Below, piece after piece: positions 1 through 55,081 of a stretch of 55,081 nt of DNA. Source of the stretch: a virus; the IMG/VR virus record IMGVR_UViG_3300029787_000060, positions 1-55,081 of that record. One strand, 5' to 3'. The notes beneath the pieces were generated by a model that was not told the origin of the DNA, made no database searches, and was given only the letters and a program-made list of their open reading frames with translations. Every line of letters starts with the position of its first letter. Within the stretch, counting starts at the first letter, position 1. Made by a program: the position numbers and the translations under genes.

Positions 1-231
1 GAGAAGGTTCTAGGAAAGCTTCGGACTTGGATGGATACAGCGGAGGGCGCTGACAGTATGAAGATCCGATCAGCAGAGTTGCTAGGGAAAAGTGTCGGCC
101 TATTTAAGGATGTAGTCGAGCAAAAGCAGGAGACCACTAGTGCCGACATCGAAGCCAAGCTTCAGGCCAAATTGGAATTATTATTGGCAAGCCAAGAAAC
201 CAAGGATAGCGATAATAAAGATCTGCATTAG
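1..231 (+). CDS. Terminase small subunit, C-terminal part (cut by window edge)
   Basis: The frame is open from base 1 and ends in TAA at 229-231, so this is the 3' end of a longer gene; the ATG at 31 need not be the start. The charged, helical tail (around MKIRSAELLGKSVGLFKDVV, followed by a Lys/Glu-rich stretch) resembles the end of phage small terminases, which recognise the packaging site and hand DNA to the large subunit. The next gene is the large subunit, as expected. The DNA-binding N-terminus is missing, so the family assignment rests on the tail and on position. Confidence 0.6.
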   Translation, partial: EKVLGKLRTWMDTAEGADSMKIRSAELLGKSVGLFKDVVEQKQETTSADIEAKLQAKLELLLASQETKDSDNKDLH

Positions 232-279
232 TATTGTTGCACCTGACACCTTTAACATAGTTGACCATTAGTTCAGCAA

Positions 280-394
280 TGACACTCCTAAGTAAAGTCA
301 CATGACCCTTCCGTAATAATACACATGACACCTCTTATGTGTGCAACATGACCCCACCTAAATAATACAAGTGACCCCCGTGACATGTGTCACA
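280..394 (+). repeat. 23-bp tandem array, five units, iteron-like
   Basis: TGAC begins at 280, 303, 326, 349 and 372, exactly 23 bp apart. The units share a TGAC(A/C)C start, a central TAA(T)AAT-like part in most copies, and an ACA(C/A)A end, so the conserved junction reads ACACATGAC(A/C)CC. Two more TGAC motifs at 244 and 262 are 18 bp apart. Spacing of about two helical turns fits multiple binding sites for one protein: terminase small subunit, replication initiator or transcription factor. The role is inferred. Confidence 0.75.
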
Positions 395-432
395 CTTTGA
401 TACCCCACCCCCCCTGACAGCTAAGGCGCGTG

Positions 433-449
433 TGTGTACCCAGTACACA
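433..449. promoter_or_regulatory. Dyad TGTGTAC-N3-GTACACA
   Basis: A perfect 7-bp inverted repeat separated by CCA lies about 28 bp upstream of the -35 box at 477. A dyad there would suit a dimeric regulator. Chance occurrence is possible for a single site this short. Confidence 0.35.
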
Positions 450-476
450 GTGTTACACTCAAATAATTCCCTACTT

Positions 477-505
477 TTGACATGCCCCACCCTATTTTCT
501 AGAAT
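477..505 (+). promoter_or_regulatory. Sigma70-type promoter, TTGACA-17-TAGAAT
   Basis: TTGACA at 477-482 and TAGAAT at 500-505 are separated by exactly 17 bp, so the -35 box matches consensus in six of six bases and the -10 box in five of six. Transcription would start near 512 and run into the terminase, giving a leader of roughly 295 nt that contains the AAGGATT array. This is the best promoter I see in the window and probably serves the head genes. Confidence 0.7.
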
Positions 506-613
506 GCCCAATCAAATCAATAACTTAGCGTTCTTCTGGTCAAATTTTGTACAGAAAAAGGGGTAGGAATCCTAGTACCCCAAAAAATTTTGCAAAAAAA
601 ATTGACCTTACAC

Positions 614-640
614 TTGTCAATAGGCACAATATGTTAAAAT
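614..640 (+). promoter_or_regulatory. Candidate second promoter with extended -10 (TGTTAAAAT)
   Basis: TTGTCA at 614-619 is followed after 15 bp by TAAAAT at 635-640, preceded by TG at 632-633, which makes an extended -10 element. The spacing is short of the ideal 17 bp, but extended -10 promoters tolerate a weak -35. It would place a start near 647, just before the AAGGATT array. Confidence 0.4.
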
Positions 641-658
641 TTCTTACACTTGTGTCTT

Positions 659-790
659 AAGGATTACCCTTACTAAGGATTACCCTTATACGTTTGCAGT
701 ACCCGTTTCTAGGTATGCCTTAGTTTTAAATTAAAGGGGATTCTTTCAAGGGAAATCCTTGCTAGTGAAATCCTTACAAGAGTAATCCTT
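659..790. repeat. AAGGATT array in opposing orientations
   Basis: Forward copies AAGGATTACCCTTA start at 659 and 675 (16 bp apart). Reverse copies (AATCCTT) start at 754, 769 and 784, exactly 15 bp apart, with a degenerate fourth (GATTCTT) at 739 in the same register. The forward copy 659-671 and the segment 748-760 are complementary over 13 bp with one mismatch, so the transcribed leader could fold alternative long-range hairpins. The last copy ends 17 bp before the large terminase start. Possible roles are an operator, a terminase recognition site or a leader RNA switch. Confidence 0.7.
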
Positions 791-807
791 GTTTTCAGAA
801 AGGCGAA

Positions 808-2325
808 TTGCGCTTGGATATTGATCAAAATTTAATCAATACATTAGATAGCGTCCCTGTTGAGGACAAGCAAGAGATACTTAGCCTTCTTGAGCAGCTT
901 GAAGAAGCGAAGAAGCTTGAGGCTGCTAGGGCTGGATATATAGATTTTGTACGCACGATGTGGCCTGCCTTCATTGACGGTGAGCATCACAAGATAATGG
1001 CTTCGGCCTTTGAGCGTATAGCTCGTGGTGAGTTAAAGCGGTTGATAGTGAACATGCCGCCCAGACACACTAAAAGCGAGTTTGCTAGTTACATGCTCCC
1101 GGCTTGGTTCTTGGGGCAGTACCCAAATAAGAAAATAATACAGACCGCCCATACAGCAGAACTATCTGTTGGATTTGGTAGGCGGGTTCGTAACCTCGTA
1201 GATAGTGAGGATTTTAAGAAAGTTTTCCCAGAGTTGACTCTTAGGCCCGACTCCAAGGCTGCTGGGAGATGGAGTACCAGTGCTGGTGGTGAGTATTTCG
1301 CTATTGGTGTTGGTGGTGCTGTAACTGGTAAAGGTGCAGATCTGCTCATTATCGATGATCCCCACTCGGAGCAAGAAGGACAGAGTGCCGACCCCACTGT
1401 GTTTGATCGAACCTATGAATGGTACACATCCGGGCCTCGTCAACGCCTACAACCGGGAGGCGCTATTGTTATCGTGATGACGCGATGGCATATGCGCGAT
1501 TTAACCGGAAAGATAACTAAGTCTGCTGCTCAAAGGGCTGGAACCGATGAGTGGGAGATTATTGAGTTCCCTGCCATCATGTATGAGGGGACTGACAAAG
1601 AGAAGTCATTGTGGCCTCAGTTCTGGTCTAAGACTGAACTGGATGCCCTCAAAGCGGAACTGCCGCCTTCTAAGTGGAATGCACAGTACCAACAGAACCC
1701 CACTGCTGAAGAAGGGGCGTTGGTTAAGAAGGAGTGGTGGAAAATCTGGGAGAGTGAAAAGCCGCCTCCTTGCGAATTTATTATCCAGTCTTGGGATACA
1801 GCTTTCCTGAAGACACAAAGAGCTGACTATTCTGCCTGTACAACGTGGGGTGTGTTCTATGCGCCAGACGATGATGGGCAGACTCAGCCTAACATTATCC
1901 TGCTTGATGCCTACAAGGAGCGTCTGGAGTTTCCAGAGCTTAAACAAAAGGCATTTGAGATGTGGCAGATGATGGAGCCTGATGCGTTTATCGTAGAGGC
2001 CAAGGCTGCGGGAACTCCTTTGATCTTTGAGTTGAGAGCGATGGGAATCCCAGTATCTGAATACACTCCCTCCAGAGGTAACGACAAGATAGCTAGGGTT
2101 AATGCCGTGGCTGATCTGTTTGCCTCTGGTATAGTCTGGTGTCCAGAGACACGCTTTGCTGAAGAGGTGGTCGATGAGTTTGCTGCTTTCCCGGTGGGTG
2201 AGCATGATGACTTGGTTGATTCATCTACTCAGGCGCTGCTTAGGTTTAGGCAGGGCGGCTTCTTGAAGTTACAGAGTGATGAAGAGGATGAGCCTTTCTA
2301 TGGGGGAAAAGCCAGTTACTATTGA
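808..2325 (+). CDS. terL: Terminase large subunit (ATPase-nuclease)
   Basis: This is the packaging motor that pumps DNA into the procapsid and cuts it. It has the expected length (505 aa). A Walker A-like MPPRHTKS lies at residues 83-90 and a Walker B LLIIDDP at about 179-185. The C-terminal RNase H-like nuclease shows SWD with D330, an acidic residue in FIVEAK, and the GEHDDLVDS motif with D467/D468. The start is TTG, preceded by AGAAAGGCG; no in-frame ATG lies near the conserved N-terminus. It directly follows the repeat-rich control region, and its 3' end overlaps the next gene by 26 bp. Confidence 0.95.
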   Translation: MRLDIDQNLINTLDSVPVEDKQEILSLLEQLEEAKKLEAARAGYIDFVRTMWPAFIDGEHHKIMASAFERIARGELKRLIVNMPPRHTKSEFASYMLPAWFLGQYPNKKIIQTAHTAELSVGFGRRVRNLVDSEDFKKVFPELTLRPDSKAAGRWSTSAGGEYFAIGVGGAVTGKGADLLIIDDPHSEQEGQSADPTVFDRTYEWYTSGPRQRLQPGGAIVIVMTRWHMRDLTGKITKSAAQRAGTDEWEIIEFPAIMYEGTDKEKSLWPQFWSKTELDALKAELPPSKWNAQYQQNPTAEEGALVKKEWWKIWESEKPPPCEFIIQSWDTAFLKTQRADYSACTTWGVFYAPDDDGQTQPNIILLDAYKERLEFPELKQKAFEMWQMMEPDAFIVEAKAAGTPLIFELRAMGIPVSEYTPSRGNDKIARVNAVADLFASGIVWCPETRFAEEVVDEFAAFPVGEHDDLVDSSTQALLRFRQGGFLKLQSDEEDEPFYGGKASYY

Positions 2326-2905
2326 TCTGGATCAAGAAGAACAAAAGATTGAGACTGAGATCAGGGAATGGTCATCCAATGTTATTGAGATGCCCAACCC
2401 TAATTTTAAGAACATTCCGACTTGTCCCTATGCTAAAGCAGCTTGGGAAAAAGATTTAGTTAAAATTGTCTTTGATCATGATAGTAGAGATGAGCAGTTA
2501 TTGAAGTATATCTCTAAGTATGATGATGAATACGATCTGATTATTGTTGTAGAAACTGACTATGACGAGGATCAAGAAGGTTTTCATAACGCTCTTGCTG
2601 AGGTTAACAGCCTTATAAGTCAAGATGTTTGGGGCGATTCAGACCTTTGGGTTATGGGTTTTCACCCCTATGATGATGAAAGCGAAGTTCTGGACGATGA
2701 AAGTTTTGAGCCTATAAGCGAGTACAGCTATGGCTTGGTCTTTATTCAAAGACTTTCTCTTCTTCAGGAAGCCTCTAATAAGCTTGAGCTTCAGGGTTAT
2801 TATGATGTTTACAGTGGTAACTCTGAAATAACAGAGATGTATGAAATCCGTAAAGACTATTACAGGAGATTTCTTGATGAGAAAAAAAGGAATGCGCGGC
2901 GGTAA
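2300..2905 (+). CDS. Hypothetical protein, faintly DUF1415-like
   Basis: This acidic protein of about 201 aa starts inside the end of the terminase gene, which suggests translational coupling. I chose the ATG at 2300 (MGEKPV); an upstream ATG at 2276 is possible. A CPYAKAAW motif near residue 47, a later FHPYDDE segment and an LLQEAS segment occur in the same order as in DUF1415, a bacterial family of unknown function (CPFAK..., FHP..., LREAS). This comparison is from memory and is weak. It lies between the terminase and the portal, so a packaging or head role is possible. Confidence 0.6.
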   Translation: MGEKPVTIDLDQEEQKIETEIREWSSNVIEMPNPNFKNIPTCPYAKAAWEKDLVKIVFDHDSRDEQLLKYISKYDDEYDLIIVVETDYDEDQEGFHNALAEVNSLISQDVWGDSDLWVMGFHPYDDESEVLDDESFEPISEYSYGLVFIQRLSLLQEASNKLELQGYYDVYSGNSEITEMYEIRKDYYRRFLDEKKRNARR

Positions 2906-3155
2906 GACTGTTGCCAAAAAGATGATGGGCGGAAAGCGTGTCGCTAAGAAAATGATGGGTGGTAAACGCGCCGCTAAAAAAGTTATGGGAATGAAAGCTG
3001 GAAAGAAAGCCGCCAAGAAAATGATGGGCGGAAAGAAAGCTCCCAAGAAAGTAATGGGTATGAGATCCGGCAAGACAGTTAAGAAGATGAAGTCTGGTGG
3101 AGTGTGCCGTGGTATGGGCGCTGCAACCAAAGGCGGGAACTTCGAGGTCGTTTAA
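2877..3155 (+). CDS. Small Lys-rich repeat protein, histone-tail-like
   Basis: A very basic protein of 92 aa made of degenerate units of roughly 13 residues around AKKMMGGKR, repeated about five times, then a KSGGVCRGMGAA tail that I know from many marine phage proteins. The ATG at 2877 has AGGAG upstream. Such composition resembles bacterial H1-like proteins, so condensing DNA or binding inside the capsid is a reasonable guess. It overlaps both neighbours (the portal ATG shares its TAA). Repeats of this kind may vary in copy number among relatives. Confidence 0.75.
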   Translation: MRKKGMRGGKTVAKKMMGGKRVAKKMMGGKRAAKKVMGMKAGKKAAKKMMGGKKAPKKVMGMRSGKTVKKMKSGGVCRGMGAATKGGNFEVV

Positions 3156-5617
3156 TGGCTATTGAAAAGTCTCTGGTCAGCAATCCGCTTGCAATAGATA
3201 GCGAAGAGTCTGTCGAGGTAAACATAGTTAACCCTGAAGCGGTCTCTATTGAGACTGAGGATGGTGGCGTTCTTTTGGATTTTAATCCAGAGGGCGGCTT
3301 TATGGGTGAATTAGATCACGGCGCTAACTTAGCGGAGTACATTGACCCTCAGACTCTGGACATGATTGGTTCAGATCTTGTGGGTGTGTATAACGCTGAC
3401 AAGGAAAGTCGATCTGAGTGGGAAGAATCCTACGTCAGGGGACTTGATTTGTTGGGTCTACGCTTTGAAGATCGTACACAACCTTGGGCTGGAGCTTGTG
3501 GTGTCTTTCACCCAATGCTTTCTGAGGCTGTAGTTCGCTTTCAAGCTCAGACAATACAAGAGATATTCCCTGCTGCTGGGCCAGCCAAGACCTCTATCGT
3601 GGGCAAACTCACTGATAGCAAGGTAAAGCAAGCCAGTAGAGTTCAAGATTACTTAAATTATTTAATGACACAGAGAATGTCTGAGTATCGGTCTGAGACT
3701 GAGAAGCTTTTATTCTCTTTGCCTATTGCAGGATCTGCTTTTAGAAAGGTTTATTTCGACCCCAACCTTAACAGACCTTGCAGTATGTTCGTTCCGGCGG
3801 AAGATTTTGTCGTTAGTTACGGCGCTTCTGACCTTAAGACCTGTGAACGTGCAACGCATGTGATGAAAAGAACTCCTAATGATATCAGGAAGTTACAAGT
3901 TTCTGGCTTCTATAGGGATATTGACTTGCCATCTCCTTCTCCAGACATTGGAGAGATACAAGAGAAGTACAATAGGCTGACTGGTGACAGTGCCAACTAC
4001 GAAATTGACCACAGGCACACCCTATTGGAGATGGTTGTTGACTATGATCTCCCCGGTTTTGAGGATATGCAGGGTGGAGAGCAGACGGGTATAGCTTTGC
4101 CCTATGTAATCACCATCGATAAGGGTTCTCGAAAGATATTATCGATCAAGCGTAACTGGAATGAAGAAGATCCGCAGAAATTAAAGGTCGAACACTTCGT
4201 TCATTACACCTATTTGCCCGGATTAGGCTTCTATGGCTTCGGATTAGTCCACATGATAGGTGGATTAAGCAAGTCAGCCACTTCATTACTGCGTCAATTG
4301 GTGGATTCAGGCACGTTAGCCAACCTTCCGGGTGGTTTGAAGTCCCGTGGCCTTAAGATTAAGGGTGATGACACCCCGATTATGCCGGGAGAGTTCCGCG
4401 ATGTGGACGTTCCGGGCGGATCTATACGCGATAACATCAGTTTTATGCCGTATAAGGAGCCGTCTAACGTCCTTTACCAGCTTTTAGGGGACATTGTGTC
4501 GGAAGGCAGGCGGTTTGCCTCTGCTGCTGACGTAAAAGCCTCTGATATGAACTCTGAAGCCCCAGTTGGCACGACATTAGCCATACTTGAGCGCGAAATG
4601 AAGGTGTTAAGCGCAGTTCAGGCGCGTGTTCACGCCGCAATGGGGGCAGAATTAAAGATATTAAGCCGATTAGTGCATGATTATGGGCCGCAACGCTACC
4701 CATATGACGATGAGCAGCAACCACTAGCGGCAGAAGACTTCGATGATCGCATAGACATCATTCCTGTCAGCGATCCGAACAGTGGCACGATGGCCCAGCG
4801 CATAATGCAGTACCAAGCTGCGCTGCAACTCTCCGCCTCAGCGCCACAAATGTACGATCTACCACTACTTCACCGTCAAATGATTGAAGTGTTGGGCATA
4901 AGGGATGCAGAGAACATTATCCCCACGGATAAAGACATTAAGCCTACAGATCCTGTCACTGAGAACATGAATGTCATCAATGGGGAACCCATTAAGGCAT
5001 TTTCTTATCAGGATCATGAGGCGCATATACAAACTCACATGTCAGCAATGGAAGATCCTAAGCTATTGAAGTTACTTTCAATGGCTCCTGACGCTAAGGT
5101 GAAGCAGGCAGCAATGATGGCGCACATCTCTGAGCATGTGGCCTTCTCCTATCGACAACAGATAGAAAAAGAACTTGGCGTAGAACTGCCGCCGCCAAAT
5201 GAACAACTACCAGAAGACATTGAAAACAGGCTGTCTAAACTCGTTGCCCCTGCCGCTGCACAACTCACCGGGAAGGACAAGAGAGAGATGGAAGCCCAGC
5301 GTATTCAGGAGCAGATGCAAGATCCAATCGTCCAGCTCCAGCAAGCTGAATTGCAACTCAAAGCGAAGCAAGCTCAAGACAAAGCCCAAACCGATATGGC
5401 TAGAATTCAAGTGGATCTCGAAAAGAGTAGAGAAAAGAACGAGCTTGAAAGAGAGAAACTTTCTCAAGAGGTCAAGGTTGAAGGCGCTAAACTTGGTGTT
5501 CGCGTAGCTGAGGACGCATCCAGAGAGGACATCGAGAAGTCTCGGATGAAATCAAAGGATATGCTTGAGGGCGTTAAAGTCGGTGTCGAAATAGCGAAGG
5601 AGCTATCTGGTGAGTGA
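3155..5617 (+). CDS. Portal protein, P22-like
   Basis: The portal forms the twelve-subunit vertex ring through which DNA enters and leaves. At 820 aa it is in the range of large podovirus portals. The N-terminal body includes the conserved stretch near PWAGACGVFHPMLSEAVVRF, a central region with GIVLPY-like and LVDSGTLANLPGG segments, and a long charged C-terminal coiled coil from about residue 700, comparable with the barrel helix of P22 gp1. The start ATG at 3155 overlaps the preceding stop (TAATG). Its place between terminase and scaffold is classical. Confidence 0.88.
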   Translation: MAIEKSLVSNPLAIDSEESVEVNIVNPEAVSIETEDGGVLLDFNPEGGFMGELDHGANLAEYIDPQTLDMIGSDLVGVYNADKESRSEWEESYVRGLDLLGLRFEDRTQPWAGACGVFHPMLSEAVVRFQAQTIQEIFPAAGPAKTSIVGKLTDSKVKQASRVQDYLNYLMTQRMSEYRSETEKLLFSLPIAGSAFRKVYFDPNLNRPCSMFVPAEDFVVSYGASDLKTCERATHVMKRTPNDIRKLQVSGFYRDIDLPSPSPDIGEIQEKYNRLTGDSANYEIDHRHTLLEMVVDYDLPGFEDMQGGEQTGIALPYVITIDKGSRKILSIKRNWNEEDPQKLKVEHFVHYTYLPGLGFYGFGLVHMIGGLSKSATSLLRQLVDSGTLANLPGGLKSRGLKIKGDDTPIMPGEFRDVDVPGGSIRDNISFMPYKEPSNVLYQLLGDIVSEGRRFASAADVKASDMNSEAPVGTTLAILEREMKVLSAVQARVHAAMGAELKILSRLVHDYGPQRYPYDDEQQPLAAEDFDDRIDIIPVSDPNSGTMAQRIMQYQAALQLSASAPQMYDLPLLHRQMIEVLGIRDAENIIPTDKDIKPTDPVTENMNVINGEPIKAFSYQDHEAHIQTHMSAMEDPKLLKLLSMAPDAKVKQAAMMAHISEHVAFSYRQQIEKELGVELPPPNEQLPEDIENRLSKLVAPAAAQLTGKDKREMEAQRIQEQMQDPIVQLQQAELQLKAKQAQDKAQTDMARIQVDLEKSREKNELEREKLSQEVKVEGAKLGVRVAEDASREDIEKSRMKSKDMLEGVKVGVEIAKELSGE

Positions 5618-5810
5618 TGTTTTTAGTAATAACGCTTTAAAGGTTCTTAAGGAAAATATTCGAGCGAAGATGAATGATGTAAGCGATCACATCAGCACGG
5701 GTAGTTGTAAGAACTATGATGAATACTCTAAGTGTTGCGGGATTATAGAAGGTCTTGCTATAGCTGAGAGAGAAATTCTTGATCTAAATCAAAGGATTGA
5801 GAACGCTTAA
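5610..5810 (+). CDS. Small conserved phage protein
   Basis: A 66-aa helical protein with a TGSCKNYDEYSKCCGII core followed by an amphipathic helix. Similar short proteins occur after portal genes in several phage groups, but no function is known to me. The GTG start overlaps the portal stop and has GAAGGAG upstream at about 5597-5603. Confidence 0.65.
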   Translation: MSDVFSNNALKVLKENIRAKMNDVSDHISTGSCKNYDEYSKCCGIIEGLAIAEREILDLNQRIENA

Positions 5811-5872
5811 TTCTCCGCATATCGCGGTGCAAAGTGACTCTGGACACTAATATCCAGTGCTGAGGAAATAAA

Positions 5873-6286
5873 ATGAGTGAAGCTGCTAGTGTAGAAGTTG
5901 GATCGGTTACAGCAACGGCTGAGACAAATGACGAGAAAGATGTCGAGTCAAAGCCTACGCAGTTGCCTGAGCCTGCTGGATATAAAATATTAATAGCACT
6001 GCCAGAGGTTGATGAAAAAACCGAGGGTGGAATCATTAAAGCGCAAGCAACGAAACAGCTTGAAGAAGTTGGATCGATTGTTGGTTTTGTTATGAAGCTT
6101 GGCCCAGACGCTTATCAGGATAAGGAAAAGTTTCCTAATGGCCCCTATTGCAAAGAGGGCGATTTTATTCTGATGAGATCGTATTCTGGAACTAGGTTCA
6201 ATATACATGACCGAGAGTTCAGGCTTATTAATGATGACAGCGTAGAAGCTATTGTTGACGATCCAAGAGGCATTAGAAAGATATGA
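5873..6286 (+). CDS. GroES-like co-chaperonin
   Basis: This protein would cap a GroEL-type chaperonin and help fold capsid protein, as T4 gp31 does. After a disordered acidic N-terminus (about 1-33), residues 34-137 match the 10-kDa chaperonin fold: GYKILIALPEVDEKTEGGII at the start, where the mobile loop follows, a GDFILMRSYSGTRFNI strand region and an EAIVDDP end comparable with the usual EILAVV. ATG has GAGGAAATAAA upstream. Placement between portal and scaffold genes suggests the capsid protein is the client. Confidence 0.85.
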   Translation: MSEAASVEVGSVTATAETNDEKDVESKPTQLPEPAGYKILIALPEVDEKTEGGIIKAQATKQLEEVGSIVGFVMKLGPDAYQDKEKFPNGPYCKEGDFILMRSYSGTRFNIHDREFRLINDDSVEAIVDDPRGIRKI

Positions 6287-7290
6287 GTGATTCAGATCAA
6301 GTAGAAGAAACTAGCAGTGAAGATAAGTTTTTCGGCGTGAAGACCCAGATCGGCAAGAAGGCAGAGCCAGCTCCTGAAGAATCAGCGAGTGATGTTGAAG
6401 TCAGGGTCGTTGATGACACACCGCCAGAAGACAGAAACAGACCCACGTTTGGAGATGACACTCCGGCAGATGATGGGATTACTGAGGAAGAGCTAAAAGG
6501 CTATAAAGGCTCTACTCAAAAAAGAATAGGCAAACTTGTTGCCATCAATAATGATGACAGAAGAAAGCGAGAAGACGCTGAGAAAATGCGCGATGAAGCT
6601 GTTCGCGTAGCTCAAGAGCTTGTTGAAAAGAACAAGAGCTATGAGGCGATGATTAATCGTGGCGAGACCGCTCTTATTGATTCTGTTAAGCAGAAAGCAA
6701 AGCTTGATTATGAAAATGCCAAGCAAGGCTATAAAACTGCTTACGAAGAAGGCGACACGGACAAGATACTTGCTACTCAAGAAACTTTAAATCTTGCTCA
6801 GTATGAGTTAAAAGAGATTGAAAGAAAGGAGCAGGGCAGGCAATTTGCTCAAAAGACTAGAGAGGCTCAAGCTAGACAGGCTGCTCAAGTTCAAGCACAG
6901 CCTCAACCTCAACCTCTTTCTCAGAAGCAGGTTAGCTGGAAAGAAAACAATCCTTGGTTTCTAGATCCTAATCACAAGGATATGACGGCTTTAGCTTATG
7001 GTATGCACGAAAAGCTAATAAAGGATGAGAAGTTAGACCCCGCAGGGGATGAATATTACAATAGGATTGACGCTACAATGCGTCAGAAGTTTCCTGAATA
7101 CTTTGGTGAAGATGCAAGCTCTGGGAGCTTAGTTCCGTCTACACCTAGTAGGGCAAACGTGGTGGCTCCGGCCAGTAGGAATAATGGCGCAAAACCACGC
7201 ACAGTAGAACTGACTCCCAGCCAAGTCTCTCTCGCAAAGCGACTTGGACTCACTAACGAGCAATACGCCAGACAACTCATGAAGGGGTAA
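6283..7290 (+). CDS. Putative scaffolding protein
   Basis: The protein has 335 aa, an acidic disordered N-terminus (about 1-75), a long charged coiled coil (about 75-195), a Gln-rich linker (about 200-215) and a small basic-hydrophobic C-terminal domain. This architecture and its place just before the decoration and capsid genes fit an assembly scaffold that is removed before packaging. The ATG overlaps the co-chaperonin stop (ATGA), which implies co-translation. Confidence 0.75.
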   Translation: MSDSDQVEETSSEDKFFGVKTQIGKKAEPAPEESASDVEVRVVDDTPPEDRNRPTFGDDTPADDGITEEELKGYKGSTQKRIGKLVAINNDDRRKREDAEKMRDEAVRVAQELVEKNKSYEAMINRGETALIDSVKQKAKLDYENAKQGYKTAYEEGDTDKILATQETLNLAQYELKEIERKEQGRQFAQKTREAQARQAAQVQAQPQPQPLSQKQVSWKENNPWFLDPNHKDMTALAYGMHEKLIKDEKLDPAGDEYYNRIDATMRQKFPEYFGEDASSGSLVPSTPSRANVVAPASRNNGAKPRTVELTPSQVSLAKRLGLTNEQYARQLMKG

Positions 7291-7293
7291 TCA

Positions 7294-7746
7294 ATGGCTA
7301 ATCAGCGCACACCACGCTCTAATGAGAGCAGAGAAACCGAAACTAGAACTTCTGATAGCTGGACTCCGGCATCAGTGTTACCTGTTCCTGCACCTAAAGA
7401 CGGCTGGGCTTTTCGATGGATAAGAACCAGCGTTCTGGGACAACCCGATAACACTAATGTTTCTCAGAAAATGAGAGAAGGCTGGGTTCCTGTTAAGGCA
7501 GATGATCATCCAGAGATGCAAGTCATGTCTGATTTAAACTCGCGTTTTGTTGGCAACATCGAAGTTGGTGGACTTTTGCTTTGCAAAGCTCCTCAAGAAG
7601 AGATGGACAAAAGACAAGAGTATTATCAGAAAATGGCTGCTCAACAGATGGAGTCTGTGGACAATAGTTTCATGAGAGAAAACGATCCCCGTATGCCTCT
7701 ATTGCAACCTGATAGGACTACGAGGACTTCATTTGGTAAAGGCTGA
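7294..7746 (+). CDS. Conserved head-module protein of unknown function
   Basis: This 150-aa protein has a polar N-terminus, a conserved GWAFRWIRTS core (about 36-46) and a REGWVPVKADDHPEM segment, then a charged tail. I recognise the type from marine phage head modules but know no role. It could be a minor scaffold or head-completion protein. It begins three bases after the scaffold stop. Confidence 0.7.
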   Translation: MANQRTPRSNESRETETRTSDSWTPASVLPVPAPKDGWAFRWIRTSVLGQPDNTNVSQKMREGWVPVKADDHPEMQVMSDLNSRFVGNIEVGGLLLCKAPQEEMDKRQEYYQKMAAQQMESVDNSFMRENDPRMPLLQPDRTTRTSFGKG

Positions 7747-7783
7747 AACCATTAGGTTCGGCCTAACATTGAGGTAATTCATT

Positions 7784-8371
7784 ATGGCTGCAACCGCAAC
7801 CCCTATGGGAGCGGAACCAGTTGGCACTTTGTCTGCCAGTGGTTCCTTCTCCGGCAAGGTTCGTCATATTAAAATTGCTAGTGGCTATGCTGCTAACATT
7901 TTTTATGGTGACTTTGTAAAAATGGTAGCTGCTGGTGTCATTCAAAAAGACACTGGTACAACTACTTTGACTCCTGTTGGTGTGTTTATGGGCTGTGCTT
8001 TCACAGATCCTACCACTAAACAGATGACGTTCTCACAGATCTGGCCTACAGGAACAGTAGCTTCTGATGCTGTTGCTTATGTCCTTGACGATCCTGATGC
8101 TGTTTTTAAGATGCAGAGCGATGAAGCTTTAGTTCAATCTGATCTTGGTAACAATATTGGTGTTGTCCAGACTGCTGGATCAACCGATATAGGCCGAAGC
8201 AAAGTTGCTTTGGATGGTTCAACTGCCGCAACAACAGCTACTCTTCCTTTGCGAATAGTAGAATTTGTTGACGGCCCAGACAGTGCAGTCGGTGATGCGT
8301 TTACTGATGCCTTAGTTTTTATTAACTTTGGTGATCATCAGTATCGTCAGCATACTGGCACAGGCACATAA
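7784..8371 (+). CDS. Putative capsid decoration or head structural protein
   Basis: The protein has 195 aa, is rich in Gly, Thr, Val and Ala with predicted beta structure, and carries a PVGVFMGCAFTDP segment (about 65-77). It sits immediately before the major capsid gene, the usual place for a decoration or stabilisation protein. ATG is preceded by GAGGTAATTCATT. No diagnostic residues are visible. Confidence 0.65.
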   Translation: MAATATPMGAEPVGTLSASGSFSGKVRHIKIASGYAANIFYGDFVKMVAAGVIQKDTGTTTLTPVGVFMGCAFTDPTTKQMTFSQIWPTGTVASDAVAYVLDDPDAVFKMQSDEALVQSDLGNNIGVVQTAGSTDIGRSKVALDGSTAATTATLPLRIVEFVDGPDSAVGDAFTDALVFINFGDHQYRQHTGTGT

Positions 8372-8384
8372 GGAGGCTTAGAGA

Positions 8385-9323
8385 ATGGCTATTTCAAGAG
8401 CGCAAATGCTCAAAGAGCTACTTCCGGGCCTTAATGCCCTGTTTGGCTTAGAGTATGAAAAGTACGAAGACGAACACACAATGATCTACGAAAGTGAATC
8501 ATCTGAGCGTTCGTTTGAAGAGGAAGTCAAGCTGAGTGGTTTTGGCGCGGCTCCTGTGAAAGCTGAAGGTAGCGCGATATCTTACGATTCCGCACAAGAA
8601 TCTTTCACTGCCCGTTATAACCACGAAACCGTTGCGATGGGTTTCAGCATTACAGAAGAAGCTATGGAGGATAACCTCTATGACTCTCTGTCTGCTCGTT
8701 ACACCAAAGCTTTGGCAAGAGGTATGGCTTACACCAAGCAGGTTAAATCTGCTTTCCCACTTAACAATGGTTTCACCAATGCCTTCCAAGGCGGTGACGG
8801 CGTAAACTTGTTTACTGCTGTTGGTGATGGTGTTGCTGGTGGTGATGGTCACCCTCTTGTTAACGGTGGTACTAACAGCAACCGTCCGGTAACTGCTGCT
8901 GATTTGAACGAAGTCTCATTGGAAGACGCTGTGATTAACATTGCTGCGTATACTGATGAGCGAGGTCTTCTTATCGCTGCTCGTCCCCGGCGTTTGATTG
9001 TTCCGCCTGCATTGATGTTTGTTGCTACTCGTCTACTGGAAACAGAAGGTCGAGTCGGTACAGCCGATAACGACATCAACGCGCTTCGTAACAACGGTTC
9101 TATCCCAGAAGGTTATAGCGTCAATCATTATTTGACTGACAGCAATGCTTTCTTCTTGATTACCGATGTTCCGAACGGCATGAAGCATTTCGAGCGTACT
9201 CCGCTTGAGACTTCAATGGATGGAGACTTCGATACTGGTAATGTGCGCTACAAGGCGCGTGAGCGTTACTCGTTTGGAGTATCTGATCCGCTGGGAATTT
9301 ACGGTTCCCCCGGTACTTCGTAA
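8385..9323 (+). CDS. Major capsid protein
   Basis: This 312-aa protein would form the HK97-type icosahedral shell. The N-terminal LLPGLNALFGLEY and the E-rich stretch that follows, the ARYNHETVAMGFSITEEA core (about 79-97) and the late ITDVPNGMKHFERTPLETS segment are typical of capsid proteins in marine podoviruses. AAGGAGGCTTAGAGA precedes the ATG, one of the strongest ribosome sites in the head module. A perfect terminator follows 15 bp after the stop, consistent with a high-copy transcript ending here. Confidence 0.88.
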   Translation: MAISRAQMLKELLPGLNALFGLEYEKYEDEHTMIYESESSERSFEEEVKLSGFGAAPVKAEGSAISYDSAQESFTARYNHETVAMGFSITEEAMEDNLYDSLSARYTKALARGMAYTKQVKSAFPLNNGFTNAFQGGDGVNLFTAVGDGVAGGDGHPLVNGGTNSNRPVTAADLNEVSLEDAVINIAAYTDERGLLIAARPRRLIVPPALMFVATRLLETEGRVGTADNDINALRNNGSIPEGYSVNHYLTDSNAFFLITDVPNGMKHFERTPLETSMDGDFDTGNVRYKARERYSFGVSDPLGIYGSPGTS

Positions 9324-9338
9324 GAGGTACAGATGTGT

Positions 9339-9370
9339 CAGAGGGGGGCTTTTGCCCCTCTCTGTTTTTT
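9339..9370 (+). terminator. Rho-independent terminator after the capsid gene
   Basis: An 11-bp stem (9339-9349 with 9354-9364, one G-T pair) closes a TTTT loop and is followed by six Ts at 9365-9370. It lies directly downstream of the major capsid gene and would set high capsid expression relative to the following genes. Confidence 0.9.
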
Positions 9371-9414
9371 ACCCTGACTGCGAAAGCAGACACTAGCCCC
9401 GACAGGAGTAACAT

Positions 9415-9870
9415 ATGGCTACTACCACTTTTTCCGGCCCTATTAAAACCGGAACCATTCGAGATACCACTGGCACAACCGTTGGCACTGATGTAGCTAA
9501 TGTCGGTTTTGTTGTGATGGCCCAATCTGCTGTACCAAATATCACAGGCGCAAGCCAACTTAATCAGAGGATGGCGATAGTACCTGCCAACTCTCAAATT
9601 GTTGATGTGATTTTGAACGTCACTACCGTTGGAAATGACGGCGGAGCTGCTACGATTTCTGTTGGAACGGCGGCAGATGCGAACGCTTTTCTTGACGGAA
9701 TCAATACCAAGGCTCTTGGAACGACTCACGGAACATTAGATACAGAAGCCACTGATGTTGGAACTACTGATCTAGAGGTTTTAGCTGATTTCACCGGAGC
9801 TAATGGTGACGGCACAACTGGCGTTGCGACAGTTACGGTTATGTACATTCAGAACAACAACCTTTCGTAA
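9415..9870 (+). CDS. Virion structural protein, beta-rich
   Basis: A 151-aa protein rich in Thr, Gly, Ala and Val with alternating strands (FSGPIKTGTI; later LEVLADFTGANGDGTTGVAT), typical of head or fibre-associated proteins next to marine capsid genes. ATG has GACAGGAG upstream. Function is inferred from composition and position only. Confidence 0.6.
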   Translation: MATTTFSGPIKTGTIRDTTGTTVGTDVANVGFVVMAQSAVPNITGASQLNQRMAIVPANSQIVDVILNVTTVGNDGGAATISVGTAADANAFLDGINTKALGTTHGTLDTEATDVGTTDLEVLADFTGANGDGTTGVATVTVMYIQNNNLS

Positions 9871-9874
9871 AATA

Positions 9875-9900
9875 TAGGGCGGGGTAACTCGCCCTTTATT
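9875..9900 (+). terminator. Weak stem-loop after the 9415-9870 gene
   Basis: GGGCG (9877-9881) pairs with CGCCC (9890-9894), extended by one A-T pair, followed by TTTATTT. It would be a weak or partial terminator. The next Shine-Dalgarno (AGGAG, 9902-9906) follows at once. Confidence 0.5.
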
Positions 9901-9913
9901 TAGGAGAATTCAG

Positions 9914-10321
9914 ATGGCTGATCTAGTTACCAGTCAAACTATTCAAGATGGGGCTAAGGTTGCCATCATGAAGTTTACAAATGTAAGTGACAGCACTGGT
10001 GAATCTGGTGTTGTTAAGGTTGATGTGTCTGCTCTTAACTCAGATCCTCTAACAGGTAAAGCGTGTACTGGAGTTGTTGTATCTAGAATCCAGTTCGTTA
10101 CTTATAAGATGGCTGTCAAAATAGAATTTGACGCAACAACAAATACTTTAATTACTTATCTTCCTGAAGACTATTCTGATGATTTAGACTACAGGGATTT
10201 TAGTGGAATACCAAACAACTCTGCTGCGGGTAAAACTGGAGATATCCTGTTTACAACTACGGGCGCTGCGTCTGGTGATGCTTACTCGATAGTAATGACT
10301 TTAAATAAGACTTACGGATAG
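9914..10321 (+). CDS. Virion structural protein
   Basis: A 135-aa protein with the features of a small beta-sandwich, including a GDILFTTTGAASGDAYSIVM segment near the C-terminus that I have seen in many cyanophage and pelagic phage structural proteins. ATG follows AGGAG at a spacing of 7. The specific position in the virion is unknown. Confidence 0.6.
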   Translation: MADLVTSQTIQDGAKVAIMKFTNVSDSTGESGVVKVDVSALNSDPLTGKACTGVVVSRIQFVTYKMAVKIEFDATTNTLITYLPEDYSDDLDYRDFSGIPNNSAAGKTGDILFTTTGAASGDAYSIVMTLNKTYG

Positions 10322-10322
10322 C

Positions 10323-10511
10323 ATGAGAAGATACTACGGCGGCGGAACAGTAGCCAAGTTTAAAGATGGCGGAAGCACCAAGGATGCTTGCTACCGAAAG
10401 GTAAAGGCAAGATATAAGGTGTTTCCATCTGCTTATGCGTCTGGCGCTATAGCTAAGTGTCGTAAGGTAGGCGCTGCTAATTGGGGTAACAAATCCAGTG
10501 GCAGTTCGTAA
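10323..10511 (+). CDS. Small basic conserved phage protein
   Basis: A 62-aa basic protein with a YGGGTV start and the conserved block KDACYRKVKARYKVFPSAY, then a GAANWGNKS end. Such proteins are common in marine T4-like and podovirus genomes, often beside the family of the next gene. Its two Cys residues, in DACYRK and AKCRK, are spaced widely. Role unknown; virion association is plausible from its place among structural genes. Confidence 0.65.
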   Translation: MRRYYGGGTVAKFKDGGSTKDACYRKVKARYKVFPSAYASGAIAKCRKVGAANWGNKSSGSS

Positions 10512-10791
10512 AACGGAAAAAGGCGCAGCCTTAAAGCGTTGGTTTAAAGAAGATTGGAAAGACGTTAAAACCGGAAAAGCTTGTGGCAGAAAAAAAGGCG
10601 ATAAGAGAGGCACTCCTTATTGCAGGCCAACAAAGAAAGTTTCTAGTAAGACTCCTAAGACATCAGGAGAAATGAGCGCCGCAGAAAAGAAAAAGAAAGT
10701 GGCAGAGAAGAAAAGACTTGGTCAGCCTGCTGGTAAGCCAAGGCGAGTTTCTGCTGTTAAAAGAAAAAAGAAAGTATCTAAGAAGAAGTAG
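10498..10791 (+). CDS. Small Lys-rich protein, DUF5872-like
   Basis: This 97-aa protein has the pattern ALKRWFKEDWKDVKTGKACG followed by KRGTPYCRP, which recalls DUF5872, then a Lys/Ala tail. It starts at a GTG that overlaps the previous gene by 14 bp. The extreme positive charge suggests nucleic-acid or anionic-capsid binding, but no biochemistry is known to me. Confidence 0.65.
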   Translation: MAVRKTEKGAALKRWFKEDWKDVKTGKACGRKKGDKRGTPYCRPTKKVSSKTPKTSGEMSAAEKKKKVAEKKRLGQPAGKPRRVSAVKRKKKVSKKK

Positions 10792-10793
10792 CG

Positions 10794-11090
10794 ATGCCTA
10801 AAGATTCTAAGAAGGGGACTATGAAAGGCCACACCATAAAAGGTGGTCATAAGCGTCCGACTAAGTCTGGTGCAGGCATGACCAAGAAAGGTGTGGCTAA
10901 ATACCGCAAGGACAACCCCGGCTCTAAACTTAAGACAGCAGTTACTGGTACAGTAAAGAAAGGCAGTAAAGATGCAAAGAGGCGTAAGTCTTATTGTGCG
11001 CGTTCTGAAGGTCAAATGAAAAAGTTTCCAAAAGCAGCTAAAGACCCTAATTCTAGGCTGCGTCAAGCTAGAAAACGATGGAAATGTTAA
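10794..11090 (+). CDS. Small basic protein, DUF6321-like
   Basis: A 98-aa basic protein carrying GAGMTKKGVAKYRKDNPGSK, a KKGSKDAKRRKSYCARS block and a terminal ARKRWKC. This arrangement matches DUF6321 as I remember it, a family frequent in marine phages. It is the third of four consecutive small basic proteins and overlaps no neighbour. Confidence 0.65.
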   Translation: MPKDSKKGTMKGHTIKGGHKRPTKSGAGMTKKGVAKYRKDNPGSKLKTAVTGTVKKGSKDAKRRKSYCARSEGQMKKFPKAAKDPNSRLRQARKRWKC

Positions 11091-11345
11091 ATGATTAGTA
11101 GACCACAGATGGGTAAAGAGATTATGGAATCACCTGCTCAGAAGAGAAAGATCAAGAAAGTCATGTCCGAGTACAAGGCTGGAGATCTTAAAAGTGGTTC
11201 TGGTCAAAAAGTAACCAGTCGTGATCAAGCTGTTGCTATTGCTATGTCCGAAGCAGGCTCTGCTGAGAAAAAGTTTAGCGGTGGCCGGGTTGGTAGGGGC
11301 AATGGCAAAGCCGTTCGTGGATTAACCAGAGGCGCAATCAGATAA
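11091..11345 (+). CDS. Small basic protein, DUF6496-like
   Basis: This 84-aa protein has KIKKVMSEYKAGDLKSGSG followed by VTSRDQAVAIAMSEAGS, the pattern of DUF6496. It starts directly after the stop of the previous gene, and its stop overlaps the next start (ATAATGG). As the fourth basic protein in a row it probably shares a virion or DNA-condensing context with its neighbours. Confidence 0.65.
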   Translation: MISRPQMGKEIMESPAQKRKIKKVMSEYKAGDLKSGSGQKVTSRDQAVAIAMSEAGSAEKKFSGGRVGRGNGKAVRGLTRGAIR

Positions 11346-12040
11346 TGGCTACTAGCGGAACATACTCTTTCAATCTAGATATAGGCGATATCATAGAAGA
11401 GTCCTATGAAAGGGCTGGAGTAGAGCTTAGGAGCGGCTATGACTACCGCACCGCTAGGAGAAGTTTAGATCTTCTTATGCTTGAGTGGCAGAATAGAGGT
11501 TTAAACCTTTGGACTGTTCAGTCTTCAAGCATTACGTTAACTCCGGGGACTGGTCGCTATGCCCTGCCTGCAAAAGAGTTAGATATTATTGAGGCGTTTA
11601 TAAGGACAGATGCTGGAAATACCTCTAGTCAATCCGATCTTATGATGCAAAGGATATCTATAAGCCAGTATTCTCATTTAACAAACAAGTTAACTGAAGC
11701 TAGACCCTTGCAGTATTGGATTGAGAAAGACCCTTCTCAGATAGCAATTAACCTCTGGCCTGTACCAGACACTGCTGAAACGTATACGTTGGTTTATTAC
11801 TATATGGAGAGGGTACAAGATTCCGGCAAGCCATCTTCCAACAATATGGATGTTCCTTCTAGGTGGTTGCCTTGTCTTGTTTCTGGTCTTGCTTATCAGA
11901 TTAGCGTTAAGAGACCTGAAGTTTCTGAAAGAGCGCCGTTGCTTAAGCAGGTTTATGACGAGCAATGGGAACTAGCTTCTGATGCAGATAGAGAAAAGGC
12001 TGCGTTGTACGTTGTGCCGGGAGGTTATCAGTATCTATGA
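11345..12040 (+). CDS. Head-tail connector, P22 gp4-like
   Basis: A 231-aa protein starting with helical segments (IGDIIEESYERAGVE, ARRSLDLLMLEWQNRGLNLW) typical of the ring-forming neck adaptors below the portal in P22-like phages. The later LTPGTGRYALP and INLWPVPD segments are conserved in marine relatives. In such phages the adaptor seals the portal and anchors the tail hub. Its overlap with the next gene (ATGAGC) suggests a neck operon. Confidence 0.75.
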   Translation: MATSGTYSFNLDIGDIIEESYERAGVELRSGYDYRTARRSLDLLMLEWQNRGLNLWTVQSSSITLTPGTGRYALPAKELDIIEAFIRTDAGNTSSQSDLMMQRISISQYSHLTNKLTEARPLQYWIEKDPSQIAINLWPVPDTAETYTLVYYYMERVQDSGKPSSNNMDVPSRWLPCLVSGLAYQISVKRPEVSERAPLLKQVYDEQWELASDADREKAALYVVPGGYQYL

Positions 12041-12354
12041 GCAGTTATGCTAATGGTAAGAAAGCCTTTGGGATGTGTGATCGCACTGGCTTTAGATATA
12101 ACCTAAGAGATTTAGTTCCTCAGATAGAGGACGGCAGACCTAATGGTATGCTGGTTGGTCGTGATGTTCTGGATAAAGACCAGCCTCAATTACAGTTGGG
12201 CCGAATAAGAATGACCGATCCCCAAGCGTTAAGGAACCCAAGACCTGACAGAGGTCTGGCTTCTAGTCGAAGGTTGTTTTCTTGGAACCCCGTTGGTTTG
12301 GTCGGGCTTGACATGTTCGGGCAAGTTGGCACTGTTAGGGTAGAGATAAGCTGA
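12037..12354 (+). CDS. Conserved neck-module protein
   Basis: A 105-aa protein with a CDRTGFRYNLRDL N-terminus and a VLDKDQPQLQLGRIRMTDPQ block. In relatives I recall, the first part is a CxxCG ribbon with more Cys residues; here only one Cys is left, so metal binding looks lost. It overlaps both neighbours by one to four bases. Function unknown. Confidence 0.65.
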   Translation: MSSYANGKKAFGMCDRTGFRYNLRDLVPQIEDGRPNGMLVGRDVLDKDQPQLQLGRIRMTDPQALRNPRPDRGLASSRRLFSWNPVGLVGLDMFGQVGTVRVEIS

Positions 12355-12995
12355 TGGCTTGGACATATACTACATTAAAGACAGCGATACAGGATTATTT
12401 GCAAAGCACTGAGTCTAGCTTTGTGACTAATTTGCCGACATTTATTACTCAGGCAGAAGAAAGAATACTTAGGACTGTTCAACTCCCAGATTTCAAAAAA
12501 AATGTCACGGCAAATGTAAGTAGCGGAAATCAATATTTGGCAATGCCATCTGATTTTTTGTCGCAATATTCAATGGCTATTGATAACTCAGGGTATGAGT
12601 ACCTGCTTTTTAAAGATACTAATTTTATTAGAGAAGTCTCTCCAGACGTTACAGTTACTAGCGTTCCCAAATATTATGGAATATTTGATGACTCTAATTT
12701 TATTCTTGGCCCTACGCCAAACTCAAATTATTTTGTTGAGCTTCACTATTTATACAAGCCGTTGTCCATATCTACAGATCCCAGCGGAACAAGCTGGCTT
12801 GGAACAAACGCTGAAAACGCTTTGCTTTATGGCTCTCTGATAGAGGCTTATGCTTATCTAAAAGGAGATCCAGATTTAATGTCTTTATATCAATCGAAGT
12901 TTGATGAATCTCTTGCTCAACTCAAAATACTTGGTGAGGGTTACAATACAACGGACAACTACAGAAGTGGCTCTGTTTTTGTTAGGAGGGGTTGA
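12354..12995 (+). CDS. Phage adaptor protein, SU10-adaptor-like
   Basis: This 213-aa protein has the form LKTAIQDYLQ...FITQAEERILRTVQLPDF...SGNQYLAMPSDFLS, the hallmark of a widespread phage adaptor family (SU10-type). It probably forms a second ring joining the portal adaptor to the tail. The stop overlaps the next ATG (TTGATG). Confidence 0.72.
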   Translation: MAWTYTTLKTAIQDYLQSTESSFVTNLPTFITQAEERILRTVQLPDFKKNVTANVSSGNQYLAMPSDFLSQYSMAIDNSGYEYLLFKDTNFIREVSPDVTVTSVPKYYGIFDDSNFILGPTPNSNYFVELHYLYKPLSISTDPSGTSWLGTNAENALLYGSLIEAYAYLKGDPDLMSLYQSKFDESLAQLKILGEGYNTTDNYRSGSVFVRRG

Positions 12996-13288
12996 TGCGC
13001 GGAGTACAAGGCGAGATAAGTTCGGGTATAAACTTTGAGGTTCACACAACCTCCAACAGGGGCTGGACTCCAGAAGAACTAGCAGACAGAGCTATGGAGA
13101 AGTTTATTGCCGTTAGCGATACGGCAGACCCCTTAATAAAAGCCCAAGCCCTTGCATTTAGAGATATTGTAAAAAACCTTTTCGTTTTTTACATGAAGGA
13201 AGCTATTAGGTCTGACAGGACAACTGTTTGTTCTAAGCTTAATCAACAAGGCCACGCTGAATTAGCTGGTATTATAAGTAAATTATAG
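12995..13288 (+). CDS. Small conserved protein of the neck module
   Basis: A 97-aa helical protein with RGWTPEELADRAMEKFI and a later DIVKNLFVFYMKEAIRSDR block. Similar proteins follow adaptor genes in many proteobacterial phages, without known role. The ATG at 12995 is preceded by AGGAGGGG; the TTG three bases upstream is a less likely start. Confidence 0.7.
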   Translation: MRGVQGEISSGINFEVHTTSNRGWTPEELADRAMEKFIAVSDTADPLIKAQALAFRDIVKNLFVFYMKEAIRSDRTTVCSKLNQQGHAELAGIISKL

Positions 13289-13300
13289 GAGAAGCCCCTT

Positions 13301-13750
13301 ATGGCTATTAGTCAAGCAATGTGTACAAGCTTCAAAGTGGAGCTTCTTAACGGTATACACGCATTTGGAACAACGGTTGCTCGTGGCGGCACGACTGCGG
13401 ATACATTTAATCTTGCCCTTTATACGAGTTCGGCTAGTTTAGGTGCGGCAACCACTGCATATACTACGTCTAACGAAGTGTCTGGAACAGGATATACAGC
13501 GAAAGGAGCCGCGCTTACTGCGGTAGCCCCCACTAGTTCTGGAACTACTGCCTTTACTGACTTTAACGATTTGACGTTTTCTACAGCTACTATTACAGCT
13601 CGTGGTGCGTTGATTTTCAATGACACACAGTCTAGTGATCCAGCGGTAGCTGTGTTGGATTTTGGCGGTGACAAGACATCAACGGCTGGTGACTTCACTA
13701 TTGTTTTTCCTACGCCGGATTCTAGTAACGCGATTATTCGTATCGCTTGA
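13301..13750 (+). CDS. Virion structural protein
   Basis: A 149-aa beta-rich protein with conserved AFTDFNDLTFSTATITARGA and a DFGGDKTSTAGDFTIVFPTP ending that are recurrent in marine phage structural proteins. ATG has TAGGAGAAG upstream. Position between neck and fibre-like genes suggests a tail or baseplate component, which cannot be decided from sequence. Confidence 0.65.
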   Translation: MAISQAMCTSFKVELLNGIHAFGTTVARGGTTADTFNLALYTSSASLGAATTAYTTSNEVSGTGYTAKGAALTAVAPTSSGTTAFTDFNDLTFSTATITARGALIFNDTQSSDPAVAVLDFGGDKTSTAGDFTIVFPTPDSSNAIIRIA

Positions 13751-13760
13751 TAGGTGTTAA

Positions 13761-14639
13761 ATGGCTGATGCGATTGTACCATTAGGCGGCTGGAGCTATG
13801 GTAATTGGGGTTCCGGTGAATGGGACACTAATAGTCCTGCCTTACCTTTAGGTACTGGTCAGCTAGGAACTGCTACCGTTAGTGCTGGCGCTACTGTGTC
13901 AGTGACAGGTTTGTCTGGAACTACTGCGCTAGGATCTGAAACCCCCGCAGCAGGAGCAACAGTTAGCGTCACTGGTGTATCAGCAACAGGCATTGCGAAC
14001 TATCCGGTCTTTGATGTAAGTATATTCCTTGACGGATGGGGAAGCGTTGGCTGGGGCGAGAAAACTTGGGGCGATGGAAGTCAGTCATTTGAAGCAACTA
14101 CTCAGCTTGGCACGGTTACATTTCAGCTAGGTGGAGCAACATTTGTTACAGGAGTTGTTGGAACAACAGCTCTTGGAAATGTGGTTGCAAATGCTGATGG
14201 CGCTATTGATGTTCTTGGTAATGCTTGTACTGGTCAGGTAGGAACGGCCTCCGTTACCGCAGATGCAAACGTATCTGTTACAGGTGTTGCTGGAACTACT
14301 AGTCTTGGTTCTGCTGGAGTTCAAGGTTCTGTCGTTGTAGATTTGATTGGGGTTTTCGCCAACTCTTCTACTGGCGGAGCTACTGTAAAAGCTGATGCTG
14401 ACGTTAGCGTTACGGGAGTTTCAGGGACAACTGCTTTAGGGTCTGCTACTGTAGATCTTAAGTTGCTTGTCAATGTAACCGGAGTGCAAGGCACTACAGC
14501 GGTTGGTTCTGTCTCTATAGATGGGGCGGCTATTATTAATGTGACCGGAGTTCAAGGTACTGGTCAAGTTGGAGATGCCTTGGTGTGGGGCAGAATAGTG
14601 CCAAACCCCGGAACTATTTGGACGGAGATAGCTGCATGA
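13761..14639 (+). CDS. Repetitive fibre-like protein
   Basis: This 292-aa protein opens with a W/G-rich segment (GGWSYGNWGSGEWD, echoed later as GWGSVGWGEKTWGDG) and then repeats a beta unit of about 22-35 residues around VSVTGVSGTTALGSATV six to eight times. Such repeats form solenoid or trimeric shafts in fibres. Its Ser/Thr/Val/Gly composition suits an extracellular surface. It precedes the tail fibre gene. Recombination between DNA repeats could change its length. Confidence 0.65.
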   Translation: MADAIVPLGGWSYGNWGSGEWDTNSPALPLGTGQLGTATVSAGATVSVTGLSGTTALGSETPAAGATVSVTGVSATGIANYPVFDVSIFLDGWGSVGWGEKTWGDGSQSFEATTQLGTVTFQLGGATFVTGVVGTTALGNVVANADGAIDVLGNACTGQVGTASVTADANVSVTGVAGTTSLGSAGVQGSVVVDLIGVFANSSTGGATVKADADVSVTGVSGTTALGSATVDLKLLVNVTGVQGTTAVGSVSIDGAAIINVTGVQGTGQVGDALVWGRIVPNPGTIWTEIAA

Positions 14640-14848
14640 AGACAGTAAATGAAGCAAAGAAAGTTGATGGTATTATAGACCCTAAGCATGAGATAGAAAT
14701 AGTTTGCGCTGCTTGTGGTTATGACCTAGATGAGTCTGAGCTTGCGGCAGATACTTGTTCAAATTGCGGTGCAAGTTTGTCGCTAAGGCAAAACACAAAG
14801 ATTTATGCAACCAGCGTCCCAGCCGCAACTGGCGATGCTTCGTTATAG
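14636..14848 (+). CDS. Small zinc-ribbon protein
   Basis: A 70-aa protein whose second half contains CAACGYDLDESEL...CSNCGASL, a classical two-CxxC zinc ribbon of 20-25 residues. It starts at the ATG overlapping the stop of the fibre-like gene (GCATGAA). A structural or regulatory nucleic-acid role is possible; none can be read from the sequence. Confidence 0.7.
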   Translation: MKTVNEAKKVDGIIDPKHEIEIVCAACGYDLDESELAADTCSNCGASLSLRQNTKIYATSVPAATGDASL

Positions 14849-14863
14849 TCACTGGAGATATAG

Positions 14864-16018
14864 ATGGCTACTTATGAAAACAATCTAAGATTAAAAGAAA
14901 TCGCCACAGGTGACGAAAGCGGCACTTGGGGTACTAGTACAAACACAAATTTAGAGCTTGTTGGAGAATCGCTAGGGTTTGCTACTCAAGCAGCCTTTGC
15001 TTCTGATGCTAATGCTACTACTACAGTTGCTGATGGTGCTTCAGACCCTGCTCGTGCGCTCTACTTTAAGGTTACTTCTGGAGCATCTCTCACTGCTACC
15101 AGAGAGCTGACTATTGGCCCTAACACAAATACACGGGTTATGTGGATAGAGAACGCTACTACTGGCAGTCAGTCCATAACTATAAAGCAAGGTTCGGGGG
15201 CTACTGTAACGATAGCTACAGGCAAAACAAAAGTTGTTTATTTAGATGGGGCTGGTGCAGGAGCTGCTGTAGTTGATGCTCTAGCCTTAGTTGAAGACAT
15301 TACTGACGGTGATGTTGTTGGGCCGGGAAGCTCTACTAACAATAACTTCACAGCTTTTGACGGAACCACTGGTAAGCTAGTCAAGGACAGTGGTAAGGCA
15401 ACTCCTTCTGGTGATGTTGTTGGAACCAGTGATACTCAGACTCTAACCTCTAAGACTCTGACTAGTCCTAAAGTTGGCACAGGAATCAACGACACCAACA
15501 ACGCTGAGTTACTTAAGGTAACAGCAACAACTTCTGCCGTAAACGAACTTACTTTGGCAAATGCTGCTACAAGCAACAATCCAGCTTTGTCTGCTACAGG
15601 TGATGATACTAACGTAGGAATTGATGTTACTCCCAAAGGAACCGGCGAGGTTAATGTTACAGCAAGTTTCTTGACTGGGATATTTTCGGACAAAGTCAGC
15701 GCACTGGGTAACACTGGCAGCGCAAAGACTCTAGACGCATCTACAGCTCAAGTGTTTACAGCTACATTGACCGACAATGTTACATTTACTCTTTCTGGAG
15801 AAAATGCTGTATCTAATCGTTCGTCATCTTTTATTCTTATTTTGACTAATGATGGTACGCCCAGTAGAACTGTAGCATTTTCTGGAGGAACGGTTGAGTT
15901 TCCCGGCGGTTCTGTTAGTCGTAGCACTGGGGCCAACGAAACTGACATCTGGTTCTTTATGACCCCAGATAATGGTACGACTTGGTATGTAACCATACCT
16001 ATGAAAAATATGTCTTAA
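14864..16018 (+). CDS. Tail fibre protein
   Basis: A 384-aa protein with the NLRLKEIATGDESGTWGTST N-terminus common to many marine phage tail fibres, followed by long beta-rich, Ser/Thr/Asn-rich repeats and a C-terminal beta domain (about 290-384). It would mediate host recognition. The SLTSKTLTSPKVGTGI-type segment (about 195-210) recurs in such fibres. A chaperone for fibre assembly is encoded 4 kb downstream. Confidence 0.8.
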   Translation: MATYENNLRLKEIATGDESGTWGTSTNTNLELVGESLGFATQAAFASDANATTTVADGASDPARALYFKVTSGASLTATRELTIGPNTNTRVMWIENATTGSQSITIKQGSGATVTIATGKTKVVYLDGAGAGAAVVDALALVEDITDGDVVGPGSSTNNNFTAFDGTTGKLVKDSGKATPSGDVVGTSDTQTLTSKTLTSPKVGTGINDTNNAELLKVTATTSAVNELTLANAATSNNPALSATGDDTNVGIDVTPKGTGEVNVTASFLTGIFSDKVSALGNTGSAKTLDASTAQVFTATLTDNVTFTLSGENAVSNRSSSFILILTNDGTPSRTVAFSGGTVEFPGGSVSRSTGANETDIWFFMTPDNGTTWYVTIPMKNMS

Positions 16019-16046
16019 TTAAATTCCCTAGATAGGAGATACCGTT

Positions 16047-16280
16047 ATGGCACTTACTGCCGAACAACAAGCACAAGTTGACCTTCAAGCAGCACTTGAT
16101 AAATGTCGAGTAGATGAGCAACTTCGTATTGATAATAAAAGAAACAAGCTAGACGCAGTTCGCACTGCGGAAAGACTACTCATCCATAACCGAGTAGATC
16201 AGCCATCTGGAAGTCGTGAAATAACTGCATCCGATGTTACAGCCTACGCTCAGACATTAGTGGAATATATTGAAAGTTAA
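16047..16280 (+). CDS. Small helical protein of unknown function
   Basis: A 77-aa protein with a Gln/Ala-rich helix and a DVTAYAQTLVEYIES end. AGGAGATACCGTT precedes the ATG. It directly follows the fibre gene and its stop overlaps the first oxygenase start (TAATG), so it is in one transcription unit with them. No recognisable motif. Confidence 0.6.
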   Translation: MALTAEQQAQVDLQAALDKCRVDEQLRIDNKRNKLDAVRTAERLLIHNRVDQPSGSREITASDVTAYAQTLVEYIES

Positions 16281-16852
16281 TGAATTGCTATTCATATTTC
16301 CCTTCTCTGGTTTACAGGGATGAAAAACCAGAGTGGTTGTATCCTTTAAAGAAATATGTAAGCGAGTATTCTGGGGAAGTTTCAGAACAAAATTCGTTTT
16401 TTCAAACTGCTGATATATCAGAATCTCCTGAGTTAAATGACTTTGCAAGATATATTCTAGAAGAATCAAATAAAATTCTTTGTGAGCAAGGTTATGATGT
16501 AGACAGGTATAACCTTAAGGTAAACATCTGGGCGCAGGATGCTTATCGTGGGTCATCAACAAACATTCACGTTCATAAGAATTCTTTTCTTTGTGGGTGG
16601 ATGTTTTTGGATAGACCGGAAAAAGGCTCTTACCCGATCTATTATGATCCAAGAGTTAGAAAAAGCATGTCTAGTCCAGACAGTTTTGTTTCAGAGAGTC
16701 TTACGGAAAGTTCTGAAACATGTCACTTCAATAATGTTGGGCCGGGTACGGTGCTTATATCTAGCTCGTGGCTAGAGCATTCTCTTTCAGCAAATAATGA
16801 TGACCTGCCTACAACATGTCTCCACTTTATTGTTTCTGGCGCATATAAATAA
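16280..16852 (+). CDS. 2OG-Fe(II) oxygenase family protein (first of six)
   Basis: The 190-aa protein shows an HVH motif (H97, H99), a strand FLCGWMFLDRPEKGSYPIYY and a distal H167 in LISSSWLEHS, the order of metal ligands seen in the 2OG-FeII_Oxy_5 group. These enzymes use iron, oxygen and 2-oxoglutarate to hydroxylate a substrate. The usual aspartate of HxD is not at the expected place, as in other members of this group. Substrate unknown. The start overlaps the preceding stop. Confidence 0.7.
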   Translation: MNCYSYFPSLVYRDEKPEWLYPLKKYVSEYSGEVSEQNSFFQTADISESPELNDFARYILEESNKILCEQGYDVDRYNLKVNIWAQDAYRGSSTNIHVHKNSFLCGWMFLDRPEKGSYPIYYDPRVRKSMSSPDSFVSESLTESSETCHFNNVGPGTVLISSSWLEHSLSANNDDLPTTCLHFIVSGAYK

Positions 16853-17436
16853 TGCAATACCCGATAGTCCCCTATGCAAGAACAACTGAACCGTATGTTT
16901 GGTGGAAGGGTGGCTTTTCAGAAAATGAAATTGAATGGCTTGCACAGAAGGCTTTAGTGGCTAATGAACGCGCTCAAGCGGGTGGTCAGACCGAGGATAC
17001 TCTTTTAAATGTGAGGCGTTCCTATGTCAATTGGCTTGAATGTGATAACGAAAGCAAATGGGTTTATGAAAAGCTTGAAAATATAGTTTCTAGTTTGAAC
17101 GCGCAATATTATGGGTTTGACCTTACTTGCTTTGCTGAGGCGCTTCAGTTGACTCGTTATTGCATGTCAGAGCAAGGGATGTACGGATGGCATCAAGATT
17201 GTGGTGAGGGCGGGAAGCCAAACAGAAAATTGTCTTTGGTTATGCAGTTGACTGACCCATCTCAATATGAGGGAGGCAACTTAGAGATAATGACAAACAA
17301 AGACCCTCTTGTTGTTCCAAAAGAAAAAGGTCTTGTAACGGTGTTCCCTTCGTACATGTTGCATCAAGTAACCCCTGTTGTTCAGGGGGAAAGGGCTTCT
17401 CTTGTAACTTGGATATCTGGGCCTACGTTTAAATGA
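16852..17436 (+). CDS. 2OG-Fe(II) oxygenase, prolyl-hydroxylase type (second of six)
   Basis: A 194-aa protein with a complete facial triad: H114 and D116 in YGWHQD and H171 in FPSYMLHQV, with R181 ten residues later positioned for the 2-oxoglutarate carboxylate. The strand GGNLEIM and the turn LVTVFPS are typical of the P4H/PKHD fold. It is the most canonical of the six. It abuts the previous gene (TAATGC) and overlaps the next by four bases. Confidence 0.88.
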   Translation: MQYPIVPYARTTEPYVWWKGGFSENEIEWLAQKALVANERAQAGGQTEDTLLNVRRSYVNWLECDNESKWVYEKLENIVSSLNAQYYGFDLTCFAEALQLTRYCMSEQGMYGWHQDCGEGGKPNRKLSLVMQLTDPSQYEGGNLEIMTNKDPLVVPKEKGLVTVFPSYMLHQVTPVVQGERASLVTWISGPTFK

Positions 17437-18023
17437 ATGTTGAATATAAAGACTTCATAGGTATTTTTGAGGATGTGTACCCTGAAGGTTTCTGTGAATA
17501 TGTAATAAAAGAATTTGAAAGAATTAAGGAAACTGGCGCTGGTTGGAATCGCCAGAATACTGAAGGTGTATCTCGTTTGCATAAAGCAGATCATGCTCTC
17601 AATATTTTAAATCATGCAGCTCCCAATTTTGGTGAGGATCGTATGGAAGATGTTTTCTTTGGGGGGCTTCAAAAATGTTTTGAGTCTTATTCGGAAACAT
17701 TTTCTCAGTTAAAAAATGTTGAAGTTAGAGGGACGTACATGAAAGTCCAGAAGACTTGTCCCGCAGAGGGGTATCATGTTTGGCATTCAGAGAGAGCGCA
17801 CGGAAGAGATAAGGAAAGAGTCTTAGTTTATAACTTGTACCTTAATGATATAAAAGATGAGGATGGTGGAGAGACTGAGTTCTTGTATCAAAAACTTCGG
17901 GTGTCCCCAAAGAAAAACACCGTTGTTATGTGGCCTGCTGATTTTACTCACGTTCATCGTGGTAATCCGCCTCTGGGAAAAGAAGATAAGTACATAGCAA
18001 CTGGCTGGTTTTACTATGAATAG
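17433..18023 (+). CDS. 2OG-Fe(II) oxygenase (third of six)
   Basis: This 196-aa protein has YHVWHSERA (H118, E120, an HxE variant of HxD), LVYNLYLNDI and GGETEFLY strands and FTHVHRGNPP with H173 or H175 as the distal ligand. The motif set is common among marine phage oxygenases. ATG overlaps the preceding TGA (ATGA). The substrate is unknown. Confidence 0.82.
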   Translation: MNVEYKDFIGIFEDVYPEGFCEYVIKEFERIKETGAGWNRQNTEGVSRLHKADHALNILNHAAPNFGEDRMEDVFFGGLQKCFESYSETFSQLKNVEVRGTYMKVQKTCPAEGYHVWHSERAHGRDKERVLVYNLYLNDIKDEDGGETEFLYQKLRVSPKKNTVVMWPADFTHVHRGNPPLGKEDKYIATGWFYYE

Positions 18024-18612
18024 CTTTGCAGAGAAAGGCTACACCATAGTAAAAGGCTTTCTTGATTTGGAAGAGACGGTAAGAATATCAAAATATTTAG
18101 AAAACTGTGTGAATAGAAAAGCTTGTAGCACAAGGACTGGAGAAGAAAATATTACGGATCAGCCGAGTAGATTTTATTATTACGCTGATCCCTTGATCGA
18201 ACTTATCTTAGAAGAGAAGACTAAAGAAATAGAGGAGATTGTTAATCTTCCTTTATATCCAACGTATTCATTTATGCGAGTCTATGTAGACAGTGACGCT
18301 TTAAGAAAGCATACGGACAGGCCTGAGTGTGAATACTCCGTTACCGTTCATGTTGCTAAAGTTGGTAAAGACTGGCCTATATGTATTAAAGACATACACG
18401 GCAATGACAATAAGATTATTTTAGACCAAGGGGATGCTTTGGTTTATAGAGGTTGTGATTTGTTGCACTGGAGAGACCCTATGAAGCAGTGCGGTACGGA
18501 TTTAAATGCCCAGTTTATGCTACATTACGTTGAAAAAGATGGCCCCTACAGTATATGTAAGTTTGACAGAAGGCCGAAATTAGGATTAAGCGACAGTTTT
18601 AAAGCGAGGTAA
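18016..18612 (+). CDS. 2OG-Fe(II) oxygenase-like protein (fourth of six)
   Basis: The 198-aa protein has RKHTDRPECEYSVTVHVA (H99, D101) and GDALVYRGCDLLHWRDP with H151 as distal ligand. An arginine in the usual position ten residues on is not obvious, so co-substrate binding may differ. It overlaps the third oxygenase by eight bases and precedes the glycine-rich protein by two. Confidence 0.78.
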   Translation: MNSFAEKGYTIVKGFLDLEETVRISKYLENCVNRKACSTRTGEENITDQPSRFYYYADPLIELILEEKTKEIEEIVNLPLYPTYSFMRVYVDSDALRKHTDRPECEYSVTVHVAKVGKDWPICIKDIHGNDNKIILDQGDALVYRGCDLLHWRDPMKQCGTDLNAQFMLHYVEKDGPYSICKFDRRPKLGLSDSFKAR

Positions 18613-18614
18613 TT

Positions 18615-19613
18615 ATGCCTATAGGATCATCGAAAGCTGGGGTTCTGGGCGCAGGTGTTGTCCCCGGTGGTTCAGAAACATTTAATTCGTCTGGCACGTT
18701 TAGCGTCCCTGTGGGGGTTACTTGCGTCAGTGTCACGGGTTTAGGCGGAACAGGTAATGCAGGTAATGCAGGTCAGCCGGGTGGCGCTGGCGGTGGTGGC
18801 GGTGGTGGTGCTGGAAAATGCGTTCAGAACCAAAACACTTCTCCCATAGTAGTTAATCCCAGTTTTTTTATCGGGCCTAATTTTAGGAATAGAGGCGGCG
18901 GCGCTCCGGGTTATCCCGCTCAGTGCGGTGGTTCCGCAGGAAATCCGGGCAGTACAGGCCAAGCTTCTTCTGTTTTTTGTATTAATTTTGCTGGCGGTGC
19001 AGGCGGTAATGGCGGCGCTGTCGGTAATGATGGTCAGCTAGGAGCAACTGGTGATACAAGTAATTCAAATATAAGTTCTCCAACTAACTCCAGCACCAAC
19101 CCCTCTGGAGTTGGCAATAATGTTAGTGGCACTGGTGCGCCATTATCGGGTCGCGGTGGGTCGGGTTTTGCGGGTACTCCTGATGGCTACGGTGTTGGCG
19201 GCGGAGGGGGTGGTGGAGCAGGGGTAACTAATGCCGGACAAGACGCTAATGACCGTGGCGCTAGGTGTGGTGGAAACCCCGGAGGTGGCCCAAGCGGAAA
19301 CGGGGCATCTAACCTCCCGTCTGGGCCAGCTAACGCGCAGAGCGGCTCAGGCGCAAACGCAGAAAGAGCAGGCGGTGGCGGCGGTGGTGGTGGTGTAGTC
19401 CGCTATCAGGCAGTTCAGGATGCAGTAGGTTTCTTTAGTTCTGGCGCGGCTGGAGGTGGTCGTGGAAACGCAGGTGGTGGTGGTCAACCCGGAAATCCCG
19501 GTCAAGCTGGAAGCCCATCTACATCTAATGGTGTTACTGTTTGTTCGGGAACATCATATCCCGTTACGGTAGCAAGCGGTGGTCAAATTGTTGTCAATTG
19601 GAATCCTCAATAA
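18615..19613 (+). CDS. Glycine-rich adhesin or fibre-tip protein
   Basis: A 332-aa protein begins with a small beta domain (ETFNSSGTFSVPVGVTCVSV), then has several hundred residues with runs of five to eight glycines and GxxG or PGNPGQAGSP collagen-like stretches, and ends in a beta segment YPVTVASGGQIVVNWNPQ. Glycine-rich regions of this sort form polyglycine II sandwiches in phage S16 adhesin gp38, so receptor binding is a fair inference. Five cysteines or so are dispersed. It sits between oxygenase genes, which may act on it or may simply be neighbours. Confidence 0.75.
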   Translation: MPIGSSKAGVLGAGVVPGGSETFNSSGTFSVPVGVTCVSVTGLGGTGNAGNAGQPGGAGGGGGGGAGKCVQNQNTSPIVVNPSFFIGPNFRNRGGGAPGYPAQCGGSAGNPGSTGQASSVFCINFAGGAGGNGGAVGNDGQLGATGDTSNSNISSPTNSSTNPSGVGNNVSGTGAPLSGRGGSGFAGTPDGYGVGGGGGGGAGVTNAGQDANDRGARCGGNPGGGPSGNGASNLPSGPANAQSGSGANAERAGGGGGGGGVVRYQAVQDAVGFFSSGAAGGGRGNAGGGGQPGNPGQAGSPSTSNGVTVCSGTSYPVTVASGGQIVVNWNPQ

Positions 19614-20128
19614 TGGCAAAAAGTAGATTAGATAAAGCGCGTGAAGAAGCCGAAATTGCTCAGACTAAGGCCCGAGAGGAGGCTACAATTGCCTCTATAA
19701 AAGCAGAGGCCGCAGGTCGGGCAAGGGGTCTGACAGTAGGTACGGCTTTTGGTGGAACCACAGAAATCGCAATGCGTGGCAATGATGGCAGGTATGTGTA
19801 TAGTCTTCTTCAACCTGTTGAAGTAATAGAGCTTATACATCAACTATCGGCAAATGTTGGATGTCACCTAAAGCTTTTGCCCAGACACGATTTTGCAAGT
19901 TGGCGAGATTGGAAGGTTACTGAGGAGGAGCTTGCTCACTTTCGTGGTAATCAACCGCTTCCCGGTATGGGCCATCCTCCGCATGTTAATGATATGGCTC
20001 CACATAAAGATGAAGGAGGCGGAGTATTGCCTGCTCCAGAAAATCAGAAAGGCGTTCCTATAGCCTTGAAGGGTGAAGAGAATGTTATGGCAATTGAAGA
20101 GGCTGTCAACAAACGAAGCTCTCAGTGA
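19613..20128 (+). CDS. Conserved fibre-module protein with N-terminal coiled coil
   Basis: The 171-aa protein has a charged coiled coil (about 1-40; repeated Ala/Glu/Arg/Lys), then a conserved core GNDGRYVYSLLQPVEVIELIH and a CHLKLLPRHDFASWRDW segment, and a disordered Pro/Gly tail. Similar proteins accompany the glycine-rich fibre in marine phages. The ATG overlaps the previous stop. Function unknown; a fibre connector is possible. Confidence 0.62.
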   Translation: MAKSRLDKAREEAEIAQTKAREEATIASIKAEAAGRARGLTVGTAFGGTTEIAMRGNDGRYVYSLLQPVEVIELIHQLSANVGCHLKLLPRHDFASWRDWKVTEEELAHFRGNQPLPGMGHPPHVNDMAPHKDEGGGVLPAPENQKGVPIALKGEENVMAIEEAVNKRSSQ

Positions 20129-20465
20129 GGCCGGAGAATTACCTCAAGATTGGGGGCCAATTTTTGGACTTGAGGGCGTTAAGGATCGGCTAGGCGATTT
20201 GTCTTGGCTTGGCAAGCATTATGAAGATATGGGGTGGGTTGAGGTTGAAGGTGAATTGCCGCCTCTCCCAGCAGAAGCAACTCCATCTGAGATTGTCTGG
20301 CAAAAGGCAAAAGACCTCCTAAAAGATTCTGACTGGTCTATGATTTCTGATGTGCCTATGACAGTTAGACAGAAGCAATTGTGGATAGAATATCGCAAAG
20401 CCTTAAGAGACATTAGGCTTCAACCAAATTTCCCTGAAGTGGATTGGCCTAAAAAGCCTGAGTAA
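20073..20465 (+). CDS. Tail fibre assembly chaperone
   Basis: Residues about 75-125 match the phage tail assembly chaperone family (PF16778 as I remember): SDWSMISDVPMTVRQKQLWI, then YRKALRDIRLQPNF and DWPKKP at the end. Such chaperones help fold or trimerise fibres. It starts at a GTG (20073) or ATG (20082) inside the previous gene, overlapping by about 50 bp. Confidence 0.8.
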   Translation: MKRMLWQLKRLSTNEALSEAGELPQDWGPIFGLEGVKDRLGDLSWLGKHYEDMGWVEVEGELPPLPAEATPSEIVWQKAKDLLKDSDWSMISDVPMTVRQKQLWIEYRKALRDIRLQPNFPEVDWPKKPE

Positions 20466-20466
20466 T

Positions 20467-21000
20467 ATGGACAAGAGCCTAGACTTCGGACTGCCGCTAT
20501 TCAAAACAAAAGCTGCTGGTCATCAATCTAACAAATCAAAAATAGTAGAGTGTATTGAGTCTGGCACAAAGTACGGAATAGATAGCAGTAATATAAAACT
20601 TTCTAGTTGTGATTGGCATGTCATAGGCGCGAAGAAAGAGTATTGGGAATACAGCCAGTGCGATATACAAAGTCATGTAGAAGAGGTGGCCCGTTCTTTA
20701 AACTTTTCAGAATGGTCAATAAACGATTACTGGTATCAGTATTACAGGACAAATGATTTTCACGATTGGCATGTTCACGGTAACTGCATGTTCGTTGGTG
20801 TTTATTATGTCAAGTTAAGCGCAGATCACCCAAAGATACTATTTAGCTGGGAAGGGAAAGAGTACGCTTCCCCAGTAGAGGAGGGAGATATCATTACATT
20901 TCCCTCCTTTCTTCATCATAGAGCGCCAAAGAATGAGACTGAAGATAGCAAGTTAATAATATCTTTTAATGTTAATTTCAATATTGGCGTTTATGAGTGA
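20467..21000 (+). CDS. 2OG-Fe(II) oxygenase, Oxy_5 type (fifth of six)
   Basis: The 177-aa protein has a YYRTNDFHDWHVHGNCMFVG core (H99, H102 and H104 near the active site), a GVYYVKLS strand, and EGDIITFPSFLHHRAPKNET with H150/H151. This is the layout of the 2OG-FeII_Oxy_5 group and resembles the first oxygenase. A final IISFNVNF strand closes the fold. It starts one base after the chaperone stop. Confidence 0.8.
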   Translation: MDKSLDFGLPLFKTKAAGHQSNKSKIVECIESGTKYGIDSSNIKLSSCDWHVIGAKKEYWEYSQCDIQSHVEEVARSLNFSEWSINDYWYQYYRTNDFHDWHVHGNCMFVGVYYVKLSADHPKILFSWEGKEYASPVEEGDIITFPSFLHHRAPKNETEDSKLIISFNVNFNIGVYE

Positions 21001-21218
21001 AGTACAGGATTAGGTTCAATAAGTCTAGAGGTCAGCCCGGAAGAGGATCTGAGCAGCACGTTTGGAGAGTTCTTCAAGGTGAAGATGAGTTACTTGCCAA
21101 GCATGTAGTGATTGAGGTTCCTTCTCACAGTGAGCAAGAAGGCCCAGACTGGAATATTGTGTGTGATGGAAGACTAATGTTTTTTAAAGACACCGATACT
21201 GTTGTGATATGCAAATAA
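20997..21218 (+). CDS. Small conserved protein of marine phages
   Basis: A 73-aa protein with KYRIRFNKSRGQPGRGSE at its start and a GPDWNIVCDGRLMFF strand later. I recall similar proteins in pelagic phages and cyanophages, always uncharacterised. GTG start overlaps the fifth oxygenase stop; its own end overlaps the sixth oxygenase by ten bases, so the three are tightly coupled. Confidence 0.65.
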   Translation: MKYRIRFNKSRGQPGRGSEQHVWRVLQGEDELLAKHVVIEVPSHSEQEGPDWNIVCDGRLMFFKDTDTVVICK

Positions 21219-21799
21219 ATTTTTATCGAAAAGATAATTTAAGTTATGCCGTTATAGATGAGTATTTTACTGATGAAGAATATTCGGAAGTCTTGTCAGA
21301 GGTTAGAGATTTAAAGCGTTTGTCTGTAAACCCAAAGCTCACTGCCTCAGCTAAGAATAAATCTGGCGATACGCTGAAGACAGGTAATGGTGTTTTTGTA
21401 GATCAATTGTATCAATGTAATAGAGGCGCATCTCCGTTGCTTCGCACTGGAAGAAAAATATTTGACGAAAAATTATGTGACGCTTTAGAAAAATGCGATG
21501 TCATATTCAACGCTATAAGAGAATCTAATGTAGACACTATGCTTATAAATTATTATTCGCCGGGCGAAGTTTACAAAACGCATAAAGATACTTGCAATAT
21601 AACGGCAATATCTTTAATGGGTTGGGGCGATTTCTCTGGTGGGGGATTTTGTTTCCCAGATCAAGACATAACCGTTAGTTTTAAACAAGGCCGAACAGTT
21701 GTATTCCCCTCATGCGCTAATCATTCTAGCGAACCTATTCAGGGTTCTGATGAAGATTGCAGGGTTTCTGTAGCGCATTTTATGTGGGGAGAAAAATGA
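21209..21799 (+). CDS. 2OG-Fe(II) oxygenase (sixth of six)
   Basis: A 196-aa protein with complete ligands: H125 and D127 in YKTHKDTC, H172 in FPSCANHSSEP, and R185 in CRVSV near the end. The GGGFCFPDQ strand lies between. It is canonical for the superfamily and distinct from the second oxygenase in sequence, which suggests independent origin rather than recent duplication. Confidence 0.85.
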   Translation: MQINFYRKDNLSYAVIDEYFTDEEYSEVLSEVRDLKRLSVNPKLTASAKNKSGDTLKTGNGVFVDQLYQCNRGASPLLRTGRKIFDEKLCDALEKCDVIFNAIRESNVDTMLINYYSPGEVYKTHKDTCNITAISLMGWGDFSGGGFCFPDQDITVSFKQGRTVVFPSCANHSSEPIQGSDEDCRVSVAHFMWGEK

Positions 21800-21894
21800 A
21801 GAGGTTTTTAAAATTAGCAAAACAAACCGTGATGGTATAGCAATGTAAATCCTAGAGATAACAGATCAGGTGTCATCCTGTGGCGAGGTGTAGA

Positions 21895-22365
21895 ATGGCA
21901 GCGGAGATCTTAGCAGCAGTAAAAATTTGCGCCTCTACTTATCGATTTATAAAAAGTGCTGTGCATGAAGGCGAAGAAATAACAAACATGACCAAGGCTA
22001 TCAGTAAGTTTTGGGATGCCAGAGAACAAGTCAGCATAATTGAGCAAAAAGCAACTAACCAAAGCAAGATAGAAAAATTGTTTGGCGGTAAGTCTATAGA
22101 AAGTCAGGCTTTAGAAATAACGCTTCAGAAACAAAAAGCAGTCCAGCTAGAAAGAGACTTGAAAGAACTATTTTATTGGACAGGTAATGGCAATCTTTGG
22201 CAAGACATGATCAGAGAGCGCACCAGATTAAGAAATATGCGTATCTCTGAGGCAAAAAGAAAGGCAGAAACTAGGGCGCTTATGATTGATTGTTCAATGG
22301 TTGTGGTGTTTTTAATAATATCTGTTTTAATTGTACTTGGAATTACTAGTGCGGTGGTTGAGTGA
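21895..22365 (+). CDS. C-terminally anchored membrane protein
   Basis: The 156-aa protein (from ATG 21895; a GTG at 21880 is also in frame) is a charged helical coiled coil ending in one hydrophobic segment MVVVFLIISVLIVLGIT. An N-out or N-in single-anchor protein at the head of the lysis genes could be an inner-membrane spanin or an accessory to the holin; I cannot tell. Its stop overlaps the next ATG. Confidence 0.6.
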   Translation: MAAEILAAVKICASTYRFIKSAVHEGEEITNMTKAISKFWDAREQVSIIEQKATNQSKIEKLFGGKSIESQALEITLQKQKAVQLERDLKELFYWTGNGNLWQDMIRERTRLRNMRISEAKRKAETRALMIDCSMVVVFLIISVLIVLGITSAVVE

Positions 22366-22592
22366 TGGAACTTACTGGACAAATTGTTTTTGATGTAATT
22401 ATTTTAATAGCGGGATTTTTGGCAGCGTGGGCATACAATCGTGTATATACCTTGTTGGATAGAATGGATTTAGATCTAAAAAAGGTATCTGAAAAATACG
22501 TTGCTAAAGATGATTACCGTGAGGACATCCGTGAAATTAAAGAGATGCTGGGTGCAATATTTAAGCGACTAGAAAACAAGGCTGATAAATGA
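22365..22592 (+). CDS. Small membrane protein, possible holin accessory
   Basis: A 75-aa protein has one N-terminal membrane segment (QIVFDVIILIAGFLAAWAY) and a charged C-terminal helix DDYREDIREIKEMLGAIFKR that resembles XhlA-type haemolysin/holin accessory proteins. I set the start at ATG 22365, overlapping the previous stop. With the 3TM holin 2 kb downstream it may modulate lysis timing. Confidence 0.62.
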   Translation: MELTGQIVFDVIILIAGFLAAWAYNRVYTLLDRMDLDLKKVSEKYVAKDDYREDIREIKEMLGAIFKRLENKADK

Positions 22593-23362
22593 AACTTGAT
22601 CCTGTACTTCTTAATATGGCCTGTAGCTGGGCGATGAACGCCTACAAAAAGCGTAACAAAGTAGATGCTATTCACATAGAGAGCAAGTGGACATCCACTA
22701 CAGTATATGTGGCTAAACGAAAAACTATAGACATCATAGCTTTCAGAGGCACACAACAGGGCAGAGATTGGCTAACAGACGCGCTCGTAGTCCCCGTTCC
22801 GTATGCGGGTAGGCTGTGCCACGGTGGGTTTACTTTGGCACACAAGTCAGTCTGGAAAGAAGTTAAGAAACACATTGATCCCAATAAACGTACTTTAATT
22901 TGCGGTCATAGTCTTGGTGGTGCGTTAGCAGAGCTATCGGCCTCTATGCTGAATGGCAAGCACGACAACATAAACTTGATTACCTTCGGTAAGCCAAACG
23001 TATTCTTTAAGGGCTTTAAGAAGCCAATGACGCTTGATAATCAAATATCTTGTGTGCAGGGCAGCGATATGGTCGCTAGAATTCCCCGACTTTGTTACGG
23101 CCCATCAAGCTCACAGACTATGTTGTACTTCAGCAATACTGGCCCCGATTACATAGACCCTAGCAAAGATACTAGAAAAGCTGATAGAGGTGATTTAAAA
23201 GACCGGATAGCTGACCATATGATGGACGGCTATAAAGAAAGGTTGAAGCTATTCCTTGACGGGCAAGAACGAGAAGCTAAGAAAGTTGTCCCCCTAACTA
23301 AAGGCGAATTAAAAGAGCTAAAGAGGATAGAAGATGAAATCGATTTCCCTAGTGCTAACTAG
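22589..23362 (+). CDS. Class 3 lipase-like alpha/beta hydrolase
   Basis: The 257-aa protein shows AFRGTQQ (oxyanion strand), a CHGGF turn and the nucleophile elbow GHSLGG with S108; D160 (QGSDMVARIP) and H210 (ADHMMDGY) complete a plausible triad. Class 3 lipases hydrolyse acylglycerols or phospholipids. No signal peptide is evident, so if it reaches membranes it needs a holin or lysis. It lies in the lysis module and may attack host lipids at lysis, which is inference. Confidence 0.82.
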   Translation: MKLDPVLLNMACSWAMNAYKKRNKVDAIHIESKWTSTTVYVAKRKTIDIIAFRGTQQGRDWLTDALVVPVPYAGRLCHGGFTLAHKSVWKEVKKHIDPNKRTLICGHSLGGALAELSASMLNGKHDNINLITFGKPNVFFKGFKKPMTLDNQISCVQGSDMVARIPRLCYGPSSSQTMLYFSNTGPDYIDPSKDTRKADRGDLKDRIADHMMDGYKERLKLFLDGQEREAKKVVPLTKGELKELKRIEDEIDFPSAN

Positions 23363-23567
23363 TTTAGTTTTTTTATCAACAGGTTGTACAGTCTCTGAAG
23401 AGATGATAGCCAACAAGCAGCTATACTGCTCCTCTGTTTACAAATCAATCCGGGCAGTTGGTCGGACTGCCACCGAAGTCACTACTGGTATTGCTATACC
23501 AGATGTCTGCGATACGATAGATGCTATCGTGGAGGAAGACACTGTGGGAAAGCCGTCAGAAATATAG
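23334..23567 (+). CDS. Small lipoprotein
   Basis: A 77-aa protein with a lipoprotein signal: KS start, hydrophobic LVLTSLVFL, and lipobox LSTGC (Cys18). The mature part has three more Cys, and no Pro-rich region. By position and signal it could be an outer-membrane spanin; this stays tentative. It overlaps the lipase gene by 29 bp. Confidence 0.65.
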   Translation: MKSISLVLTSLVFLSTGCTVSEEMIANKQLYCSSVYKSIRAVGRTATEVTTGIAIPDVCDTIDAIVEEDTVGKPSEI

Positions 23568-23605
23568 ATGCCTTGACTAGGCTCTATTTGTTGACGTTGT
23601 AATGG

Positions 23606-24511
23606 ATGATCATATCGCCTGATAATCAGGTTGCAACATACTCAGCAACTCAGCCAAATACCACCCAAACCCTGACGATAGTCCTCTCCTCTGACGCAGT
23701 TCAAGAGTTAGACCTGCCAGAGGGTCAAGTAGTTAAAGGGACAGTATCTGAAGACGGCAAGTCAATAACGCTAGAAACGGAAAACGGTACAGTAAATTTA
23801 GTAGGCAGTTTTGCACAAGTTTCTGGCGAAGATGTAAATGTTAGGGTTAAGTCAACAGGAGCGCCTGCTGACACAGAAGTCAAAGAAGGGCTAAAGACAG
23901 AAGGGCAAGAGCCGACAAGACAGTCCAAGCTAGACCAAGTATTTGAAAATACAGCCGCCAAGGTAGATGACAGCGAAGATGTTGAAAAACTTCTCACAGA
24001 CTTAAAAGCGGCAATAGAAAGCGGTGAAAGCTCTGTCTTTGGCGAGTTAGAACTATTTTCTGATTTACCACCTGTCGAGGTGGACATAAGCCAAGTTGAT
24101 ACTGAGAAAGACTCTTTTTTGTGGGAGGCTCCAGAGGCCAGAGAATCTGAGGAAGCAGCGGAAGGCAGTAATTCAGTTGACTTCGGTGATGGCGAGATAA
24201 ATTCTGGCGAAGAAGAATGGATGGGCTTCGATCAGTTATTAGGCAGTGATGATGATTGGGAAATCAACATAGATACAGAGATAGGCGATAGAGATCACAT
24301 CTGGTTGCAAGGCAGAGTCAGCGATAACCACGGACGTTTTAACATGTGGTTCGACAATGTTGGTACAGCAGCTTACGCCAAACAGAACATCAACGAAGTT
24401 GCTCAGAAAATAGAGAGCTTCGGTATAATAATAGACCACTTGGGTATTGCCCCTTATCCAAGAGACAGAGTAGAAGACCCACCTAAAAGCACTTTTATGA
24501 TCGAGGTTTAG
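23606..24511 (+). CDS. Acidic protein of unknown function, two-domain
   Basis: A 301-aa acidic protein with a beta-rich first part (about 1-80), a disordered Glu/Asp/Ser-rich middle and a compact C-terminal domain (about 215-301). That domain, with HIWLQGRVSDNHGRFNMWF and a final LGIAPYP, faintly recalls the C-terminal domain of the flagellar hook-length protein FliK (order of strands and helix), which I regard only as a hint. It precedes the holin and may be a structural protein. Confidence 0.55.
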   Translation: MIISPDNQVATYSATQPNTTQTLTIVLSSDAVQELDLPEGQVVKGTVSEDGKSITLETENGTVNLVGSFAQVSGEDVNVRVKSTGAPADTEVKEGLKTEGQEPTRQSKLDQVFENTAAKVDDSEDVEKLLTDLKAAIESGESSVFGELELFSDLPPVEVDISQVDTEKDSFLWEAPEARESEEAAEGSNSVDFGDGEINSGEEEWMGFDQLLGSDDDWEINIDTEIGDRDHIWLQGRVSDNHGRFNMWFDNVGTAAYAKQNINEVAQKIESFGIIIDHLGIAPYPRDRVEDPPKSTFMIEV

Positions 24512-24994
24512 ATGAGCAAGTTAAAAGGACTTTTGTCCACGCTTGCACCTACAATCGGAAAGGTTGTGGGTAGCAGTCACCCGTTGGGTGGTATGGCTAT
24601 TAAAATTGTGGCTGATAAGCTTGGCGTGTCAAATACGACTGATCCGGCAAAGTTAGAGAAATATATAGAGGAAAACCCTAACTCTATAGAGTTATTGCAG
24701 GAAGCTGAAACAGAGTTTTCTAAAACTTTGGAAGAACGAAAGATAGATTTAGAAAATTTTAAAGTAGAGGTACAAGACAGGCAAGCTGCCAGAGAGATAT
24801 TTGGTGAAGATCCTACTCCAAAAATATTTGCAATTATTAGCCTTGTTGGGTTTTTAGCTTACATATTTTTAGTAACCTTTCGCGCTGAAGATGTAGACGA
24901 TGCTCTGGCTAATATAATTTTGGGATATCTCGGCGGACTTATTTCGGGCATTTCAGCGTTCTTCTTCGGGTCAAGTAATAATAGAGGCAGCTAA
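24512..24994 (+). CDS. Holin, GTA 3TM type
   Basis: The 160-aa protein opens with a conserved amphipathic part (KLKGLLSTLAPTIGKVVG), has a charged helix (about 50-95), and ends with two to three membrane segments (KIFAIISLVGFLAYIFLVTF; ANIILGYLGGLISGISAFFF). The family GTA_holin_3TM has this form. It would permeabilise the inner membrane to release the lysozyme encoded directly after, whose ATG overlaps its stop (TAATGG). Confidence 0.82.
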   Translation: MSKLKGLLSTLAPTIGKVVGSSHPLGGMAIKIVADKLGVSNTTDPAKLEKYIEENPNSIELLQEAETEFSKTLEERKIDLENFKVEVQDRQAAREIFGEDPTPKIFAIISLVGFLAYIFLVTFRAEDVDDALANIILGYLGGLISGISAFFFGSSNNRGS

Positions 24995-25422
24995 TGGATA
25001 AGTTACTGGCTATGCTAAAACGGCATGAGGGCGTAGAGTCTCATGCATATGAATGCTCTGAGAATAAGATCACTGTAGGTGTTGGTCGTTGCATAGATCA
25101 AAAGGGCGGTATTGGTTTGTCTGATGACGAGATTGACTATCTTTTACAGAACGATATTGAGCGCGTTATTAAAGAACTTTCTTCTGAATATTCTTGGTTT
25201 AACTCTCTGGATGATGTTCGCAAAGATGCGATAGTAGATATCTCCTTTAATCTTGGGCAAACCAGACTCAGGCTTTTTAAAAGAGCTTTGGCAGCGATGG
25301 ACTCTGGCGATTATAAAGAAGCTGCTACAGAATTCCTTGACTCCAGATGGGCAAAGCAGGTCGGAGGTCGAGCGTTAGAGTTGACTGATATGATATCCAG
25401 CGGTGAGTATGCAGATGGCTAA
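24994..25422 (+). CDS. Endolysin, GH24 (T4-type) lysozyme
   Basis: A 142-aa muramidase. Aligned by eye with T4 lysozyme (E11-D20-T26), E12 and T27 are present but the aspartate position is C21 (HEGVESHAYECSENKITVGVG). T4 lysozyme D20C keeps activity, so E-C-T may be functional. The later DISFNLGQTRLRLFKRAL segment and DSRWAKQVGGRA are typical of the family. No signal peptide, so export depends on the holin. Confidence 0.88.
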   Translation: MDKLLAMLKRHEGVESHAYECSENKITVGVGRCIDQKGGIGLSDDEIDYLLQNDIERVIKELSSEYSWFNSLDDVRKDAIVDISFNLGQTRLRLFKRALAAMDSGDYKEAATEFLDSRWAKQVGGRALELTDMISSGEYADG

Positions 25423-25843
25423 CCCATATATATTTACAGCTACGGTATCCAAAATTGTTGATGGAGACACAATGTATGTTACTGACATCAATTTGGGTTT
25501 TGGGGTTGTTAATCGTGGTGATACTGGGCGGGGTATTTGTTTGCGTCTTAATGGAGTTGATACTCCAGAATCTAGGACAAGAGATTTGGAAGAAAAGCGT
25601 TACGGACTCGCAGCAAAAGCATTTGTCCAAGCGTTCTCTCCGGTAGGCACTGAAGTTACCCTTAGAACCTACGAGAAGGGGAAGTACGGGCGGTGGCTGG
25701 CTGACATTAAGGTAGGAAACAAGTGGTTATGCAAAGAGCTTATAAACAATTATCATGCGGTTCAGTATGAAGGACAGAGTAAAAAAGAAATAAAGAAAGC
25801 TCATCTTGCTAATAGGCTAAAGGTAAATTTAGATGTTGGTTAA
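25403..25843 (+). CDS. Staphylococcal-nuclease-like protein
   Basis: The 146-aa protein carries SNase hallmarks: KIVDGDTMYV (D20/D22), CLRLNGVDTPES (R48, E56) and KGKYGRWLADI (R97). Such calcium-dependent nucleases cut DNA and RNA. It may start at GTG 25403, or at ATG 25409 or 25415, all inside the lysozyme end. No signal peptide is clear. Placement between endolysin and stabilisation gene could mean host DNA clearance at lysis; inference. Confidence 0.8.
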   Translation: MSMQMANPYIFTATVSKIVDGDTMYVTDINLGFGVVNRGDTGRGICLRLNGVDTPESRTRDLEEKRYGLAAKAFVQAFSPVGTEVTLRTYEKGKYGRWLADIKVGNKWLCKELINNYHAVQYEGQSKKEIKKAHLANRLKVNLDVG

Positions 25844-27680
25844 ATATAAGTTTGCTCCCGGCGTTAATAAGGAAGGCACAGAGTACACCGCTGATAGTGG
25901 GTGGTACGACTCAGATAAAATTAGATTTCGTAAGGGCCGTCCAGAGCAGATAGGCGGATGGCAAAAGTATTCATCGAATACATTTCTTGGAATATGCAGG
26001 TCAATACATGATTGGAAAGCTGCTGCCGCTACTGATTATCTGGGACTTGGAACAACTTTAAAATATTACATTAATAGGGGGGATGCTTATTACGATGTCA
26101 CCCCTATCAGAGAAACCACTTCTGCGGGTGATGTTACATTTGCCGCAGTAAATGGAGATGCAACTCTTACTGTCGCAGATACTGGTCACGGGGCGCAGCA
26201 GGGAGACTTCGTTACATACTCTGGAGCTGTCAGTTTAGGCGGCAACATAACAGCAACTGTCCTTAATCAAGAATATCAGATAGCCACTATCATTGATGGC
26301 AACTCGTATACTATAGAAGCAAAAGATACAAGCGGAGCTGAAGTCTCAGCTAATGCGTCTGATACAGGGAATGGCGGCTCTTCAGTCGTTGGGACGTACC
26401 AGATAAATGTAGGTCTAGATACTTTTGTTCCTTCTACTGGCTTCGGTGCTGGAACTTGGGGTTCCTCAGCTTGGGGTGGTTCTACTGCTATAAGCTCTGG
26501 TAATCAACTAAGACTTTATAGTGAGGATACCTTTGGCGATGATCTCATAATAAATCCCAGAGGCGGAGACATTTATTATTGGGACGAAAGCGCGGGACTT
26601 ACAACTAGGGCGGCTACGTTAGCAAGTAATGGTGCTGCGGTAAACTGTCCAATTCTTTCTCTTCAGATAATGGTGTCTGATACGGACAGACATGTCATAG
26701 CTTTTGGAACAAATGCGATAGGTTCTTCAACATTAGACCCTCTATTTATCAGGTGGTCAGACCAAGAAAATCCTTTTGACTGGACTCCGACAGCAACAAA
26801 CACCTCTGGCGGAGTGTCTCTCCCTTCTGGCTCGTTTATTATGGGGGCCGTCAAGACTAGGCAAGAGATACTTATTTTCACAGATAACAGTATTCACTCT
26901 ATGCGGTTTTCTGGGTCTCCATTTACTTATCAGTTTTCGGTGATAAGTGAGGGTTTCTCTATGGTCTCCCCGAAGGCTGCGACTAGCGCGGGAGATGTTG
27001 TTTACTTTATGGATCGTGGTGGATTCTATGTCTACAACGGAGCAATCCAGAGAATAACTTGCTCTGTTCTTGATTATGTATTTAGCAACATGAATCAGTC
27101 TGAGATATTTAAAGTGTTTGCCACTACTAGTGTAGATTTTTCAGAGGTAACTTGGTTTTACCCAGTAGGTTCTGGAAATACAGAATGCACAAACTATGTG
27201 ACATATAACTTTAAAGAAGACTCTTGGTCTGTGGGTACTCTTGATAGGGGCGCTTGGATTCCTGCTAACACCAGAGACTTTCCAATTGCCGCAGAAAATA
27301 CTAGCGCCAATGCAAACTATCTGTATTTTCATGAGCGAGGTTTTGATGCAGACGGTGAAGCTATGAACTCTTACATTGAGTCAGGCGGAATAGAGCTTGG
27401 CGATGGCGAACAGTTTATGTTTATGTCTAGGATGATACCTGACTTTGAGTTCAAAGGTACGGCAGCATCAGCTTCTATGGCGGTCACGGTCAAGGGTAAA
27501 GAGTATCCGCTAGAGGACGCTCAGACACTGTCCACTTCTACTGTGACATCAAGCACGACTCAAACTTTTATTCGCGCTAGAGCAAGAGAAACTATAGTAA
27601 GGATACAGAGTACAGGCACTGGTTATGGCTGGACTCTTGGTGATCTTAGATTTGATATTCGATCTGACGGGAGAAGGTAA
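25833..27680 (+). CDS. Stabilisation protein, P22 gp10-like
   Basis: A 615-aa protein starting with FAPGVNKEGTEYTADSGWYD and a KIRFRKGRPEQIGGWQ strand, typical of a beta-propeller stabilisation protein (gp10 family) that closes the neck and holds fibres. The core repeats around TFGDDLIINPRGGDIYYWD. It overlaps the nuclease gene by 11 bases and the next gene at its stop. Long beta-sheet content continues to a conserved SDGRR end. Confidence 0.8.
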   Translation: MLVKYKFAPGVNKEGTEYTADSGWYDSDKIRFRKGRPEQIGGWQKYSSNTFLGICRSIHDWKAAAATDYLGLGTTLKYYINRGDAYYDVTPIRETTSAGDVTFAAVNGDATLTVADTGHGAQQGDFVTYSGAVSLGGNITATVLNQEYQIATIIDGNSYTIEAKDTSGAEVSANASDTGNGGSSVVGTYQINVGLDTFVPSTGFGAGTWGSSAWGGSTAISSGNQLRLYSEDTFGDDLIINPRGGDIYYWDESAGLTTRAATLASNGAAVNCPILSLQIMVSDTDRHVIAFGTNAIGSSTLDPLFIRWSDQENPFDWTPTATNTSGGVSLPSGSFIMGAVKTRQEILIFTDNSIHSMRFSGSPFTYQFSVISEGFSMVSPKAATSAGDVVYFMDRGGFYVYNGAIQRITCSVLDYVFSNMNQSEIFKVFATTSVDFSEVTWFYPVGSGNTECTNYVTYNFKEDSWSVGTLDRGAWIPANTRDFPIAAENTSANANYLYFHERGFDADGEAMNSYIESGGIELGDGEQFMFMSRMIPDFEFKGTAASASMAVTVKGKEYPLEDAQTLSTSTVTSSTTQTFIRARARETIVRIQSTGTGYGWTLGDLRFDIRSDGRR

Positions 27681-27877
27681 TGGCTGAACAAAGATCGGTG
27701 GTGTTGCCAATTGCCCCACAGGAATATGATTACAATAACGAGCTTACAAACCGCAGGACAGTAGAGAGATCTTTCAGGGAGGTTCAGGACACTTTGAATG
27801 TTGTTGCTGACAAGACTGACAAAGATGCCTCTCTTGCCATACGGAAATATCATTTTATGTTTATGGGCGCGAAATGA
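27680..27877 (+). CDS. Small conserved virion-module protein
   Basis: A 65-aa acidic helical protein with LPIAPQEYDYNNELTNRRTV and a C-terminal RKYHFMFMGAK. It overlaps the previous stop and the next ATG (AAATGA). I know similar short proteins between stabilisation and internal-protein genes in marine phages, with no function assigned. Confidence 0.62.
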   Translation: MAEQRSVVLPIAPQEYDYNNELTNRRTVERSFREVQDTLNVVADKTDKDASLAIRKYHFMFMGAK

Positions 27878-28203
27878 CAGATGTTATAAAAGTCCTTGGT
27901 CAGCTTGATGCTGCTGCCACTACCACTGAGGTTTTGTATACGGCTCCTGATCTGACTGTCACAACAATAAGTTCTTTTGTGGCGTGTAACCGTAGCGGTT
28001 CCGCTCAGACATTCCGACTTAGCATTCATGTTAGTAATGCTGGGGCAGATAACAAACAGTTTTTATATTATGATAAGCAAATAAGTGCTAATGACACATT
28101 GACTGCTGTGATAGGCATAACCTTGGGACAAGGTGACGTTATGAAAGTTTACTCTAGTTCTACCGATGTTAGCTTTAATGTGTTTGGCGTGGAGACAAGT
28201 TAA
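27874..28203 (+). CDS. Small structural protein, beta-sandwich
   Basis: A 109-aa protein with TTIYTAP-like and SSFVACNRSGSAQTFRLS strands and an LGQGDVMKVYSSSTDVSF end, a pattern of small virion or fibre-base proteins found widely in phages. Starts in ATGA overlap with the previous gene. The role is inferred from neighbours only. Confidence 0.65.
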   Translation: MTDVIKVLGQLDAAATTTEVLYTAPDLTVTTISSFVACNRSGSAQTFRLSIHVSNAGADNKQFLYYDKQISANDTLTAVIGITLGQGDVMKVYSSSTDVSFNVFGVETS

Positions 28204-29174
28204 TGAACAACATGATGCCGCCACTACAGGCGAATGCAGATGACCTAGCGAGATACGGCAGATACGGCGATTCAATGCTAGTTCACATGAACCCCGCTGA
28301 GGTTCAAGGAATAGCAGCTCTATCTCCAACAGGACAATTAACAACCAACCCCGTCACTGGTCAGCCAGAAGCCTTCCTCCCCTTTCTAGCCCCATTACTT
28401 GCAAAGTTTGTACCTGCTGCGTTGACTAAGGTTGGACTTGGTGGTCTTGGTGCAGCGGCTGCGTCAGCTCCCGGCATAACTTCTGCTATAACCTCTGGCC
28501 TAATTACTGGCGTTGCAGAGGGTGACCTTGAGAAAGGCATTATGGCTGGCATTACAAGTTTCGGTATGGGTAAAGCCTTGGGTGCTGCTAGTGATGCAGC
28601 CAAATTAGGTAATGAAGTTGCTGCTGTTACCGAAGCAAGTGATGCAGTCTCATCTACTGCTGATGCTATAGCTAAGGCTGGGCAAGACCCCGTTAAAATG
28701 TTGGCTGGGCCTCCGAATCCAGCCGACTATACTGCTAATGTTGGTGGCCCCGGAATGAATCAGGGTTTTAATGTTCTGACAGATGCTGGTCGTAATATTA
28801 CTCCTGAGCAAATGGCTAATGTTAAAGCTCAAACTGCACTGGGTAATGCTCAATCAACACTAGATACAGCAAGGCTGGGCGTTAGCCCTACAGATCAAAT
28901 AGGATCCGTCTTTACTGAAGAAGGCGCAAAGGCTGGATTAGAAGCTTTCATGAAACCTGAAGCCATACTGCCCACTGCTATTGGTGCTGGCAACCTAGCC
29001 CAGATGGAGGCTATGGAAATACAGAATGCTTTAGGTAAAGAACAAGAAGCAAAAAGACGAAGAAGACGGGAGATGGATAGAGGTGTCCTGTCTGGAGCGG
29101 CTCAAGTTGCTCAACCAAATAACCCTTTCGCCGGAGTATTCAACAAGCCCGGACTAAGTGCGTTTAATACATAG
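28203..29174 (+). CDS. Internal virion or ejection protein
   Basis: The 323-aa protein has a conserved N-terminus (DSMLVHMNPAEVQGIAALSP), a hydrophobic helical part rich in Gly/Ala/Leu (about 60-125; FLPFLAPLLAKFVPAAL), and an Arg/Lys-rich region (KEQEAKRRRRREMDRG) before a Pro/Asn end. Hydrophobic, membrane-friendly helices in an internal position suggest an ejected protein that joins the DNA channel. Its TAA overlaps the preceding gene's reading by one base. Confidence 0.7.
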   Translation: MNNMMPPLQANADDLARYGRYGDSMLVHMNPAEVQGIAALSPTGQLTTNPVTGQPEAFLPFLAPLLAKFVPAALTKVGLGGLGAAAASAPGITSAITSGLITGVAEGDLEKGIMAGITSFGMGKALGAASDAAKLGNEVAAVTEASDAVSSTADAIAKAGQDPVKMLAGPPNPADYTANVGGPGMNQGFNVLTDAGRNITPEQMANVKAQTALGNAQSTLDTARLGVSPTDQIGSVFTEEGAKAGLEAFMKPEAILPTAIGAGNLAQMEAMEIQNALGKEQEAKRRRRREMDRGVLSGAAQVAQPNNPFAGVFNKPGLSAFNT

Positions 29175-29183
29175 GAATTTATT

Positions 29184-31817
29184 ATGCCTGATAGAAGAAC
29201 TGGTGAAGATAATACTGAAGGCCGCGCATTCTCAGATTATGGTACTGCTGGGTTCGGTGTAGGAGAAGTTCTTGGTCGTGAAGCGGCAAAAAGACAACAA
29301 GAGATTTTAACTGGCGCAAAATATTCCGCAAACCAAGCACCTCCGGGTTATCGCCCCGGATTTGATCCAGAGTATTTGTACTTTGGAGATCCAAGATATG
29401 AAGACTATGCAGCTCTTCTTCCGGGGATATATGGCGCTGGATACAATGCCACTAATCCTAATGCCGCCGGAGCGCCTGCCCCGTTAGGCTCTTCTCCGGC
29501 TGGTGGCGTGACAGGATCGATGGGTGTTCCAGCAGCAAATACAGCTCAAGCAGCTTCTGCCGGAGTCTCTTCGCCCGTTCTTAGCACAGAAGACATTCTT
29601 AGAAATTTGCCTAGAAAAGGAAATGATTTTACGCAAGATGACATTAAGAATGCTATGGGGCTTATAGCGGCTGGTGAATACGACATTTATTCTCTGGCTG
29701 ATGCGCTTGAAATAGATCGAAGCTCTGCAATGAGTGCATATAATAAATACCTTAAAGACACTTATGGTGTAGGAACATTTAATCCCAATGTCGATACACT
29801 TTCTCCAGAAAGCATTCAGCAATACTATGGTGTGGCAAATCAACAGGCGTATAGTCCAGAGCAACTATCTAGAATTTTCGGAATACCTCTGGATCAATCT
29901 AGGTCGTTTTTAACGCAACAATACTTTAGTGGTATTGATGTTGATAACGACTATAGCAACGATGAAGCTCAAGCAGTCTATGACCTCTACAGCTCTGGGC
30001 GTATGGGGGCTGTAGGAATATCAAATTACTTTGGCATTCCTCTGACAGATGTTGAGAGGATTCTTGGCGAGATAGGAGATGCTGGTGGCTCTGTTGCTAA
30101 TGTTGGTGCTACTACTCCAGCAGCTACTACAGATACTACTTCAACGGTTTCTTCTGATTCTGGAGATTCATCTACAGCGGATACAACCACAACTACAGTT
30201 TCCAGCCCACTTGCTGGTATAGACGTTGATGGGGATTATTCTCAATCAGAGGCTAATCAAGTCTATGACATGTTTGTATCTGGTCAAGTCACACCTCTAG
30301 ACATATCGACTTACTTCAATCTTCCCTTGGATGAGGTTAATACAGCTCTTTCTGATATCGCTCAAAGCAGAATGCCTCCTACCAATGTTGCGACTGGATC
30401 AACAACTGTTAACCCTCAAGACGTAAGGTCATCTGATAGAGCAAGCGGTGCTGTTAGTCCAATGAGAGGAGAGGACACTGAAGGCGGAGAGGGCTTTACT
30501 CCGCTAGACCTTGCGTTTGACCTTTATCAATCTGGTACTGAACTTTCTACTGAAGAAATTAGAGAAGCTCTTTCTTACGCTCAGGCAAATGGGGTTTCTT
30601 ACGCAGAAATAGATCGTATGTTTGGCGCTCCTGCTGGCAGCGCACAGGATGCAGCGGCTGCTCTAGGTATGGCTGCTAGTGCTGGCGGGATTGTGGGTAT
30701 GGCTGAGGGTAAATCTTTATCTGCTTCCCATCGTAGATCCCCTGATAAGCCATATGTTTTCCCTTATGGGGTAACCGGGATGGAAGAGTCCTTGGATCTT
30801 GTAGATAGAATAACAGATATGCAAGATTCTTTGTCTAATGCAAAAGATCCTGAAAAGAAAAAAATGTTAGAAACAGAATTAGAAATGCTAATTATACACG
30901 GAGCCAATGTTAACGCCGTGCCTTTTGAAAATTTCAGTAATTTCGTTGAAGTGCAACAATTAAAAAATATAACCAGAGATAGTCAAAAGGATGAACTTGA
31001 GAAAGGGGTTATGTCTGGCCTTAAAAGCCTTGGTTTGGCTGAGGGTGGCAAGTTCCCTGACCTTAGCGGTGACGGAGAAGTTACTCAAGAGGATATCCTG
31101 ATTGGTCGAGGTGTGATTGAGAAGGCTGACGGTGGGATTCTTGGGCTAATGAAGAAAGAGCAAAAAGAAACTCCAAAGGGAGCATTGCTTACTGAAACCG
31201 AAAGCTATCTAGAAGCTCAAAAAATACTGAGTAATCCTGACTCAAGTGACAGAGACAAAGCTTTTGCTAAAGGCACGTTAGAGACCCTTAAGCCTCAAGA
31301 GCAAGGCGGCAATATGGACATGAACGCTTTTGCCGAGATGATGCAGCAGTTGGACAAGATCCAAGGCGCAACTAAAGGTATGCAAGAGGGTGGTTTCATA
31401 GGCCGAGAGCAGCTCGACAGCCTTATACAGATGACCCGTGATGCAATCCTTGGTGATGCTGAGAACGCTGACGAAATCATACGAGAGTTTGTTTCTGTCT
31501 TCGGTAACGAGGCGTTTCAACAATTAAGAGATCAAGTGCTTCAGACCCAAGTTCCTGATGCCCAAACAGAGGGAATGATAGAAGGACAGGGCGGAGGTAT
31601 GGATGATGAGGTTATGGGAATGATCGGAAACCAACAGCCAGTAGCTGTGTCCCCCGGTGAATACATAATCCCTGCTGATGTGGTTGCTTCACTTGGAGAT
31701 GGTAGTAGTGATGCTGGAGCAGACAAGCTAGATACAATGCTTGATGATGTCAGGATGGCTAAGACAGGCCGGACTATTCAGCCGGGAAAGATTGATGACA
31801 GGGTTATTCCTGCATAG
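29184..31817 (+). CDS. Large internal virion protein with EF-hand/dockerin-like loops
   Basis: An 877-aa acidic protein. It has repeated helical modules of about 95 residues starting IDVDNDYS (251-257) and IDVDGDYS (346-352), each followed by YDLYSSG or YDMFVSG and a YF..PL block. Residues 626-637 read DLSGDGEVTQED, a full EF-hand/dockerin-type calcium loop. The C-terminus (VSPGEYIIPADVVASLGDG) is highly conserved in marine phage internal proteins. It may act in ejection; calcium could trigger assembly or release. Confidence 0.72.
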   Translation: MPDRRTGEDNTEGRAFSDYGTAGFGVGEVLGREAAKRQQEILTGAKYSANQAPPGYRPGFDPEYLYFGDPRYEDYAALLPGIYGAGYNATNPNAAGAPAPLGSSPAGGVTGSMGVPAANTAQAASAGVSSPVLSTEDILRNLPRKGNDFTQDDIKNAMGLIAAGEYDIYSLADALEIDRSSAMSAYNKYLKDTYGVGTFNPNVDTLSPESIQQYYGVANQQAYSPEQLSRIFGIPLDQSRSFLTQQYFSGIDVDNDYSNDEAQAVYDLYSSGRMGAVGISNYFGIPLTDVERILGEIGDAGGSVANVGATTPAATTDTTSTVSSDSGDSSTADTTTTTVSSPLAGIDVDGDYSQSEANQVYDMFVSGQVTPLDISTYFNLPLDEVNTALSDIAQSRMPPTNVATGSTTVNPQDVRSSDRASGAVSPMRGEDTEGGEGFTPLDLAFDLYQSGTELSTEEIREALSYAQANGVSYAEIDRMFGAPAGSAQDAAAALGMAASAGGIVGMAEGKSLSASHRRSPDKPYVFPYGVTGMEESLDLVDRITDMQDSLSNAKDPEKKKMLETELEMLIIHGANVNAVPFENFSNFVEVQQLKNITRDSQKDELEKGVMSGLKSLGLAEGGKFPDLSGDGEVTQEDILIGRGVIEKADGGILGLMKKEQKETPKGALLTETESYLEAQKILSNPDSSDRDKAFAKGTLETLKPQEQGGNMDMNAFAEMMQQLDKIQGATKGMQEGGFIGREQLDSLIQMTRDAILGDAENADEIIREFVSVFGNEAFQQLRDQVLQTQVPDAQTEGMIEGQGGGMDDEVMGMIGNQQPVAVSPGEYIIPADVVASLGDGSSDAGADKLDTMLDDVRMAKTGRTIQPGKIDDRVIPA

Positions 31818-32275
31818 TGTATATAAGACAACTTACAACTAGTGAAGAAGACTTTAAGAAAGTAGTTGATTTTCTTATAGAAAACTTTGTTCCTGAGCAT
31901 GATATGGGCAAATTAAGTGCCTCTAATTTAAATCTTAAGAAAGCCCTTGATTGGGTTGTCTTTAATATTAAAGAAGCTGCTTTTGTTGTAGAGGATAATG
32001 ATGGCAAGGTTGTTGGTTCTATTGGCTTGAATAGAACCTCGCCTTGGTATTCTGATGCAGAGTATATTTCGGATGGCTGGTTATATGTTCTTAAAGAGCA
32101 TAGGAAAAGCGGCTTGGCAGGAATGTTAATTAACAAAGCAAAAGAATTTGCTGAAGAAAAAAAGTTACCTTTAATTATTGGTATCTTTAGCAAAGAAGAT
32201 GCTATTGCTAAGGCTGATATTATGAACAAACTTGGATTGATTACGGTTGGCGGATTGTTCGCCGCAGGAGTTTAA
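31817..32275 (+). CDS. GNAT-family acetyltransferase
   Basis: The 152-aa protein has the GNAT core: VVGSIGLNRTSPWYSDAEYI, DGWLYVLKEHRKSGLAGMLI (motif A, with the acetyl-CoA loop RKSGLAG) and a C-terminal helix and strand. Substrate unknown. It begins at a GTG overlapping the preceding stop (TAGTG). It is a metabolic-type enzyme embedded in internal virion genes, as in several marine phages, and may modify a phage or host protein. Confidence 0.75.
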   Translation: MYIRQLTTSEEDFKKVVDFLIENFVPEHDMGKLSASNLNLKKALDWVVFNIKEAAFVVEDNDGKVVGSIGLNRTSPWYSDAEYISDGWLYVLKEHRKSGLAGMLINKAKEFAEEKKLPLIIGIFSKEDAIAKADIMNKLGLITVGGLFAAGV

Positions 32276-32277
32276 TT

Positions 32278-33297
32278 ATGTGTTTTGGTGGTGGCGGAGG
32301 TGGCGGTACAAATACCGTACAAACAACAACGCAAGAGATCCCAGAACAGTTAGCTCCTTACTATGACGAGCTGCTGGGTCGGGGTACGTTTCAATCTTTA
32401 CAACCCTATACTCCTTATCCTGAAAAAAGGCTTGCTGAGTTCTCTCCATTCGAGCAGCAGGCTATGTCTGGGATTGGGGCGCTTGCTGAGACAGGCACTC
32501 CAGAGGCAATGCAGAAGGCTATACAAGGCAGCGAGTACATTGCCTATAAAGATCCTTATGCTGAAGCAGTCAGACAAGACCCTATTACCGCCGCTATGGT
32601 TGGTTCAATTGCTGATGCTCAACCAGATCAAGTAGGAACTCTGGGAGATCTAAGCACTTACGAAACCTACATGAGTCCCTATCAGCAAGCGGTTACTGAC
32701 ATAGCCAAGCGTGAGGCAACAAGAGCTTCCGAGATTCAAGGCGCAAATATAGGACAGCAGGCAGCTTTGGCTGGTGGCTTAGGTGGATACCGAGAAGCTA
32801 TCATGCAAGCAGAGCGCGAACGTAATTTGGGACAACAACTTTCTGATTTGCAAGTTCAAGGTAGTCAGCAGGCATTTGAGTCAGCTCAGAGGGCTTTTGA
32901 GGCAGACAGAGGCGCTAGAGAGTCTGCCGCACAACTTGGCATACAGGGCTATGGCGCACTTCAGTCAGACCTTGCACAACGTGCCAGAGCTGCACAGCAA
33001 GCTTCTGACCTTGCCTCTAAAGATCAGGCAATGGAGATTACCAGACTCAATGAGCTGACTAGGGCTGGTCGAGATCAGAGAGGGTTATTGCAACAGAGCT
33101 ACGACATTGGATATCAAGACTTCTTACGCCAGCAGGCGTTCCCTGTGGAGCAGTTATCTCTCTACAGTAACTTGGTTAGGGGCTTGCCTATGCAGCCGGG
33201 AACCACACAAATTCTCTATGGTCAGCAGCCTACGATGGCACAGCAATTGTTGGGCAGCGGTATTGCTGCGGCTGGTTTATATGGGGCAACTCGTTAG
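32278..33297 (+). CDS. Internal virion protein
   Basis: A 339-aa protein starts with CFGGGGGGG, followed by a conserved EIPEQLAPYYDELLGRGTFQ segment, then a long Gln/Ala/Arg-rich coiled coil (about 130-265) and a final hydrophobic GAAGL-like part. The Cys after Met1 resembles a lipoylation-like motif but lacks a signal peptide. Sequence and place match the short-tailed phage ejection proteins. Confidence 0.72.
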   Translation: MCFGGGGGGGTNTVQTTTQEIPEQLAPYYDELLGRGTFQSLQPYTPYPEKRLAEFSPFEQQAMSGIGALAETGTPEAMQKAIQGSEYIAYKDPYAEAVRQDPITAAMVGSIADAQPDQVGTLGDLSTYETYMSPYQQAVTDIAKREATRASEIQGANIGQQAALAGGLGGYREAIMQAERERNLGQQLSDLQVQGSQQAFESAQRAFEADRGARESAAQLGIQGYGALQSDLAQRARAAQQASDLASKDQAMEITRLNELTRAGRDQRGLLQQSYDIGYQDFLRQQAFPVEQLSLYSNLVRGLPMQPGTTQILYGQQPTMAQQLLGSGIAAAGLYGATR

Positions 33298-33307
33298 GAG
33301 ATAAAAT

Positions 33308-34993
33308 ATGTATAACATCCTTGAGGTTGAGGATAAAATAAAAGGCTTGCCTGATCAGGCTCTTATGAGAGAGGCCCAGTTTCCTAGCGGTGATGTGCCG
33401 CAGTTTCTTGTTGTTTCAGAATTACAGCGCCGGAATGAAATGCGTAAGTCCTATGCAGCAATGCAGGAACCATCTCAGACTGTTCCGGTTGCCCAACAGG
33501 TAGTGGCGGAGGCAGGTCAGGGTATTGCTGGCGTTGTGGGCGGCAATGCTTTGCCTGTCTCTGCTCCTATGCAAGCACAGACCCCAATGGCTGCACCTAT
33601 GCAGTCCTCTATGCCAGCACCTATGCAGCCTCCCGTACAACCTCCTATGCAACCTCCTATGCCACGCCCTCAAGCCCCTGCTGGGATAGTGGGTATGCAG
33701 TCAGGTAGACAGGCTCCCTATCAGCGTCAATATAGGGATTTTGCCGGAGAAGCAAGGGATAGGAGAGAGAGGAAAATTGAAGAGCTTTACAGAGACTTAA
33801 ACCCATCCCAAGCTACTACATACCTTAGCTTGATTGAAAGCGGTGTTGATCCTGAAGAAGCTCTGTTTTCAGTCAGTGATGTTTATAGAACAGATGATAC
33901 GTTAACTGGCGTGGAAGAAATCCAATCTATTCAACCTTTTGACCCTAGTAAAGTTCCAAGCAGAACTGCTGGCCCAATAGGTACTGAGTACGATGATCCC
34001 CTTAATCTAGACCTTACATACGGTGATGGTTTTCCTGTTCCTGTCCCTGACCCTGCTGATCCTCCTCCAGATCCAAGTCAGCTAGAACTTGGCAGTTATA
34101 GGCAAGGGATTATGGATTTAACTAAGGCAGGAAGGGAAGATATTGCAGCATTAAGAGGTCAAATTAATGAACTTGATCCTTATCAAGCAAGTTTTACAGA
34201 GCGTGATTTTATTGCTGATAACATAGATAGGCAGTCTTACATAGATAGATTGTCTAATATTGCAGGAGAGGACATAGCGTCTAGAGAAGTCTTAATTGAT
34301 GAACTTCAAGAGAAGTCTAAGAAGGATGCTCTTAGTGCTTTCCTCATGAGCTTTGGTGCTGGTGTAGCTGGCGGAGACCTTAGCGGTGGAATACAGCAAG
34401 GAAGCAAGGCTGCTCAAGACGTTAAACAAATAGCTGACAAGAGGCTATTTGATGAGCGCAAGGCAATGAGAGATGTCAAGTCTGCTGCTGAAAGAGAAGC
34501 CGTTCAGCTAGGTTTGTCCGCTGAAGAAGCCGCACTTGCTGGGCAGAGGGCAGAGCAGCAGTTTGGGGCTGATCAAGATGCACTCAGAAACACTATTGAA
34601 TTTCAGAACTACACAACATCTAGACAACAATTGCTAGATCAAATTTCTGGAGCGAGAGAGGATGTCACTACCATTGCCACTCTTATGAAAAACGAAGCAG
34701 ATATCATTAATGATGCAAATAGAATTAGGCAAGCTTTTGAGGCTGAGGCTGGCAGAGAAAGAAGAGATATAAGGAACTACATTGAAGAGTTTGTTAAGGC
34801 CCATAGAGAAACCTTGGAAGCATCTCTTTCTGGGATAACTGATCCTTCTTCTGTTACTAACCTTGTTGATTCCTATAGAAAATTGCTTGAGCAGGAGTTT
34901 AATTTGAGAGAAGCTGATGATGAATCTTCTCCTCCGTCTGCGGTAGAAGATCTTGTTTCTTCTATGAGCATTAACAGATCACTCACTAACTAA
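33308..34993 (+). CDS. Internal virion protein with Pro/Met/Gln-rich linker
   Basis: A 561-aa protein with a conserved N-terminus (LPDQALMREAQFPSGDVPQF; VVSELQRRNEMRK), a Pro/Met/Gln linker (about 85-125, repeats around PMQPP), a helical coiled-coil body (about 270-500) and an acidic end. Small Gly/Ala patches (AFLMSFGAGVAGGDLSGGIQ) might touch membranes. ATG has TAGGAGATAAAAT upstream. Probably ejected or structural within the head. Confidence 0.72.
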   Translation: MYNILEVEDKIKGLPDQALMREAQFPSGDVPQFLVVSELQRRNEMRKSYAAMQEPSQTVPVAQQVVAEAGQGIAGVVGGNALPVSAPMQAQTPMAAPMQSSMPAPMQPPVQPPMQPPMPRPQAPAGIVGMQSGRQAPYQRQYRDFAGEARDRRERKIEELYRDLNPSQATTYLSLIESGVDPEEALFSVSDVYRTDDTLTGVEEIQSIQPFDPSKVPSRTAGPIGTEYDDPLNLDLTYGDGFPVPVPDPADPPPDPSQLELGSYRQGIMDLTKAGREDIAALRGQINELDPYQASFTERDFIADNIDRQSYIDRLSNIAGEDIASREVLIDELQEKSKKDALSAFLMSFGAGVAGGDLSGGIQQGSKAAQDVKQIADKRLFDERKAMRDVKSAAEREAVQLGLSAEEAALAGQRAEQQFGADQDALRNTIEFQNYTTSRQQLLDQISGAREDVTTIATLMKNEADIINDANRIRQAFEAEAGRERRDIRNYIEEFVKAHRETLEASLSGITDPSSVTNLVDSYRKLLEQEFNLREADDESSPPSAVEDLVSSMSINRSLTN

Positions 34994-37900
34994 TGCCAAC
35001 TACAATTGTTAACGCACCTGATGGTGGGCTGATAAGCGTCAACCATCCTGAAGGAACTAGCGACCAAGATATTCTGAACTATGCTGCAAGGATGTTCTCG
35101 GAAGATCCTTCTATTTCTCTTCGCCCGGAAGAAGAGAACATCACTCTAACCGGAAGGATTGCTGAGACAGCGAAGGCTGTACCCAGAGGGTTTGCTTCCG
35201 GCTTCCTCACAGCAGCAGAAGGTCTTGCTGAACTCTCTGATGCCGCCACTAACGCCATAGGTCTTGAAGGTCTTATAGATTCCGGTGACGAGAATGCTCT
35301 TGTCTATGGAGCTAGGCAGGCTAAAGAGGCAATCAACTCTACGATAGGGGCTGACAAAGCCTATCAAGACCTGTGGAGTACCAAGTTTGGTGAGGGCTTA
35401 GGTTCCTTTGCCACGTTCCTTACACCCGGCGCGGCATTCAGGCTGGCAGGTAACGCATCAAAAGCAGCAAAAGCAACCACTGGTTTGACTAAGTTAGTTG
35501 GTGCTGGAAGCGCAGCGGAGGCTGCTACTGTTGCAACTCTTGCTACGGGAACTGGTGCTGGAGAGCAGGCACAAAGAATCCAGATGGCTAGAGATTCTGG
35601 CGTTGAGATAAGTCAAGCTCAAGAAGACTCAGCTATTGCCTTAGCTTCCATTGTTGGTCTATCAGAACTAGCCCCTGTAGAAAGGTTGTTTAGAAAGTTA
35701 GACAAAAACCTAGTAGACGATAAGACACTTAATACTATTGGTGACCGAATCAAGTCTGCCCTTGGCACTGGTGGTGTTGAAGCTGTACAAGAAGCTGTTG
35801 CTGGCTTGTCTCAGGACTTGATTGAAAAGAATATATATAACGAGGAGTTGCCAATTGGCGAGTCCTTGTACGATGACTTTACTGTAGGCGGTGCTGTTGG
35901 TTTTGTATCTGACCTAGTTCTAAACGCTGCTGCTGGCAGGCGTAGAGGAGTCTCCAGTGAGACCGAAAGAGAGTATGAAAGAAAGTTAAGAGAAGCTAAC
36001 GCGCAAGCCGCCGAAGATCAGGCGGAACTTGTTAGCAACATAGGCCGTGAAGAAGTCCTTGAACCTCAAGTCATAATGCCTGACCAAGATGACGTTCAGG
36101 GTATGCCTTCTTACGCACGAAAAGTAGCTAGGGATATGGGTCAGAACTTCCCATTGACCACAAGCTTTGGCGTTCAAGAAACAACAGAGACAGTTACCAG
36201 AACTGTAACCAATCAGGCTGGCGAGACTATCCAAAGAGAAGAACAAGTCCCTGCATTTGTAGCGACTGACTCTGATGGCAGGATATACGGCAAGACATTT
36301 CAGAATTATGAGCAGGCAGCAGTTTTTGCTGGCGCTCTCAATGATCAGCTTATCAACAGGGCTGTGACCAATTCAGTATCAGACATTATTGATACCTCTC
36401 CACAGGCTTATGACCAGCCTACCTTCCAAACCCTTTCCTTCTGGGGCAACTCCGCCCTAAATCCAGAGAACAATACTGTTACGTCTAACGCCTTGAATAT
36501 GGCGGCAGGCACAACTATTGATCAGGGTTTTAATGAACAGGAAACCTCTACTGATGCGGCAAGAAGAATTAGCAACTTGGCTGCAAGGGGGCAAGCACCT
36601 GTAAATCCTATGAGTCTTATGACTGCATCACAACGTGCCAACTGGAGCAGGCTTGGCAGTGGTCAGTCAGAAACAGATGTCTTTACTTTTGAAGAAGCTA
36701 AGAAAGAGTTAGGTGATGACGTTGCTAATCTTGCTGATGTGAGAGAAGACTCAACGATAGAGACAGAGACTTATCGTGTTGATAAAGATAACAGGGGCAG
36801 GCCCATAGTGGTTAGCTCTGCTGGTGAAATTATCACACAAAGACCTACTACGCTAGTAGAGCGTAGGGAGAAGAAGGGTCTTGGCAGAACTACAAGAATG
36901 CAGACGGAGCAACAAGCTCAGGCTGTAGCCGCTGGTCTAAACACTATGGCAGGAAGGGCTGTAGATAAGCTTGTATTTCAGGACAGAACTTACGGGCGTG
37001 AAGAGATTAAGAATTTACTGGAAGCCAAGAATGTAACTGACGAGCTTAACTCTCCTCAGATAAAAGCTCTGGCCCAGTCATTCACAGGGAAATCAGGCGT
37101 AGACAAGATGTCTCGCGCTGAGATGAAACTGTTTTACTTGAAGTTACGATCTCTACCACGGTTCGAGGTGGCGACTAGTCTTCCTGTATTTACCCCCAAG
37201 ATATACACAAGCCAGCAGTTTCGTCTGGCCTCTCAGCATGTTGGGCAGAACCCGGATTACACTAACGAGTCTTTGGCTGAGGCTGTTGGTATTAGTGAAA
37301 CTGATCCTCGCTTTGAAAAGAAGATAGAGCAAATCACTGCTGATCTTAATGCTCAAGGGGTAGAGTCCGTAGAGGTTACTGAAGAGGCTGTCATTCCTGT
37401 TGAGCGTAGACTGCCAAGTGCTAGTGAGGAGATTACTCAGCAGCTTGAGAAGCAGCTCTCAGAAGAGATGGATAAGCTTAACCTTGGTGACGTAAGGGTC
37501 AGTGTTCTTCATGCTCTGACCAATGTTGTCAGGGATGCTGATGGAAATCTGGTTCTAGGCGTAAGAAGGTTTGATCCCGCCAGAGACCAAGGAGCTACGA
37601 CTCTTGACCAAGAGGGTAACTTTGTCGCTGACGAGTTGCCTGAGCAAGAGCAAGCTCTCTACTCAAGGAATTTGAACGAAGTATTCTTTGGCGTTGACAG
37701 GCTGCAAAGATTATCTGATGAGGGCGCTACTCCAGAGCAACTGTTTGAGACTGCGAAGTCTCTCCTGAACCACGAGTCAGTACACGCTATGCGTATGCTT
37801 GATCTCTGGACAGCGAATGAATGGTCTAGCCTAGAAAGGCTTGCTAGAACTAAGAAAAATTCGCTTGGTCAAACCTACCTTGAGGCTGCTCAAAAAACAT

Positions 37901-40900
37901 ACAGTGACCTGACTCCCGTGTATCAGATGGAAGAGGCGGTAGCTGAACTAATTCGTGACGGCAGAAACAAATTTACTGGCAAGCCAAGAACTCTGATACA
38001 GAGAATCAAGACATTCTTTGAGTCAATGCTAAGTTTCTTGCGCGGTACAGGGTATACAAGCTTTGATTCATTGATTGGCGATATTGAGTCGGGAACAATT
38101 GGAGCAAGAGACAGAGATCAAGTTAGAACTCTGAGAGCTACAGAAGCTGCGCGAGGCGTTGTCCCAGATCGTGGCATTCTTCCGCGAACCAGAACCACGC
38201 CTAAAGGTGCGGCTAGAGAAAGAAGTGCCATAGATATACCCCGTATAAGGTCAGAGATGAAGGCGAGTGCAGATCCAAATATAGTGGCTTTGGAGTCTCA
38301 GTTATCAGATGATCAGATTAGGGTAATGAGAGGAGCAGCTCGTCCGTCTGGTGACTTCCTTGAGGTGGGGCAGATACAAGCTGTTGCAGAGCAAGCTGAT
38401 CAAGCTCATGCAAGGCTTAATCTTTCCGATCAAATAGATAGTGTGGTTAGTGCAGTCCTGCCTGAAGTTAATAGAAGGCGTGGACGTAAGCCCCCTGTCA
38501 CGGAGGCGCAGGCTAAGAAAGCTGTGCTTGATTTCAGAGCCTCTGTTCCAGAGCAAAAGGGTAAGCTAAGACCAAGAGATACTTTTGATAAAGCTTTCAA
38601 GACATTAAGAAGGGATGACCTTTCTCAAAGAGAGGCTCTCAGTCACAAAGATGTATCTCTAAAAATCCCAGAGATAGCTGTCTCTACCATACTTTTGAAA
38701 GATGGCTTGATAACTAGAAAGCAACGCAATGCAGTTGTTAATAAGTTTAAGCCTGTCACTTCTTATCAATCATTGCCAGACAACTTGCTTACCACAAAAA
38801 AGAGAGCGGTAGATGCGCTTGATGACAGCAAGAAGTCGATGTTTGGTAAGACTAGAAGAGTTATCAAAGACGAGAATCTTGAGTACATAGCTCTACGTTT
38901 AGATATTCCAGCGTATCTTAGAGATGGCGCTTGGGTTGTTACTGCACATAAGCCAAGAGCTGCTCGTCTTAGAGAAGGACGAGGGGCATTTCAGGGGCAG
39001 GCTGGCACACCTATAGGATACGAGTTGGCTATGTCAGTCAATGATGTCTCTTTTGGTACTGGACGAGAGTCTGACTTTGGAAGGAAGGTAGCAAGCGGAG
39101 TAGCCACTGGCGCTGCTACAAAAAATACCTTTGCCACGATAGAGGGAAGGCCCGAAACAGAAAAGAATTATACCTCCCTGCTTAAGGAATCGAGAGCAAT
39201 ACTTAAGGACATGAAGGAAGGCAAACCAACAAACTGGAGACAGGTTGGCTATGATCCTGAACGTCATGCTTACTTTTACGACAGGGCTAACGGTGAACCA
39301 ATCGTTGCCGCTGACAGGGTTATACAGATAGGCCCATTGGTTCTGGCTCAGAACGCTAACGTCAGTCCAACGGGTGAATCAATAAGAGCTACGCAGGAAG
39401 ACTTCGCCTTCTCTCGCACTCCAGTCACTGTTCCCCCTGTTGAGTCAGATGTTCCTGTCTTGCCTATCGGTGATGTAGAGAGAGGATTGTATGCGCTTAT
39501 TTCTGCCGCTGGTGGTAGCCCTACCTCTGAGCAACTTGCTGAGGTTCCCGGCGCCCCCAGAAAACGCAGTAAGGTTAATAAGAAAGGTGACAAAATTCCT
39601 GACAATGAAAGGGACAGCGAGGTAAGGGCTATCTCTCTGGATGAGTTGCGTCAGTACATGAGAGAAGGGCTTGAAGGTTCTGAGAATTTGCAATGGTATG
39701 ACCAGTTTGGTTCTGGTCTTATGGAGATTGTTGGCCCTGCAAACATAGAGGAAGCCTCTGTAATCTTTGGTATAACCTCTCAGCAAAATTCCGCTGAACA
39801 AAACCTAGCCGATACACTTCACATTATGTCCGTTGCTAGACGGATTGATCCTGTTGAGCAGACATCTAAGTTTATGGAGGAAGTGTCTGAAGGGACAAGG
39901 CCCGGAGGCCAGAAGCTAAAGATTACTGGCGATCAGATAAAACGAATAGCCAGAATGTACAAGGAAGGATTTGCTGATGCAGGTCTGAAGACTAGCACTT
40001 ATATGCAATTGATTCAGGACAGGGCTAGGAATAAGTTTAATCCTTTCTCTGTGCAAGATGTTCATATGGCTAGGGTTTTTGGATTCAGAAGGAAAGGCTA
40101 CGACAAGAAAACTGGAAACCTTGTTGATGCTGCTATGATACCCGGAGATTTGCAGTACAGATATGCCCAGTATCTTACTTCATATCTGGCGGAGGAGTTT
40201 AATATCACTCCCAATCAGGCACAGGCTGCGCTCTGGTTTTATGCCAAGAGCAATCTCAGCCCGAAGGCAGATAAAAAGGAAGGTGCTGGTACTTGGGATT
40301 CTGCTAAGAGAAAGTCTGCAAAAGAGATCAACGCTATAGAAGAACAGATTGCTGACGGTACGTTTGATAGAAACGTATCAGTTACTCCCGCTCTCAGGAA
40401 GGGAGTTAGGCCGCGCAATGCTGTCAAGGTAAAGCAGAATGCCTACACAAACTTTATTAACATGCCTGAGCTTGAAGCTCTTGCTGAAGCTAGAGCGCCA
40501 CTAGTCACTGTGTCTGCTAATCCGGGCAATGCCAGAGGTTATGGTTTTCCTGACACTGTCACGATAGATGAGATGTTTGACTTTCACGAGCAGGCATTAG
40601 ATGCAATCACTGACAAGGATGGACAGATACCTTTCCTTAGAAGATTAGGCATAGCTCACAAGATAGAACTCACTGCTGGAACTTATGAAGGTCTTGAGCC
40701 TTCGTTCCAGATCAAACTTCTAAGTGGCAGTAAACCACAGGCTTTGCTTGCCACTAGCATATTGGGTGACGCGCTTCTTCAAGATGCAGCGATTGCCGTT
40801 AAGCCAGCATATAAAACTGGTAATCAGGTAGGCTTGGCTGTCAGAAAGCCTGATGGTTCTGCCTTCACTCGTGCAGAGCTAGAGGCTATATCTACTACAG

Positions 40901-43900
40901 CTAACCCTGAGAAAGATCCAGAGGGTATGAACTTTACTGCGGTCAGGCCAGACACGTTGGTGTTTATGGATGGTAGGACATTTGATCCTAGCACTGCGGC
41001 ATCTTACACAGAAGATATGCTGGAAGAGTTTGGCACTAAGTTGTTGACATCTCTTGACACGGGTTTACAATATGACATTCAAGCATATTATCAGGAGAGC
41101 GATTATGTTGGATCGGAAAGCTATTCAGAAAACATTAGGCAAATTAGGGATCAAGGAAGCGTCCCCGGATCATCCGGTATATTCGACACCCTTGACCGTG
41201 AGCTTTATAAACCGTTCTGGGAAACCTACACCCAAGCAGCAGCGCGAATCGGATTTACTCCAGAAAGCACAGCAAGACCAACAGTAGAAGAGCTAGTTCG
41301 TGCGCCCCTTTCGGACAGGCTTCCTCCGCCTGCACCTATCTCTCAGAATGCAATTGATAAAGCTGTTGAGCAAAACCTTCAGGACGTAGCTGACGCCAAG
41401 TCAGGAGCCGTTCCTCGCCATTCAACCAAAGCCTCACCCGAAGCCCAAGCTGTAGCTAGAGACCCTGAGATAGGCTCTACGATCCCTCCCGGTATGGAGG
41501 ATGCTTACTCCCGCAAGAATGTCCCTGAGTATGAGCCGGACTCTGTAATTCCAAAACTGGTTGATACAAACCCACAAACTCAAACTGCTTTCGAGGTGTA
41601 TGAGCAGGCTACTGGAGACACTAGTAGATGGACGTACTATACAACCAAATTTAGAAAAGCATTTATCAACAAGTATTCGCGTATTGAGTCTTTATCCAAT
41701 GATAAGTATCTAGGTGATGCCGTTGGATATCTGGCTGATACGAGCGCCAATGCAGCACTAATGTTTAAGGACAGGTCTAGAGGTGTTGCTGCTTCCACTA
41801 TTAAGTATGGTACTCCAGTATACAGAGATGGGCTGACTAAGGTTGAAGACTTTGAAAACAGCAAGGGCGATAAGATAGATGGAGTCATTGGTCTACTAGC
41901 CCCTCTTCAGCCAAGCGGAAATCCTTATGGAAAAAATCTGGAGGAAGTTGCACAGGCATATGCTATTGCGAAGCGTGTTAAATACTTACACAGCAAAGGA
42001 AGATACACCGACAAGATTCCTGTTGGAAAAGAAGATGAATACTTAGCGGCACTAGAGAAAGAGGCTGACAAGTACCTCAACGAGAACGGCGATTCAATCA
42101 TACGAGAGTGGTATCAGAACTGGAGCGAATATAATGATGGCATTGTCAAGTTTTTAAAAGACACGGGAGTCATCACTGAAGATCAAGGTTTGGAGTGGGC
42201 GAGTATGTCTTCCTACTATCCGTTCTATATGGAAGCGGATGGCGAGACCCAAGGTGTAAACCTCTTTAGTGGTATGTCTGCCGCACCACAGACTGTTAGC
42301 AACGAAGAGTTTAAGGCGGTAGGTAAGAGCGGTAAGCCTCTCAATGTGTCTATGTTTGATGCAATAGTAAGAAACATTACCGCTGCTATTGATATGGGAA
42401 TGACCAATGTAGCTTACCAGAGAGTGGTAAGAGATCAGGTTCTCCTTGGTCAAGCTAGGGAAATCCCACAAGGCGGTTCTGTAAACAACAAATACACTGT
42501 TAACTTTCGCGTCAATGGACAGAAGAGAACCTTTGAGTTATTTGACCCTCTGACGTTTGAAGCGTTGAAGCCGATCTCTGATGGTGAAGCTTACGAGGTA
42601 ATGGCAACTATTCTCGGCGCTCCTGCAAACTTGCTTAGAGAAACTGTCACAAGAGATCCCGGCTTTATCATAGTCAACATGATGAGGGATACCCTGTCTT
42701 CCTATGTAACATCTGGCTCTAAATATAAGCCTGTCATAGATACTGTTGCTAACTTTGGCAGTGGTATGGAAACCCTAGAAAGGTATGGGATTGTTGGCGG
42801 CTATGATTTGGTAAACGATCCTAAAGATCTTAAGAAGTTTTTTAATAAAGAGTTAAGGCGTAGAGGTCTTGATCCAGACCAAGGTCTAGGTTCTAAAGTT
42901 TTTAATAAAACTCTTGGTTCGGTCTGGGAGATGTTAGGACAAGCCACAACTATGTCTGATGCCGCCACAAGAATGGCAGTTTACAAAGATGTTCTAGCTA
43001 GAACTGGCAACGAGGCGGAAGCTGCATTGCAGGCTATGGAAGTTATCAACTTTGCTAGGCGCGGCTCTAACCCAGTGGCTAGGCTTGCCTTCACAGCTAT
43101 ACCTTTCCTGAACGCAAGGATACAAGGTCTTGATGTTTTTTATAGAGCGTTTGCTGGCAAGTATTCGGCAGACAATGAGGCATCAAGAAAAGCTATCGCT
43201 GGCAGGGCTATAGGAAGAGGCTTGTTACTGACATCGATAACTGGTTTGTACTGGGGTCTTGTCAGTGATGACGATGAGTATAAGTTACAGAGCGATGAGG
43301 TCAGAGATAACAACTGGATCATTCCTACTGGCACTGGTTACCCCATCAAGATACCTATCCCATTTGAAGTTGGTCTTGTGTTTAAGACCATACCTGAGAG
43401 AGCCATAGACGCTGCGTATGGCGAGTCCACTGATGCTAGAGAAATGACTGAGTCTATTAGACGGGGCGTTATGAGTACCCTTGAGGTAAACCCTCTAGGT
43501 ATTCAAGCGTTTGCGCCAATAGTAGAGGCGGCTTTTAATCACAACTTCTACACTGGTAGACAGATCGTCCCATACTATATGGATCAAGGTCTTGAGCGCG
43601 GATTCCAGAGTAGAGTTGGTACTAACAAACTTGCTGAATATGTTGGACAGGCTTTGAATATAAGCCCTATGAAGATAGAACATATTATTTCTGGATATGT
43701 GGGAACCATAGGAGGCTATGGTCTTGACATGATAGACAAGACTTTAAGGAGCGAGGCTCTGGTTGGAGACTTGTCTGAAGCAATGCCTGCTCTTGATATG
43801 CAGCAGTTCCCTTTGATGAAGAGATTCTTTGGAACCAAGGAAGGATCTGGTGTCACTCAAGATTTCTATGAAATAAACAGAGAAGTTAATCGTGTTGTTC

Positions 43901-44196
43901 AGACACTTAACAGCCTCAAGAAGGACGAAAAGACCGAAGAGTTGCAAGCATTCCTAATGGGAAGAGAAGGTTTGTACAGCCTGAGACCCCACGTTAACAG
44001 GCTATCCAAAGTGTTGACCGATAATAGAAACAGAAAGGAAGCCATCATGAGGATGGATATCGACCCCGAAGAAAAGCGAAAGCTGGTTGACGAGATCGAT
44101 GCGTACAATAATGACTACATTGCACCTTACATACCTTTGCTAAGAGAGACCGCAAACCTGCCTAAGACTAGGCTCACGAACCTGTATCTGCAATGA
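34993..44196 (+). CDS. Giant polyvalent internal virion protein with HExxH metallopeptidase site
   Basis: This 3067-aa protein takes 17 percent of the window. It starts with TTIVNAPDGGLISVNHPEGT, a domain typical of marine internal proteins. Residues 927-931 form HESVH in LLNHESVHAMRML, with MEEAVAEL at 979-986 as likely third ligand, a zinc peptidase arrangement. Near residue 1597 a QNSAEQNLADTLHI helical domain begins. Residues about 2530-2720 (RDPGFIIVNMMRDTLSSYV; later VINFARRGS...) match the large polyvalent protein associated type LPD38 as I recall. A hydrophobic segment lies near 2740. It is probably ejected, comparable in role to T7 gp16. The end overlaps a leftward gene by 23 bp. Confidence 0.78.
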   Translation: MPTTIVNAPDGGLISVNHPEGTSDQDILNYAARMFSEDPSISLRPEEENITLTGRIAETAKAVPRGFASGFLTAAEGLAELSDAATNAIGLEGLIDSGDENALVYGARQAKEAINSTIGADKAYQDLWSTKFGEGLGSFATFLTPGAAFRLAGNASKAAKATTGLTKLVGAGSAAEAATVATLATGTGAGEQAQRIQMARDSGVEISQAQEDSAIALASIVGLSELAPVERLFRKLDKNLVDDKTLNTIGDRIKSALGTGGVEAVQEAVAGLSQDLIEKNIYNEELPIGESLYDDFTVGGAVGFVSDLVLNAAAGRRRGVSSETEREYERKLREANAQAAEDQAELVSNIGREEVLEPQVIMPDQDDVQGMPSYARKVARDMGQNFPLTTSFGVQETTETVTRTVTNQAGETIQREEQVPAFVATDSDGRIYGKTFQNYEQAAVFAGALNDQLINRAVTNSVSDIIDTSPQAYDQPTFQTLSFWGNSALNPENNTVTSNALNMAAGTTIDQGFNEQETSTDAARRISNLAARGQAPVNPMSLMTASQRANWSRLGSGQSETDVFTFEEAKKELGDDVANLADVREDSTIETETYRVDKDNRGRPIVVSSAGEIITQRPTTLVERREKKGLGRTTRMQTEQQAQAVAAGLNTMAGRAVDKLVFQDRTYGREEIKNLLEAKNVTDELNSPQIKALAQSFTGKSGVDKMSRAEMKLFYLKLRSLPRFEVATSLPVFTPKIYTSQQFRLASQHVGQNPDYTNESLAEAVGISETDPRFEKKIEQITADLNAQGVESVEVTEEAVIPVERRLPSASEEITQQLEKQLSEEMDKLNLGDVRVSVLHALTNVVRDADGNLVLGVRRFDPARDQGATTLDQEGNFVADELPEQEQALYSRNLNEVFFGVDRLQRLSDEGATPEQLFETAKSLLNHESVHAMRMLDLWTANEWSSLERLARTKKNSLGQTYLEAAQKTYSDLTPVYQMEEAVAELIRDGRNKFTGKPRTLIQRIKTFFESMLSFLRGTGYTSFDSLIGDIESGTIGARDRDQVRTLRATEAARGVVPDRGILPRTRTTPKGAARERSAIDIPRIRSEMKASADPNIVALESQLSDDQIRVMRGAARPSGDFLEVGQIQAVAEQADQAHARLNLSDQIDSVVSAVLPEVNRRRGRKPPVTEAQAKKAVLDFRASVPEQKGKLRPRDTFDKAFKTLRRDDLSQREALSHKDVSLKIPEIAVSTILLKDGLITRKQRNAVVNKFKPVTSYQSLPDNLLTTKKRAVDALDDSKKSMFGKTRRVIKDENLEYIALRLDIPAYLRDGAWVVTAHKPRAARLREGRGAFQGQAGTPIGYELAMSVNDVSFGTGRESDFGRKVASGVATGAATKNTFATIEGRPETEKNYTSLLKESRAILKDMKEGKPTNWRQVGYDPERHAYFYDRANGEPIVAADRVIQIGPLVLAQNANVSPTGESIRATQEDFAFSRTPVTVPPVESDVPVLPIGDVERGLYALISAAGGSPTSEQLAEVPGAPRKRSKVNKKGDKIPDNERDSEVRAISLDELRQYMREGLEGSENLQWYDQFGSGLMEIVGPANIEEASVIFGITSQQNSAEQNLADTLHIMSVARRIDPVEQTSKFMEEVSEGTRPGGQKLKITGDQIKRIARMYKEGFADAGLKTSTYMQLIQDRARNKFNPFSVQDVHMARVFGFRRKGYDKKTGNLVDAAMIPGDLQYRYAQYLTSYLAEEFNITPNQAQAALWFYAKSNLSPKADKKEGAGTWDSAKRKSAKEINAIEEQIADGTFDRNVSVTPALRKGVRPRNAVKVKQNAYTNFINMPELEALAEARAPLVTVSANPGNARGYGFPDTVTIDEMFDFHEQALDAITDKDGQIPFLRRLGIAHKIELTAGTYEGLEPSFQIKLLSGSKPQALLATSILGDALLQDAAIAVKPAYKTGNQVGLAVRKPDGSAFTRAELEAISTTANPEKDPEGMNFTAVRPDTLVFMDGRTFDPSTAASYTEDMLEEFGTKLLTSLDTGLQYDIQAYYQESDYVGSESYSENIRQIRDQGSVPGSSGIFDTLDRELYKPFWETYTQAAARIGFTPESTARPTVEELVRAPLSDRLPPPAPISQNAIDKAVEQNLQDVADAKSGAVPRHSTKASPEAQAVARDPEIGSTIPPGMEDAYSRKNVPEYEPDSVIPKLVDTNPQTQTAFEVYEQATGDTSRWTYYTTKFRKAFINKYSRIESLSNDKYLGDAVGYLADTSANAALMFKDRSRGVAASTIKYGTPVYRDGLTKVEDFENSKGDKIDGVIGLLAPLQPSGNPYGKNLEEVAQAYAIAKRVKYLHSKGRYTDKIPVGKEDEYLAALEKEADKYLNENGDSIIREWYQNWSEYNDGIVKFLKDTGVITEDQGLEWASMSSYYPFYMEADGETQGVNLFSGMSAAPQTVSNEEFKAVGKSGKPLNVSMFDAIVRNITAAIDMGMTNVAYQRVVRDQVLLGQAREIPQGGSVNNKYTVNFRVNGQKRTFELFDPLTFEALKPISDGEAYEVMATILGAPANLLRETVTRDPGFIIVNMMRDTLSSYVTSGSKYKPVIDTVANFGSGMETLERYGIVGGYDLVNDPKDLKKFFNKELRRRGLDPDQGLGSKVFNKTLGSVWEMLGQATTMSDAATRMAVYKDVLARTGNEAEAALQAMEVINFARRGSNPVARLAFTAIPFLNARIQGLDVFYRAFAGKYSADNEASRKAIAGRAIGRGLLLTSITGLYWGLVSDDDEYKLQSDEVRDNNWIIPTGTGYPIKIPIPFEVGLVFKTIPERAIDAAYGESTDAREMTESIRRGVMSTLEVNPLGIQAFAPIVEAAFNHNFYTGRQIVPYYMDQGLERGFQSRVGTNKLAEYVGQALNISPMKIEHIISGYVGTIGGYGLDMIDKTLRSEALVGDLSEAMPALDMQQFPLMKRFFGTKEGSGVTQDFYEINREVNRVVQTLNSLKKDEKTEELQAFLMGREGLYSLRPHVNRLSKVLTDNRNRKEAIMRMDIDPEEKRKLVDEIDAYNNDYIAPYIPLLRETANLPKTRLTNLYLQ

Positions 44197-44608
44197 TAGT
44201 AAACTCTGATAGTGGGATATAGCAGCAAGGATCTATGTCCTGCCAGTCTCCTCTGTCTCTCCTGCCCCCCATAGCTACGTCATACTTGCAGTGGAGAATG
44301 TCACACCTAGCGATCTTGTCTGTCCACTTTACTATCAAGTAAGTATCCTTACCTGACACCCCATACATGAGTCGTGCTGTCAGCATCTTTGACATACTGA
44401 TCATGAATGTAGGGTATTTATCCATCTCAAATGTTCTGCACTTGAACTCCAGAAACGCCCTGATCTGCCCGTCTCTTTCTGCTACAAAATCCAAATGATA
44501 TTGAAGTGGCAGCTTATGAAGATCGCAGTTCCACCTCATAGCTATCTCGTCTGCTAATTCACTTTCCCTTTTTAGATCCTCGTTGCTTTCGTAATGCTTC
44601 CTCGACAT
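44174..44608 (-). CDS. PD-(D/E)XK nuclease-like protein
   Basis: The 144-aa protein has YHLDFVAERDGQIRAFLEFK, giving D40, E54 and K56, the spacing of a PD-(D/E)XK core, preceded by a helix with E22. Candidates are resolvase-like or restriction-type nucleases, including VRR-NUC-like ones. GGAG precedes the ATG by seven bases. It is the last gene of the leftward recombination unit and runs tail to tail into the giant gene. Confidence 0.68.
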   Translation of the reverse strand: MSRKHYESNEDLKRESELADEIAMRWNCDLHKLPLQYHLDFVAERDGQIRAFLEFKCRTFEMDKYPTFMISMSKMLTARLMYGVSGKDTYLIVKWTDKIARCDILHCKYDVAMGGRRDRGDWQDIDPCCYIPLSEFTIIADTGS

Positions 44609-44747
44609 GTGGGTTCTCCAATAATAATTCCAATATTTCTATGACATTGCCGTCATGTAATAATTCTAATAGCCTTGCATTTTCCTTAAGAAGTGTCATG
44701 ACTTCTTCTGTTTCATCTTGAGATGTAAGCTTCAGGATAATTTCCAT
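44559..44747 (-). CDS. Small acidic helical protein
   Basis: A 62-aa Leu/Glu-rich helical protein ending in a basic tail (RKQRGSKKGK). No recognised motif. It overlaps its neighbours by 50 bp (downstream) and 16 bp (upstream) in the leftward operon; codon content and overlap suggest a real but small gene. Confidence 0.5.
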   Translation of the reverse strand: MEIILKLTSQDETEEVMTLLKENARLLELLHDGNVIEILELLLENPHVEEALRKQRGSKKGK

Positions 44748-45190
44748 TCGTTTACCTCTTCCATTTGACCCTCTTCCAAACTTCTAGTTGGAGGCGGCAC
44801 TGAAAATCCCATACCACCTGCTATCATAATTAATGTTTCGATTAACCTGCCATACGTTTCAGTGTTAGTGTCTGCGCTTCTCTGCTTTGGCCTTCTCTTC
44901 TTGCCAAACTTGGTGTCAACGATAGTCTCCCCAAAGCTTTGACACAGTATCTCTTCGTGCATCTCCCCCTCTGTCAGGCCAACAAACTCTCCGAAAGACC
45001 GCACCCATTTACGGTAGTAACCTTCCTGTCTTCGACTGCGAGAGTCCCTGTACCTGTTGATCTCCACAGACAATCCCTTGTCACACTTCTTAAGCATCTC
45101 TGCCATCTCTTCAATGTTATGAGGGTTTGCATGTGCAGCCATAATAATTATCTTATCTATGTCTTCAGTATCTTCTAGCCTGAACTTCAT
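44732..45190 (-). CDS. Conserved hypothetical protein of phage recombination modules
   Basis: A 152-aa protein with RRQEGYYRKWVRSFGEFVGL (about 53-72), then TEGEMHEEILCQSFGET. Proteins with a Q..YY(R/W)K and EEAHEA/EEMHEE pattern accompany NinB-like and DUF1367-like recombination proteins in phages of proteobacteria, so I suspect a link to recombination. The ATG overlaps the upstream stop (ATGA). Function not demonstrated. Confidence 0.55.
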   Translation of the reverse strand: MKFRLEDTEDIDKIIIMAAHANPHNIEEMAEMLKKCDKGLSVEINRYRDSRSRRQEGYYRKWVRSFGEFVGLTEGEMHEEILCQSFGETIVDTKFGKKRRPKQRSADTNTETYGRLIETLIMIAGGMGFSVPPPTRSLEEGQMEEVNEWKLS

Positions 45191-45516
45191 AGTTTGATAA
45201 CCTCGTCATTAACTCTCCTAATCAGAGTCTTCAGCACCAAATACAAGAACTGTTCAGACTGATCTATGTCTCGCATGTATTGGTTATCCATATTGCTCAC
45301 TTCGTATTTATCAAACGCGCTGTGGCATTTCATACAGAGATCAGCAACGCAAAGGTCATGCCCCTTGATGCCTCTGCCCTTGCCGAAACTGTGCTGCCTC
45401 ATACCAGAGTAGTGCGCGGCAACCACAGTGCCATCATTGACACCGCAGTTGACGCAGCTTTGCCCTTTGGCAGCAGCAAGTAACTTCTTAGAACGAATGT
45501 TAGAAGGGGATGTCAT
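45187..45516 (-). CDS. HNH-type/DUF1364-like zinc protein
   Basis: The 109-aa protein holds SCVNCGVNDGTVVAAHYSG (C21, C24, H35), GRGIKGHDL and a C61-x2-C64-H65 pair (LCMKCHSAFD). This matches the HNH-like DUF1364/NinG-type arrangement, in which four Cys bind zinc and the His/Asn coordinate a catalytic metal. A role in processing recombination intermediates is likely. It overlaps the SSB-like gene by 17 bp. Confidence 0.72.
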   Translation of the reverse strand: MTSPSNIRSKKLLAAAKGQSCVNCGVNDGTVVAAHYSGMRQHSFGKGRGIKGHDLCVADLCMKCHSAFDKYEVSNMDNQYMRDIDQSEQFLYLVLKTLIRRVNDEVIKL

Positions 45517-45943
45517 CGTCTATAAAGCTACTTGAAGGCGTTGGCGCGGCCTGTGGTGCAGGCTGTTGTACAGGCTGAGGTGCAGCTTGCGGGGCTTGCT
45601 GCGGGACAGGCTGTGGTGCAGGCTGCTGATACTGAGGAGCCTGCTGTTGCGTGTTAGGGTCATAGTAAACTTCAGATGACAGCGACAGGTAGGGACTACC
45701 TCCTGCCTGTGGGATAGCTTCCCAAGCAGAGATCTGTATCTTCATCTGCTTGCCATCTTTCGCCATCTGAATCAGCAGCTTCATCATGTCTGGTGTGACT
45801 TCGATGTTGCCACTGTAGTCTGGTCTGCGCTTCCGATTGGCAGTCGCAGCCTGCGTATTCAAGATGGAGCAGCAGTTGCCACCATCCTGCTTGACCCAAA
45901 GACCGCCCTCTCTACTGCTAGGGTATTGCTTCTTACCTTCCAT
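45500..45943 (-). CDS. Single-stranded DNA-binding-type protein
   Basis: A 147-aa protein with an N-terminal beta domain (about 1-90, including KMKIQISAWEAIPQAGGSP), a Gln/Pro-rich linker (about 100-135) and the acidic tip DDDIPF, the classic protein-interaction tail of SSB. The N-terminal half is not a textbook OB fold by eye. ATG has GGAGAAACAT upstream. It lies next to the annealing protein, as in phage recombination systems. Confidence 0.7.
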   Translation of the reverse strand: MEGKKQYPSSREGGLWVKQDGGNCCSILNTQAATANRKRRPDYSGNIEVTPDMMKLLIQMAKDGKQMKIQISAWEAIPQAGGSPYLSLSSEVYYDPNTQQQAPQYQQPAPQPVPQQAPQAAPQPVQQPAPQAAPTPSSSFIDDDIPF

Positions 45944-45952
45944 ATGTTTCTC

Positions 45953-46582
45953 CTATTGAAACTTCTTTATTTCGTTAGTACACCATAACCGAAAGTCTTG
46001 AGCCTCTTGCTCGTTAAGCTTTGCGGTTACGTTTGCGTTCGCGCTTAGGCAATCGATGATCTGCTTCTTGCTTTCGGCGCTTGTAATCATATCTTTAAGA
46101 CCGCCAAGCGTTAGCTCTGTGCGCTCCTCATCTTCCCCTGCAACAGGCTGTGATGGTACTGAATGATCCATCCCTCCTTCTGCCTGTCTCCACAGCTTAA
46201 TCCCAAGACCAAACATGCCAAGACATTTCACAAGACATCTCATCCTTGCGTCCTGTATTTGCCTGCTCGTTGGGTTAACTACTGAAGCTTTTGCTTTACC
46301 ACTCTGCATGACTGGCAACCACATTGATCTCTCAATGTAGTCCTCGTGTATCATCTCGCCACCGAGGTGAACCCTGACAGTACAGTTAACCATAACTGAA
46401 CCATCTGGGTGTCGAGTCTCATCGTGGAATGTGTAGAAACTAGCGGGATAATGAGTAACGAATATAGACCAAGCGTCTGCCCAGTTGAGATATGAATTAC
46501 CATCATACCCTGTCTGAAGCATCCCGGTTAGATCCATATCGTACAGCTTAAACCACATCTCCCGTATTCTAGTTTGTGACAT
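45953..46582 (-). CDS. Single-strand annealing protein, DUF1071/Sak type
   Basis: A 209-aa protein (from ATG 46582; GTG 46588 is also possible) has YLNWADAWSIFVTHYP near residue 28 and MWLPVMQSGKAKA, then NPTSRQIQDARMRCLVKCLG and MFGLGIKLW, the conserved blocks of the DUF1071 (Sak) annealing family. It would anneal complementary single strands in a lambda Red-like pathway with the nuclease upstream. A helical C-terminal domain may bind SSB. Confidence 0.82.
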   Translation of the reverse strand: MSQTRIREMWFKLYDMDLTGMLQTGYDGNSYLNWADAWSIFVTHYPASFYTFHDETRHPDGSVMVNCTVRVHLGGEMIHEDYIERSMWLPVMQSGKAKASVVNPTSRQIQDARMRCLVKCLGMFGLGIKLWRQAEGGMDHSVPSQPVAGEDEERTELTLGGLKDMITSAESKKQIIDCLSANANVTAKLNEQEAQDFRLWCTNEIKKFQ

Positions 46583-46784
46583 GCCCACTCTCCCGTATCA
46601 TCTTCACAATTTCATTTCCTGCTAACTTGTAGAAGAGGGAGATGCTCATATCTATCTTTGTTCTCTTGCGGTTTACAAATATCAAAACCTTCTCCCCATC
46701 AATTTGAAACTGAACGGCATCGTTTTTGAACTGACCCATAATGCCTATCACCTTCCTGTAAAAATCTTCATCCTGTTCGATCAT
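46569..46784 (-). CDS. Small hypothetical protein
   Basis: A 71-aa protein with DEDFYRKVIGIMGQFKNDAV and a basic KRTKIDMSISLF segment. The ATG at 46784 has GGAGGAACA directly upstream, which fixes the start; a longer frame to 46868 exists but lacks a ribosome site. It overlaps both neighbours by about 15 bp. Function unknown. Confidence 0.6.
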   Translation of the reverse strand: MIEQDEDFYRKVIGIMGQFKNDAVQFQIDGEKVLIFVNRKRTKIDMSISLFYKLAGNEIVKMIRESGHVTN

Positions 46785-47646
46785 TGTTCCTCCATTGATC
46801 GCAAAAATTACTGACCCTACAATAATCTTGCAGACATCTTGTCGGCTCACCTTCTCGGTGTTCGACAAACAATTTCTCTGAGGAATCTTTGCAGTGTTTA
46901 TCTGCGTCTTCCTCGCTGTCGTACAATTTTATTGCCCTTTTCCTGCCCTTCTTCATGACAGCCCATTTCTCACCACGCAACCAACGCTGCTTGTCTGTGC
47001 AAAATGCAATTGGTTCGCCCAGCATCTCAGCTAATCGAGCATCAGCGTGTTGATCCAGATACCCCTCAATAATACGGGCCTGCTCCTCTGGTTCAGTGAT
47101 AGGAATGTCAATGATAACTATGGGAGCTTGCGGGTAATTGGCATTGTTCTCTGCCTCCCTCTGCTTCCAGTCCCGCAGCACTGCCACTATCTGTAGTTCA
47201 GAGATCTCTTTATTCTTGGCGTTTCTTACAAGCCAAGCATAACAATTGAGCTGATCAACCCATTCCTCTTTGCCGTAAATAACAGACCAGACTGACGTAC
47301 ATTTGTAGTCGGCTATGGATATAGTGCCGTCCGGGTTTACTTTCTGCACATCGATAGCGCCAGAGATCTTCCAATCTTTGTGCGTAATGTGCAGCCGTTC
47401 TTCTAAGATATAGTCCCACGAAGCTTCGGCCTCAAACATATTGTGAACCGCAGTCCCAAGGACAGACCAAAGCTTGTCACTCACATCTTCAGTCAACTCT
47501 TCCCAGTATTTCTTTCTCAAGATATTTATTCGGGGCGAATCAATCATAGTGGTCACGCTAATCTCAGCGTCACCCATTGAGTAATTGTCTTTGGATAGAG
47601 CCTTATACACAGGCTCTGGTAGATTATGTTTATTAGTTATCTTCAT
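46768..47646 (-). CDS. RecB/Cas4-like PD-(D/E)XK exonuclease
   Basis: The 292-aa protein (ATG 47646 overlapping the previous stop as ATGA; an ATG at 47667 has a ribosome-site-like AAGGAG too) shows the RecB-type core: VLGTAVHNMFE (H68), ISGAIDV (D99), IADYKCTS (D113, K115) and a following QLNCYAW motif. A C-x4-C-x5-C cluster near the end (TRCLQDYCRVSNFC) suggests an iron-sulphur or zinc site as in Cas4/AddB. It probably makes the 3' single strands for annealing. Confidence 0.82.
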   Translation of the reverse strand: MKITNKHNLPEPVYKALSKDNYSMGDAEISVTTMIDSPRINILRKKYWEELTEDVSDKLWSVLGTAVHNMFEAEASWDYILEERLHITHKDWKISGAIDVQKVNPDGTISIADYKCTSVWSVIYGKEEWVDQLNCYAWLVRNAKNKEISELQIVAVLRDWKQREAENNANYPQAPIVIIDIPITEPEEQARIIEGYLDQHADARLAEMLGEPIAFCTDKQRWLRGEKWAVMKKGRKRAIKLYDSEEDADKHCKDSSEKLFVEHREGEPTRCLQDYCRVSNFCDQWRNNDRTG

Positions 47647-47864
47647 AAGACCCGGAACACCCGGCATCCTTCTCCTTCTCGGTGTACAGTAAACCTCTTA
47701 CCGCTCTCCTTGTTTGACCTTATACTTGCCTGAGAGCGCACGTTTGTTTCTTTCATGTCATCAGTGGGAACCAGTACGCTATCACCGATCTCCATCTTCT
47801 CGAATGGGATCAGCGTCTGCCTCACCTTTGGTCTTGGCACATCCTTCTCTATCTCTAGACTCAT
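47643..47864 (-). CDS. Small conserved phage protein
   Basis: A 73-aa protein with LIPFEKMEIGDSVLVPTDD and a basic KESGKRFTVHREGEGCRVFR end. Similar small proteins occur in many phages of proteobacteria; no function known. AGGAG precedes the ATG by nine bases. It overlaps the next upstream gene by 83 bp in another frame. Confidence 0.65.
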   Translation of the reverse strand: MSLEIEKDVPRPKVRQTLIPFEKMEIGDSVLVPTDDMKETNVRSQASIRSNKESGKRFTVHREGEGCRVFRVL

Positions 47865-47955
47865 CTGGTATTTCTCCTAATTGGTTATCGTCACTAAAGT
47901 CTGGCAATATACCAGCCTCTTGTAATCCTAAAACATATTGACCCATCTTACTCAT
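47782..47955 (-). CDS. Small hypothetical protein, first of the leftward operon
   Basis: A 57-aa protein (MSKMGQYVLGLQEAGILPDF start) with an acidic hydrophilic tail. The ATG at 47955 has GAGG upstream at a spacing of about 9. Because its 3' part overlaps the next gene in another frame by 83 bp, its tail sequence is constrained. It diverges from the RusA gene across 25 bp. No function evident. Confidence 0.55.
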   Translation of the reverse strand: MSKMGQYVLGLQEAGILPDFSDDNQLGEIPDESRDREGCAKTKGEADADPIREDGDR

Positions 47956-47974
47956 ATCAATTACCTCGGAGGTG

Positions 47975-48003
47975 ATATTAATGTTGCGTAATATTGATGT
48001 CAA
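47975..48003 (-). promoter_or_regulatory. Sigma70-type promoter for the leftward recombination operon
   Basis: On the minus strand TTGACA (48003-47998) and TAATAT (47980-47975) lie 17 bp apart, giving a perfect -35 and four of six matches in the -10. The start would fall near 47968, leaving a leader of about 13 nt before the ATG at 47955. A second TTGACA (48033-48028) is 30 bp upstream. Both lie inside the divergent RusA gene. Confidence 0.55.
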
Positions 48004-48373
48004 CGCTAATATCATTTATGAATGCGTTGTCAAGGGTGAGCCAGCTTCTAAGGCAAACAGCAGAAGGTTTGTCACGATCAAAGGCAGGCCGTACTTTATA
48101 AAGTCTAAGAAAGCTTTGGATTATGTGAAGGCGTTTGAGAAGCAGGCTGAGATTCTAGATGATCTTATTGAGTGCGATGTTGCCGCCCATATAACCATTC
48201 ACTATAAGACACGCAGGCCAGATCTGGATGAGTCCGTTATCCTTGATTGCTTGCAGGGAGTGGCATATAAAAATGACAGACAAGTTAAAGAAAAACACAT
48301 CTACTGGGCGCTCGACAGAGAAGATCCCCGTGCCATCATTAGGCTCGTTGCTATCGAAGGAGATAGCGCGTAA
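47981..48373 (+). CDS. RusA-family Holliday junction resolvase
   Basis: A 130-aa protein with ECVVKGEPASKANSRRFV near the start and TRRPDLDESVILDCLQGVAY plus KNDRQV, giving the acidic residues D81, D83 and D99 expected for RusA (PD-LD...D). RusA resolves Holliday junctions and branched packaging substrates. The ATG at 47981 has a strong GGAGGTGAT site; the GTG at 47972 is part of that site, not the start. It heads a rightward replication island. Confidence 0.82.
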   Translation: MLRNIDVNANIIYECVVKGEPASKANSRRFVTIKGRPYFIKSKKALDYVKAFEKQAEILDDLIECDVAAHITIHYKTRRPDLDESVILDCLQGVAYKNDRQVKEKHIYWALDREDPRAIIRLVAIEGDSA

Positions 48374-48626
48374 GCTTATTGATCGCAGCTTCAGGGATCT
48401 CTGTTTGGCAGATGAGTCTGCAAAAGCTTTAGAATTTTTCACATCTGACGATTTAATAAAGCACTGCGAGGACGCAGATCTCGATGCGGCGTGGGTCAAA
48501 GACTCCGCATTAGATATAGCAAAGCGTTCAAAGGTGCAGCGTCAATACTTACTTAAAGGAATCATTAAAGAATTGAGGGGAAACAATGGGGGTCATAGAC
48601 GAAGTCGTAGAGGGGATCTACGATGA
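48273..48626 (+). CDS. Hypothetical protein of the replication island
   Basis: A 117-aa basic protein with a helical KEIARKLIDRSFRDLCLADE segment and a conserved-looking LKGIIKELRGN near the end. The ATG at 48273 would overlap RusA by 101 bp and has only a weak ribosome site (GGGAG at 48257-48261); a TTG at about 48349, before LLSKEIARK, is the alternative. It overlaps the primase start by 41 bp, which suggests coupling. Function unknown. Confidence 0.55.
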   Translation: MTDKLKKNTSTGRSTEKIPVPSLGSLLSKEIARKLIDRSFRDLCLADESAKALEFFTSDDLIKHCEDADLDAAWVKDSALDIAKRSKVQRQYLLKGIIKELRGNNGGHRRSRRGDLR

Positions 48627-50304
48627 TTGCAGGATAGTCTGTCCTGAATGTGGGAACGATAGGAAAAAGAAAAACGTCAAAACTTTGTCGGTCACAATAG
48701 GCGCTGACGCTAAACTTTATTACTGTCACCATTGCTCCGCATCCGGGGCAGTCAAAATCAAATCACCTTACGAGCGGCTACCTAAACAGAAAGTCGTTCA
48801 CATTCAAACAACTAGGGATAATGCTGTGCTAGAAGAGTTCCTTTCCAGCCGGGGCATTCCTATGTCTGCGGTAAACACTGAGGTTATTACTGGGGAAAAG
48901 TATTTTAACGGCGGCGGCAATCTACCAGCCGTAGGGTTTGTATACGTTTCAGGCTCTGAAAGGGCGGTAAAATGGCGCTCTACTGAGGGTAAATACTTTA
49001 CCCAAGACGGTGCTGCCAGATGGCTATATGGTATCGAAAAGGTATCAAATGAGGATGACCAATTGGTTATCTGTGAGGGCGAGGTTGATGTCCTTGCTCT
49101 GTCAGCGGCTAGTGTGACGGCTGTGTCGTGTCCTAACGGTGCGCCCCAGAAAGTTAGCAACAACAGAATCAATCCAGAGGATGACAATAAGTTTAGCTAT
49201 CTCTGGGATGCAAGAGACATCATCACCAACATCCCCAAAATAATACTGGCTACTGACAACGATCAGGCTGGTGAGGCGCTGGCTGAAGAGATCGCAAGGC
49301 GAGTGGGCAGGGCTAAGTGTTGGCGAGTTAACTACCCAGAAGGGTGCAAGGATAGCAATGATGTTTTGCTTAGGCACGGGGCTGATGAGCTGGCGAAGTT
49401 GATTGCCAACCCAACACCTATGCCACTGAAGGGCGTGTACGCAGCACAGGACTACGCTAATGAGGTGAAGCATATCTACACTGAGGGCGTGGGGACTGGG
49501 GTGTCTACGGGGTTACAGTCTGTAGATGATCTGTTCACCGTCAGCGAGGGGCAGTTGTCTGTAGTCACTGGCCTACCAAGCTCTGGCAAGAGTGAATTTA
49601 TTGATCAAATAATGATCAATATGGCACAGAAAGATCACTGGAAGTTTGCAGTGTGCAGCTTTGAGAACCCGCCTCATTTTCACATAGCGAAGCTGGCTGA
49701 GAAAATTATCGGCAAGCCTTTCTTTGATGGGCCTAACCAGCGTATCAGTAATGAAGAGTTGGACACAGCAATTGACTTCATTGACAAGCATTTCGTTTTC
49801 CTAGATCAAAAGGATGGTGTGGTCTCATCTATAGACAGCATCATAGATAGGGCGAAACAGGCGGTACTCAGGTTGGGTGTCCGGGGGCTGGTGATAGATC
49901 CCTATAACTACATCGAACAGGATGGGACAGAGGAGCATATCTCTATCTCTGCAATGCTGACTAAGGTAACCACTTTCTGCAAGGCTCACGGCATTCACTG
50001 CTGGTTCGTGGCACACCCAGCTAAAGTATATCCCAAGGAGGACGGGACATATCCTGTCCCCAAGGGGATGTCGATCTCTGGCAGTGCTGCTTGGTTTGCT
50101 AAGGCTGACTTAGGTATCACTGTACACAGAACAGATGATGACGTTGAAGTTCATTGCTGGAAGTGCAGGTTTAAATGGGTAGGTAAACAAGGGGTCACTA
50201 ATCTAAATTATGATTTACTCAGCGGCAGGTACTCTGAAAAGAACAGGGTTGAATCTTACAGCCCGGATACCCGGATTCACTGGTATGACCAAGTCGATAT
50301 CTGA
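48586..50304 (+). CDS. Primase-helicase, T7 gp4-like
   Basis: A 572-aa fusion that primes and unwinds DNA at the fork. The zinc ribbon has C19, C22, C47 and C50 (CPEC, CHHC). The TOPRIM primase core shows CEGEVDVLAL (E164) and ATDNDQAGEA (D224, D226). The RecA-like helicase has Walker A GLPSSGKS (329-336), Walker B LVIDPYN (D438), and later motifs CWFVAHPAK. GAGGGGAAACA precedes the ATG. No DNA polymerase is visible nearby. Confidence 0.93.
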   Translation: MGVIDEVVEGIYDDCRIVCPECGNDRKKKNVKTLSVTIGADAKLYYCHHCSASGAVKIKSPYERLPKQKVVHIQTTRDNAVLEEFLSSRGIPMSAVNTEVITGEKYFNGGGNLPAVGFVYVSGSERAVKWRSTEGKYFTQDGAARWLYGIEKVSNEDDQLVICEGEVDVLALSAASVTAVSCPNGAPQKVSNNRINPEDDNKFSYLWDARDIITNIPKIILATDNDQAGEALAEEIARRVGRAKCWRVNYPEGCKDSNDVLLRHGADELAKLIANPTPMPLKGVYAAQDYANEVKHIYTEGVGTGVSTGLQSVDDLFTVSEGQLSVVTGLPSSGKSEFIDQIMINMAQKDHWKFAVCSFENPPHFHIAKLAEKIIGKPFFDGPNQRISNEELDTAIDFIDKHFVFLDQKDGVVSSIDSIIDRAKQAVLRLGVRGLVIDPYNYIEQDGTEEHISISAMLTKVTTFCKAHGIHCWFVAHPAKVYPKEDGTYPVPKGMSISGSAAWFAKADLGITVHRTDDDVEVHCWKCRFKWVGKQGVTNLNYDLLSGRYSEKNRVESYSPDTRIHWYDQVDI

Positions 50305-50710
50305 TCTAGGAACCAGAGAGATTCACGAAAGACACAGCGTCATGATAGAGGGCGGAACCATACCTCGCGCTAGAGTTATGGATCAGTTGATCATTGATAA
50401 GCTTTTAATGCAGGGAAGGATCTCTTTGTCACAGCATATGGCGGCTGAATTATTTCTAAGTCAGGCGGAACGTGCTTGTATAAATATTCGGGCGCAGAAA
50501 TATGATTCTATCCCGGCAGGTAACGGCAAGAAAGATAACTACGGCAATGGGTATGGAGCGTTCAGCAAGACTGTCACGCTAGTCAAGAAGACTTTAGGAG
50601 TAGAGTGCGCCAGAGTCTTATATGATTGCCTGATATCAAACGAATTTTGTGAGGATAATTTTGGCCTGCTGAGTAAAAGTCTAGACCTGATTGTTAATCG
50701 CAGAATGTAG
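50285..50710 (+). CDS. Hypothetical protein, possibly DUF6456-like
   Basis: A 141-aa protein with REIHERHSVMIEGGTIPRAR (about 10-30), a helical ISLSQHMAAELFLSQAERA part and a FGLLSKSLDLIVNRRM end. The two-helix pattern and the RxM end recall DUF6456, a family in proteobacteria and phages; this comparison is tentative. The ATG overlaps the primase-helicase by 20 bp. It ends the rightward island and is followed by a structured spacer. Confidence 0.58.
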   Translation: MTKSISDLGTREIHERHSVMIEGGTIPRARVMDQLIIDKLLMQGRISLSQHMAAELFLSQAERACINIRAQKYDSIPAGNGKKDNYGNGYGAFSKTVTLVKKTLGVECARVLYDCLISNEFCEDNFGLLSKSLDLIVNRRM

Positions 50711-50795
50711 TGCAGCAGTCTTTATCACGCCACAAGATTCCGGGGGTACGCGATAAAGTTAGGTGCTGCTGCGCCACCCTTGGAGTTCCCCCCGG
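50711..50795. other. Structured convergent spacer, candidate pseudoknot
   Basis: Two nested stems, GCAGCAG (50712-50718) with CTGCTGC (50766-50772) and CTTTATC (50720-50726) with GATAAAG (50752-50758), close a 25-nt loop. CCGGGGG in that loop (50740-50746) is complementary over seven bases to CCCCCGG (50789-50795) downstream, giving a pseudoknot option. The spacer lies between a rightward and a leftward gene with no T-run, so a non-canonical terminator or a small RNA is possible. Confidence 0.5.
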
Positions 50796-51017
50796 TTACT
50801 TAGCTTTGTAAGGCACGAATCCTAAATGGGTTAACCTTTCGTTGACCATAATCTCCCAAGTCAAAACCCTTTCGCACCTGTGTTGGTTGGCTTTTATTCT
50901 AGCGAACCTTTCAACCTTTGTCTCAATATCCTCTGACGCATCCCCTTCAACTCGAAAGTTGAACAGTCTTTGTCCCCCGTTACTCAGTTGTATCTTGACT
51001 TTCGCTGTCCCAATCAT
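50796..51017 (-). CDS. Small hypothetical protein
   Basis: A 73-aa protein starting MIGTAKVKIQLSNGGQRLFN with beta-strand content and a helical end. The ATG at 51017 is preceded by a GGGGATC stretch; the upstream ATG at 51029 is also possible. It overlaps the previous gene by about 40 bp. No function recognised. Confidence 0.55.
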   Translation of the reverse strand: MIGTAKVKIQLSNGGQRLFNFRVEGDASEDIETKVERFARIKANQHRCERVLTWEIMVNERLTHLGFVPYKAK

Positions 51018-51279
51018 CTTGATCCCCATCAATGTCATCAACATAGCCGTCAATAAGTTTATTAACTGTCTCGTTCATTTCGCCTAAGCTTTTGTAAAGA
51101 ATAGATATATTAGACCAGAGGAAAGCATCACGATCTCCTGCCATTGCGTTTTCTTTAAGCCTGAGACACCGTTTCTCAATCTCTACCGCGCTGTCGTATA
51201 TAGATTTCCTTAAACACTTTCTATATTGATCCAGCTTACTGTCTTTTATATTCTTGTTAATATTAATAACATTATTCAT
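50980..51279 (-). CDS. Small helical hypothetical protein
   Basis: A 99-aa helical protein (DQYRKCLRKSIYDSAVEIEK; LYKSLGEMNETVNKLIDGYV) with an acidic tail. ATG follows AGGAGTTCAC. Resembles small early phage proteins in composition, with no motif that I recognise. Confidence 0.55.
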   Translation of the reverse strand: MNNVININKNIKDSKLDQYRKCLRKSIYDSAVEIEKRCLRLKENAMAGDRDAFLWSNISILYKSLGEMNETVNKLIDGYVDDIDGDQDDWDSESQDTTE

Positions 51280-51297
51280 GTGAACTCCTAGAAAATA

Positions 51298-51558
51298 TTA
51301 GTTTATTGCTGTGCTGTCTCTGTCTTTTTTCTTTGCGTCAATGACACCCTTCAACATTGCAAACACCCATTCCTCTGGGATGTCTCTGTCGCTGCCATTC
51401 GGTGTGTCGTAAACAACAAGATCAGACAGCACTTCGATCAGTGCCGCAGCTATCGACACCCTCGGAATATCATCGGCCTTATCGTTTAAAACATCAGTGA
51501 TTGCTATGCCTATAACATCCATCTGCTCGGCAAATTCTTTGTATGTCATGTCCATCAT
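51298..51558 (-). CDS. Small acidic hypothetical protein
   Basis: An 86-aa protein with a DMTYKEFAEQMDVIGIAITD helical start and a DIPEEWVFAMLKGVIDAKKK end. AGGAGGAAA precedes two consecutive ATGs (51558, 51555); either could be used. Function unknown. Confidence 0.55.
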   Translation of the reverse strand: MMDMTYKEFAEQMDVIGIAITDVLNDKADDIPRVSIAAALIEVLSDLVVYDTPNGSDRDIPEEWVFAMLKGVIDAKKKDRDSTAIN

Positions 51559-51565
51559 TTTCCTC

Positions 51566-51763
51566 CTAGTCGTAAATGCTAAAGTTAAATTCTGGGGTTA
51601 CAGTTTCCAGTATCAGTCCCTCCATTAGCAGGGCTTCCTTCTTAGGCATAACCTGCATGCCCTCTGAAGTAACTTGAACTAAGCAGTGAGATACTAAGGT
51701 GTCTCTAGCCAGATACTCCGCCTCTTCTAGCGCGGCTAGTGGGTCAGTGAATAGAGATGTCAT
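51566..51763 (-). CDS. Small hypothetical protein
   Basis: A 65-aa protein (MTSLFTDPLAALEEAEYLA) with mixed helical and beta content and a PEFNFSIYD end. The ATG overlaps the upstream stop (ATGA), implying coupling. No motif recognised. Confidence 0.55.
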   Translation of the reverse strand: MTSLFTDPLAALEEAEYLARDTLVSHCLVQVTSEGMQVMPKKEALLMEGLILETVTPEFNFSIYD

Positions 51764-52167
51764 GACTCATCCTTATCATTTGCGACTGTCTCGCTCCAGC
51801 TTTCATACTCGTCACTGTTTCTCCACTTCTCGTATTCCTCATCGGGATCAATCTCGTATCGAGGCTTGGGGTTTGGATCAAAGTCCTCATCCCCCACCCT
51901 GTTAGGGTCATCTGGCAGTGTTCTCCAGTCTGTATATACTCGTCCCATCCTTTCCTCCTTTATCCAGTCTTTAATGTGATATGTAATTTCTTTCTCGTGC
52001 CTTCCGCATTTGACACACATTCGGTTGTTCTTAGTTCCTGTCTTGAAGTACCGCCATTCATGATACTCCAGTAAGCAGGGAGCCTGATCTAGCAGCTCTT
52101 CAAACCTTAGATACATCTTGTCATGAAGGGCAATGATCTTGTCACAGAGTAGATGTAATTTGTCCAT
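51760..52167 (-). CDS. Zinc-ribbon-like protein with acidic tail
   Basis: A 135-aa protein with CLLEYHEWRYFKTGTK (Cys31, His36) and RMCVKCGRHEKEI (two Cys), a plausible C-H-C-C zinc site of the kind seen in small phage regulators, then a disordered Asp/Pro-rich half. GAGGGCTT precedes the ATG. A repeated hairpin lies 15 nt upstream of the start. Confidence 0.58.
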   Translation of the reverse strand: MDKLHLLCDKIIALHDKMYLRFEELLDQAPCLLEYHEWRYFKTGTKNNRMCVKCGRHEKEITYHIKDWIKEERMGRVYTDWRTLPDDPNRVGDEDFDPNPKPRYEIDPDEEYEKWRNSDEYESWSETVANDKDES

Positions 52168-52181
52168 AAGCCCTCAATGTA

Positions 52182-52207
52182 AGGCCCGTCTCGTGGGCCA
52201 AGCGGCT
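52182..52207 (-). repeat. 26-bp leader element, copy A (hairpin)
   Basis: The element AGCCG(C/T)(T/C)T(G/A)GCCCACGA(G/T)ACGGGCCT on the minus strand occurs here and at 52418-52443, 22 of 26 bases alike. A perfect 5-bp stem GGCCC/GGGCC with a 7-nt loop lies 15 nt upstream of the ATG at 52167. A structured leader or translational operator is possible. Confidence 0.6.
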
Positions 52208-52222
52208 GAAGTTTACAGCTTT

Positions 52223-52387
52223 TCAAAGTGGCGGACAGTGATATCCAGAGATACCCTTCCTGACAAATCGATGGCCCATTGCCAGCTTCCCGCCATATAT
52301 CTTCTTAAACAAATGCCTCGGTAGCCTTACTGTGTGAGACAGCAATGGCCCGTGGGTATAGTGATAAGTTAGCTTAGTCATATACAT
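52223..52387 (-). CDS. Short gene (54 aa), hypothetical
   Basis: A 54-codon frame from ATG 52387 to TGA 52223, coding for a basic protein with MYMTKLTYHYTHGPLLSHTV and a KKIYGGKLAMGHRFVRKG middle. GAGGGGAAGTAAA precedes the ATG at an ideal distance. His/Lys/Arg-rich content resembles a small DNA- or RNA-binding protein, though no family fits. The copy B hairpin is 30 nt upstream of the start. Confidence 0.6.
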   Translation of the reverse strand: MYMTKLTYHYTHGPLLSHTVRLPRHLFKKIYGGKLAMGHRFVRKGISGYHCPPL

Positions 52388-52417
52388 TTTACTTCCCCTC
52401 TATCCAAAAATTTAATG

Positions 52418-52443
52418 AGGCCCGTATCGTGGGCTAGACGGCT
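52418..52443 (-). repeat. 26-bp leader element, copy B
   Basis: Second copy of the element at 52182-52207, with substitutions at four positions. The 5-bp stem has one weakened pair (GGGCT in place of GGGCC). It lies 30 nt upstream of the ATG at 52387, as copy A lies 15 nt upstream of its gene. Position relative to starts is conserved in kind, not in distance. Confidence 0.6.
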
Positions 52444-52526
52444 AACTCCTGCGTCATTTTCTGGAGCCTCAAGGGAAGCATCGCATAGTTAGCTGCGGGT
52501 GTTATCGGGGGGAACAAATCAACCGT

Positions 52527-52554
52527 AAAAAACCCCTACGCACCGCCCGCTGGC
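52527..52554 (-). terminator. Weak leftward terminator candidate
   Basis: Read leftward, CGCC-AGCG-GGCG forms a 4-bp stem and TGCGTAGGGG is followed by six Ts. It follows the stop of the gene at 52581-53066 by about 27 bases. The stem is short, so confidence is low. Confidence 0.3.
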
Positions 52555-52580
52555 GTTTGTTAAATTCCTCCTATGTTTCA

Positions 52581-53066
52581 TCAAATAACTACGCCAAAAC
52601 CCCCGCAAGATTGGCATTCAGGGTCTATTGGGTGCATTTCTTCATCGCCATAGCCGAAGCAATCCGGGCAACCGTGCGTTTCGTCCCACAATTGACAAGC
52701 CTCCTCATTTACCGCATCAACAGCCGCCCAGTAATTTTTTGAGAAAGTATCCGGGTCTGTATCTTCTAACTCAACAACCACGCTGTCACATTCTACGTCT
52801 AAACCTTCGACAATCGACCCAACCTGAAGCCTAAGCACCTCAATACCCTTTGCGGGCATCTCCATAAAGCGGGGGAGTGTTCTTAATTCCTCACAAGAAT
52901 ACCACCTGTCTTCCTTATCTATACTTCGAACCAGTACGCCAACAGCAGGGCCGCAAGGGGTGCATTTGTAAGTGTTCCTGTATAATTCGTAAAGACTCTC
53001 AAAACCGAAGTCTTCAAAGGCAAGCCTTAAAATATCATGCCCTGTATTATCGAGTGTCATCGTCAT
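52581..53066 (-). CDS. Hypothetical protein with C-terminal zinc module
   Basis: A 161-aa protein whose last 33 residues hold HGCPDCFGYGDEEMHPID and CQSCGGFGVVI, a CxxC...CxxC module of the DnaJ-type cysteine-rich kind, probably zinc-binding. The rest (NTGHDILRLAFEDFGFESLY start, central beta part) is unrecognised. AGGAAA precedes the ATG. Confidence 0.65.
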   Translation of the reverse strand: MTMTLDNTGHDILRLAFEDFGFESLYELYRNTYKCTPCGPAVGVLVRSIDKEDRWYSCEELRTLPRFMEMPAKGIEVLRLQVGSIVEGLDVECDSVVVELEDTDPDTFSKNYWAAVDAVNEEACQLWDETHGCPDCFGYGDEEMHPIDPECQSCGGFGVVI

Positions 53067-53085
53067 TTTCCTATCCCGCTGGCGT

Positions 53086-53277
53086 TCATTTACAGTCTAT
53101 ATCTGGGTTGTATTCAGGCCAACCTAGATCCCCTCCCGTGTCCCTGTATAACCTAGTCATCTCGCAGTAATCCGATTGATGGCGCAGAGCTTCTTGGTTG
53201 TCGGCATTCCCTGCAATTCCAAGAGAGAGCAATGCCAAAAACAAAAAGATAAATACTTTATGTATGTCACTCATCAT
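53086..53277 (-). CDS. Small secreted or membrane protein
   Basis: A 63-aa protein with a hydrophobic signal-like segment VFIFLFLALLSLGIAG, then DYCEMTRLYRDTGGDLGWPE with a final Cys. I recall similar YCEMv...GWPdY proteins in phages and plasmids; none is characterised. AGGAGAACG precedes two tandem ATGs. Confidence 0.62.
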   Translation of the reverse strand: MMSDIHKVFIFLFLALLSLGIAGNADNQEALRHQSDYCEMTRLYRDTGGDLGWPEYNPDIDCK

Positions 53278-53284
53278 CGTTCTC

Positions 53285-53539
53285 CTATGGGTTTAAATCT
53301 CGTGAGGTTAATGGTCTGAGGTCATTCTCACTGTGTTCTTCTACATCAAATTTATAATCTGTTTTCTTGGTAGTATCTGGTACAAAGATAGCGTTAATAA
53401 AAATATGGCTTTTACTTAGTCGTATAAAAGGAATTTCTTTTGCTCCTTGTACTTCGTCCAGAATGGAATTAACTTCTTGTCTAGGTATGGAACTAAAAAC
53501 ATCATCATGATTTTTTCTTTTCTTAATCCAAATCATCAT
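53285..53539 (-). CDS. Small hypothetical protein
   Basis: An 84-aa basic-then-acidic protein with WIKKRKNHDDVFSSIPRQEV and a FIRLSKSHIFINAIFVPDT beta part. GGAGGACA precedes two tandem ATGs at 53539 and 53536; the second has better spacing. A structured leader lies upstream (53554-53607). Function unknown. Confidence 0.55.
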   Translation of the reverse strand: MMIWIKKRKNHDDVFSSIPRQEVNSILDEVQGAKEIPFIRLSKSHIFINAIFVPDTTKKTDYKFDVEEHSENDLRPLTSRDLNP

Positions 53540-53553
53540 TGTCCTCCAAATTT

Positions 53554-53607
53554 GCCTGACCCAATTGACACCGACTCAACTCTAGCCGCGCCTCAACTGA
53601 GTCAGGC
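53554..53607 (-). promoter_or_regulatory. Leader with mutually exclusive stems
   Basis: On the minus strand GCCTGAC (53607-53601) can pair with GTCAGGC (53560-53554), or GACTCA (53603-53598) with TGAGTC (53578-53573). The two 5' arms overlap, so the stems exclude one another, as in attenuators. It sits just upstream of the ribosome site of the gene at 53285-53539. Confidence 0.4.
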
Positions 53608-53613
53608 TTTCTT

Positions 53614-54114
53614 TTACATGTGAGTTAATACTGGATCATACTCTCGCTTGTCATGCTCAGGATGATCTGGATGGTGCTTGGCATAGACCTCTAAGATATT
53701 CAGAACATCTCCCAAATCTATAGCGCAATGACCATCACTGATTGGATCTTTCTCTAACCACTCAGGGCAATCGACCCAGTATTGATACTCGGTTACTGGT
53801 CTCTTGGTAGAGTGATCGTAATAACTATCACGAGTCTCTCGCTCAACAGATAGATCATACTTGTCGCAAAGCTTTTGAATTTGCCTCCTGTACGATGCAT
53901 TCATTGCTTTGTTCATATCATTGCGAAGCTCGATAATTCTCTTTTCAGTTTCAAGCTTCTCTGATTTTAACTCGCCCAAGACTTCTCTTGACCTTCTCAA
54001 AACATTCTTCGAGTCCTCAATATGTTCCTTCCATTTTTTGATCGACTCGTCTTGTGCCGAAACATTGTCTTTAAGAACTTCTATTTTGGTCATGTACTTA
54101 TCATACAATTTCAT
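53614..54114 (-). CDS. Coiled-coil hypothetical protein
   Basis: A 166-aa protein with a long coiled coil (about 10-85; LDNVS...ESIKKWKEHIEDSKNVLR) and a globular charged C-terminus (EYQYWVDCPEWLEKDPISD). The start overlaps the previous stop (TAATG). Coiled-coil phage proteins in this region may bind other phage or host proteins; none known to me. Confidence 0.55.
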   Translation of the reverse strand: MKLYDKYMTKIEVLKDNVSAQDESIKKWKEHIEDSKNVLRRSREVLGELKSEKLETEKRIIELRNDMNKAMNASYRRQIQKLCDKYDLSVERETRDSYYDHSTKRPVTEYQYWVDCPEWLEKDPISDGHCAIDLGDVLNILEVYAKHHPDHPEHDKREYDPVLTHM

Positions 54115-54293
54115 TACGCACCCCTCCGGTATGTATACTTAACACCCTTGTGCCTGATCACTCGCTTCCGCCCTATCACTATGTCGCTGCTTGCAGTAGC
54201 CTCGAAGCCTCGATAGACAGAGAAGGTTCTGTCTACCGAAACGAGGCGGAGGAACGGATTCAAGTTAGCCAGTAATATTTTAAAACTAAACAT
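54114..54293 (-). CDS. Small basic hypothetical protein
   Basis: A 59-aa basic protein with FKILLANLNPFLRLVSVD and a terminal RRVIRHKGVKYTYRRGA-like tail. The ATG at 54293 has GGAGGTTCACA upstream, which decides the start; a longer frame to 54365 lacks this. The stop overlaps the next gene's ATG. Confidence 0.55.
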   Translation of the reverse strand: MFSFKILLANLNPFLRLVSVDRTFSVYRGFEATASSDIVIGRKRVIRHKGVKYTYRRGA

Positions 54294-54693
54294 TGTGAAC
54301 CTCCGGTGTCCAATAAGTGTTGACTGGTCTATAGGTACAGTCCCAAGTGTCGAAGCAACAGCCATCGACTATCGCTGTCAGGTGACCTGAGTTCCTGACA
54401 ATCGCAGTATCAGGATGATCCTTCCAATACTTAAGCTTGATCAGCTTTCCATTGGAGTCCCTCGGACACTTATTCTTTTGCCAATCTAGTCTGCTTAGAT
54501 ACTCCATCCATACAATGTCTTGATTAGGCCAAGCGTACATCTCTAATCCGATCTTCATCAGGTCTTCAAAGACTAACTTGTAAGCCATACCAGTGGCGTT
54601 ACTTATCGCTCTGACTACGCAGTCATCTTTAAATTTTTGATTTATCCTCATAGAGGATTCGCACTGCTCAATGAATGGTATTTGCTGCTTCAT
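54286..54693 (-). CDS. Papain-like-fold protein, putative
   Basis: A 135-aa protein with DDCVVRAISNATGMAYKLVF (C25), SGHLTAIVDGCCFDTWDC (H104, D115 or D118) and a WEYLSRLDW-type middle. The order Cys...His...Asp and the strand-turn of GHLTAIVDG are those of papain-like cysteine peptidases found as small proteins in many phages. Whether the triad is functional cannot be judged by eye. Confidence 0.68.
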   Translation of the reverse strand: MKQQIPFIEQCESSMRINQKFKDDCVVRAISNATGMAYKLVFEDLMKIGLEMYAWPNQDIVWMEYLSRLDWQKNKCPRDSNGKLIKLKYWKDHPDTAIVRNSGHLTAIVDGCCFDTWDCTYRPVNTYWTPEVHNV

Positions 54694-54977
54694 TACGCTG
54701 CCTCCCGCTTGCTGTTGTAACCCCTGAGAGAGGCTGTCACGACCTCTGTGACGCGAGTGTGAGCAGCGATAAACTGTCTGCTGAGTTTGTTACGAACGGC
54801 CACAGGATCGAGCGTGGCGCGTTCTGATACTGACACTGTGAGATAATGCTCAGTGCCGCAGTACCTTCCCTCACCCTCAGCCTTGAGGCTTTCGATGAGA
54901 GATTTCTTCTCTTCATTGAGATCTGCAATCTGTGCAGAGAGTGCGGCTATTTGGTCTACTTTATCTTGATGTTTCAT
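54693..54977 (-). CDS. Small conserved phage protein
   Basis: A 94-aa protein with an N-terminal coiled coil, GEGRYCGTEHYLTVSVSERA and RNKLSRQFIAAHTRVTEVV blocks. Similar proteins occur in many phages near replication and host-takeover genes. GGAGGTTCCAC precedes the ATG; its stop overlaps the next gene (TAATG). Function unknown. Confidence 0.65.
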   Translation of the reverse strand: MKHQDKVDQIAALSAQIADLNEEKKSLIESLKAEGEGRYCGTEHYLTVSVSERATLDPVAVRNKLSRQFIAAHTRVTEVVTASLRGYNSKREAA

Positions 54978-55006
54978 GTGGAACCTCCAAAGTTCATTTT
55001 AGTTAT

Positions 55007-55022
55007 GCCCCCCGAAGGGGGC
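55007..55022 (-). terminator. UUCG-tetraloop hairpin
   Basis: Read leftward, GCCCCC-TTCG-GGGGGC forms a perfect 6-bp GC stem with a C(UUCG)G loop, an exceptionally stable RNA fold. It lies eight bases past the stop of the gene at the right edge. No T-run follows, so it may slow or protect the transcript, or be an intrinsic terminator that is imperfect. Confidence 0.55.
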
Positions 55023-55029
55023 GTTAGAT

Positions 55030-55081
55030 TTAAGCGGCCTTCTCGTCAGCTTCATCTTCAGATTGCAGTGACTTGAGATGG
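55030..55081 (-). CDS. 3' end of an unidentified gene (cut by window edge)
   Basis: The last codons of a leftward gene, ending at TAA (55032-55030), encode an acidic tail HLKSLQSEDEADEKAA. Only this fragment is visible, so no family can be named. Confidence 0.55.
   Translation of the reverse strand, partial: HLKSLQSEDEADEKAA

Follow-up and report, generated by a model that had tools for sequence, protein, structure and literature searches.

Overlapping 2OG-Fe(II) oxygenase genes coupled to a fibre-like glycine-rich protein in an uncultured aquatic phage

2OG oxygenases are abundant in marine phages, and among the eukaryotic viruses Mimivirus encodes a lysyl hydroxylase. Another eukaryotic virus, PBCV-1, is described as encoding a prolyl 4-hydroxylase (PMC9301287). 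The phage genes have been read in the literature as belonging to metabolism (PMC9599517, PMC11561400) or DNA repair (PMC3037559), with the co-located 2OG genes of HTVC023P-type phages on record since 2022 (PMC9599517). Pelagiphage Mosig EXVC030M (MT647606) carries seven such genes close to those for its tail fibres: one Asp_Arg_Hydrox, four 2OG, one “ferrochelatase,” and one “endonuclease V.” On the structural side, the fibre of phage Pam3 has a Gly-rich tip and a dedicated assembly chaperone (PMC9608196). The locus considered here is from an uncultured aquatic phage and lies within a 55,081-nt stretch, referred to as the window. A preliminary description took six oxygenases in one module to be unusual, a view that the Mosig set and the published HTVC023P-type clusters do not bear out. 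Oxygenase clusters themselves thus have precedents; what is supported here is the coupling of such an array to a fibre.

Gene layout and oxygenase families

An ORF scan of the window placed all six oxygenase genes exactly at the coordinates first reported (Table 1), with Ox1 to Ox4 as consecutive ORFs overlapping by 1–8 nt and two more after a glycine-rich protein (GRP), a coiled-coil-like protein (CC), and a tail assembly chaperone (APC). The last was identified by its match to PF16778 (Phage_tail_APC; E 4.3e-13, 49.3 bits against a cut-off of 26.6). Counts of promoters and terminators within the region were not above those in shuffled sequences, so no transcription boundary is claimed, and a search of phage records for near-identical DNA gave no match.

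Table 1. Features of the oxygenase and fibre region, in window coordinates
Feature	Position	Strand	Basis or remark
g14864, fibre-like structural protein; upstream edge of variable slot	14864..16018	+	ORF
S77 (77 aa)	16047..16280	+	ORF directly 5' of oxygenase array
Ox1, putative PF13759-type 2OG-Fe(II) oxygenase	16280..16852	+	ORF, profile
Ox2, PKHD/P4H-like 2OG-Fe(II) oxygenase (PF13640)	16852..17436	+	ORF, profile
Ox3, prolyl-4-hydroxylase-like 2OG-Fe(II) oxygenase (PF13640)	17433..18023	+	ORF, profile
Ox4, PHROG_2954 “ferrochelatase,” predicted 2OG-Fe(II) oxygenase	18016..18612	+	ORF, profile, predicted structure
GRP, glycine-rich, tail-fibre-tip-like, 332 aa; proposed substrate	18615..19613	+	ORF
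CC, coiled-coil-like module protein; overlaps GRP stop	19613..20128	+	ORF
APC, phage tail assembly chaperone (PF16778)	20073..20465	+	ORF, profile
Ox5, accessory PF13759-type oxygenase	20467..21000	+	ORF, profile
B73 (73 aa), small, highly conserved module protein; absent from the preliminary description	20997..21218	+	ORF
Ox6, accessory PF13640-like oxygenase	21209..21799	+	ORF, profile

The locus encodes six 2OG-type proteins, far beyond chance. Five of the six genes match 2OG-Fe(II) oxygenase families by profile search, the exception being Ox4: Ox1 and Ox5 match PF13759 (E 1.1e-9 and 4.8e-10), Ox2 and Ox3 match PF13640 (E 2.9e-15 and 2.7e-13), and Ox6 matches PF13640 slightly short of the gathering cut-off (E 2.3e-5) and PHROG_61 at E 9.9e-15. 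A double-stranded beta-helix fold is predicted for Ox2, Ox3, and Ox6 purely from the PF13640 profile; the closest PDB relatives are PKHD hydroxylases for Ox2 and prolyl 4-hydroxylases for Ox3. The preliminary description had allowed that most of the six might lack the iron site, but a full HxD/E...H triad is present in four of them (Ox2, Ox3, Ox4, and Ox6). In Ox2 (H114/D116/H171 with R181) and Ox3 (H118/E120/H173 with K186) the site is 100% conserved over 40 module copies, and that of Ox6 (H125/D127/H172 with R185) is kept in all eight copies. Ox1 (H97-x-H99...H167) and Ox5 (H102-x-H104...H151) show no clear acidic ligand of the usual kind; they keep an HxH...H pattern as in the PF13759 relatives 2rg4/3bvc and are considered putative oxygenases, as PF13759 members by profile. 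Ox1–Ox4 are under purifying selection, with dN/dS of ~0.05–0.09 vs. 0.14 for GRP and APC.

Some 2OG oxygenases act on DNA, and two of the profiles matched by the oxygenases, PHROG_274 and PHROG_2297, carry “endonuclease” labels. An AlkB/TET-like role in nucleic-acid modification or repair, as suggested for cyanophages (PMC3037559), is nevertheless highly improbable here: the profile search matched neither TET/JBP nor AlkB families above cut-off, and the genes sit in a fibre module.

Ox4 has no match to 2OG Pfam families in the profile search, and its strong match is to PHROG_2954, labelled “ferrochelatase” (E 3.9e-48). Its AlphaFold (AF2) model (pLDDT 93.7) has the 2OG double-stranded beta-helix fold, and the best Foldseek matches in the PDB are prolyl 4-hydroxylases (E 2.1e-8). 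Nearly all of the 50 PDB matches listed are 2OG enzymes, and none is a ferrochelatase; nor was there a full-length match to HemH, only a local one of 48–61 residues below cut-off. All of 40 module copies keep H99/D101/H151 (HxD...H) without exception. R153, Q166, and R88 are also invariant, but their spacing differs from that of the usual 2OG-holding basic residue, ~10–12 positions past the distal His. On the predicted 2OG fold and invariant HxD...H the ferrochelatase reading of Ox4 is rejected, and the published label of PHROG_2954, a headline auxiliary gene of an ecological study (PMC11561400), is very probably wrong, judging from the model; 2OG-Fe(II) oxygenase is the label it ought to carry. 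This bears on the reading of these genes as auxiliary metabolic ones, acting in host 2-oxoglutarate, iron, or heme metabolism with Ox4 as the ferrochelatase partner. Such gene pairs have been so interpreted in print (PMC9599517, PMC11561400), as have cyanophage 2OG genes (PMC3037559), but with Ox4 a predicted oxygenase, and with four distinct enzymes fixed before genes for a fibre-like protein and for a tail chaperone, an arrangement unexpected for metabolism genes, it is improbable for this locus.

Conservation and exchange of the module

The synteny survey proposed in the preliminary description was run on IMG/VR contigs anchored on non-oxygenase genes, with no oxygenase as bait; 80 loci were kept out of 404 matches to B73, and 51 were found with GRP. 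The conserved order is S77 - Ox1 - Ox2 - Ox3 - Ox4 - GRP - CC - tail assembly chaperone - (extra enzyme) - B73. Among 68 non-redundant copies having enough upstream DNA, 37 have four oxygenases directly upstream of GRP and 24 have three (61/68 together), while GRP has none upstream in just three. S77 and APC are each present in 59 of these copies and CC in 55, and of 185 pairs of neighbouring oxygenase genes 96% overlap, with a median spacing of -4 nt. The core four-oxygenase array is thus kept together with GRP, CC, and the chaperone in dozens of related viral contigs, and relatives do not carry random subsets of it, which had been the other reservation. Only Ox5 and Ox6 come and go among relatives and are accessory; the APC–B73 interval, where Ox5 lies here, also houses a halogenase or other enzymes in relatives.

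In a sample of 30 slots chosen by structural markers, a Gly-rich protein was found in 4/4 with Ox4 vs. 2/26 without (Fisher p 5e-4, which is optimistic because the loci are partly related). A search anchored on Ox4 gave 80 loci, many on short contigs, with a Gly-rich ORF in only 22; some Ox4 pairs adjoin uvsW/uvsY in T4-like phages. A B73 query of 50,697 phage records found no isolate with the module, the one matching record being uncultured, and in bacterial genomes B73 had one remote match, on a MAG contig of betaproteobacterial origin.

Comparison of close relatives indicates how the module moves. In L021, VSP is 93% identical to that of the window and neighbouring genes 85–86%, but Ox1–4 only 34–53% and GRP, CC, and APC 41–47%. 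In L008, flanks of 93–95% identity enclose unrelated genes, among which the module profiles found no oxygenase. The module is exchanged as a block. Since the virion genes of such relatives are 93% identical while the module is either strongly diverged or replaced by unrelated genes, it is taken to travel as host-range cargo, the slot showing the behaviour of a host-range locus. Spread over wholly unrelated phages was mostly not found: among the 37 copies that have upstream genes, 34 fall in one backbone group (linked by at least one homologous protein). The TerL of the window is 52–57% identical to those of HTVC027P, 023Pt_psg01, and HTVC023P.

A host-range slot would also suit oxygenases whose target is the host surface (its glycans, lipid A, or outer-membrane proteins) or that serve to keep other phages out; they would lie in the fibre module since enzymes and fibre alike define host range. 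Sulfotransferases upstream of the 2OG arrays in two loci (L120 and L125), and the uncorrelated divergence of GRP and the oxygenases described below, point the same way. This is unlikely, however, given that most copies have the array immediately before a single protein family with its chaperone, and that Ox2, Ox3, and Ox4 resemble protein (prolyl) or PKHD hydroxylases, with no lipid-A hydroxylase match in profile or PDB searches.

The glycine-rich protein as a candidate substrate

GRP is about 32% glycine across the family and carries collagen-like Gly-X-Y triplets with Pro at Y. Runs of at least four Gly-X-Y triplets cover 25% of residues, GNP being the commonest triplet; GNPG occurs 336 times vs. 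21.5 expected from shuffles. Pro is placed at Y (16%) rather than X (1.6%), and Asn at X (35%) rather than Y (4%). The AF2 model (pLDDT 86.9) has strands at both ends and a Gly-rich core. Its best PDB match is the Pam3 fibre, not significant at E 0.1; matches to collagen IX by profile (E 0.02) and, in BFVD, to phage Gly-rich or tail fibre proteins (best E 1.4e-4) are weak as well, though all three lean towards the fibre-tip reading given below. No N/P enrichment over controls was found in Gly-rich proteins near 2OG genes outside the GRP family (p 0.24, 0.97).

Because of its collagen-like G-N-P/G-N-A repeats, GRP is the best candidate substrate for Pro/Asn hydroxylation, and the coupling of the array to the fibre suggests that the phage alters the chemistry of its own host-gripping fibre. 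We put a probability of roughly 0.55 on the reading of the locus as a fibre-tip modification module in which Ox1–Ox4 hydroxylate GRP. The four non-redundant enzymes would be produced by translational coupling immediately ahead of GRP and would hydroxylate it during or after synthesis inside the infected cell, the likeliest sites being the Pro of X-Pro-Gly and/or the Asn of Gly-Asn-X triplets within its repeats. APC, perhaps with CC, would assemble the fibre after or during hydroxylation, Ox5 and Ox6 would be optional additions to the locus, and hydroxyls on a polyglycine/polyproline-II tip could tune stability or receptor contacts. We infer that GRP is the substrate and is present in the virion, and likewise the residues modified and an effect on host binding. 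Of the dedicated hydroxylation system originally proposed, the fibre-coupled array stands, having been recovered with non-oxygenase anchors in dozens of contigs; its action on fibre residues is the conditional part, with the host surface as the less likely target.

Co-evolution of GRP with the oxygenases is not supported, as pairwise identities hardly correlate (Spearman 0.10–0.19, vs. 0.75–0.83 among Ox1–3). CC identity tracks the oxygenases better (about 0.5), as might be expected if the enzymes acted on another virion protein (CC, B73, or the upstream fibre g14864) and not on GRP; in MW202545, moreover, B73 comes after a 2OG gene with no annotated fibre module around them. This is rather improbable, however, as it is GRP that immediately follows the array in most copies and has the repetitive, position-specific Pro/Asn pattern resembling a hydroxylase substrate.

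More tentative, at somewhat less than even odds, is a widespread assembly line in which four divergent 2OG oxygenases and interchangeable extras would successively modify a collagen-like/polyglycine adhesin tip, with receptor specificity set by post-translational chemistry plus sequence. The extras would be Ox5, Ox6, a tryptophan-halogenase-family enzyme, and possibly a methyltransferase. If fibre-tip modification is correct, phage receptor-binding proteins become targets of programmed post-translational chemistry. The array-GRP-chaperone coupling also provides a specific candidate substrate, open to experiment, for a share of the unexplained phage 2OG pool.

Comparison with known systems

The PBCV-1 and Mimivirus hydroxylases offer a parallel, in that the virus itself provides the hydroxylase acting on a Gly-X-Y protein, but these are single enzymes of eukaryotic viruses, whereas here a phage has four to six divergent oxygenases. 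GRP is like the polyglycine fibre tips of Pam3 (gp24/gp25) and S16/PP01 (gp38) in being Gly-rich and repeat-built, and APC recalls the dedicated tip chaperone of Pam3, although the structural resemblance of GRP to the latter is weak and not statistically significant. The published descriptions consulted for the S16, PP01, and Pam3 tips mention no oxygenases, and GRP differs in its G-N-P/G-N-A triplets. The HTVC023P-type pelagiphages and Mosig have several non-orthologous 2OG genes and a PHROG_2954 gene beside tail genes, and the isolate HTVC033P also has a related cluster. The HTVC023P-type genes were presented as partners in metabolism, “although not adjacent,” and the Ox4-type gene as a ferrochelatase (PMC9599517); in contrast to these clusters, the locus described here has an overlapping four-gene array fixed to GRP-CC-APC-B73.

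The oxygenase genes and the identity of Ox4

By its terminase, the 55,081-base viral record is nearest to the HTVC023P-group phages (HTVC027P 53%, 023Pt_psg01 57%, HTVC023P 52%). ORF calls agree exactly with the positions that the preliminary description had assigned to six oxygenase ORFs and the genes between them. Profiles place Ox1 and Ox5 in PF13759 and Ox2, Ox3 and Ox6 in PF13640, Ox6 slightly below the curated cut-off. By sequence, the PDB relatives of Ox2 are PKHD hydroxylases (3dkq, PiuC) and those of Ox3 prolyl 4-hydroxylases; Ox1 and Ox5 are related to the uncharacterised 2rg4/3bvc. The window also contains an ORF of 3067 aa.

Positions of the genes discussed, in the window and at related loci
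Feature	Sequence	Positions
Ox1-Ox4, overlapping core array	window	16280-18612
GRP, glycine-rich fibre-tip-like protein	window	18615-19613
Ox5	window	20467-21000
B73, 73-aa protein	window	20997-21218
Ox6	window	21209-21799
Class 3 lipase and staphylococcal-nuclease-like genes	window	22589-23362, 25403-25843
3067-aa ORF	window	34993-44196
Tryptophan-halogenase-family gene	L107	6517-7989
Sulfotransferase gene	L120	5265-6053
Sulfotransferase gene	L125	2517-3326
202-aa ORF	L251	4886-5494
2OG oxygenase gene and overlapping B73 homologue	L370 (MW202545)	11363-12237

Profile matches to Ox4 are solely with PHROG families named ferrochelatase, PHROG_2954 being the best. Its AlphaFold2 model, built from a 76-sequence alignment (pLDDT 93.7, pTM 0.90), has 542 Foldseek matches in the PDB at E <= 0.001; nearly all of the 50 listed are 2OG enzymes, with P. 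putida prolyl 4-hydroxylase first (E 2.1e-8), then EctD, SnoK, PHD2, PiuC and others. Given this predicted 2OG fold, the invariance of H99, D101 and H151, and a similarity to HemH that is a short local match under the cut-off, the ferrochelatase reading was rejected for the modelled protein. In pelagiphages, a pairing of 2OG oxygenases with ferrochelatases has been published (PMC9599517), as has joint seasonal enrichment of the two, the latter as PHROG_2954 (PMC11561400); if Ox4 is not a ferrochelatase, both partners would be 2OG enzymes. In line with this, another 2OG gene lies immediately upstream in 70 of 75 Ox4 homologues (background 28% of ORFs at the same loci), and 89% of such pairs overlap. 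No paper correcting the PHROG_2954 label was found in the open-licence literature. PHROG_274 and PHROG_2297, labelled "DNA endonuclease (V)", match Ox3 and Ox6, and these labels may likewise be wrong.

A conserved module in a variable slot

To limit bait bias, IMG/VR was searched with two non-oxygenase genes, B73 and GRP. The recurrent order is a 77-aa protein (S77), three 2OG genes, Ox4, GRP, a coiled-coil-like protein (CC), the tail assembly chaperone (APC), sometimes a 2OG or other gene, B73, and sometimes a further 2OG gene. Clustering GRP at 90% and requiring at least 3 kb of upstream DNA leaves 68 non-redundant copies. In this set, four oxygenases immediately precede GRP in 37, three in 24, two in four and none in three; APC and S77 are each present in 59, CC in 55 and B73 in 44. 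Adjacent oxygenase genes overlap in 96% of cases (median -4 nt). Each of the four core positions keeps its own active-site residues with little or no variation, so Ox1-Ox4 are distinct enzymes and not recent duplicates. Of 88 B73 loci, just 11 have a 2OG gene directly upstream of B73, in the Ox5 position, and 7 have one directly downstream, in the Ox6 position; these two are therefore accessories. For pairs at 70-97% identity, approximate dN/dS (dS is near saturation) lies at 0.05-0.09 in Ox1-4, compared with 0.14 in both GRP and APC.

In relatives drawn by virion structural protein, the slot between a fibre-like structural gene (g14864) and the lipase/lysozyme genes differs even among close relatives. 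L021 has a virion structural protein 93% identical to that of the window, yet its Ox1-4 are only 34-53% identical and GRP, CC and APC 41-47%; conversely, the virion proteins of L088 are very distant (22-34%), yet its Ox2 and Ox3 are 55-59% identical. L008, with flanks at 93-95%, holds different genes. Module profiles found no oxygenase in its slot; a single ORF of 232 aa weakly matches part of PHROG_61, in a different profile region from that matched by the window oxygenases. The module is thus exchangeable host-range cargo. Lipase and staphylococcal-nuclease-like genes adjoin the lysozyme gene and flank the slot in relatives.

The glycine-rich protein as a likely substrate

Across 30 slots from two structural-marker samples, a Gly-rich protein accompanies Ox4 in 4/4 slots, against 2/26 without Ox4 (p 5e-4, some loci being related). 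Gly makes up 32% of GRP, which has short Gly-X-Y runs with GNP as the most frequent triplet; Asn makes up 35% of X versus 4% of Y positions, Pro 16% of Y versus 1.6% of X, and GNPG occurs 336 times (21.5 expected). The classical collagen prolyl-4-hydroxylase site is a Y-position Pro preceding Gly. The GRP model (pLDDT 86.9) has a Gly-rich core with beta strands at both ends. Its best PDB match, the Pam3 fibre, is not significant; glycine-rich and tail-fibre proteins of phages are among the best viral matches (E as low as 1.4e-4, with low TM-scores), and its profile weakly matches collagen IX (E 0.02). GRP is inferred to be the likely substrate of the oxygenases.

Some observations run against this reading. 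GRP identity does not follow oxygenase identity across module copies; if they act on GRP, the enzymes would recognise the repeat and not the variable parts. The N/P bias is confined to the GRP family. Many Ox4 loci, often on short contigs, have no visible Gly-rich gene, and some adjoin uvsW/uvsY in T4-like phages; the Ox4 enzyme family is therefore broader than the module.

Neighbouring enzymes and known systems

At L107 (contig shared with L297 and L361), the halogenase-family gene (PF04820, E 1.7e-90) lies between APC and B73, the position of Ox5 in the window. In another phage type, L120 and L125 have sulfotransferase genes (PF00685/PF13469) upstream of 2OG arrays. These few cases are suggestive of surface chemistry. 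L295 has a 491-aa ORF after the chaperone gene, and the L251 ORF, which shares the interval from chaperone to B73 with a 2OG gene, has a start resembling a SAM-methyltransferase motif by eye. L370, from an uncultured phage of a spring, has a B73 homologue overlapping a 2OG gene at a site away from annotated fibre genes; B73 and the oxygenase itself may be partners.

Marine phages with clustered 2OG genes are already known, and pelagiphage Mosig has seven genes of this type near its tail fibres. The literature searched gave no description of a fixed link between an overlapping oxygenase array and a fibre-like protein that is rich in glycine and accompanied by its chaperone; fibre hydroxylation, if shown, would be a substantially more novel reading of this coupling. 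In Pam3, a Gly-rich fibre tip is assembled with the help of a dedicated chaperone (PMC9608196), a parallel to GRP and APC.

Follow-up and report, generated by a model that had tools for sequence, protein, structure and literature searches.

A glycine-rich, tail-fibre-tip-like phage protein is linked to 2OG-Fe(II) oxygenases that may modify it

Several oxygenase-like genes surround a gene for a glycine-rich protein in an uncultured virus record, which raises the question whether enzymes and protein belong together and whether the protein might be the substrate of its neighbours. The sequence analysed here comprises positions 1 to 55,081 of the record IMGVR_UViG_3300029787_000060 (55,081 nucleotides; from here: the window), and its large terminase is nearest to those of HTVC027P, 023Pt_psg01, DSL-LC04 and HTVC023P. 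The Gly-rich, tail-fibre-tip-like candidate substrate of 332 aa (from here: GLY) is encoded at 18615..19613 on the plus strand, which carries all genes of the locus described here. Upstream of it lie four oxygenase-like genes that overlap each other by 1–8 bases: O5a (16280..16852; PF13759, Pfam E-value 1.1e-9, above cut-off), A (16852..17436; PF13640, 2.9e-15), B (17433..18023; PF13640, 2.7e-13) and C (18016..18612). The stop of the fourth at 18612 and the GLY start codon ATG at 18615 are separated by 2 bases only. On the other side, the gene u7 (19613..20128) starts within the GLY stop (TAATG) and encodes a conserved protein of unknown function that gave neither a PHROG match nor a significant Pfam match. 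It is followed by a tail-fibre assembly chaperone (20073..20465; PF16778, 4.3e-13; phrog_4912, tail fiber assembly) and by two further oxygenase-like genes, O5b (20467..21000; PF13759, 4.8e-10) and D (21209..21799). D scored 25.7 bits against PF13640, just below the cut-off of 27, and its HxD...H motif is kept in 13 aligned sequences.

A previous reading of the letters alone (from here: the sequence-only reading) had noted a Gly-rich ORF two bases behind the fourth oxygenase-like gene, with poly-Gly and PGNPGQAGSP stretches, and all of this was confirmed by the ORF and its composition. Its description of the gene as embedded between oxygenases holds in that both sides harbour such genes, whereas direct adjacency exists on the upstream side only, with u7 and the chaperone intervening downstream.

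Glycine accounts for 100 of the 332 residues of GLY (30.1%), including poly-Gly runs of 7, 7 and 8 residues. The Gly-X-X periodicity was modestly above that of composition-preserving shuffles: the longest loose run spans 8 triplets (shuffle mean 4.5; 1.3% of shuffles reach 8), the longest strict run 5 triplets (reached by 2.0%), and the glycine autocorrelation peaks at lag 3 with 48 observed versus 29.8 expected. Only 20 GxyG triplets are present, three of them GNPG; their prolines Pro111 (codon 18945..18947), Pro222 (19278..19280) and Pro295 (19497..19499) are candidate hydroxylation sites.

An AlphaFold2 model built from a 51-sequence alignment (pLDDT 87.1) predicted a compact single-chain domain, in which strands at residues 19–43, 261–274 and 302–329 frame a long, non-helical and mostly non-strand Gly-rich core (residues 44–260; 18744..19394). 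The pLDDT of this core is mostly >85, dropping to <60 near residues 71–80 and 151–170. The top match among solved structures was the fibre of phage Pam3 (7ypx; VIA Z 7.1, rmsd 1.8, 63 aligned residues), a score that is weak on its own as Z is <8, and the Foldseek E-value was 0.08. Vitamin K carboxylase, the Bxb1 tail tip and the Gly-rich region of ALK/LTK followed in the VIA ranking, and among predicted structures of viruses, most matches were Gly-rich domain or tail-fibre proteins or uncharacterised proteins of phages. S16 gp38 was not returned by these fold searches, an outcome that does not exclude an S16 gp38-type fold. The earlier suggestion of a Gly-rich receptor-binding tip thus agrees with the top match, a fibre that is S16 gp38-like by description, although the match is a modest one.

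GLY belongs to no Pfam family, the cut-off of PF21722 (Gly_rich_2) was not reached, and a single one of 51 GLY relatives matched that family (E = 0.0043). The GLY alignment yielded weak matches only against PDB profiles; two of three were collagen-like and the best, with an E-value of 0.1, was a phage fibre chain. A tblastn search with the GLY protein against a phage collection returned no match, for which low-complexity masking is the probable cause.

Turning to the enzymes, H114xD116, H171 and R181 of A are conserved at ≥0.99 among 132 aligned relatives, and the same level was found for H118xE120, H175 and K186 of B among 180. Both proteins hence possess the HxD/E...H metal triad plus the basic 2OG-binding residue by which 2OG-Fe(II) oxygenases are recognised. 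In C, H99xD101, H151 and R153 are conserved at 1.00 among 91 aligned relatives; C matched no Pfam oxygenase family, but the HxD...H motif is conserved nonetheless. Its match to phrog_2954 (3.9e-48) carries the label ‘ferrochelatase’, while C remains far under the ferrochelatase cut-offs of both Pfam (14.2 versus 27 bits) and NCBIfam hemH (19.6 versus 124.6 bits). The same label is attached to relatives of C in PHROGs and phage records despite their invariant HxD...H, and the pairs of ‘ferrochelatase plus 2OG oxygenase’ in the literature may consist of two oxygenases.

In PDB sequence profile searches, A matched PKHD/PiuC (2e-12) and prolyl 4-hydroxylases (P4Hs; 4.5e-7), while all five matches of B were P4Hs (best 1e-7). 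For A, AlphaFold2 gave a model with a pLDDT of 92.4 that was closest to the P4H of P. putida with a VIA Z of 19.8 (rmsd 2.9 over 176 residues), followed by PHD2 (up to 19.4), an algal P4H (17.6), PiuC (17.3) and the collagen hydroxylase vCPH of PBCV-1 (16.6). In this model, A has the fold of a protein prolyl hydroxylase. Because the PKHD-type enzyme PiuC also scores 17.3, the fold alone has no power to fix the target residue; judged from the model, a role as protein hydroxylase is likely for A, with prolyl residues as the leading guess for its target.

The linkage between tip and enzymes was examined from three sides, with overlapping sets in which contigs recur (L454, for instance, is identical to L081), so that the counts below are not independent events. 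The first query consisted of the first 46 residues of GLY aligned with five relatives and contained no oxygenase information. It identified 114 confirmed loci on viral contigs, the best 80 of which were analysed (60 of the 80 Gly-rich proteins being non-redundant). Among these best 80 of 114, at least one of six oxygenase types is encoded within three genes of the Gly-rich gene in 79 loci, directly adjacent in 76, and in the sole miss (L228) the contig ends inside the gene that precedes A in its near-twins L229 and L234. The sequence-only reading had put its substrate idea at risk if most relatives were encoded with no oxygenase neighbour, and the opposite was found. Within four genes of the Gly-rich gene in the best 80 of 114 loci, A was present in 75, making it the most constant partner, followed by B (71), u7 (59), the chaperone (57), O5a (43) and C (32). 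A precedes the Gly-rich gene in 63 of these loci and follows it in 12; gene order varies, but the proximity of A and tip persists. A scan of genome contigs gave a single locus; its contig, binned into a MAG, encodes A, B, GLY, u7 and the chaperone. A small protein of 102–111 aa is encoded directly 5′ of the Gly-rich gene at L006 (7663-7992), L007 (4925-5257), L228 (5577-5882) and L232 (6654-6959); those of L006 and L228 gave no NCBIfam match.

Starting from the enzymes, the search with A yielded 80 loci at 55–63% identity, and a Gly-rich gene adjoins an oxygenase gene in 76 of them, while in the other four the contig stops at most ~260 bases from the last oxygenase gene. For B, a Gly-rich gene is near in 47 of 80 loci and lacking in 33, mostly those with more distant B relatives. 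Distant relatives of A were also inspected in seven records, named or uncultured: no Gly-rich gene is nearby in six, and in P-RSM4 one lies some 1.6 kb away. As B is less specific and distant A relatives mostly lack the Gly-rich gene, the link is a property of a subfamily of phage oxygenases.

The third query, a degenerate DNA pattern for GNPGN[AP]GN[AP]G, was independent of both the N-terminus and the enzymes. The motif was located in a called ORF in 69 of 80 loci (11 were set aside), and among these 69, A is found within four genes in 51 and another oxygenase in six. When only ORFs with at least 22% glycine were considered (n = 60), an oxygenase is encoded within four genes in 55 (47 non-redundant), adjacent in 44; the nine ORFs below 22% comprised two with and seven without an oxygenase. 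The five Gly-rich ORFs lacking an oxygenase were four at a contig edge and one, an unrelated-looking protein (L480), in full context. The A proteins in this set share 25–65% identity with the A protein of the window. At three loci (L473, L504, L263), GNP or collagen-like triplets occur in other tail-protein families with A- or B-like genes a few genes away, hinting that the link is tied to the repeat and not to the protein family.

As controls, Gly-rich phage proteins were collected with a DNA pattern for FTVPAGVT; we take these to be members of Gly_rich_2 (PF21722). Five of the 80 loci without a motif ORF, 23 proteins with <22% glycine and one family member (L181) were excluded. The HMM limit for labels was laxer here than in the family set (1e-4 versus 1e-5). 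An oxygenase-like gene was found within three genes in 5 of 51 control loci, or in 3 of 14 when three genes were visible on either side. A further comparison used the backbone gene at 11345-12040. After exclusion of six loci without a called query gene and 48 with <5 kb downstream, 26 of 80 relatives remained; neither any of the six oxygenases nor a TFN-type tip was found in the 26, and other fibres occupy the tip slot. Two loci could not be read, as a GNPG-type Gly-rich protein is cut at the contig end (L431, one of the 26, and L416 from the short set). In the readable loci, the cassette is thus present or absent as a unit. When loci were grouped by gene content (average linkage, since single linkage had merged nearly everything) with a cut at 0.8, eight clusters contain the cassette, but 102 of 133 loci fall into one cluster, so the independent origins are fewer than the counts suggest.

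The linked Gly-rich proteins also share a distinctive triplet composition. Asparagine occupies the X position of GxyG triplets in 47% and proline the Y position in 28% of cases in 117 non-redundant linked proteins, compared to 8% each in 40 controls. GNP is the commonest triplet in the linked proteins (592 of 3086, with 409 expected from the margins), and GNPG is present in 97% of the 117 linked proteins versus 5% of the 40 controls. Proline is distributed between Y and X at 878:65 in the linked set (a ratio of 13.5) and at 38:20 in the controls (1.9). Per protein, counting those with at least eight triplets (116 linked, 27 controls), the median share of asparagine at X is 0.46 versus 0.07, and the 5th percentile of the linked set (0.27) is above the control maximum (0.24). 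Proline at Y is more variable, from 0.06 to 0.58 in the linked proteins.

From the linkage, the triplet signature, the conserved catalytic residues and the enzyme fold we infer, with a probability of roughly two in three, that the linked oxygenases modify the Gly-rich tip. The region 16280-20465 would then be an exchangeable tail-tip cassette that brings along dedicated hydroxylases. GLY would be part of the virion as the distal, receptor-binding tip of the tail fibre, with Gly-rich strands that extend from a beta framework and pack side by side, and the chaperone encoded at 20073-20465 would aid its folding. Before or during assembly, the 2OG-Fe(II) oxygenases, above all A and usually B, could hydroxylate the Gly-Asn-Pro and Gly-Asn-Ala triplets, most likely at the Y-position prolines, by comparison with collagen-type and PHD-type enzymes, and possibly at the X-position asparagines. 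A benefit might arise from stiffening of the packed strands or from hydroxyls added on the receptor-facing surface. The proposal of the sequence-only reading that the adjacent protein is the substrate is partly supported, and strengthened by the linkage and by the prolyl-hydroxylase fold of A, while the hydroxylation itself would still be a deduction.

At one locus (L190, 6825-7991), the Gly-rich tip has as neighbour a single ORF of 389 aa in which A and B are fused, suggesting that the two enzymes work together. A rule that B goes with Y-position proline, derived from four B-poor loci, was dropped: the locus with the A-B fusion has little Y-proline, and L116, which lacks B, is rich in it. This failure of a predicted coupling between enzyme and residue speaks against the proposed modification, as do the few triplets of GLY itself, the 33 loci with B but no Gly-rich gene, the distant A relatives and L480.

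The same linkage could arise if the oxygenases only shared an exchangeable host-range cassette with the tip, acted elsewhere, for instance on glycans or proteins of the host surface, on EF-Tu, on nucleic acid or on the 2OG pool, and stayed with the tip as both suit the same host. Phage 2OG oxygenases are indeed common away from Gly-rich genes, the P4H nearest to A in the VIA search was solved in complex with EF-Tu, and the proposals in print for such phage enzymes, in the parts of the papers available to us, are modulation of 2OG/NtcA (PMC3037559), DNA repair and host reprogramming (PMC9602691). We nevertheless regard this as unlikely, since the link follows triplet content and not the slot alone: generic Gly-rich proteins have an oxygenase neighbour in 5 of 51 loci versus 55 of 60 for GNP-type proteins, and other fibres on the same backbone in 0 of 26.

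Less probable still is that the triplets are purely structural, with asparagine at X and proline at Y suiting strand packing and the oxygenases linked by common descent of the cassette. The controls, too, show a mild bias of proline to Y and most loci belong to one gene-content cluster, as this would have it; the bias is far stronger in the linked set, on the other hand, and the cassette spans eight clusters, with A upstream or downstream and, in the GNP set, 25–65% identical to that of the window. A third possibility, in which GLY forms a triple helix as in collagen and is the substrate of a collagen-type prolyl hydroxylase, would fit the Gly-X-Y periodicity and the Y-position proline bias, and the sequence-only reading had referred to collagen-type Gly-X-Y regions. 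Long uninterrupted Gly-X-Y tracts as in collagen-like proteins are absent from GLY, with strict runs of at most five triplets, its model is a compact single chain, and the structure it matches best is not collagen but the Gly-rich fibre of a phage. We therefore rejected the triple helix for GLY and rate it as very improbable. Modification of the tip by the linked oxygenases is the reading we prefer.

The closest known counterpart of GLY is Pam3 gp24 with its chaperone gp25 (7ypx; PMC9608196), which combines a beta domain, a Gly-rich domain and a chaperone, as predicted for GLY. According to the portions of that paper available to us, folding of gp24 is chaperone-assisted and a relation to ALK and S16 gp38 is drawn. 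Different from GLY, the Gly motif of gp24 is GGGGxGG instead of GNP triplets, an N-terminal helical shaft is present that is absent from the GLY model, and those portions mention no hydroxylase. The polyglycine II sandwich adhesin gp38 of Salmonella phage S16 is a Gly-rich receptor tip, as GLY is proposed to be, as far as described in the accessible text of PMC6630733. The Gly_rich_2 family (PF21722) resembles GLY in consisting of Gly-rich phage proteins.

On the enzyme side, the matches of A and B include two protein prolyl hydroxylases, namely the viral collagen enzyme of PBCV-1 (5c5t) and the P4H of B. anthracis (5hv0). To our knowledge, a phage fibre is involved in neither case, and unlike there, several putative hydroxylases flank a predicted phage tip here. 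The cassette shares protein families with pairs of 2OG-Fe(II) oxygenase and ‘ferrochelatase’ AMGs of marine phages (PMC9599517, PMC11561400); in the sections of these papers accessible to us, the pairs are treated as metabolic genes and are nowhere linked to a Gly-rich tip. In HTVC023P, a cultured isolate, A-, O5a- and C-like genes are consecutive, and a Gly-rich protein of another kind, gp70, is encoded nearby.

Phage P4HA and tail-fibre collagen are mentioned together in one paper, which calls their use cryptic. The general idea is thus already in print, while the specific pairing of tip and oxygenases, like any report of a hydroxylated phage receptor-binding protein, was not found in the literature searched, which lay outside most subscription journals and bioRxiv. 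A 2012 study of collagen-like prophage proteins stated that bacterial and viral collagens have no preference for proline at Y and that the prolyl hydroxylases needed for it are missing from bacteria and viruses (PMC3368898). By contrast, the family described here combines a 13.5-fold Y preference with such predicted enzymes.

2OG-Fe(II) oxygenases are recurrent unexplained genes of marine phages, and a candidate substrate makes their role directly testable. Whether a widespread set of aquatic phages builds receptor tips of Gly-Asn-Pro/Ala triplet strands and matures them with protein hydroxylases encoded by the phages themselves, with hydroxyproline and/or hydroxyasparagine being part of host recognition and many ‘metabolic’ 2OG oxygenases and their ‘ferrochelatase’ partners serving as tip-maturation enzymes, appears to us an evenly balanced question. 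If true, this would provide an example of a phage receptor-binding protein being hydroxylated after translation. Elsewhere in the window, positions 34993-44196 harbour an ORF of 3067 aa, which is very large given the size of this phage.

Follow-up and report, generated by a model that had tools for sequence, protein, structure and literature searches.

The window analysed here, the whole 55,081-base stretch of one virus record, encodes a 3067-aa protein (P0001) that belongs to the phage polyvalent proteins, among which zincin-like peptidase domains have been described before (Iyer 2017, PMC5512222). P0001 is modular, with a constant N-module (residues 1-1060) that carries the peptidase at its end, a variable middle, and a constant C-module (residues 2091-3067). 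It combines unrelated domains (zincin-like, two cargo, and LPD38) in one very long polypeptide, and late virion genes for terminase, portal, head, tail, and ejection lie upstream on the same strand. Sequence conservation supports a zincin-type active site in this large multidomain phage protein. The reading that we slightly favor is that P0001 is a packaged, ejected polyvalent protein whose constant zincin domain would cut its own polypeptide and free an exchangeable cargo. What is new here, and offered as leads, is the constant and variable build of this clade, a lineage in which peptidase and cargo are both missing, and a conserved segment at the junction between peptidase and cargo.

Late-block position of P0001

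P0001 is read from a single intact ORF with an ATG start that covers 9204 of the 55,081 bases, and the preliminary description, which gave 3067 residues and one sixth of the window, agrees with this on both counts. No terminal repeats were found in the 55,081-base virus record, so the contig is possibly incomplete. Terminase, portal, head, adaptor, and tail genes precede it on the same strand, followed by a block that P0001 closes. This block comprises, in order, a virion structural protein, two smaller genes, an 877-aa protein, a GNAT acetyltransferase, a DNA-ejection-like protein, a 561-aa protein, and P0001. Its main features are the following.

25833..27680, + strand: virion structural gene at the start of the block (phrog_3287, E=4.2e-69; 32% identity to the "needle head" protein of Planktothrix phage Pag-Yong1)
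32278..33297, + strand: DNA-ejection-protein-like gene, 339 aa (phrog_4287, E=3.1e-13; 29% identity to a 316-aa gene of Pag-Yong1)
33308..34993, + strand: 561-aa late gene directly upstream of P0001 (weak match, E=0.005; same place as a 533-aa gene of Pag-Yong1)
34993..44196, + strand: polyvalent protein gene P0001, 3067 aa; its base 1 overlaps the stop of the 33308-34993 gene

The late-block position and gene order are common to this phage and Pag-Yong1, to which the 877-aa protein also shows a partial match. In addition, a profile of the C-module (A8) finds gp69 of phage JC1 (E=1.5e-9), which mass spectrometry has detected in virions purified on CsCl (51 unique peptides; PMC9144972). From the gene order and from this virion protein sharing the C-module, we infer that P0001 is packaged in the virion and ejected. 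Candidate matches between neighboring genes were not convincing: JC1 gp64 aligns to the 561-aa gene with an E value of 0.0067, and gp68 has a short partial match (E 6.5e-5) to a 109-aa gene whose position does not correspond. Since neighbor homology is not convincingly detected, the likeness to JC1 in this region is limited to gene order.

Constant ends and an exchangeable middle

Residues 1-1060 and 2091-3067 show mostly 28-45% identity to relatives whose middles are unrelated. The modules outside the peptidase are as follows.

34993..37437, + strand: N-module before the peptidase, residues 1-815 (28-40% identical to relatives whose cargo is unrelated)
35170..35982, + strand: best-conserved part of the N-module, residues 60-330 (alignment A9, mean column identity 60%)
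38620..39417, + strand: cargo domain A, residues ~1210-1475 (RLDIPAY...QVGxDPxRHxYFYDR...IQIGPLV)
39418..41262, + strand: cargo domain B, residues ~1476-2090 (distant kin of DUF7178-bearing cargo)
41263..44196, + strand: C-module, residues 2091-3067 (36-45% identity in relatives with differing cargo)
43270..43749, + strand: LPD38 domain, residues 2760-2919 (Pfam PF18857, E=1.8e-37)

The LPD38-like end seen in the preliminary description is borne out by the Pfam match, which scores 129.7 bits (cut-off 27). Hydropathy places hydrophobic stretches at 215 and 296, inside the best-conserved part of the N-module. Purifying selection acts on all modules (dN/dS 0.04-0.12, P0001 against its three closest relatives), and dS varies several-fold from module to module within the gene when P0001 is set against relative L001, as recombination would give. 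The place of the peptidase differs in two further relatives (L028 and L034) and in Ruegeria phage 45A6, where it comes late, immediately ahead of the C-module. Packaging and ejection are the most likely roles of the constant ends.

Among ORFs complete at both ends, from relatives at varying distance, the middle is ~275-1500 aa long, and the site is occupied by ART-PolyVal (ADP-ribosyltransferase), zeta toxin, ASCH, DUF4258, or DUF7178 domains. In P0001 it consists of two function-unassigned domains, cargo A and cargo B. The comparison thus agrees with the earlier claim of several unrelated domains, though Pfam names none of those in the middle. We propose that the cargo is the part acting in the host.

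Viral contigs contain at least 565 relatives of cargo A, and 20 columns are invariant among the 41 rows of its alignment (A7). A distant link to PF25735 appears in 25 of these rows, and the sole Pfam link of cargo A, a distant one, is to phage L5 gp82. Cargo B, whose relatives were drawn from loci gathered for the peptidase, is 61%, 57%, and 52% identical to its counterparts in L179, L142, and L128, respectively, and aligns at 25% identity to L184 over a region spanning the DUF7178 match of the latter. It gave no match among phage records, and as a single-sequence query against viral contigs it recovered nothing but close copies. In the comparison with L179, the 61% identity of cargo B stands against 39% for the N-module and 44% for the C-module, and payload and ends therefore have different histories or are under very different constraint.

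A zincin-like domain at the end of the N-module

The peptidase domain and its predicted active site occupy the following positions.

37438..38172, + strand: zincin-like metallopeptidase domain, residues 816-1060 (alignment A6, AlphaFold2, Foldseek, VIA-align)
37771..37785, + strand: HESVH, residues 927-931 (H, E, and H invariant in 59 alignment rows)
37930..37935, + strand: E980-E981, candidate third zinc ligand on the following helix (invariant; model helix 160-179)

HESVH is the sole HExxH within P0001, where composition alone would give ~0.008. In an alignment of 59 relatives (19-90% identity), H927, E928, H931, E980, and E981 are the only invariant columns, the last two lying within the Glu-rich motif QMEEAVAE (978-985). 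Relatives were taken from viral contigs with several queries, and two of these searches used the peptidase motif itself. To control for this bias, the search was repeated with residues 60-330 of the N-module as query, a stretch free of peptidase sequence. The peptidase is present in 42 of the 47 usable distinct relatives found in this way, and HExxH and EExxA are both kept in 42/42. Matching with a peptidase profile gave HExxH in 89 of 91 distinct relatives; the remaining two are an ORF cut by the contig end and a very weak match. A zinc-peptidase site at HESVH with a Glu-rich motif downstream had been named in the preliminary description, which staked its reading on conservation of HExxH, and the site holds up in every one of the 59 aligned rows as well as in all 42 peptidases from the N-module sample. 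We infer that the domain binds zinc and is proteolytic.

An AlphaFold2 model of the domain built with 59 sequences (pLDDT 81.3, pTM 0.78) shows, in order, a helix, strands, the HExxH helix (99-120), further helices, and the EE helix (160-179), and its secondary structure matches the zincin-like MPTase core as described by Iyer et al. (PMC5512222) and agrees with the N-terminal helix and three-stranded sheet of zincins. The top seven Foldseek matches are all chains of the minigluzincin selecase (E 0.46-1.5). VIA-align returns Z of 5-6 (maximum 6.0) against lethal factor domains, IrrE/PprI, and selecase, values that can reflect a common arrangement. No PDB structure matches the model at an E value of 0.001 or better, and because no structural match is individually significant, the predicted zincin-like fold of residues 816-1060 is supported but not proven. 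A first AlphaFold2 run with 24 sequences (pLDDT 57, no PDB match) was dropped, and a direct search of PDB sequences with P0001 found nothing. PDB sequence matches of the peptidase and cargo-A profiles were rejected as helical, designed, or unrelated proteins, and a joint peptidase and cargo-A alignment was dropped when cargo rows fell on peptidase columns.

The Pfam profile MPTase-PolyVal (PF18818) gives no match in P0001 at E <=1, nor in the fragment at E <=10, and we therefore keep the domain out of that family. When profiles are compared, the strand-helix unit bearing HExxH aligns with its counterpart in the N4 virion RNA polymerase at a probability of 26%. LPD38 relatives in bacterial genome contigs mostly lack a peptidase of the P0001 type, so the peptidase is not tied to LPD38 itself. 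Approximately 15 of them carry a HEWxHALD-like motif instead, which resembles the other polyvalent MPTase type, with Asp after HExxH (Iyer et al.).

Joint absence of peptidase and cargo, and a junction motif

Peptidase-less relatives make up 5 of the 47 in the N-module sample and belong to a single lineage. Their N-module match stops at ~790-829 of P0001. In the four complete proteins of this lineage, a distant LPD38-type C-module follows straight after, with no cargo section between. At 1879-1934 aa, these four are the shortest found, against at least 2262 aa for all complete peptidase-bearing N-module relatives. Since the peptidase-less proteins are 57-90% alike, we count the missing peptidase and the missing cargo together as a single evolutionary event.

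In P0001, the following segment lies at the boundary to the cargo.

38092..38133, + strand: junction motif GTIGARDRDQVRTL, residues 1034-1047 (the cargo follows this final conserved segment; hypothetical site of processing)

The strict pattern GxIGxRxRxxxRT is found in 44 of 70 relatives with the N-module. It mostly lies 60 residues past the EE pair, a near-fixed spacing, and similarity ends beyond it. The motif stands where one would look for a processing site and by hypothesis may be one; it could equally just cap the peptidase domain.

Proposed mechanism and alternatives

The layout of P0001 can be read as N-module with zincin-like peptidase, cargo A and cargo B, and LPD38 C-module. The long polypeptide would be packaged in the capsid and ejected along with the DNA, the metallopeptidase at the boundary of N-module and cargo would most likely cut its own polypeptide, and the cargo would be freed either before packaging or after entry. 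Both the place and the time of such self-cleavage are conjectural. For such domains in polyvalent proteins, Iyer et al. (2017, PMC5512222) proposed and favored self-processing, drawing on how DdrB of phage P1 is processed. The N4 virion RNA polymerase, with its HExxH domain, is packaged unprocessed (PMC5512222), and for this reason the site in P0001 may act late or never. One tentative extension, which we regard as possible though doubtful, is that P0001 is a phage counterpart of polymorphic toxins, with fixed packaging and ejection ends, an exchangeable toxin-like payload, and a zincin that would cut at GxIGxRxRxxxRT to release it.

Processing of the polyprotein or release of its cargo is favored over the cutting of a host target, judging from the comparison of sequences, because the peptidase stays constant amid cargo exchange and is absent only where the cargo is absent too. 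This bears on the earlier picture of an injected multi-enzyme effector, of which the large multidomain late-block protein, the zincin-type site, and the LPD38 end stand, and the peptidase as effector is not supported. Some fold neighbors of the domain are proteases acting on foreign or regulatory proteins, and Iyer et al. (PMC5512222) name the cutting of host proteins as a possible role. However, parts that target the host would be expected to vary, and this peptidase sits in the constant N-module, is kept with any cargo, and is missing where cargo is missing. An injected peptidase that cuts a host protein is thus quite unlikely, and the suggestion that it attacks a host defense or cell-wall protein is not upheld.

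We also consider it unlikely that the zincin-like domain has ceased to act as a peptidase or has a chiefly structural role, being needed for folding, packaging, or ejection. The N4 region with the HExxH domain is needed for encapsidation of a protein that is packaged uncut (PMC5512222), and the parts consulted of a paper on the N4 vRNAP structure cover the HExxH C1 domain and do not report proteolysis. Yet the five catalytic or ligand residues are invariant in very divergent relatives, beyond what a purely structural role would lead one to expect, and a dN/dS of 0.05-0.11 likewise speaks against this. Processing of other virion proteins during assembly, for instance of the neighboring ejection proteins, which share the gene block and would be co-packaged, appears very improbable, as the link that we observe is with cargo of the same polypeptide and not with adjacent genes.

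With self-processing as the preferred reading, the P0001 family offers a clean setting for testing what was proposed for polyvalent proteins in 2017, combining constant ends, many payloads, a compact predicted peptidase, a candidate junction, and a natural lineage without peptidase and payload. The payload site is also a place to seek uncharacterized phage effectors. These include a domain of 220 residues that no Pfam family clearly covers and that has at least 565 relatives among viral contigs.

Comparison with known systems

P0001 resembles phage-type polyvalent proteins (PMC5512222) in its large size, unrelated domains, zincin-like metallopeptidase, LPD38, and association with late genes. 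It differs in that its peptidase falls outside Pfam MPTase-PolyVal and its cargo has no named function. The DarB-like proteins of Burkholderia phages, JC1 gp69 and Bcep22 gp75, share the C-module, LPD38, and the position as last large gene of the late block, but have methylase/helicase and lytic transglycosylase-like domains of their own and no P0001-type peptidase. In the 3913-aa protein of Ruegeria phage 45A6 (L007), a peptidase of the same family (34% identity over 139 aa) is again followed by LPD38, whereas methyltransferase and GNAT domains precede the peptidase rather than trail it.

The N4 virion RNA polymerase is likewise a giant protein that is ejected, and behind its HExxH domain lies a C-terminal part that is large and helical. 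An N4-type RNA polymerase was considered for P0001 and rejected: PF21894, PF21769, PF21867, and PF21624 are all found in N4 and none in P0001. Finally, the minigluzincins (selecase, jannalysin, and abylysin) are the closest Foldseek structural matches and share the minimal HExxH and Glu fold, but they are stand-alone archaeal enzymes with 9-16% identity to the P0001 peptidase (E >0.4).

Distribution of cargo domain A and other segments

Cargo domain A occupies residues ~1210-1475 of the polyvalent window protein, and its relatives were found in loci L045-L124 from other contigs.

38620-39417, cargo domain A, motifs RLDIPAY...QVGxDPxRHxYFYDR...IQIGPLV

At least 565 relatives occur in viral contigs, where very long proteins are a frequent setting. 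In phages CRP-207 and ctYwJ313, the domain lies within a protein of 900-1000 amino acids whose gene has the portal gene on one side and the major capsid gene on the other. A weak match to PF25735 (phage L5 gp82) was observed in 25 of 41 members.

A segment of the window protein, residues 1061-1118, has its counterpart (55% identity) at a different place in another relative, at residues 320-374 of the L179 ORF, which suggests a mobile linker segment. Most LPD38-type proteins from bacterial genome contigs (L284-L350) lack the window protein's peptidase, and ~15 of them instead have motifs resembling HEWxHALD.

Accessory and other genes of the window

Several further genes were annotated:

11345-12040 and 12354-12995, +, two genes close together, each with a match to PF24175 (SU10 adaptor family); they probably arose by duplication
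22589-23362, +, gene of the phage late block with a match to the Class 3 lipase domain PF01764 (E=5.2e-19)
45953-47667, -, Sak-type single-strand annealing protein (PF06378) adjoining a PD-(D/E)XK nuclease (PF12705)
31817-32275, +, GNAT acetyltransferase, within the ejection block

The GNAT gene is an accessory gene of this block. Only 7 fetched loci have a counterpart, compared with >100 for its neighbor genes. Phage JC1 likewise carries an acetyltransferase at a similar place.
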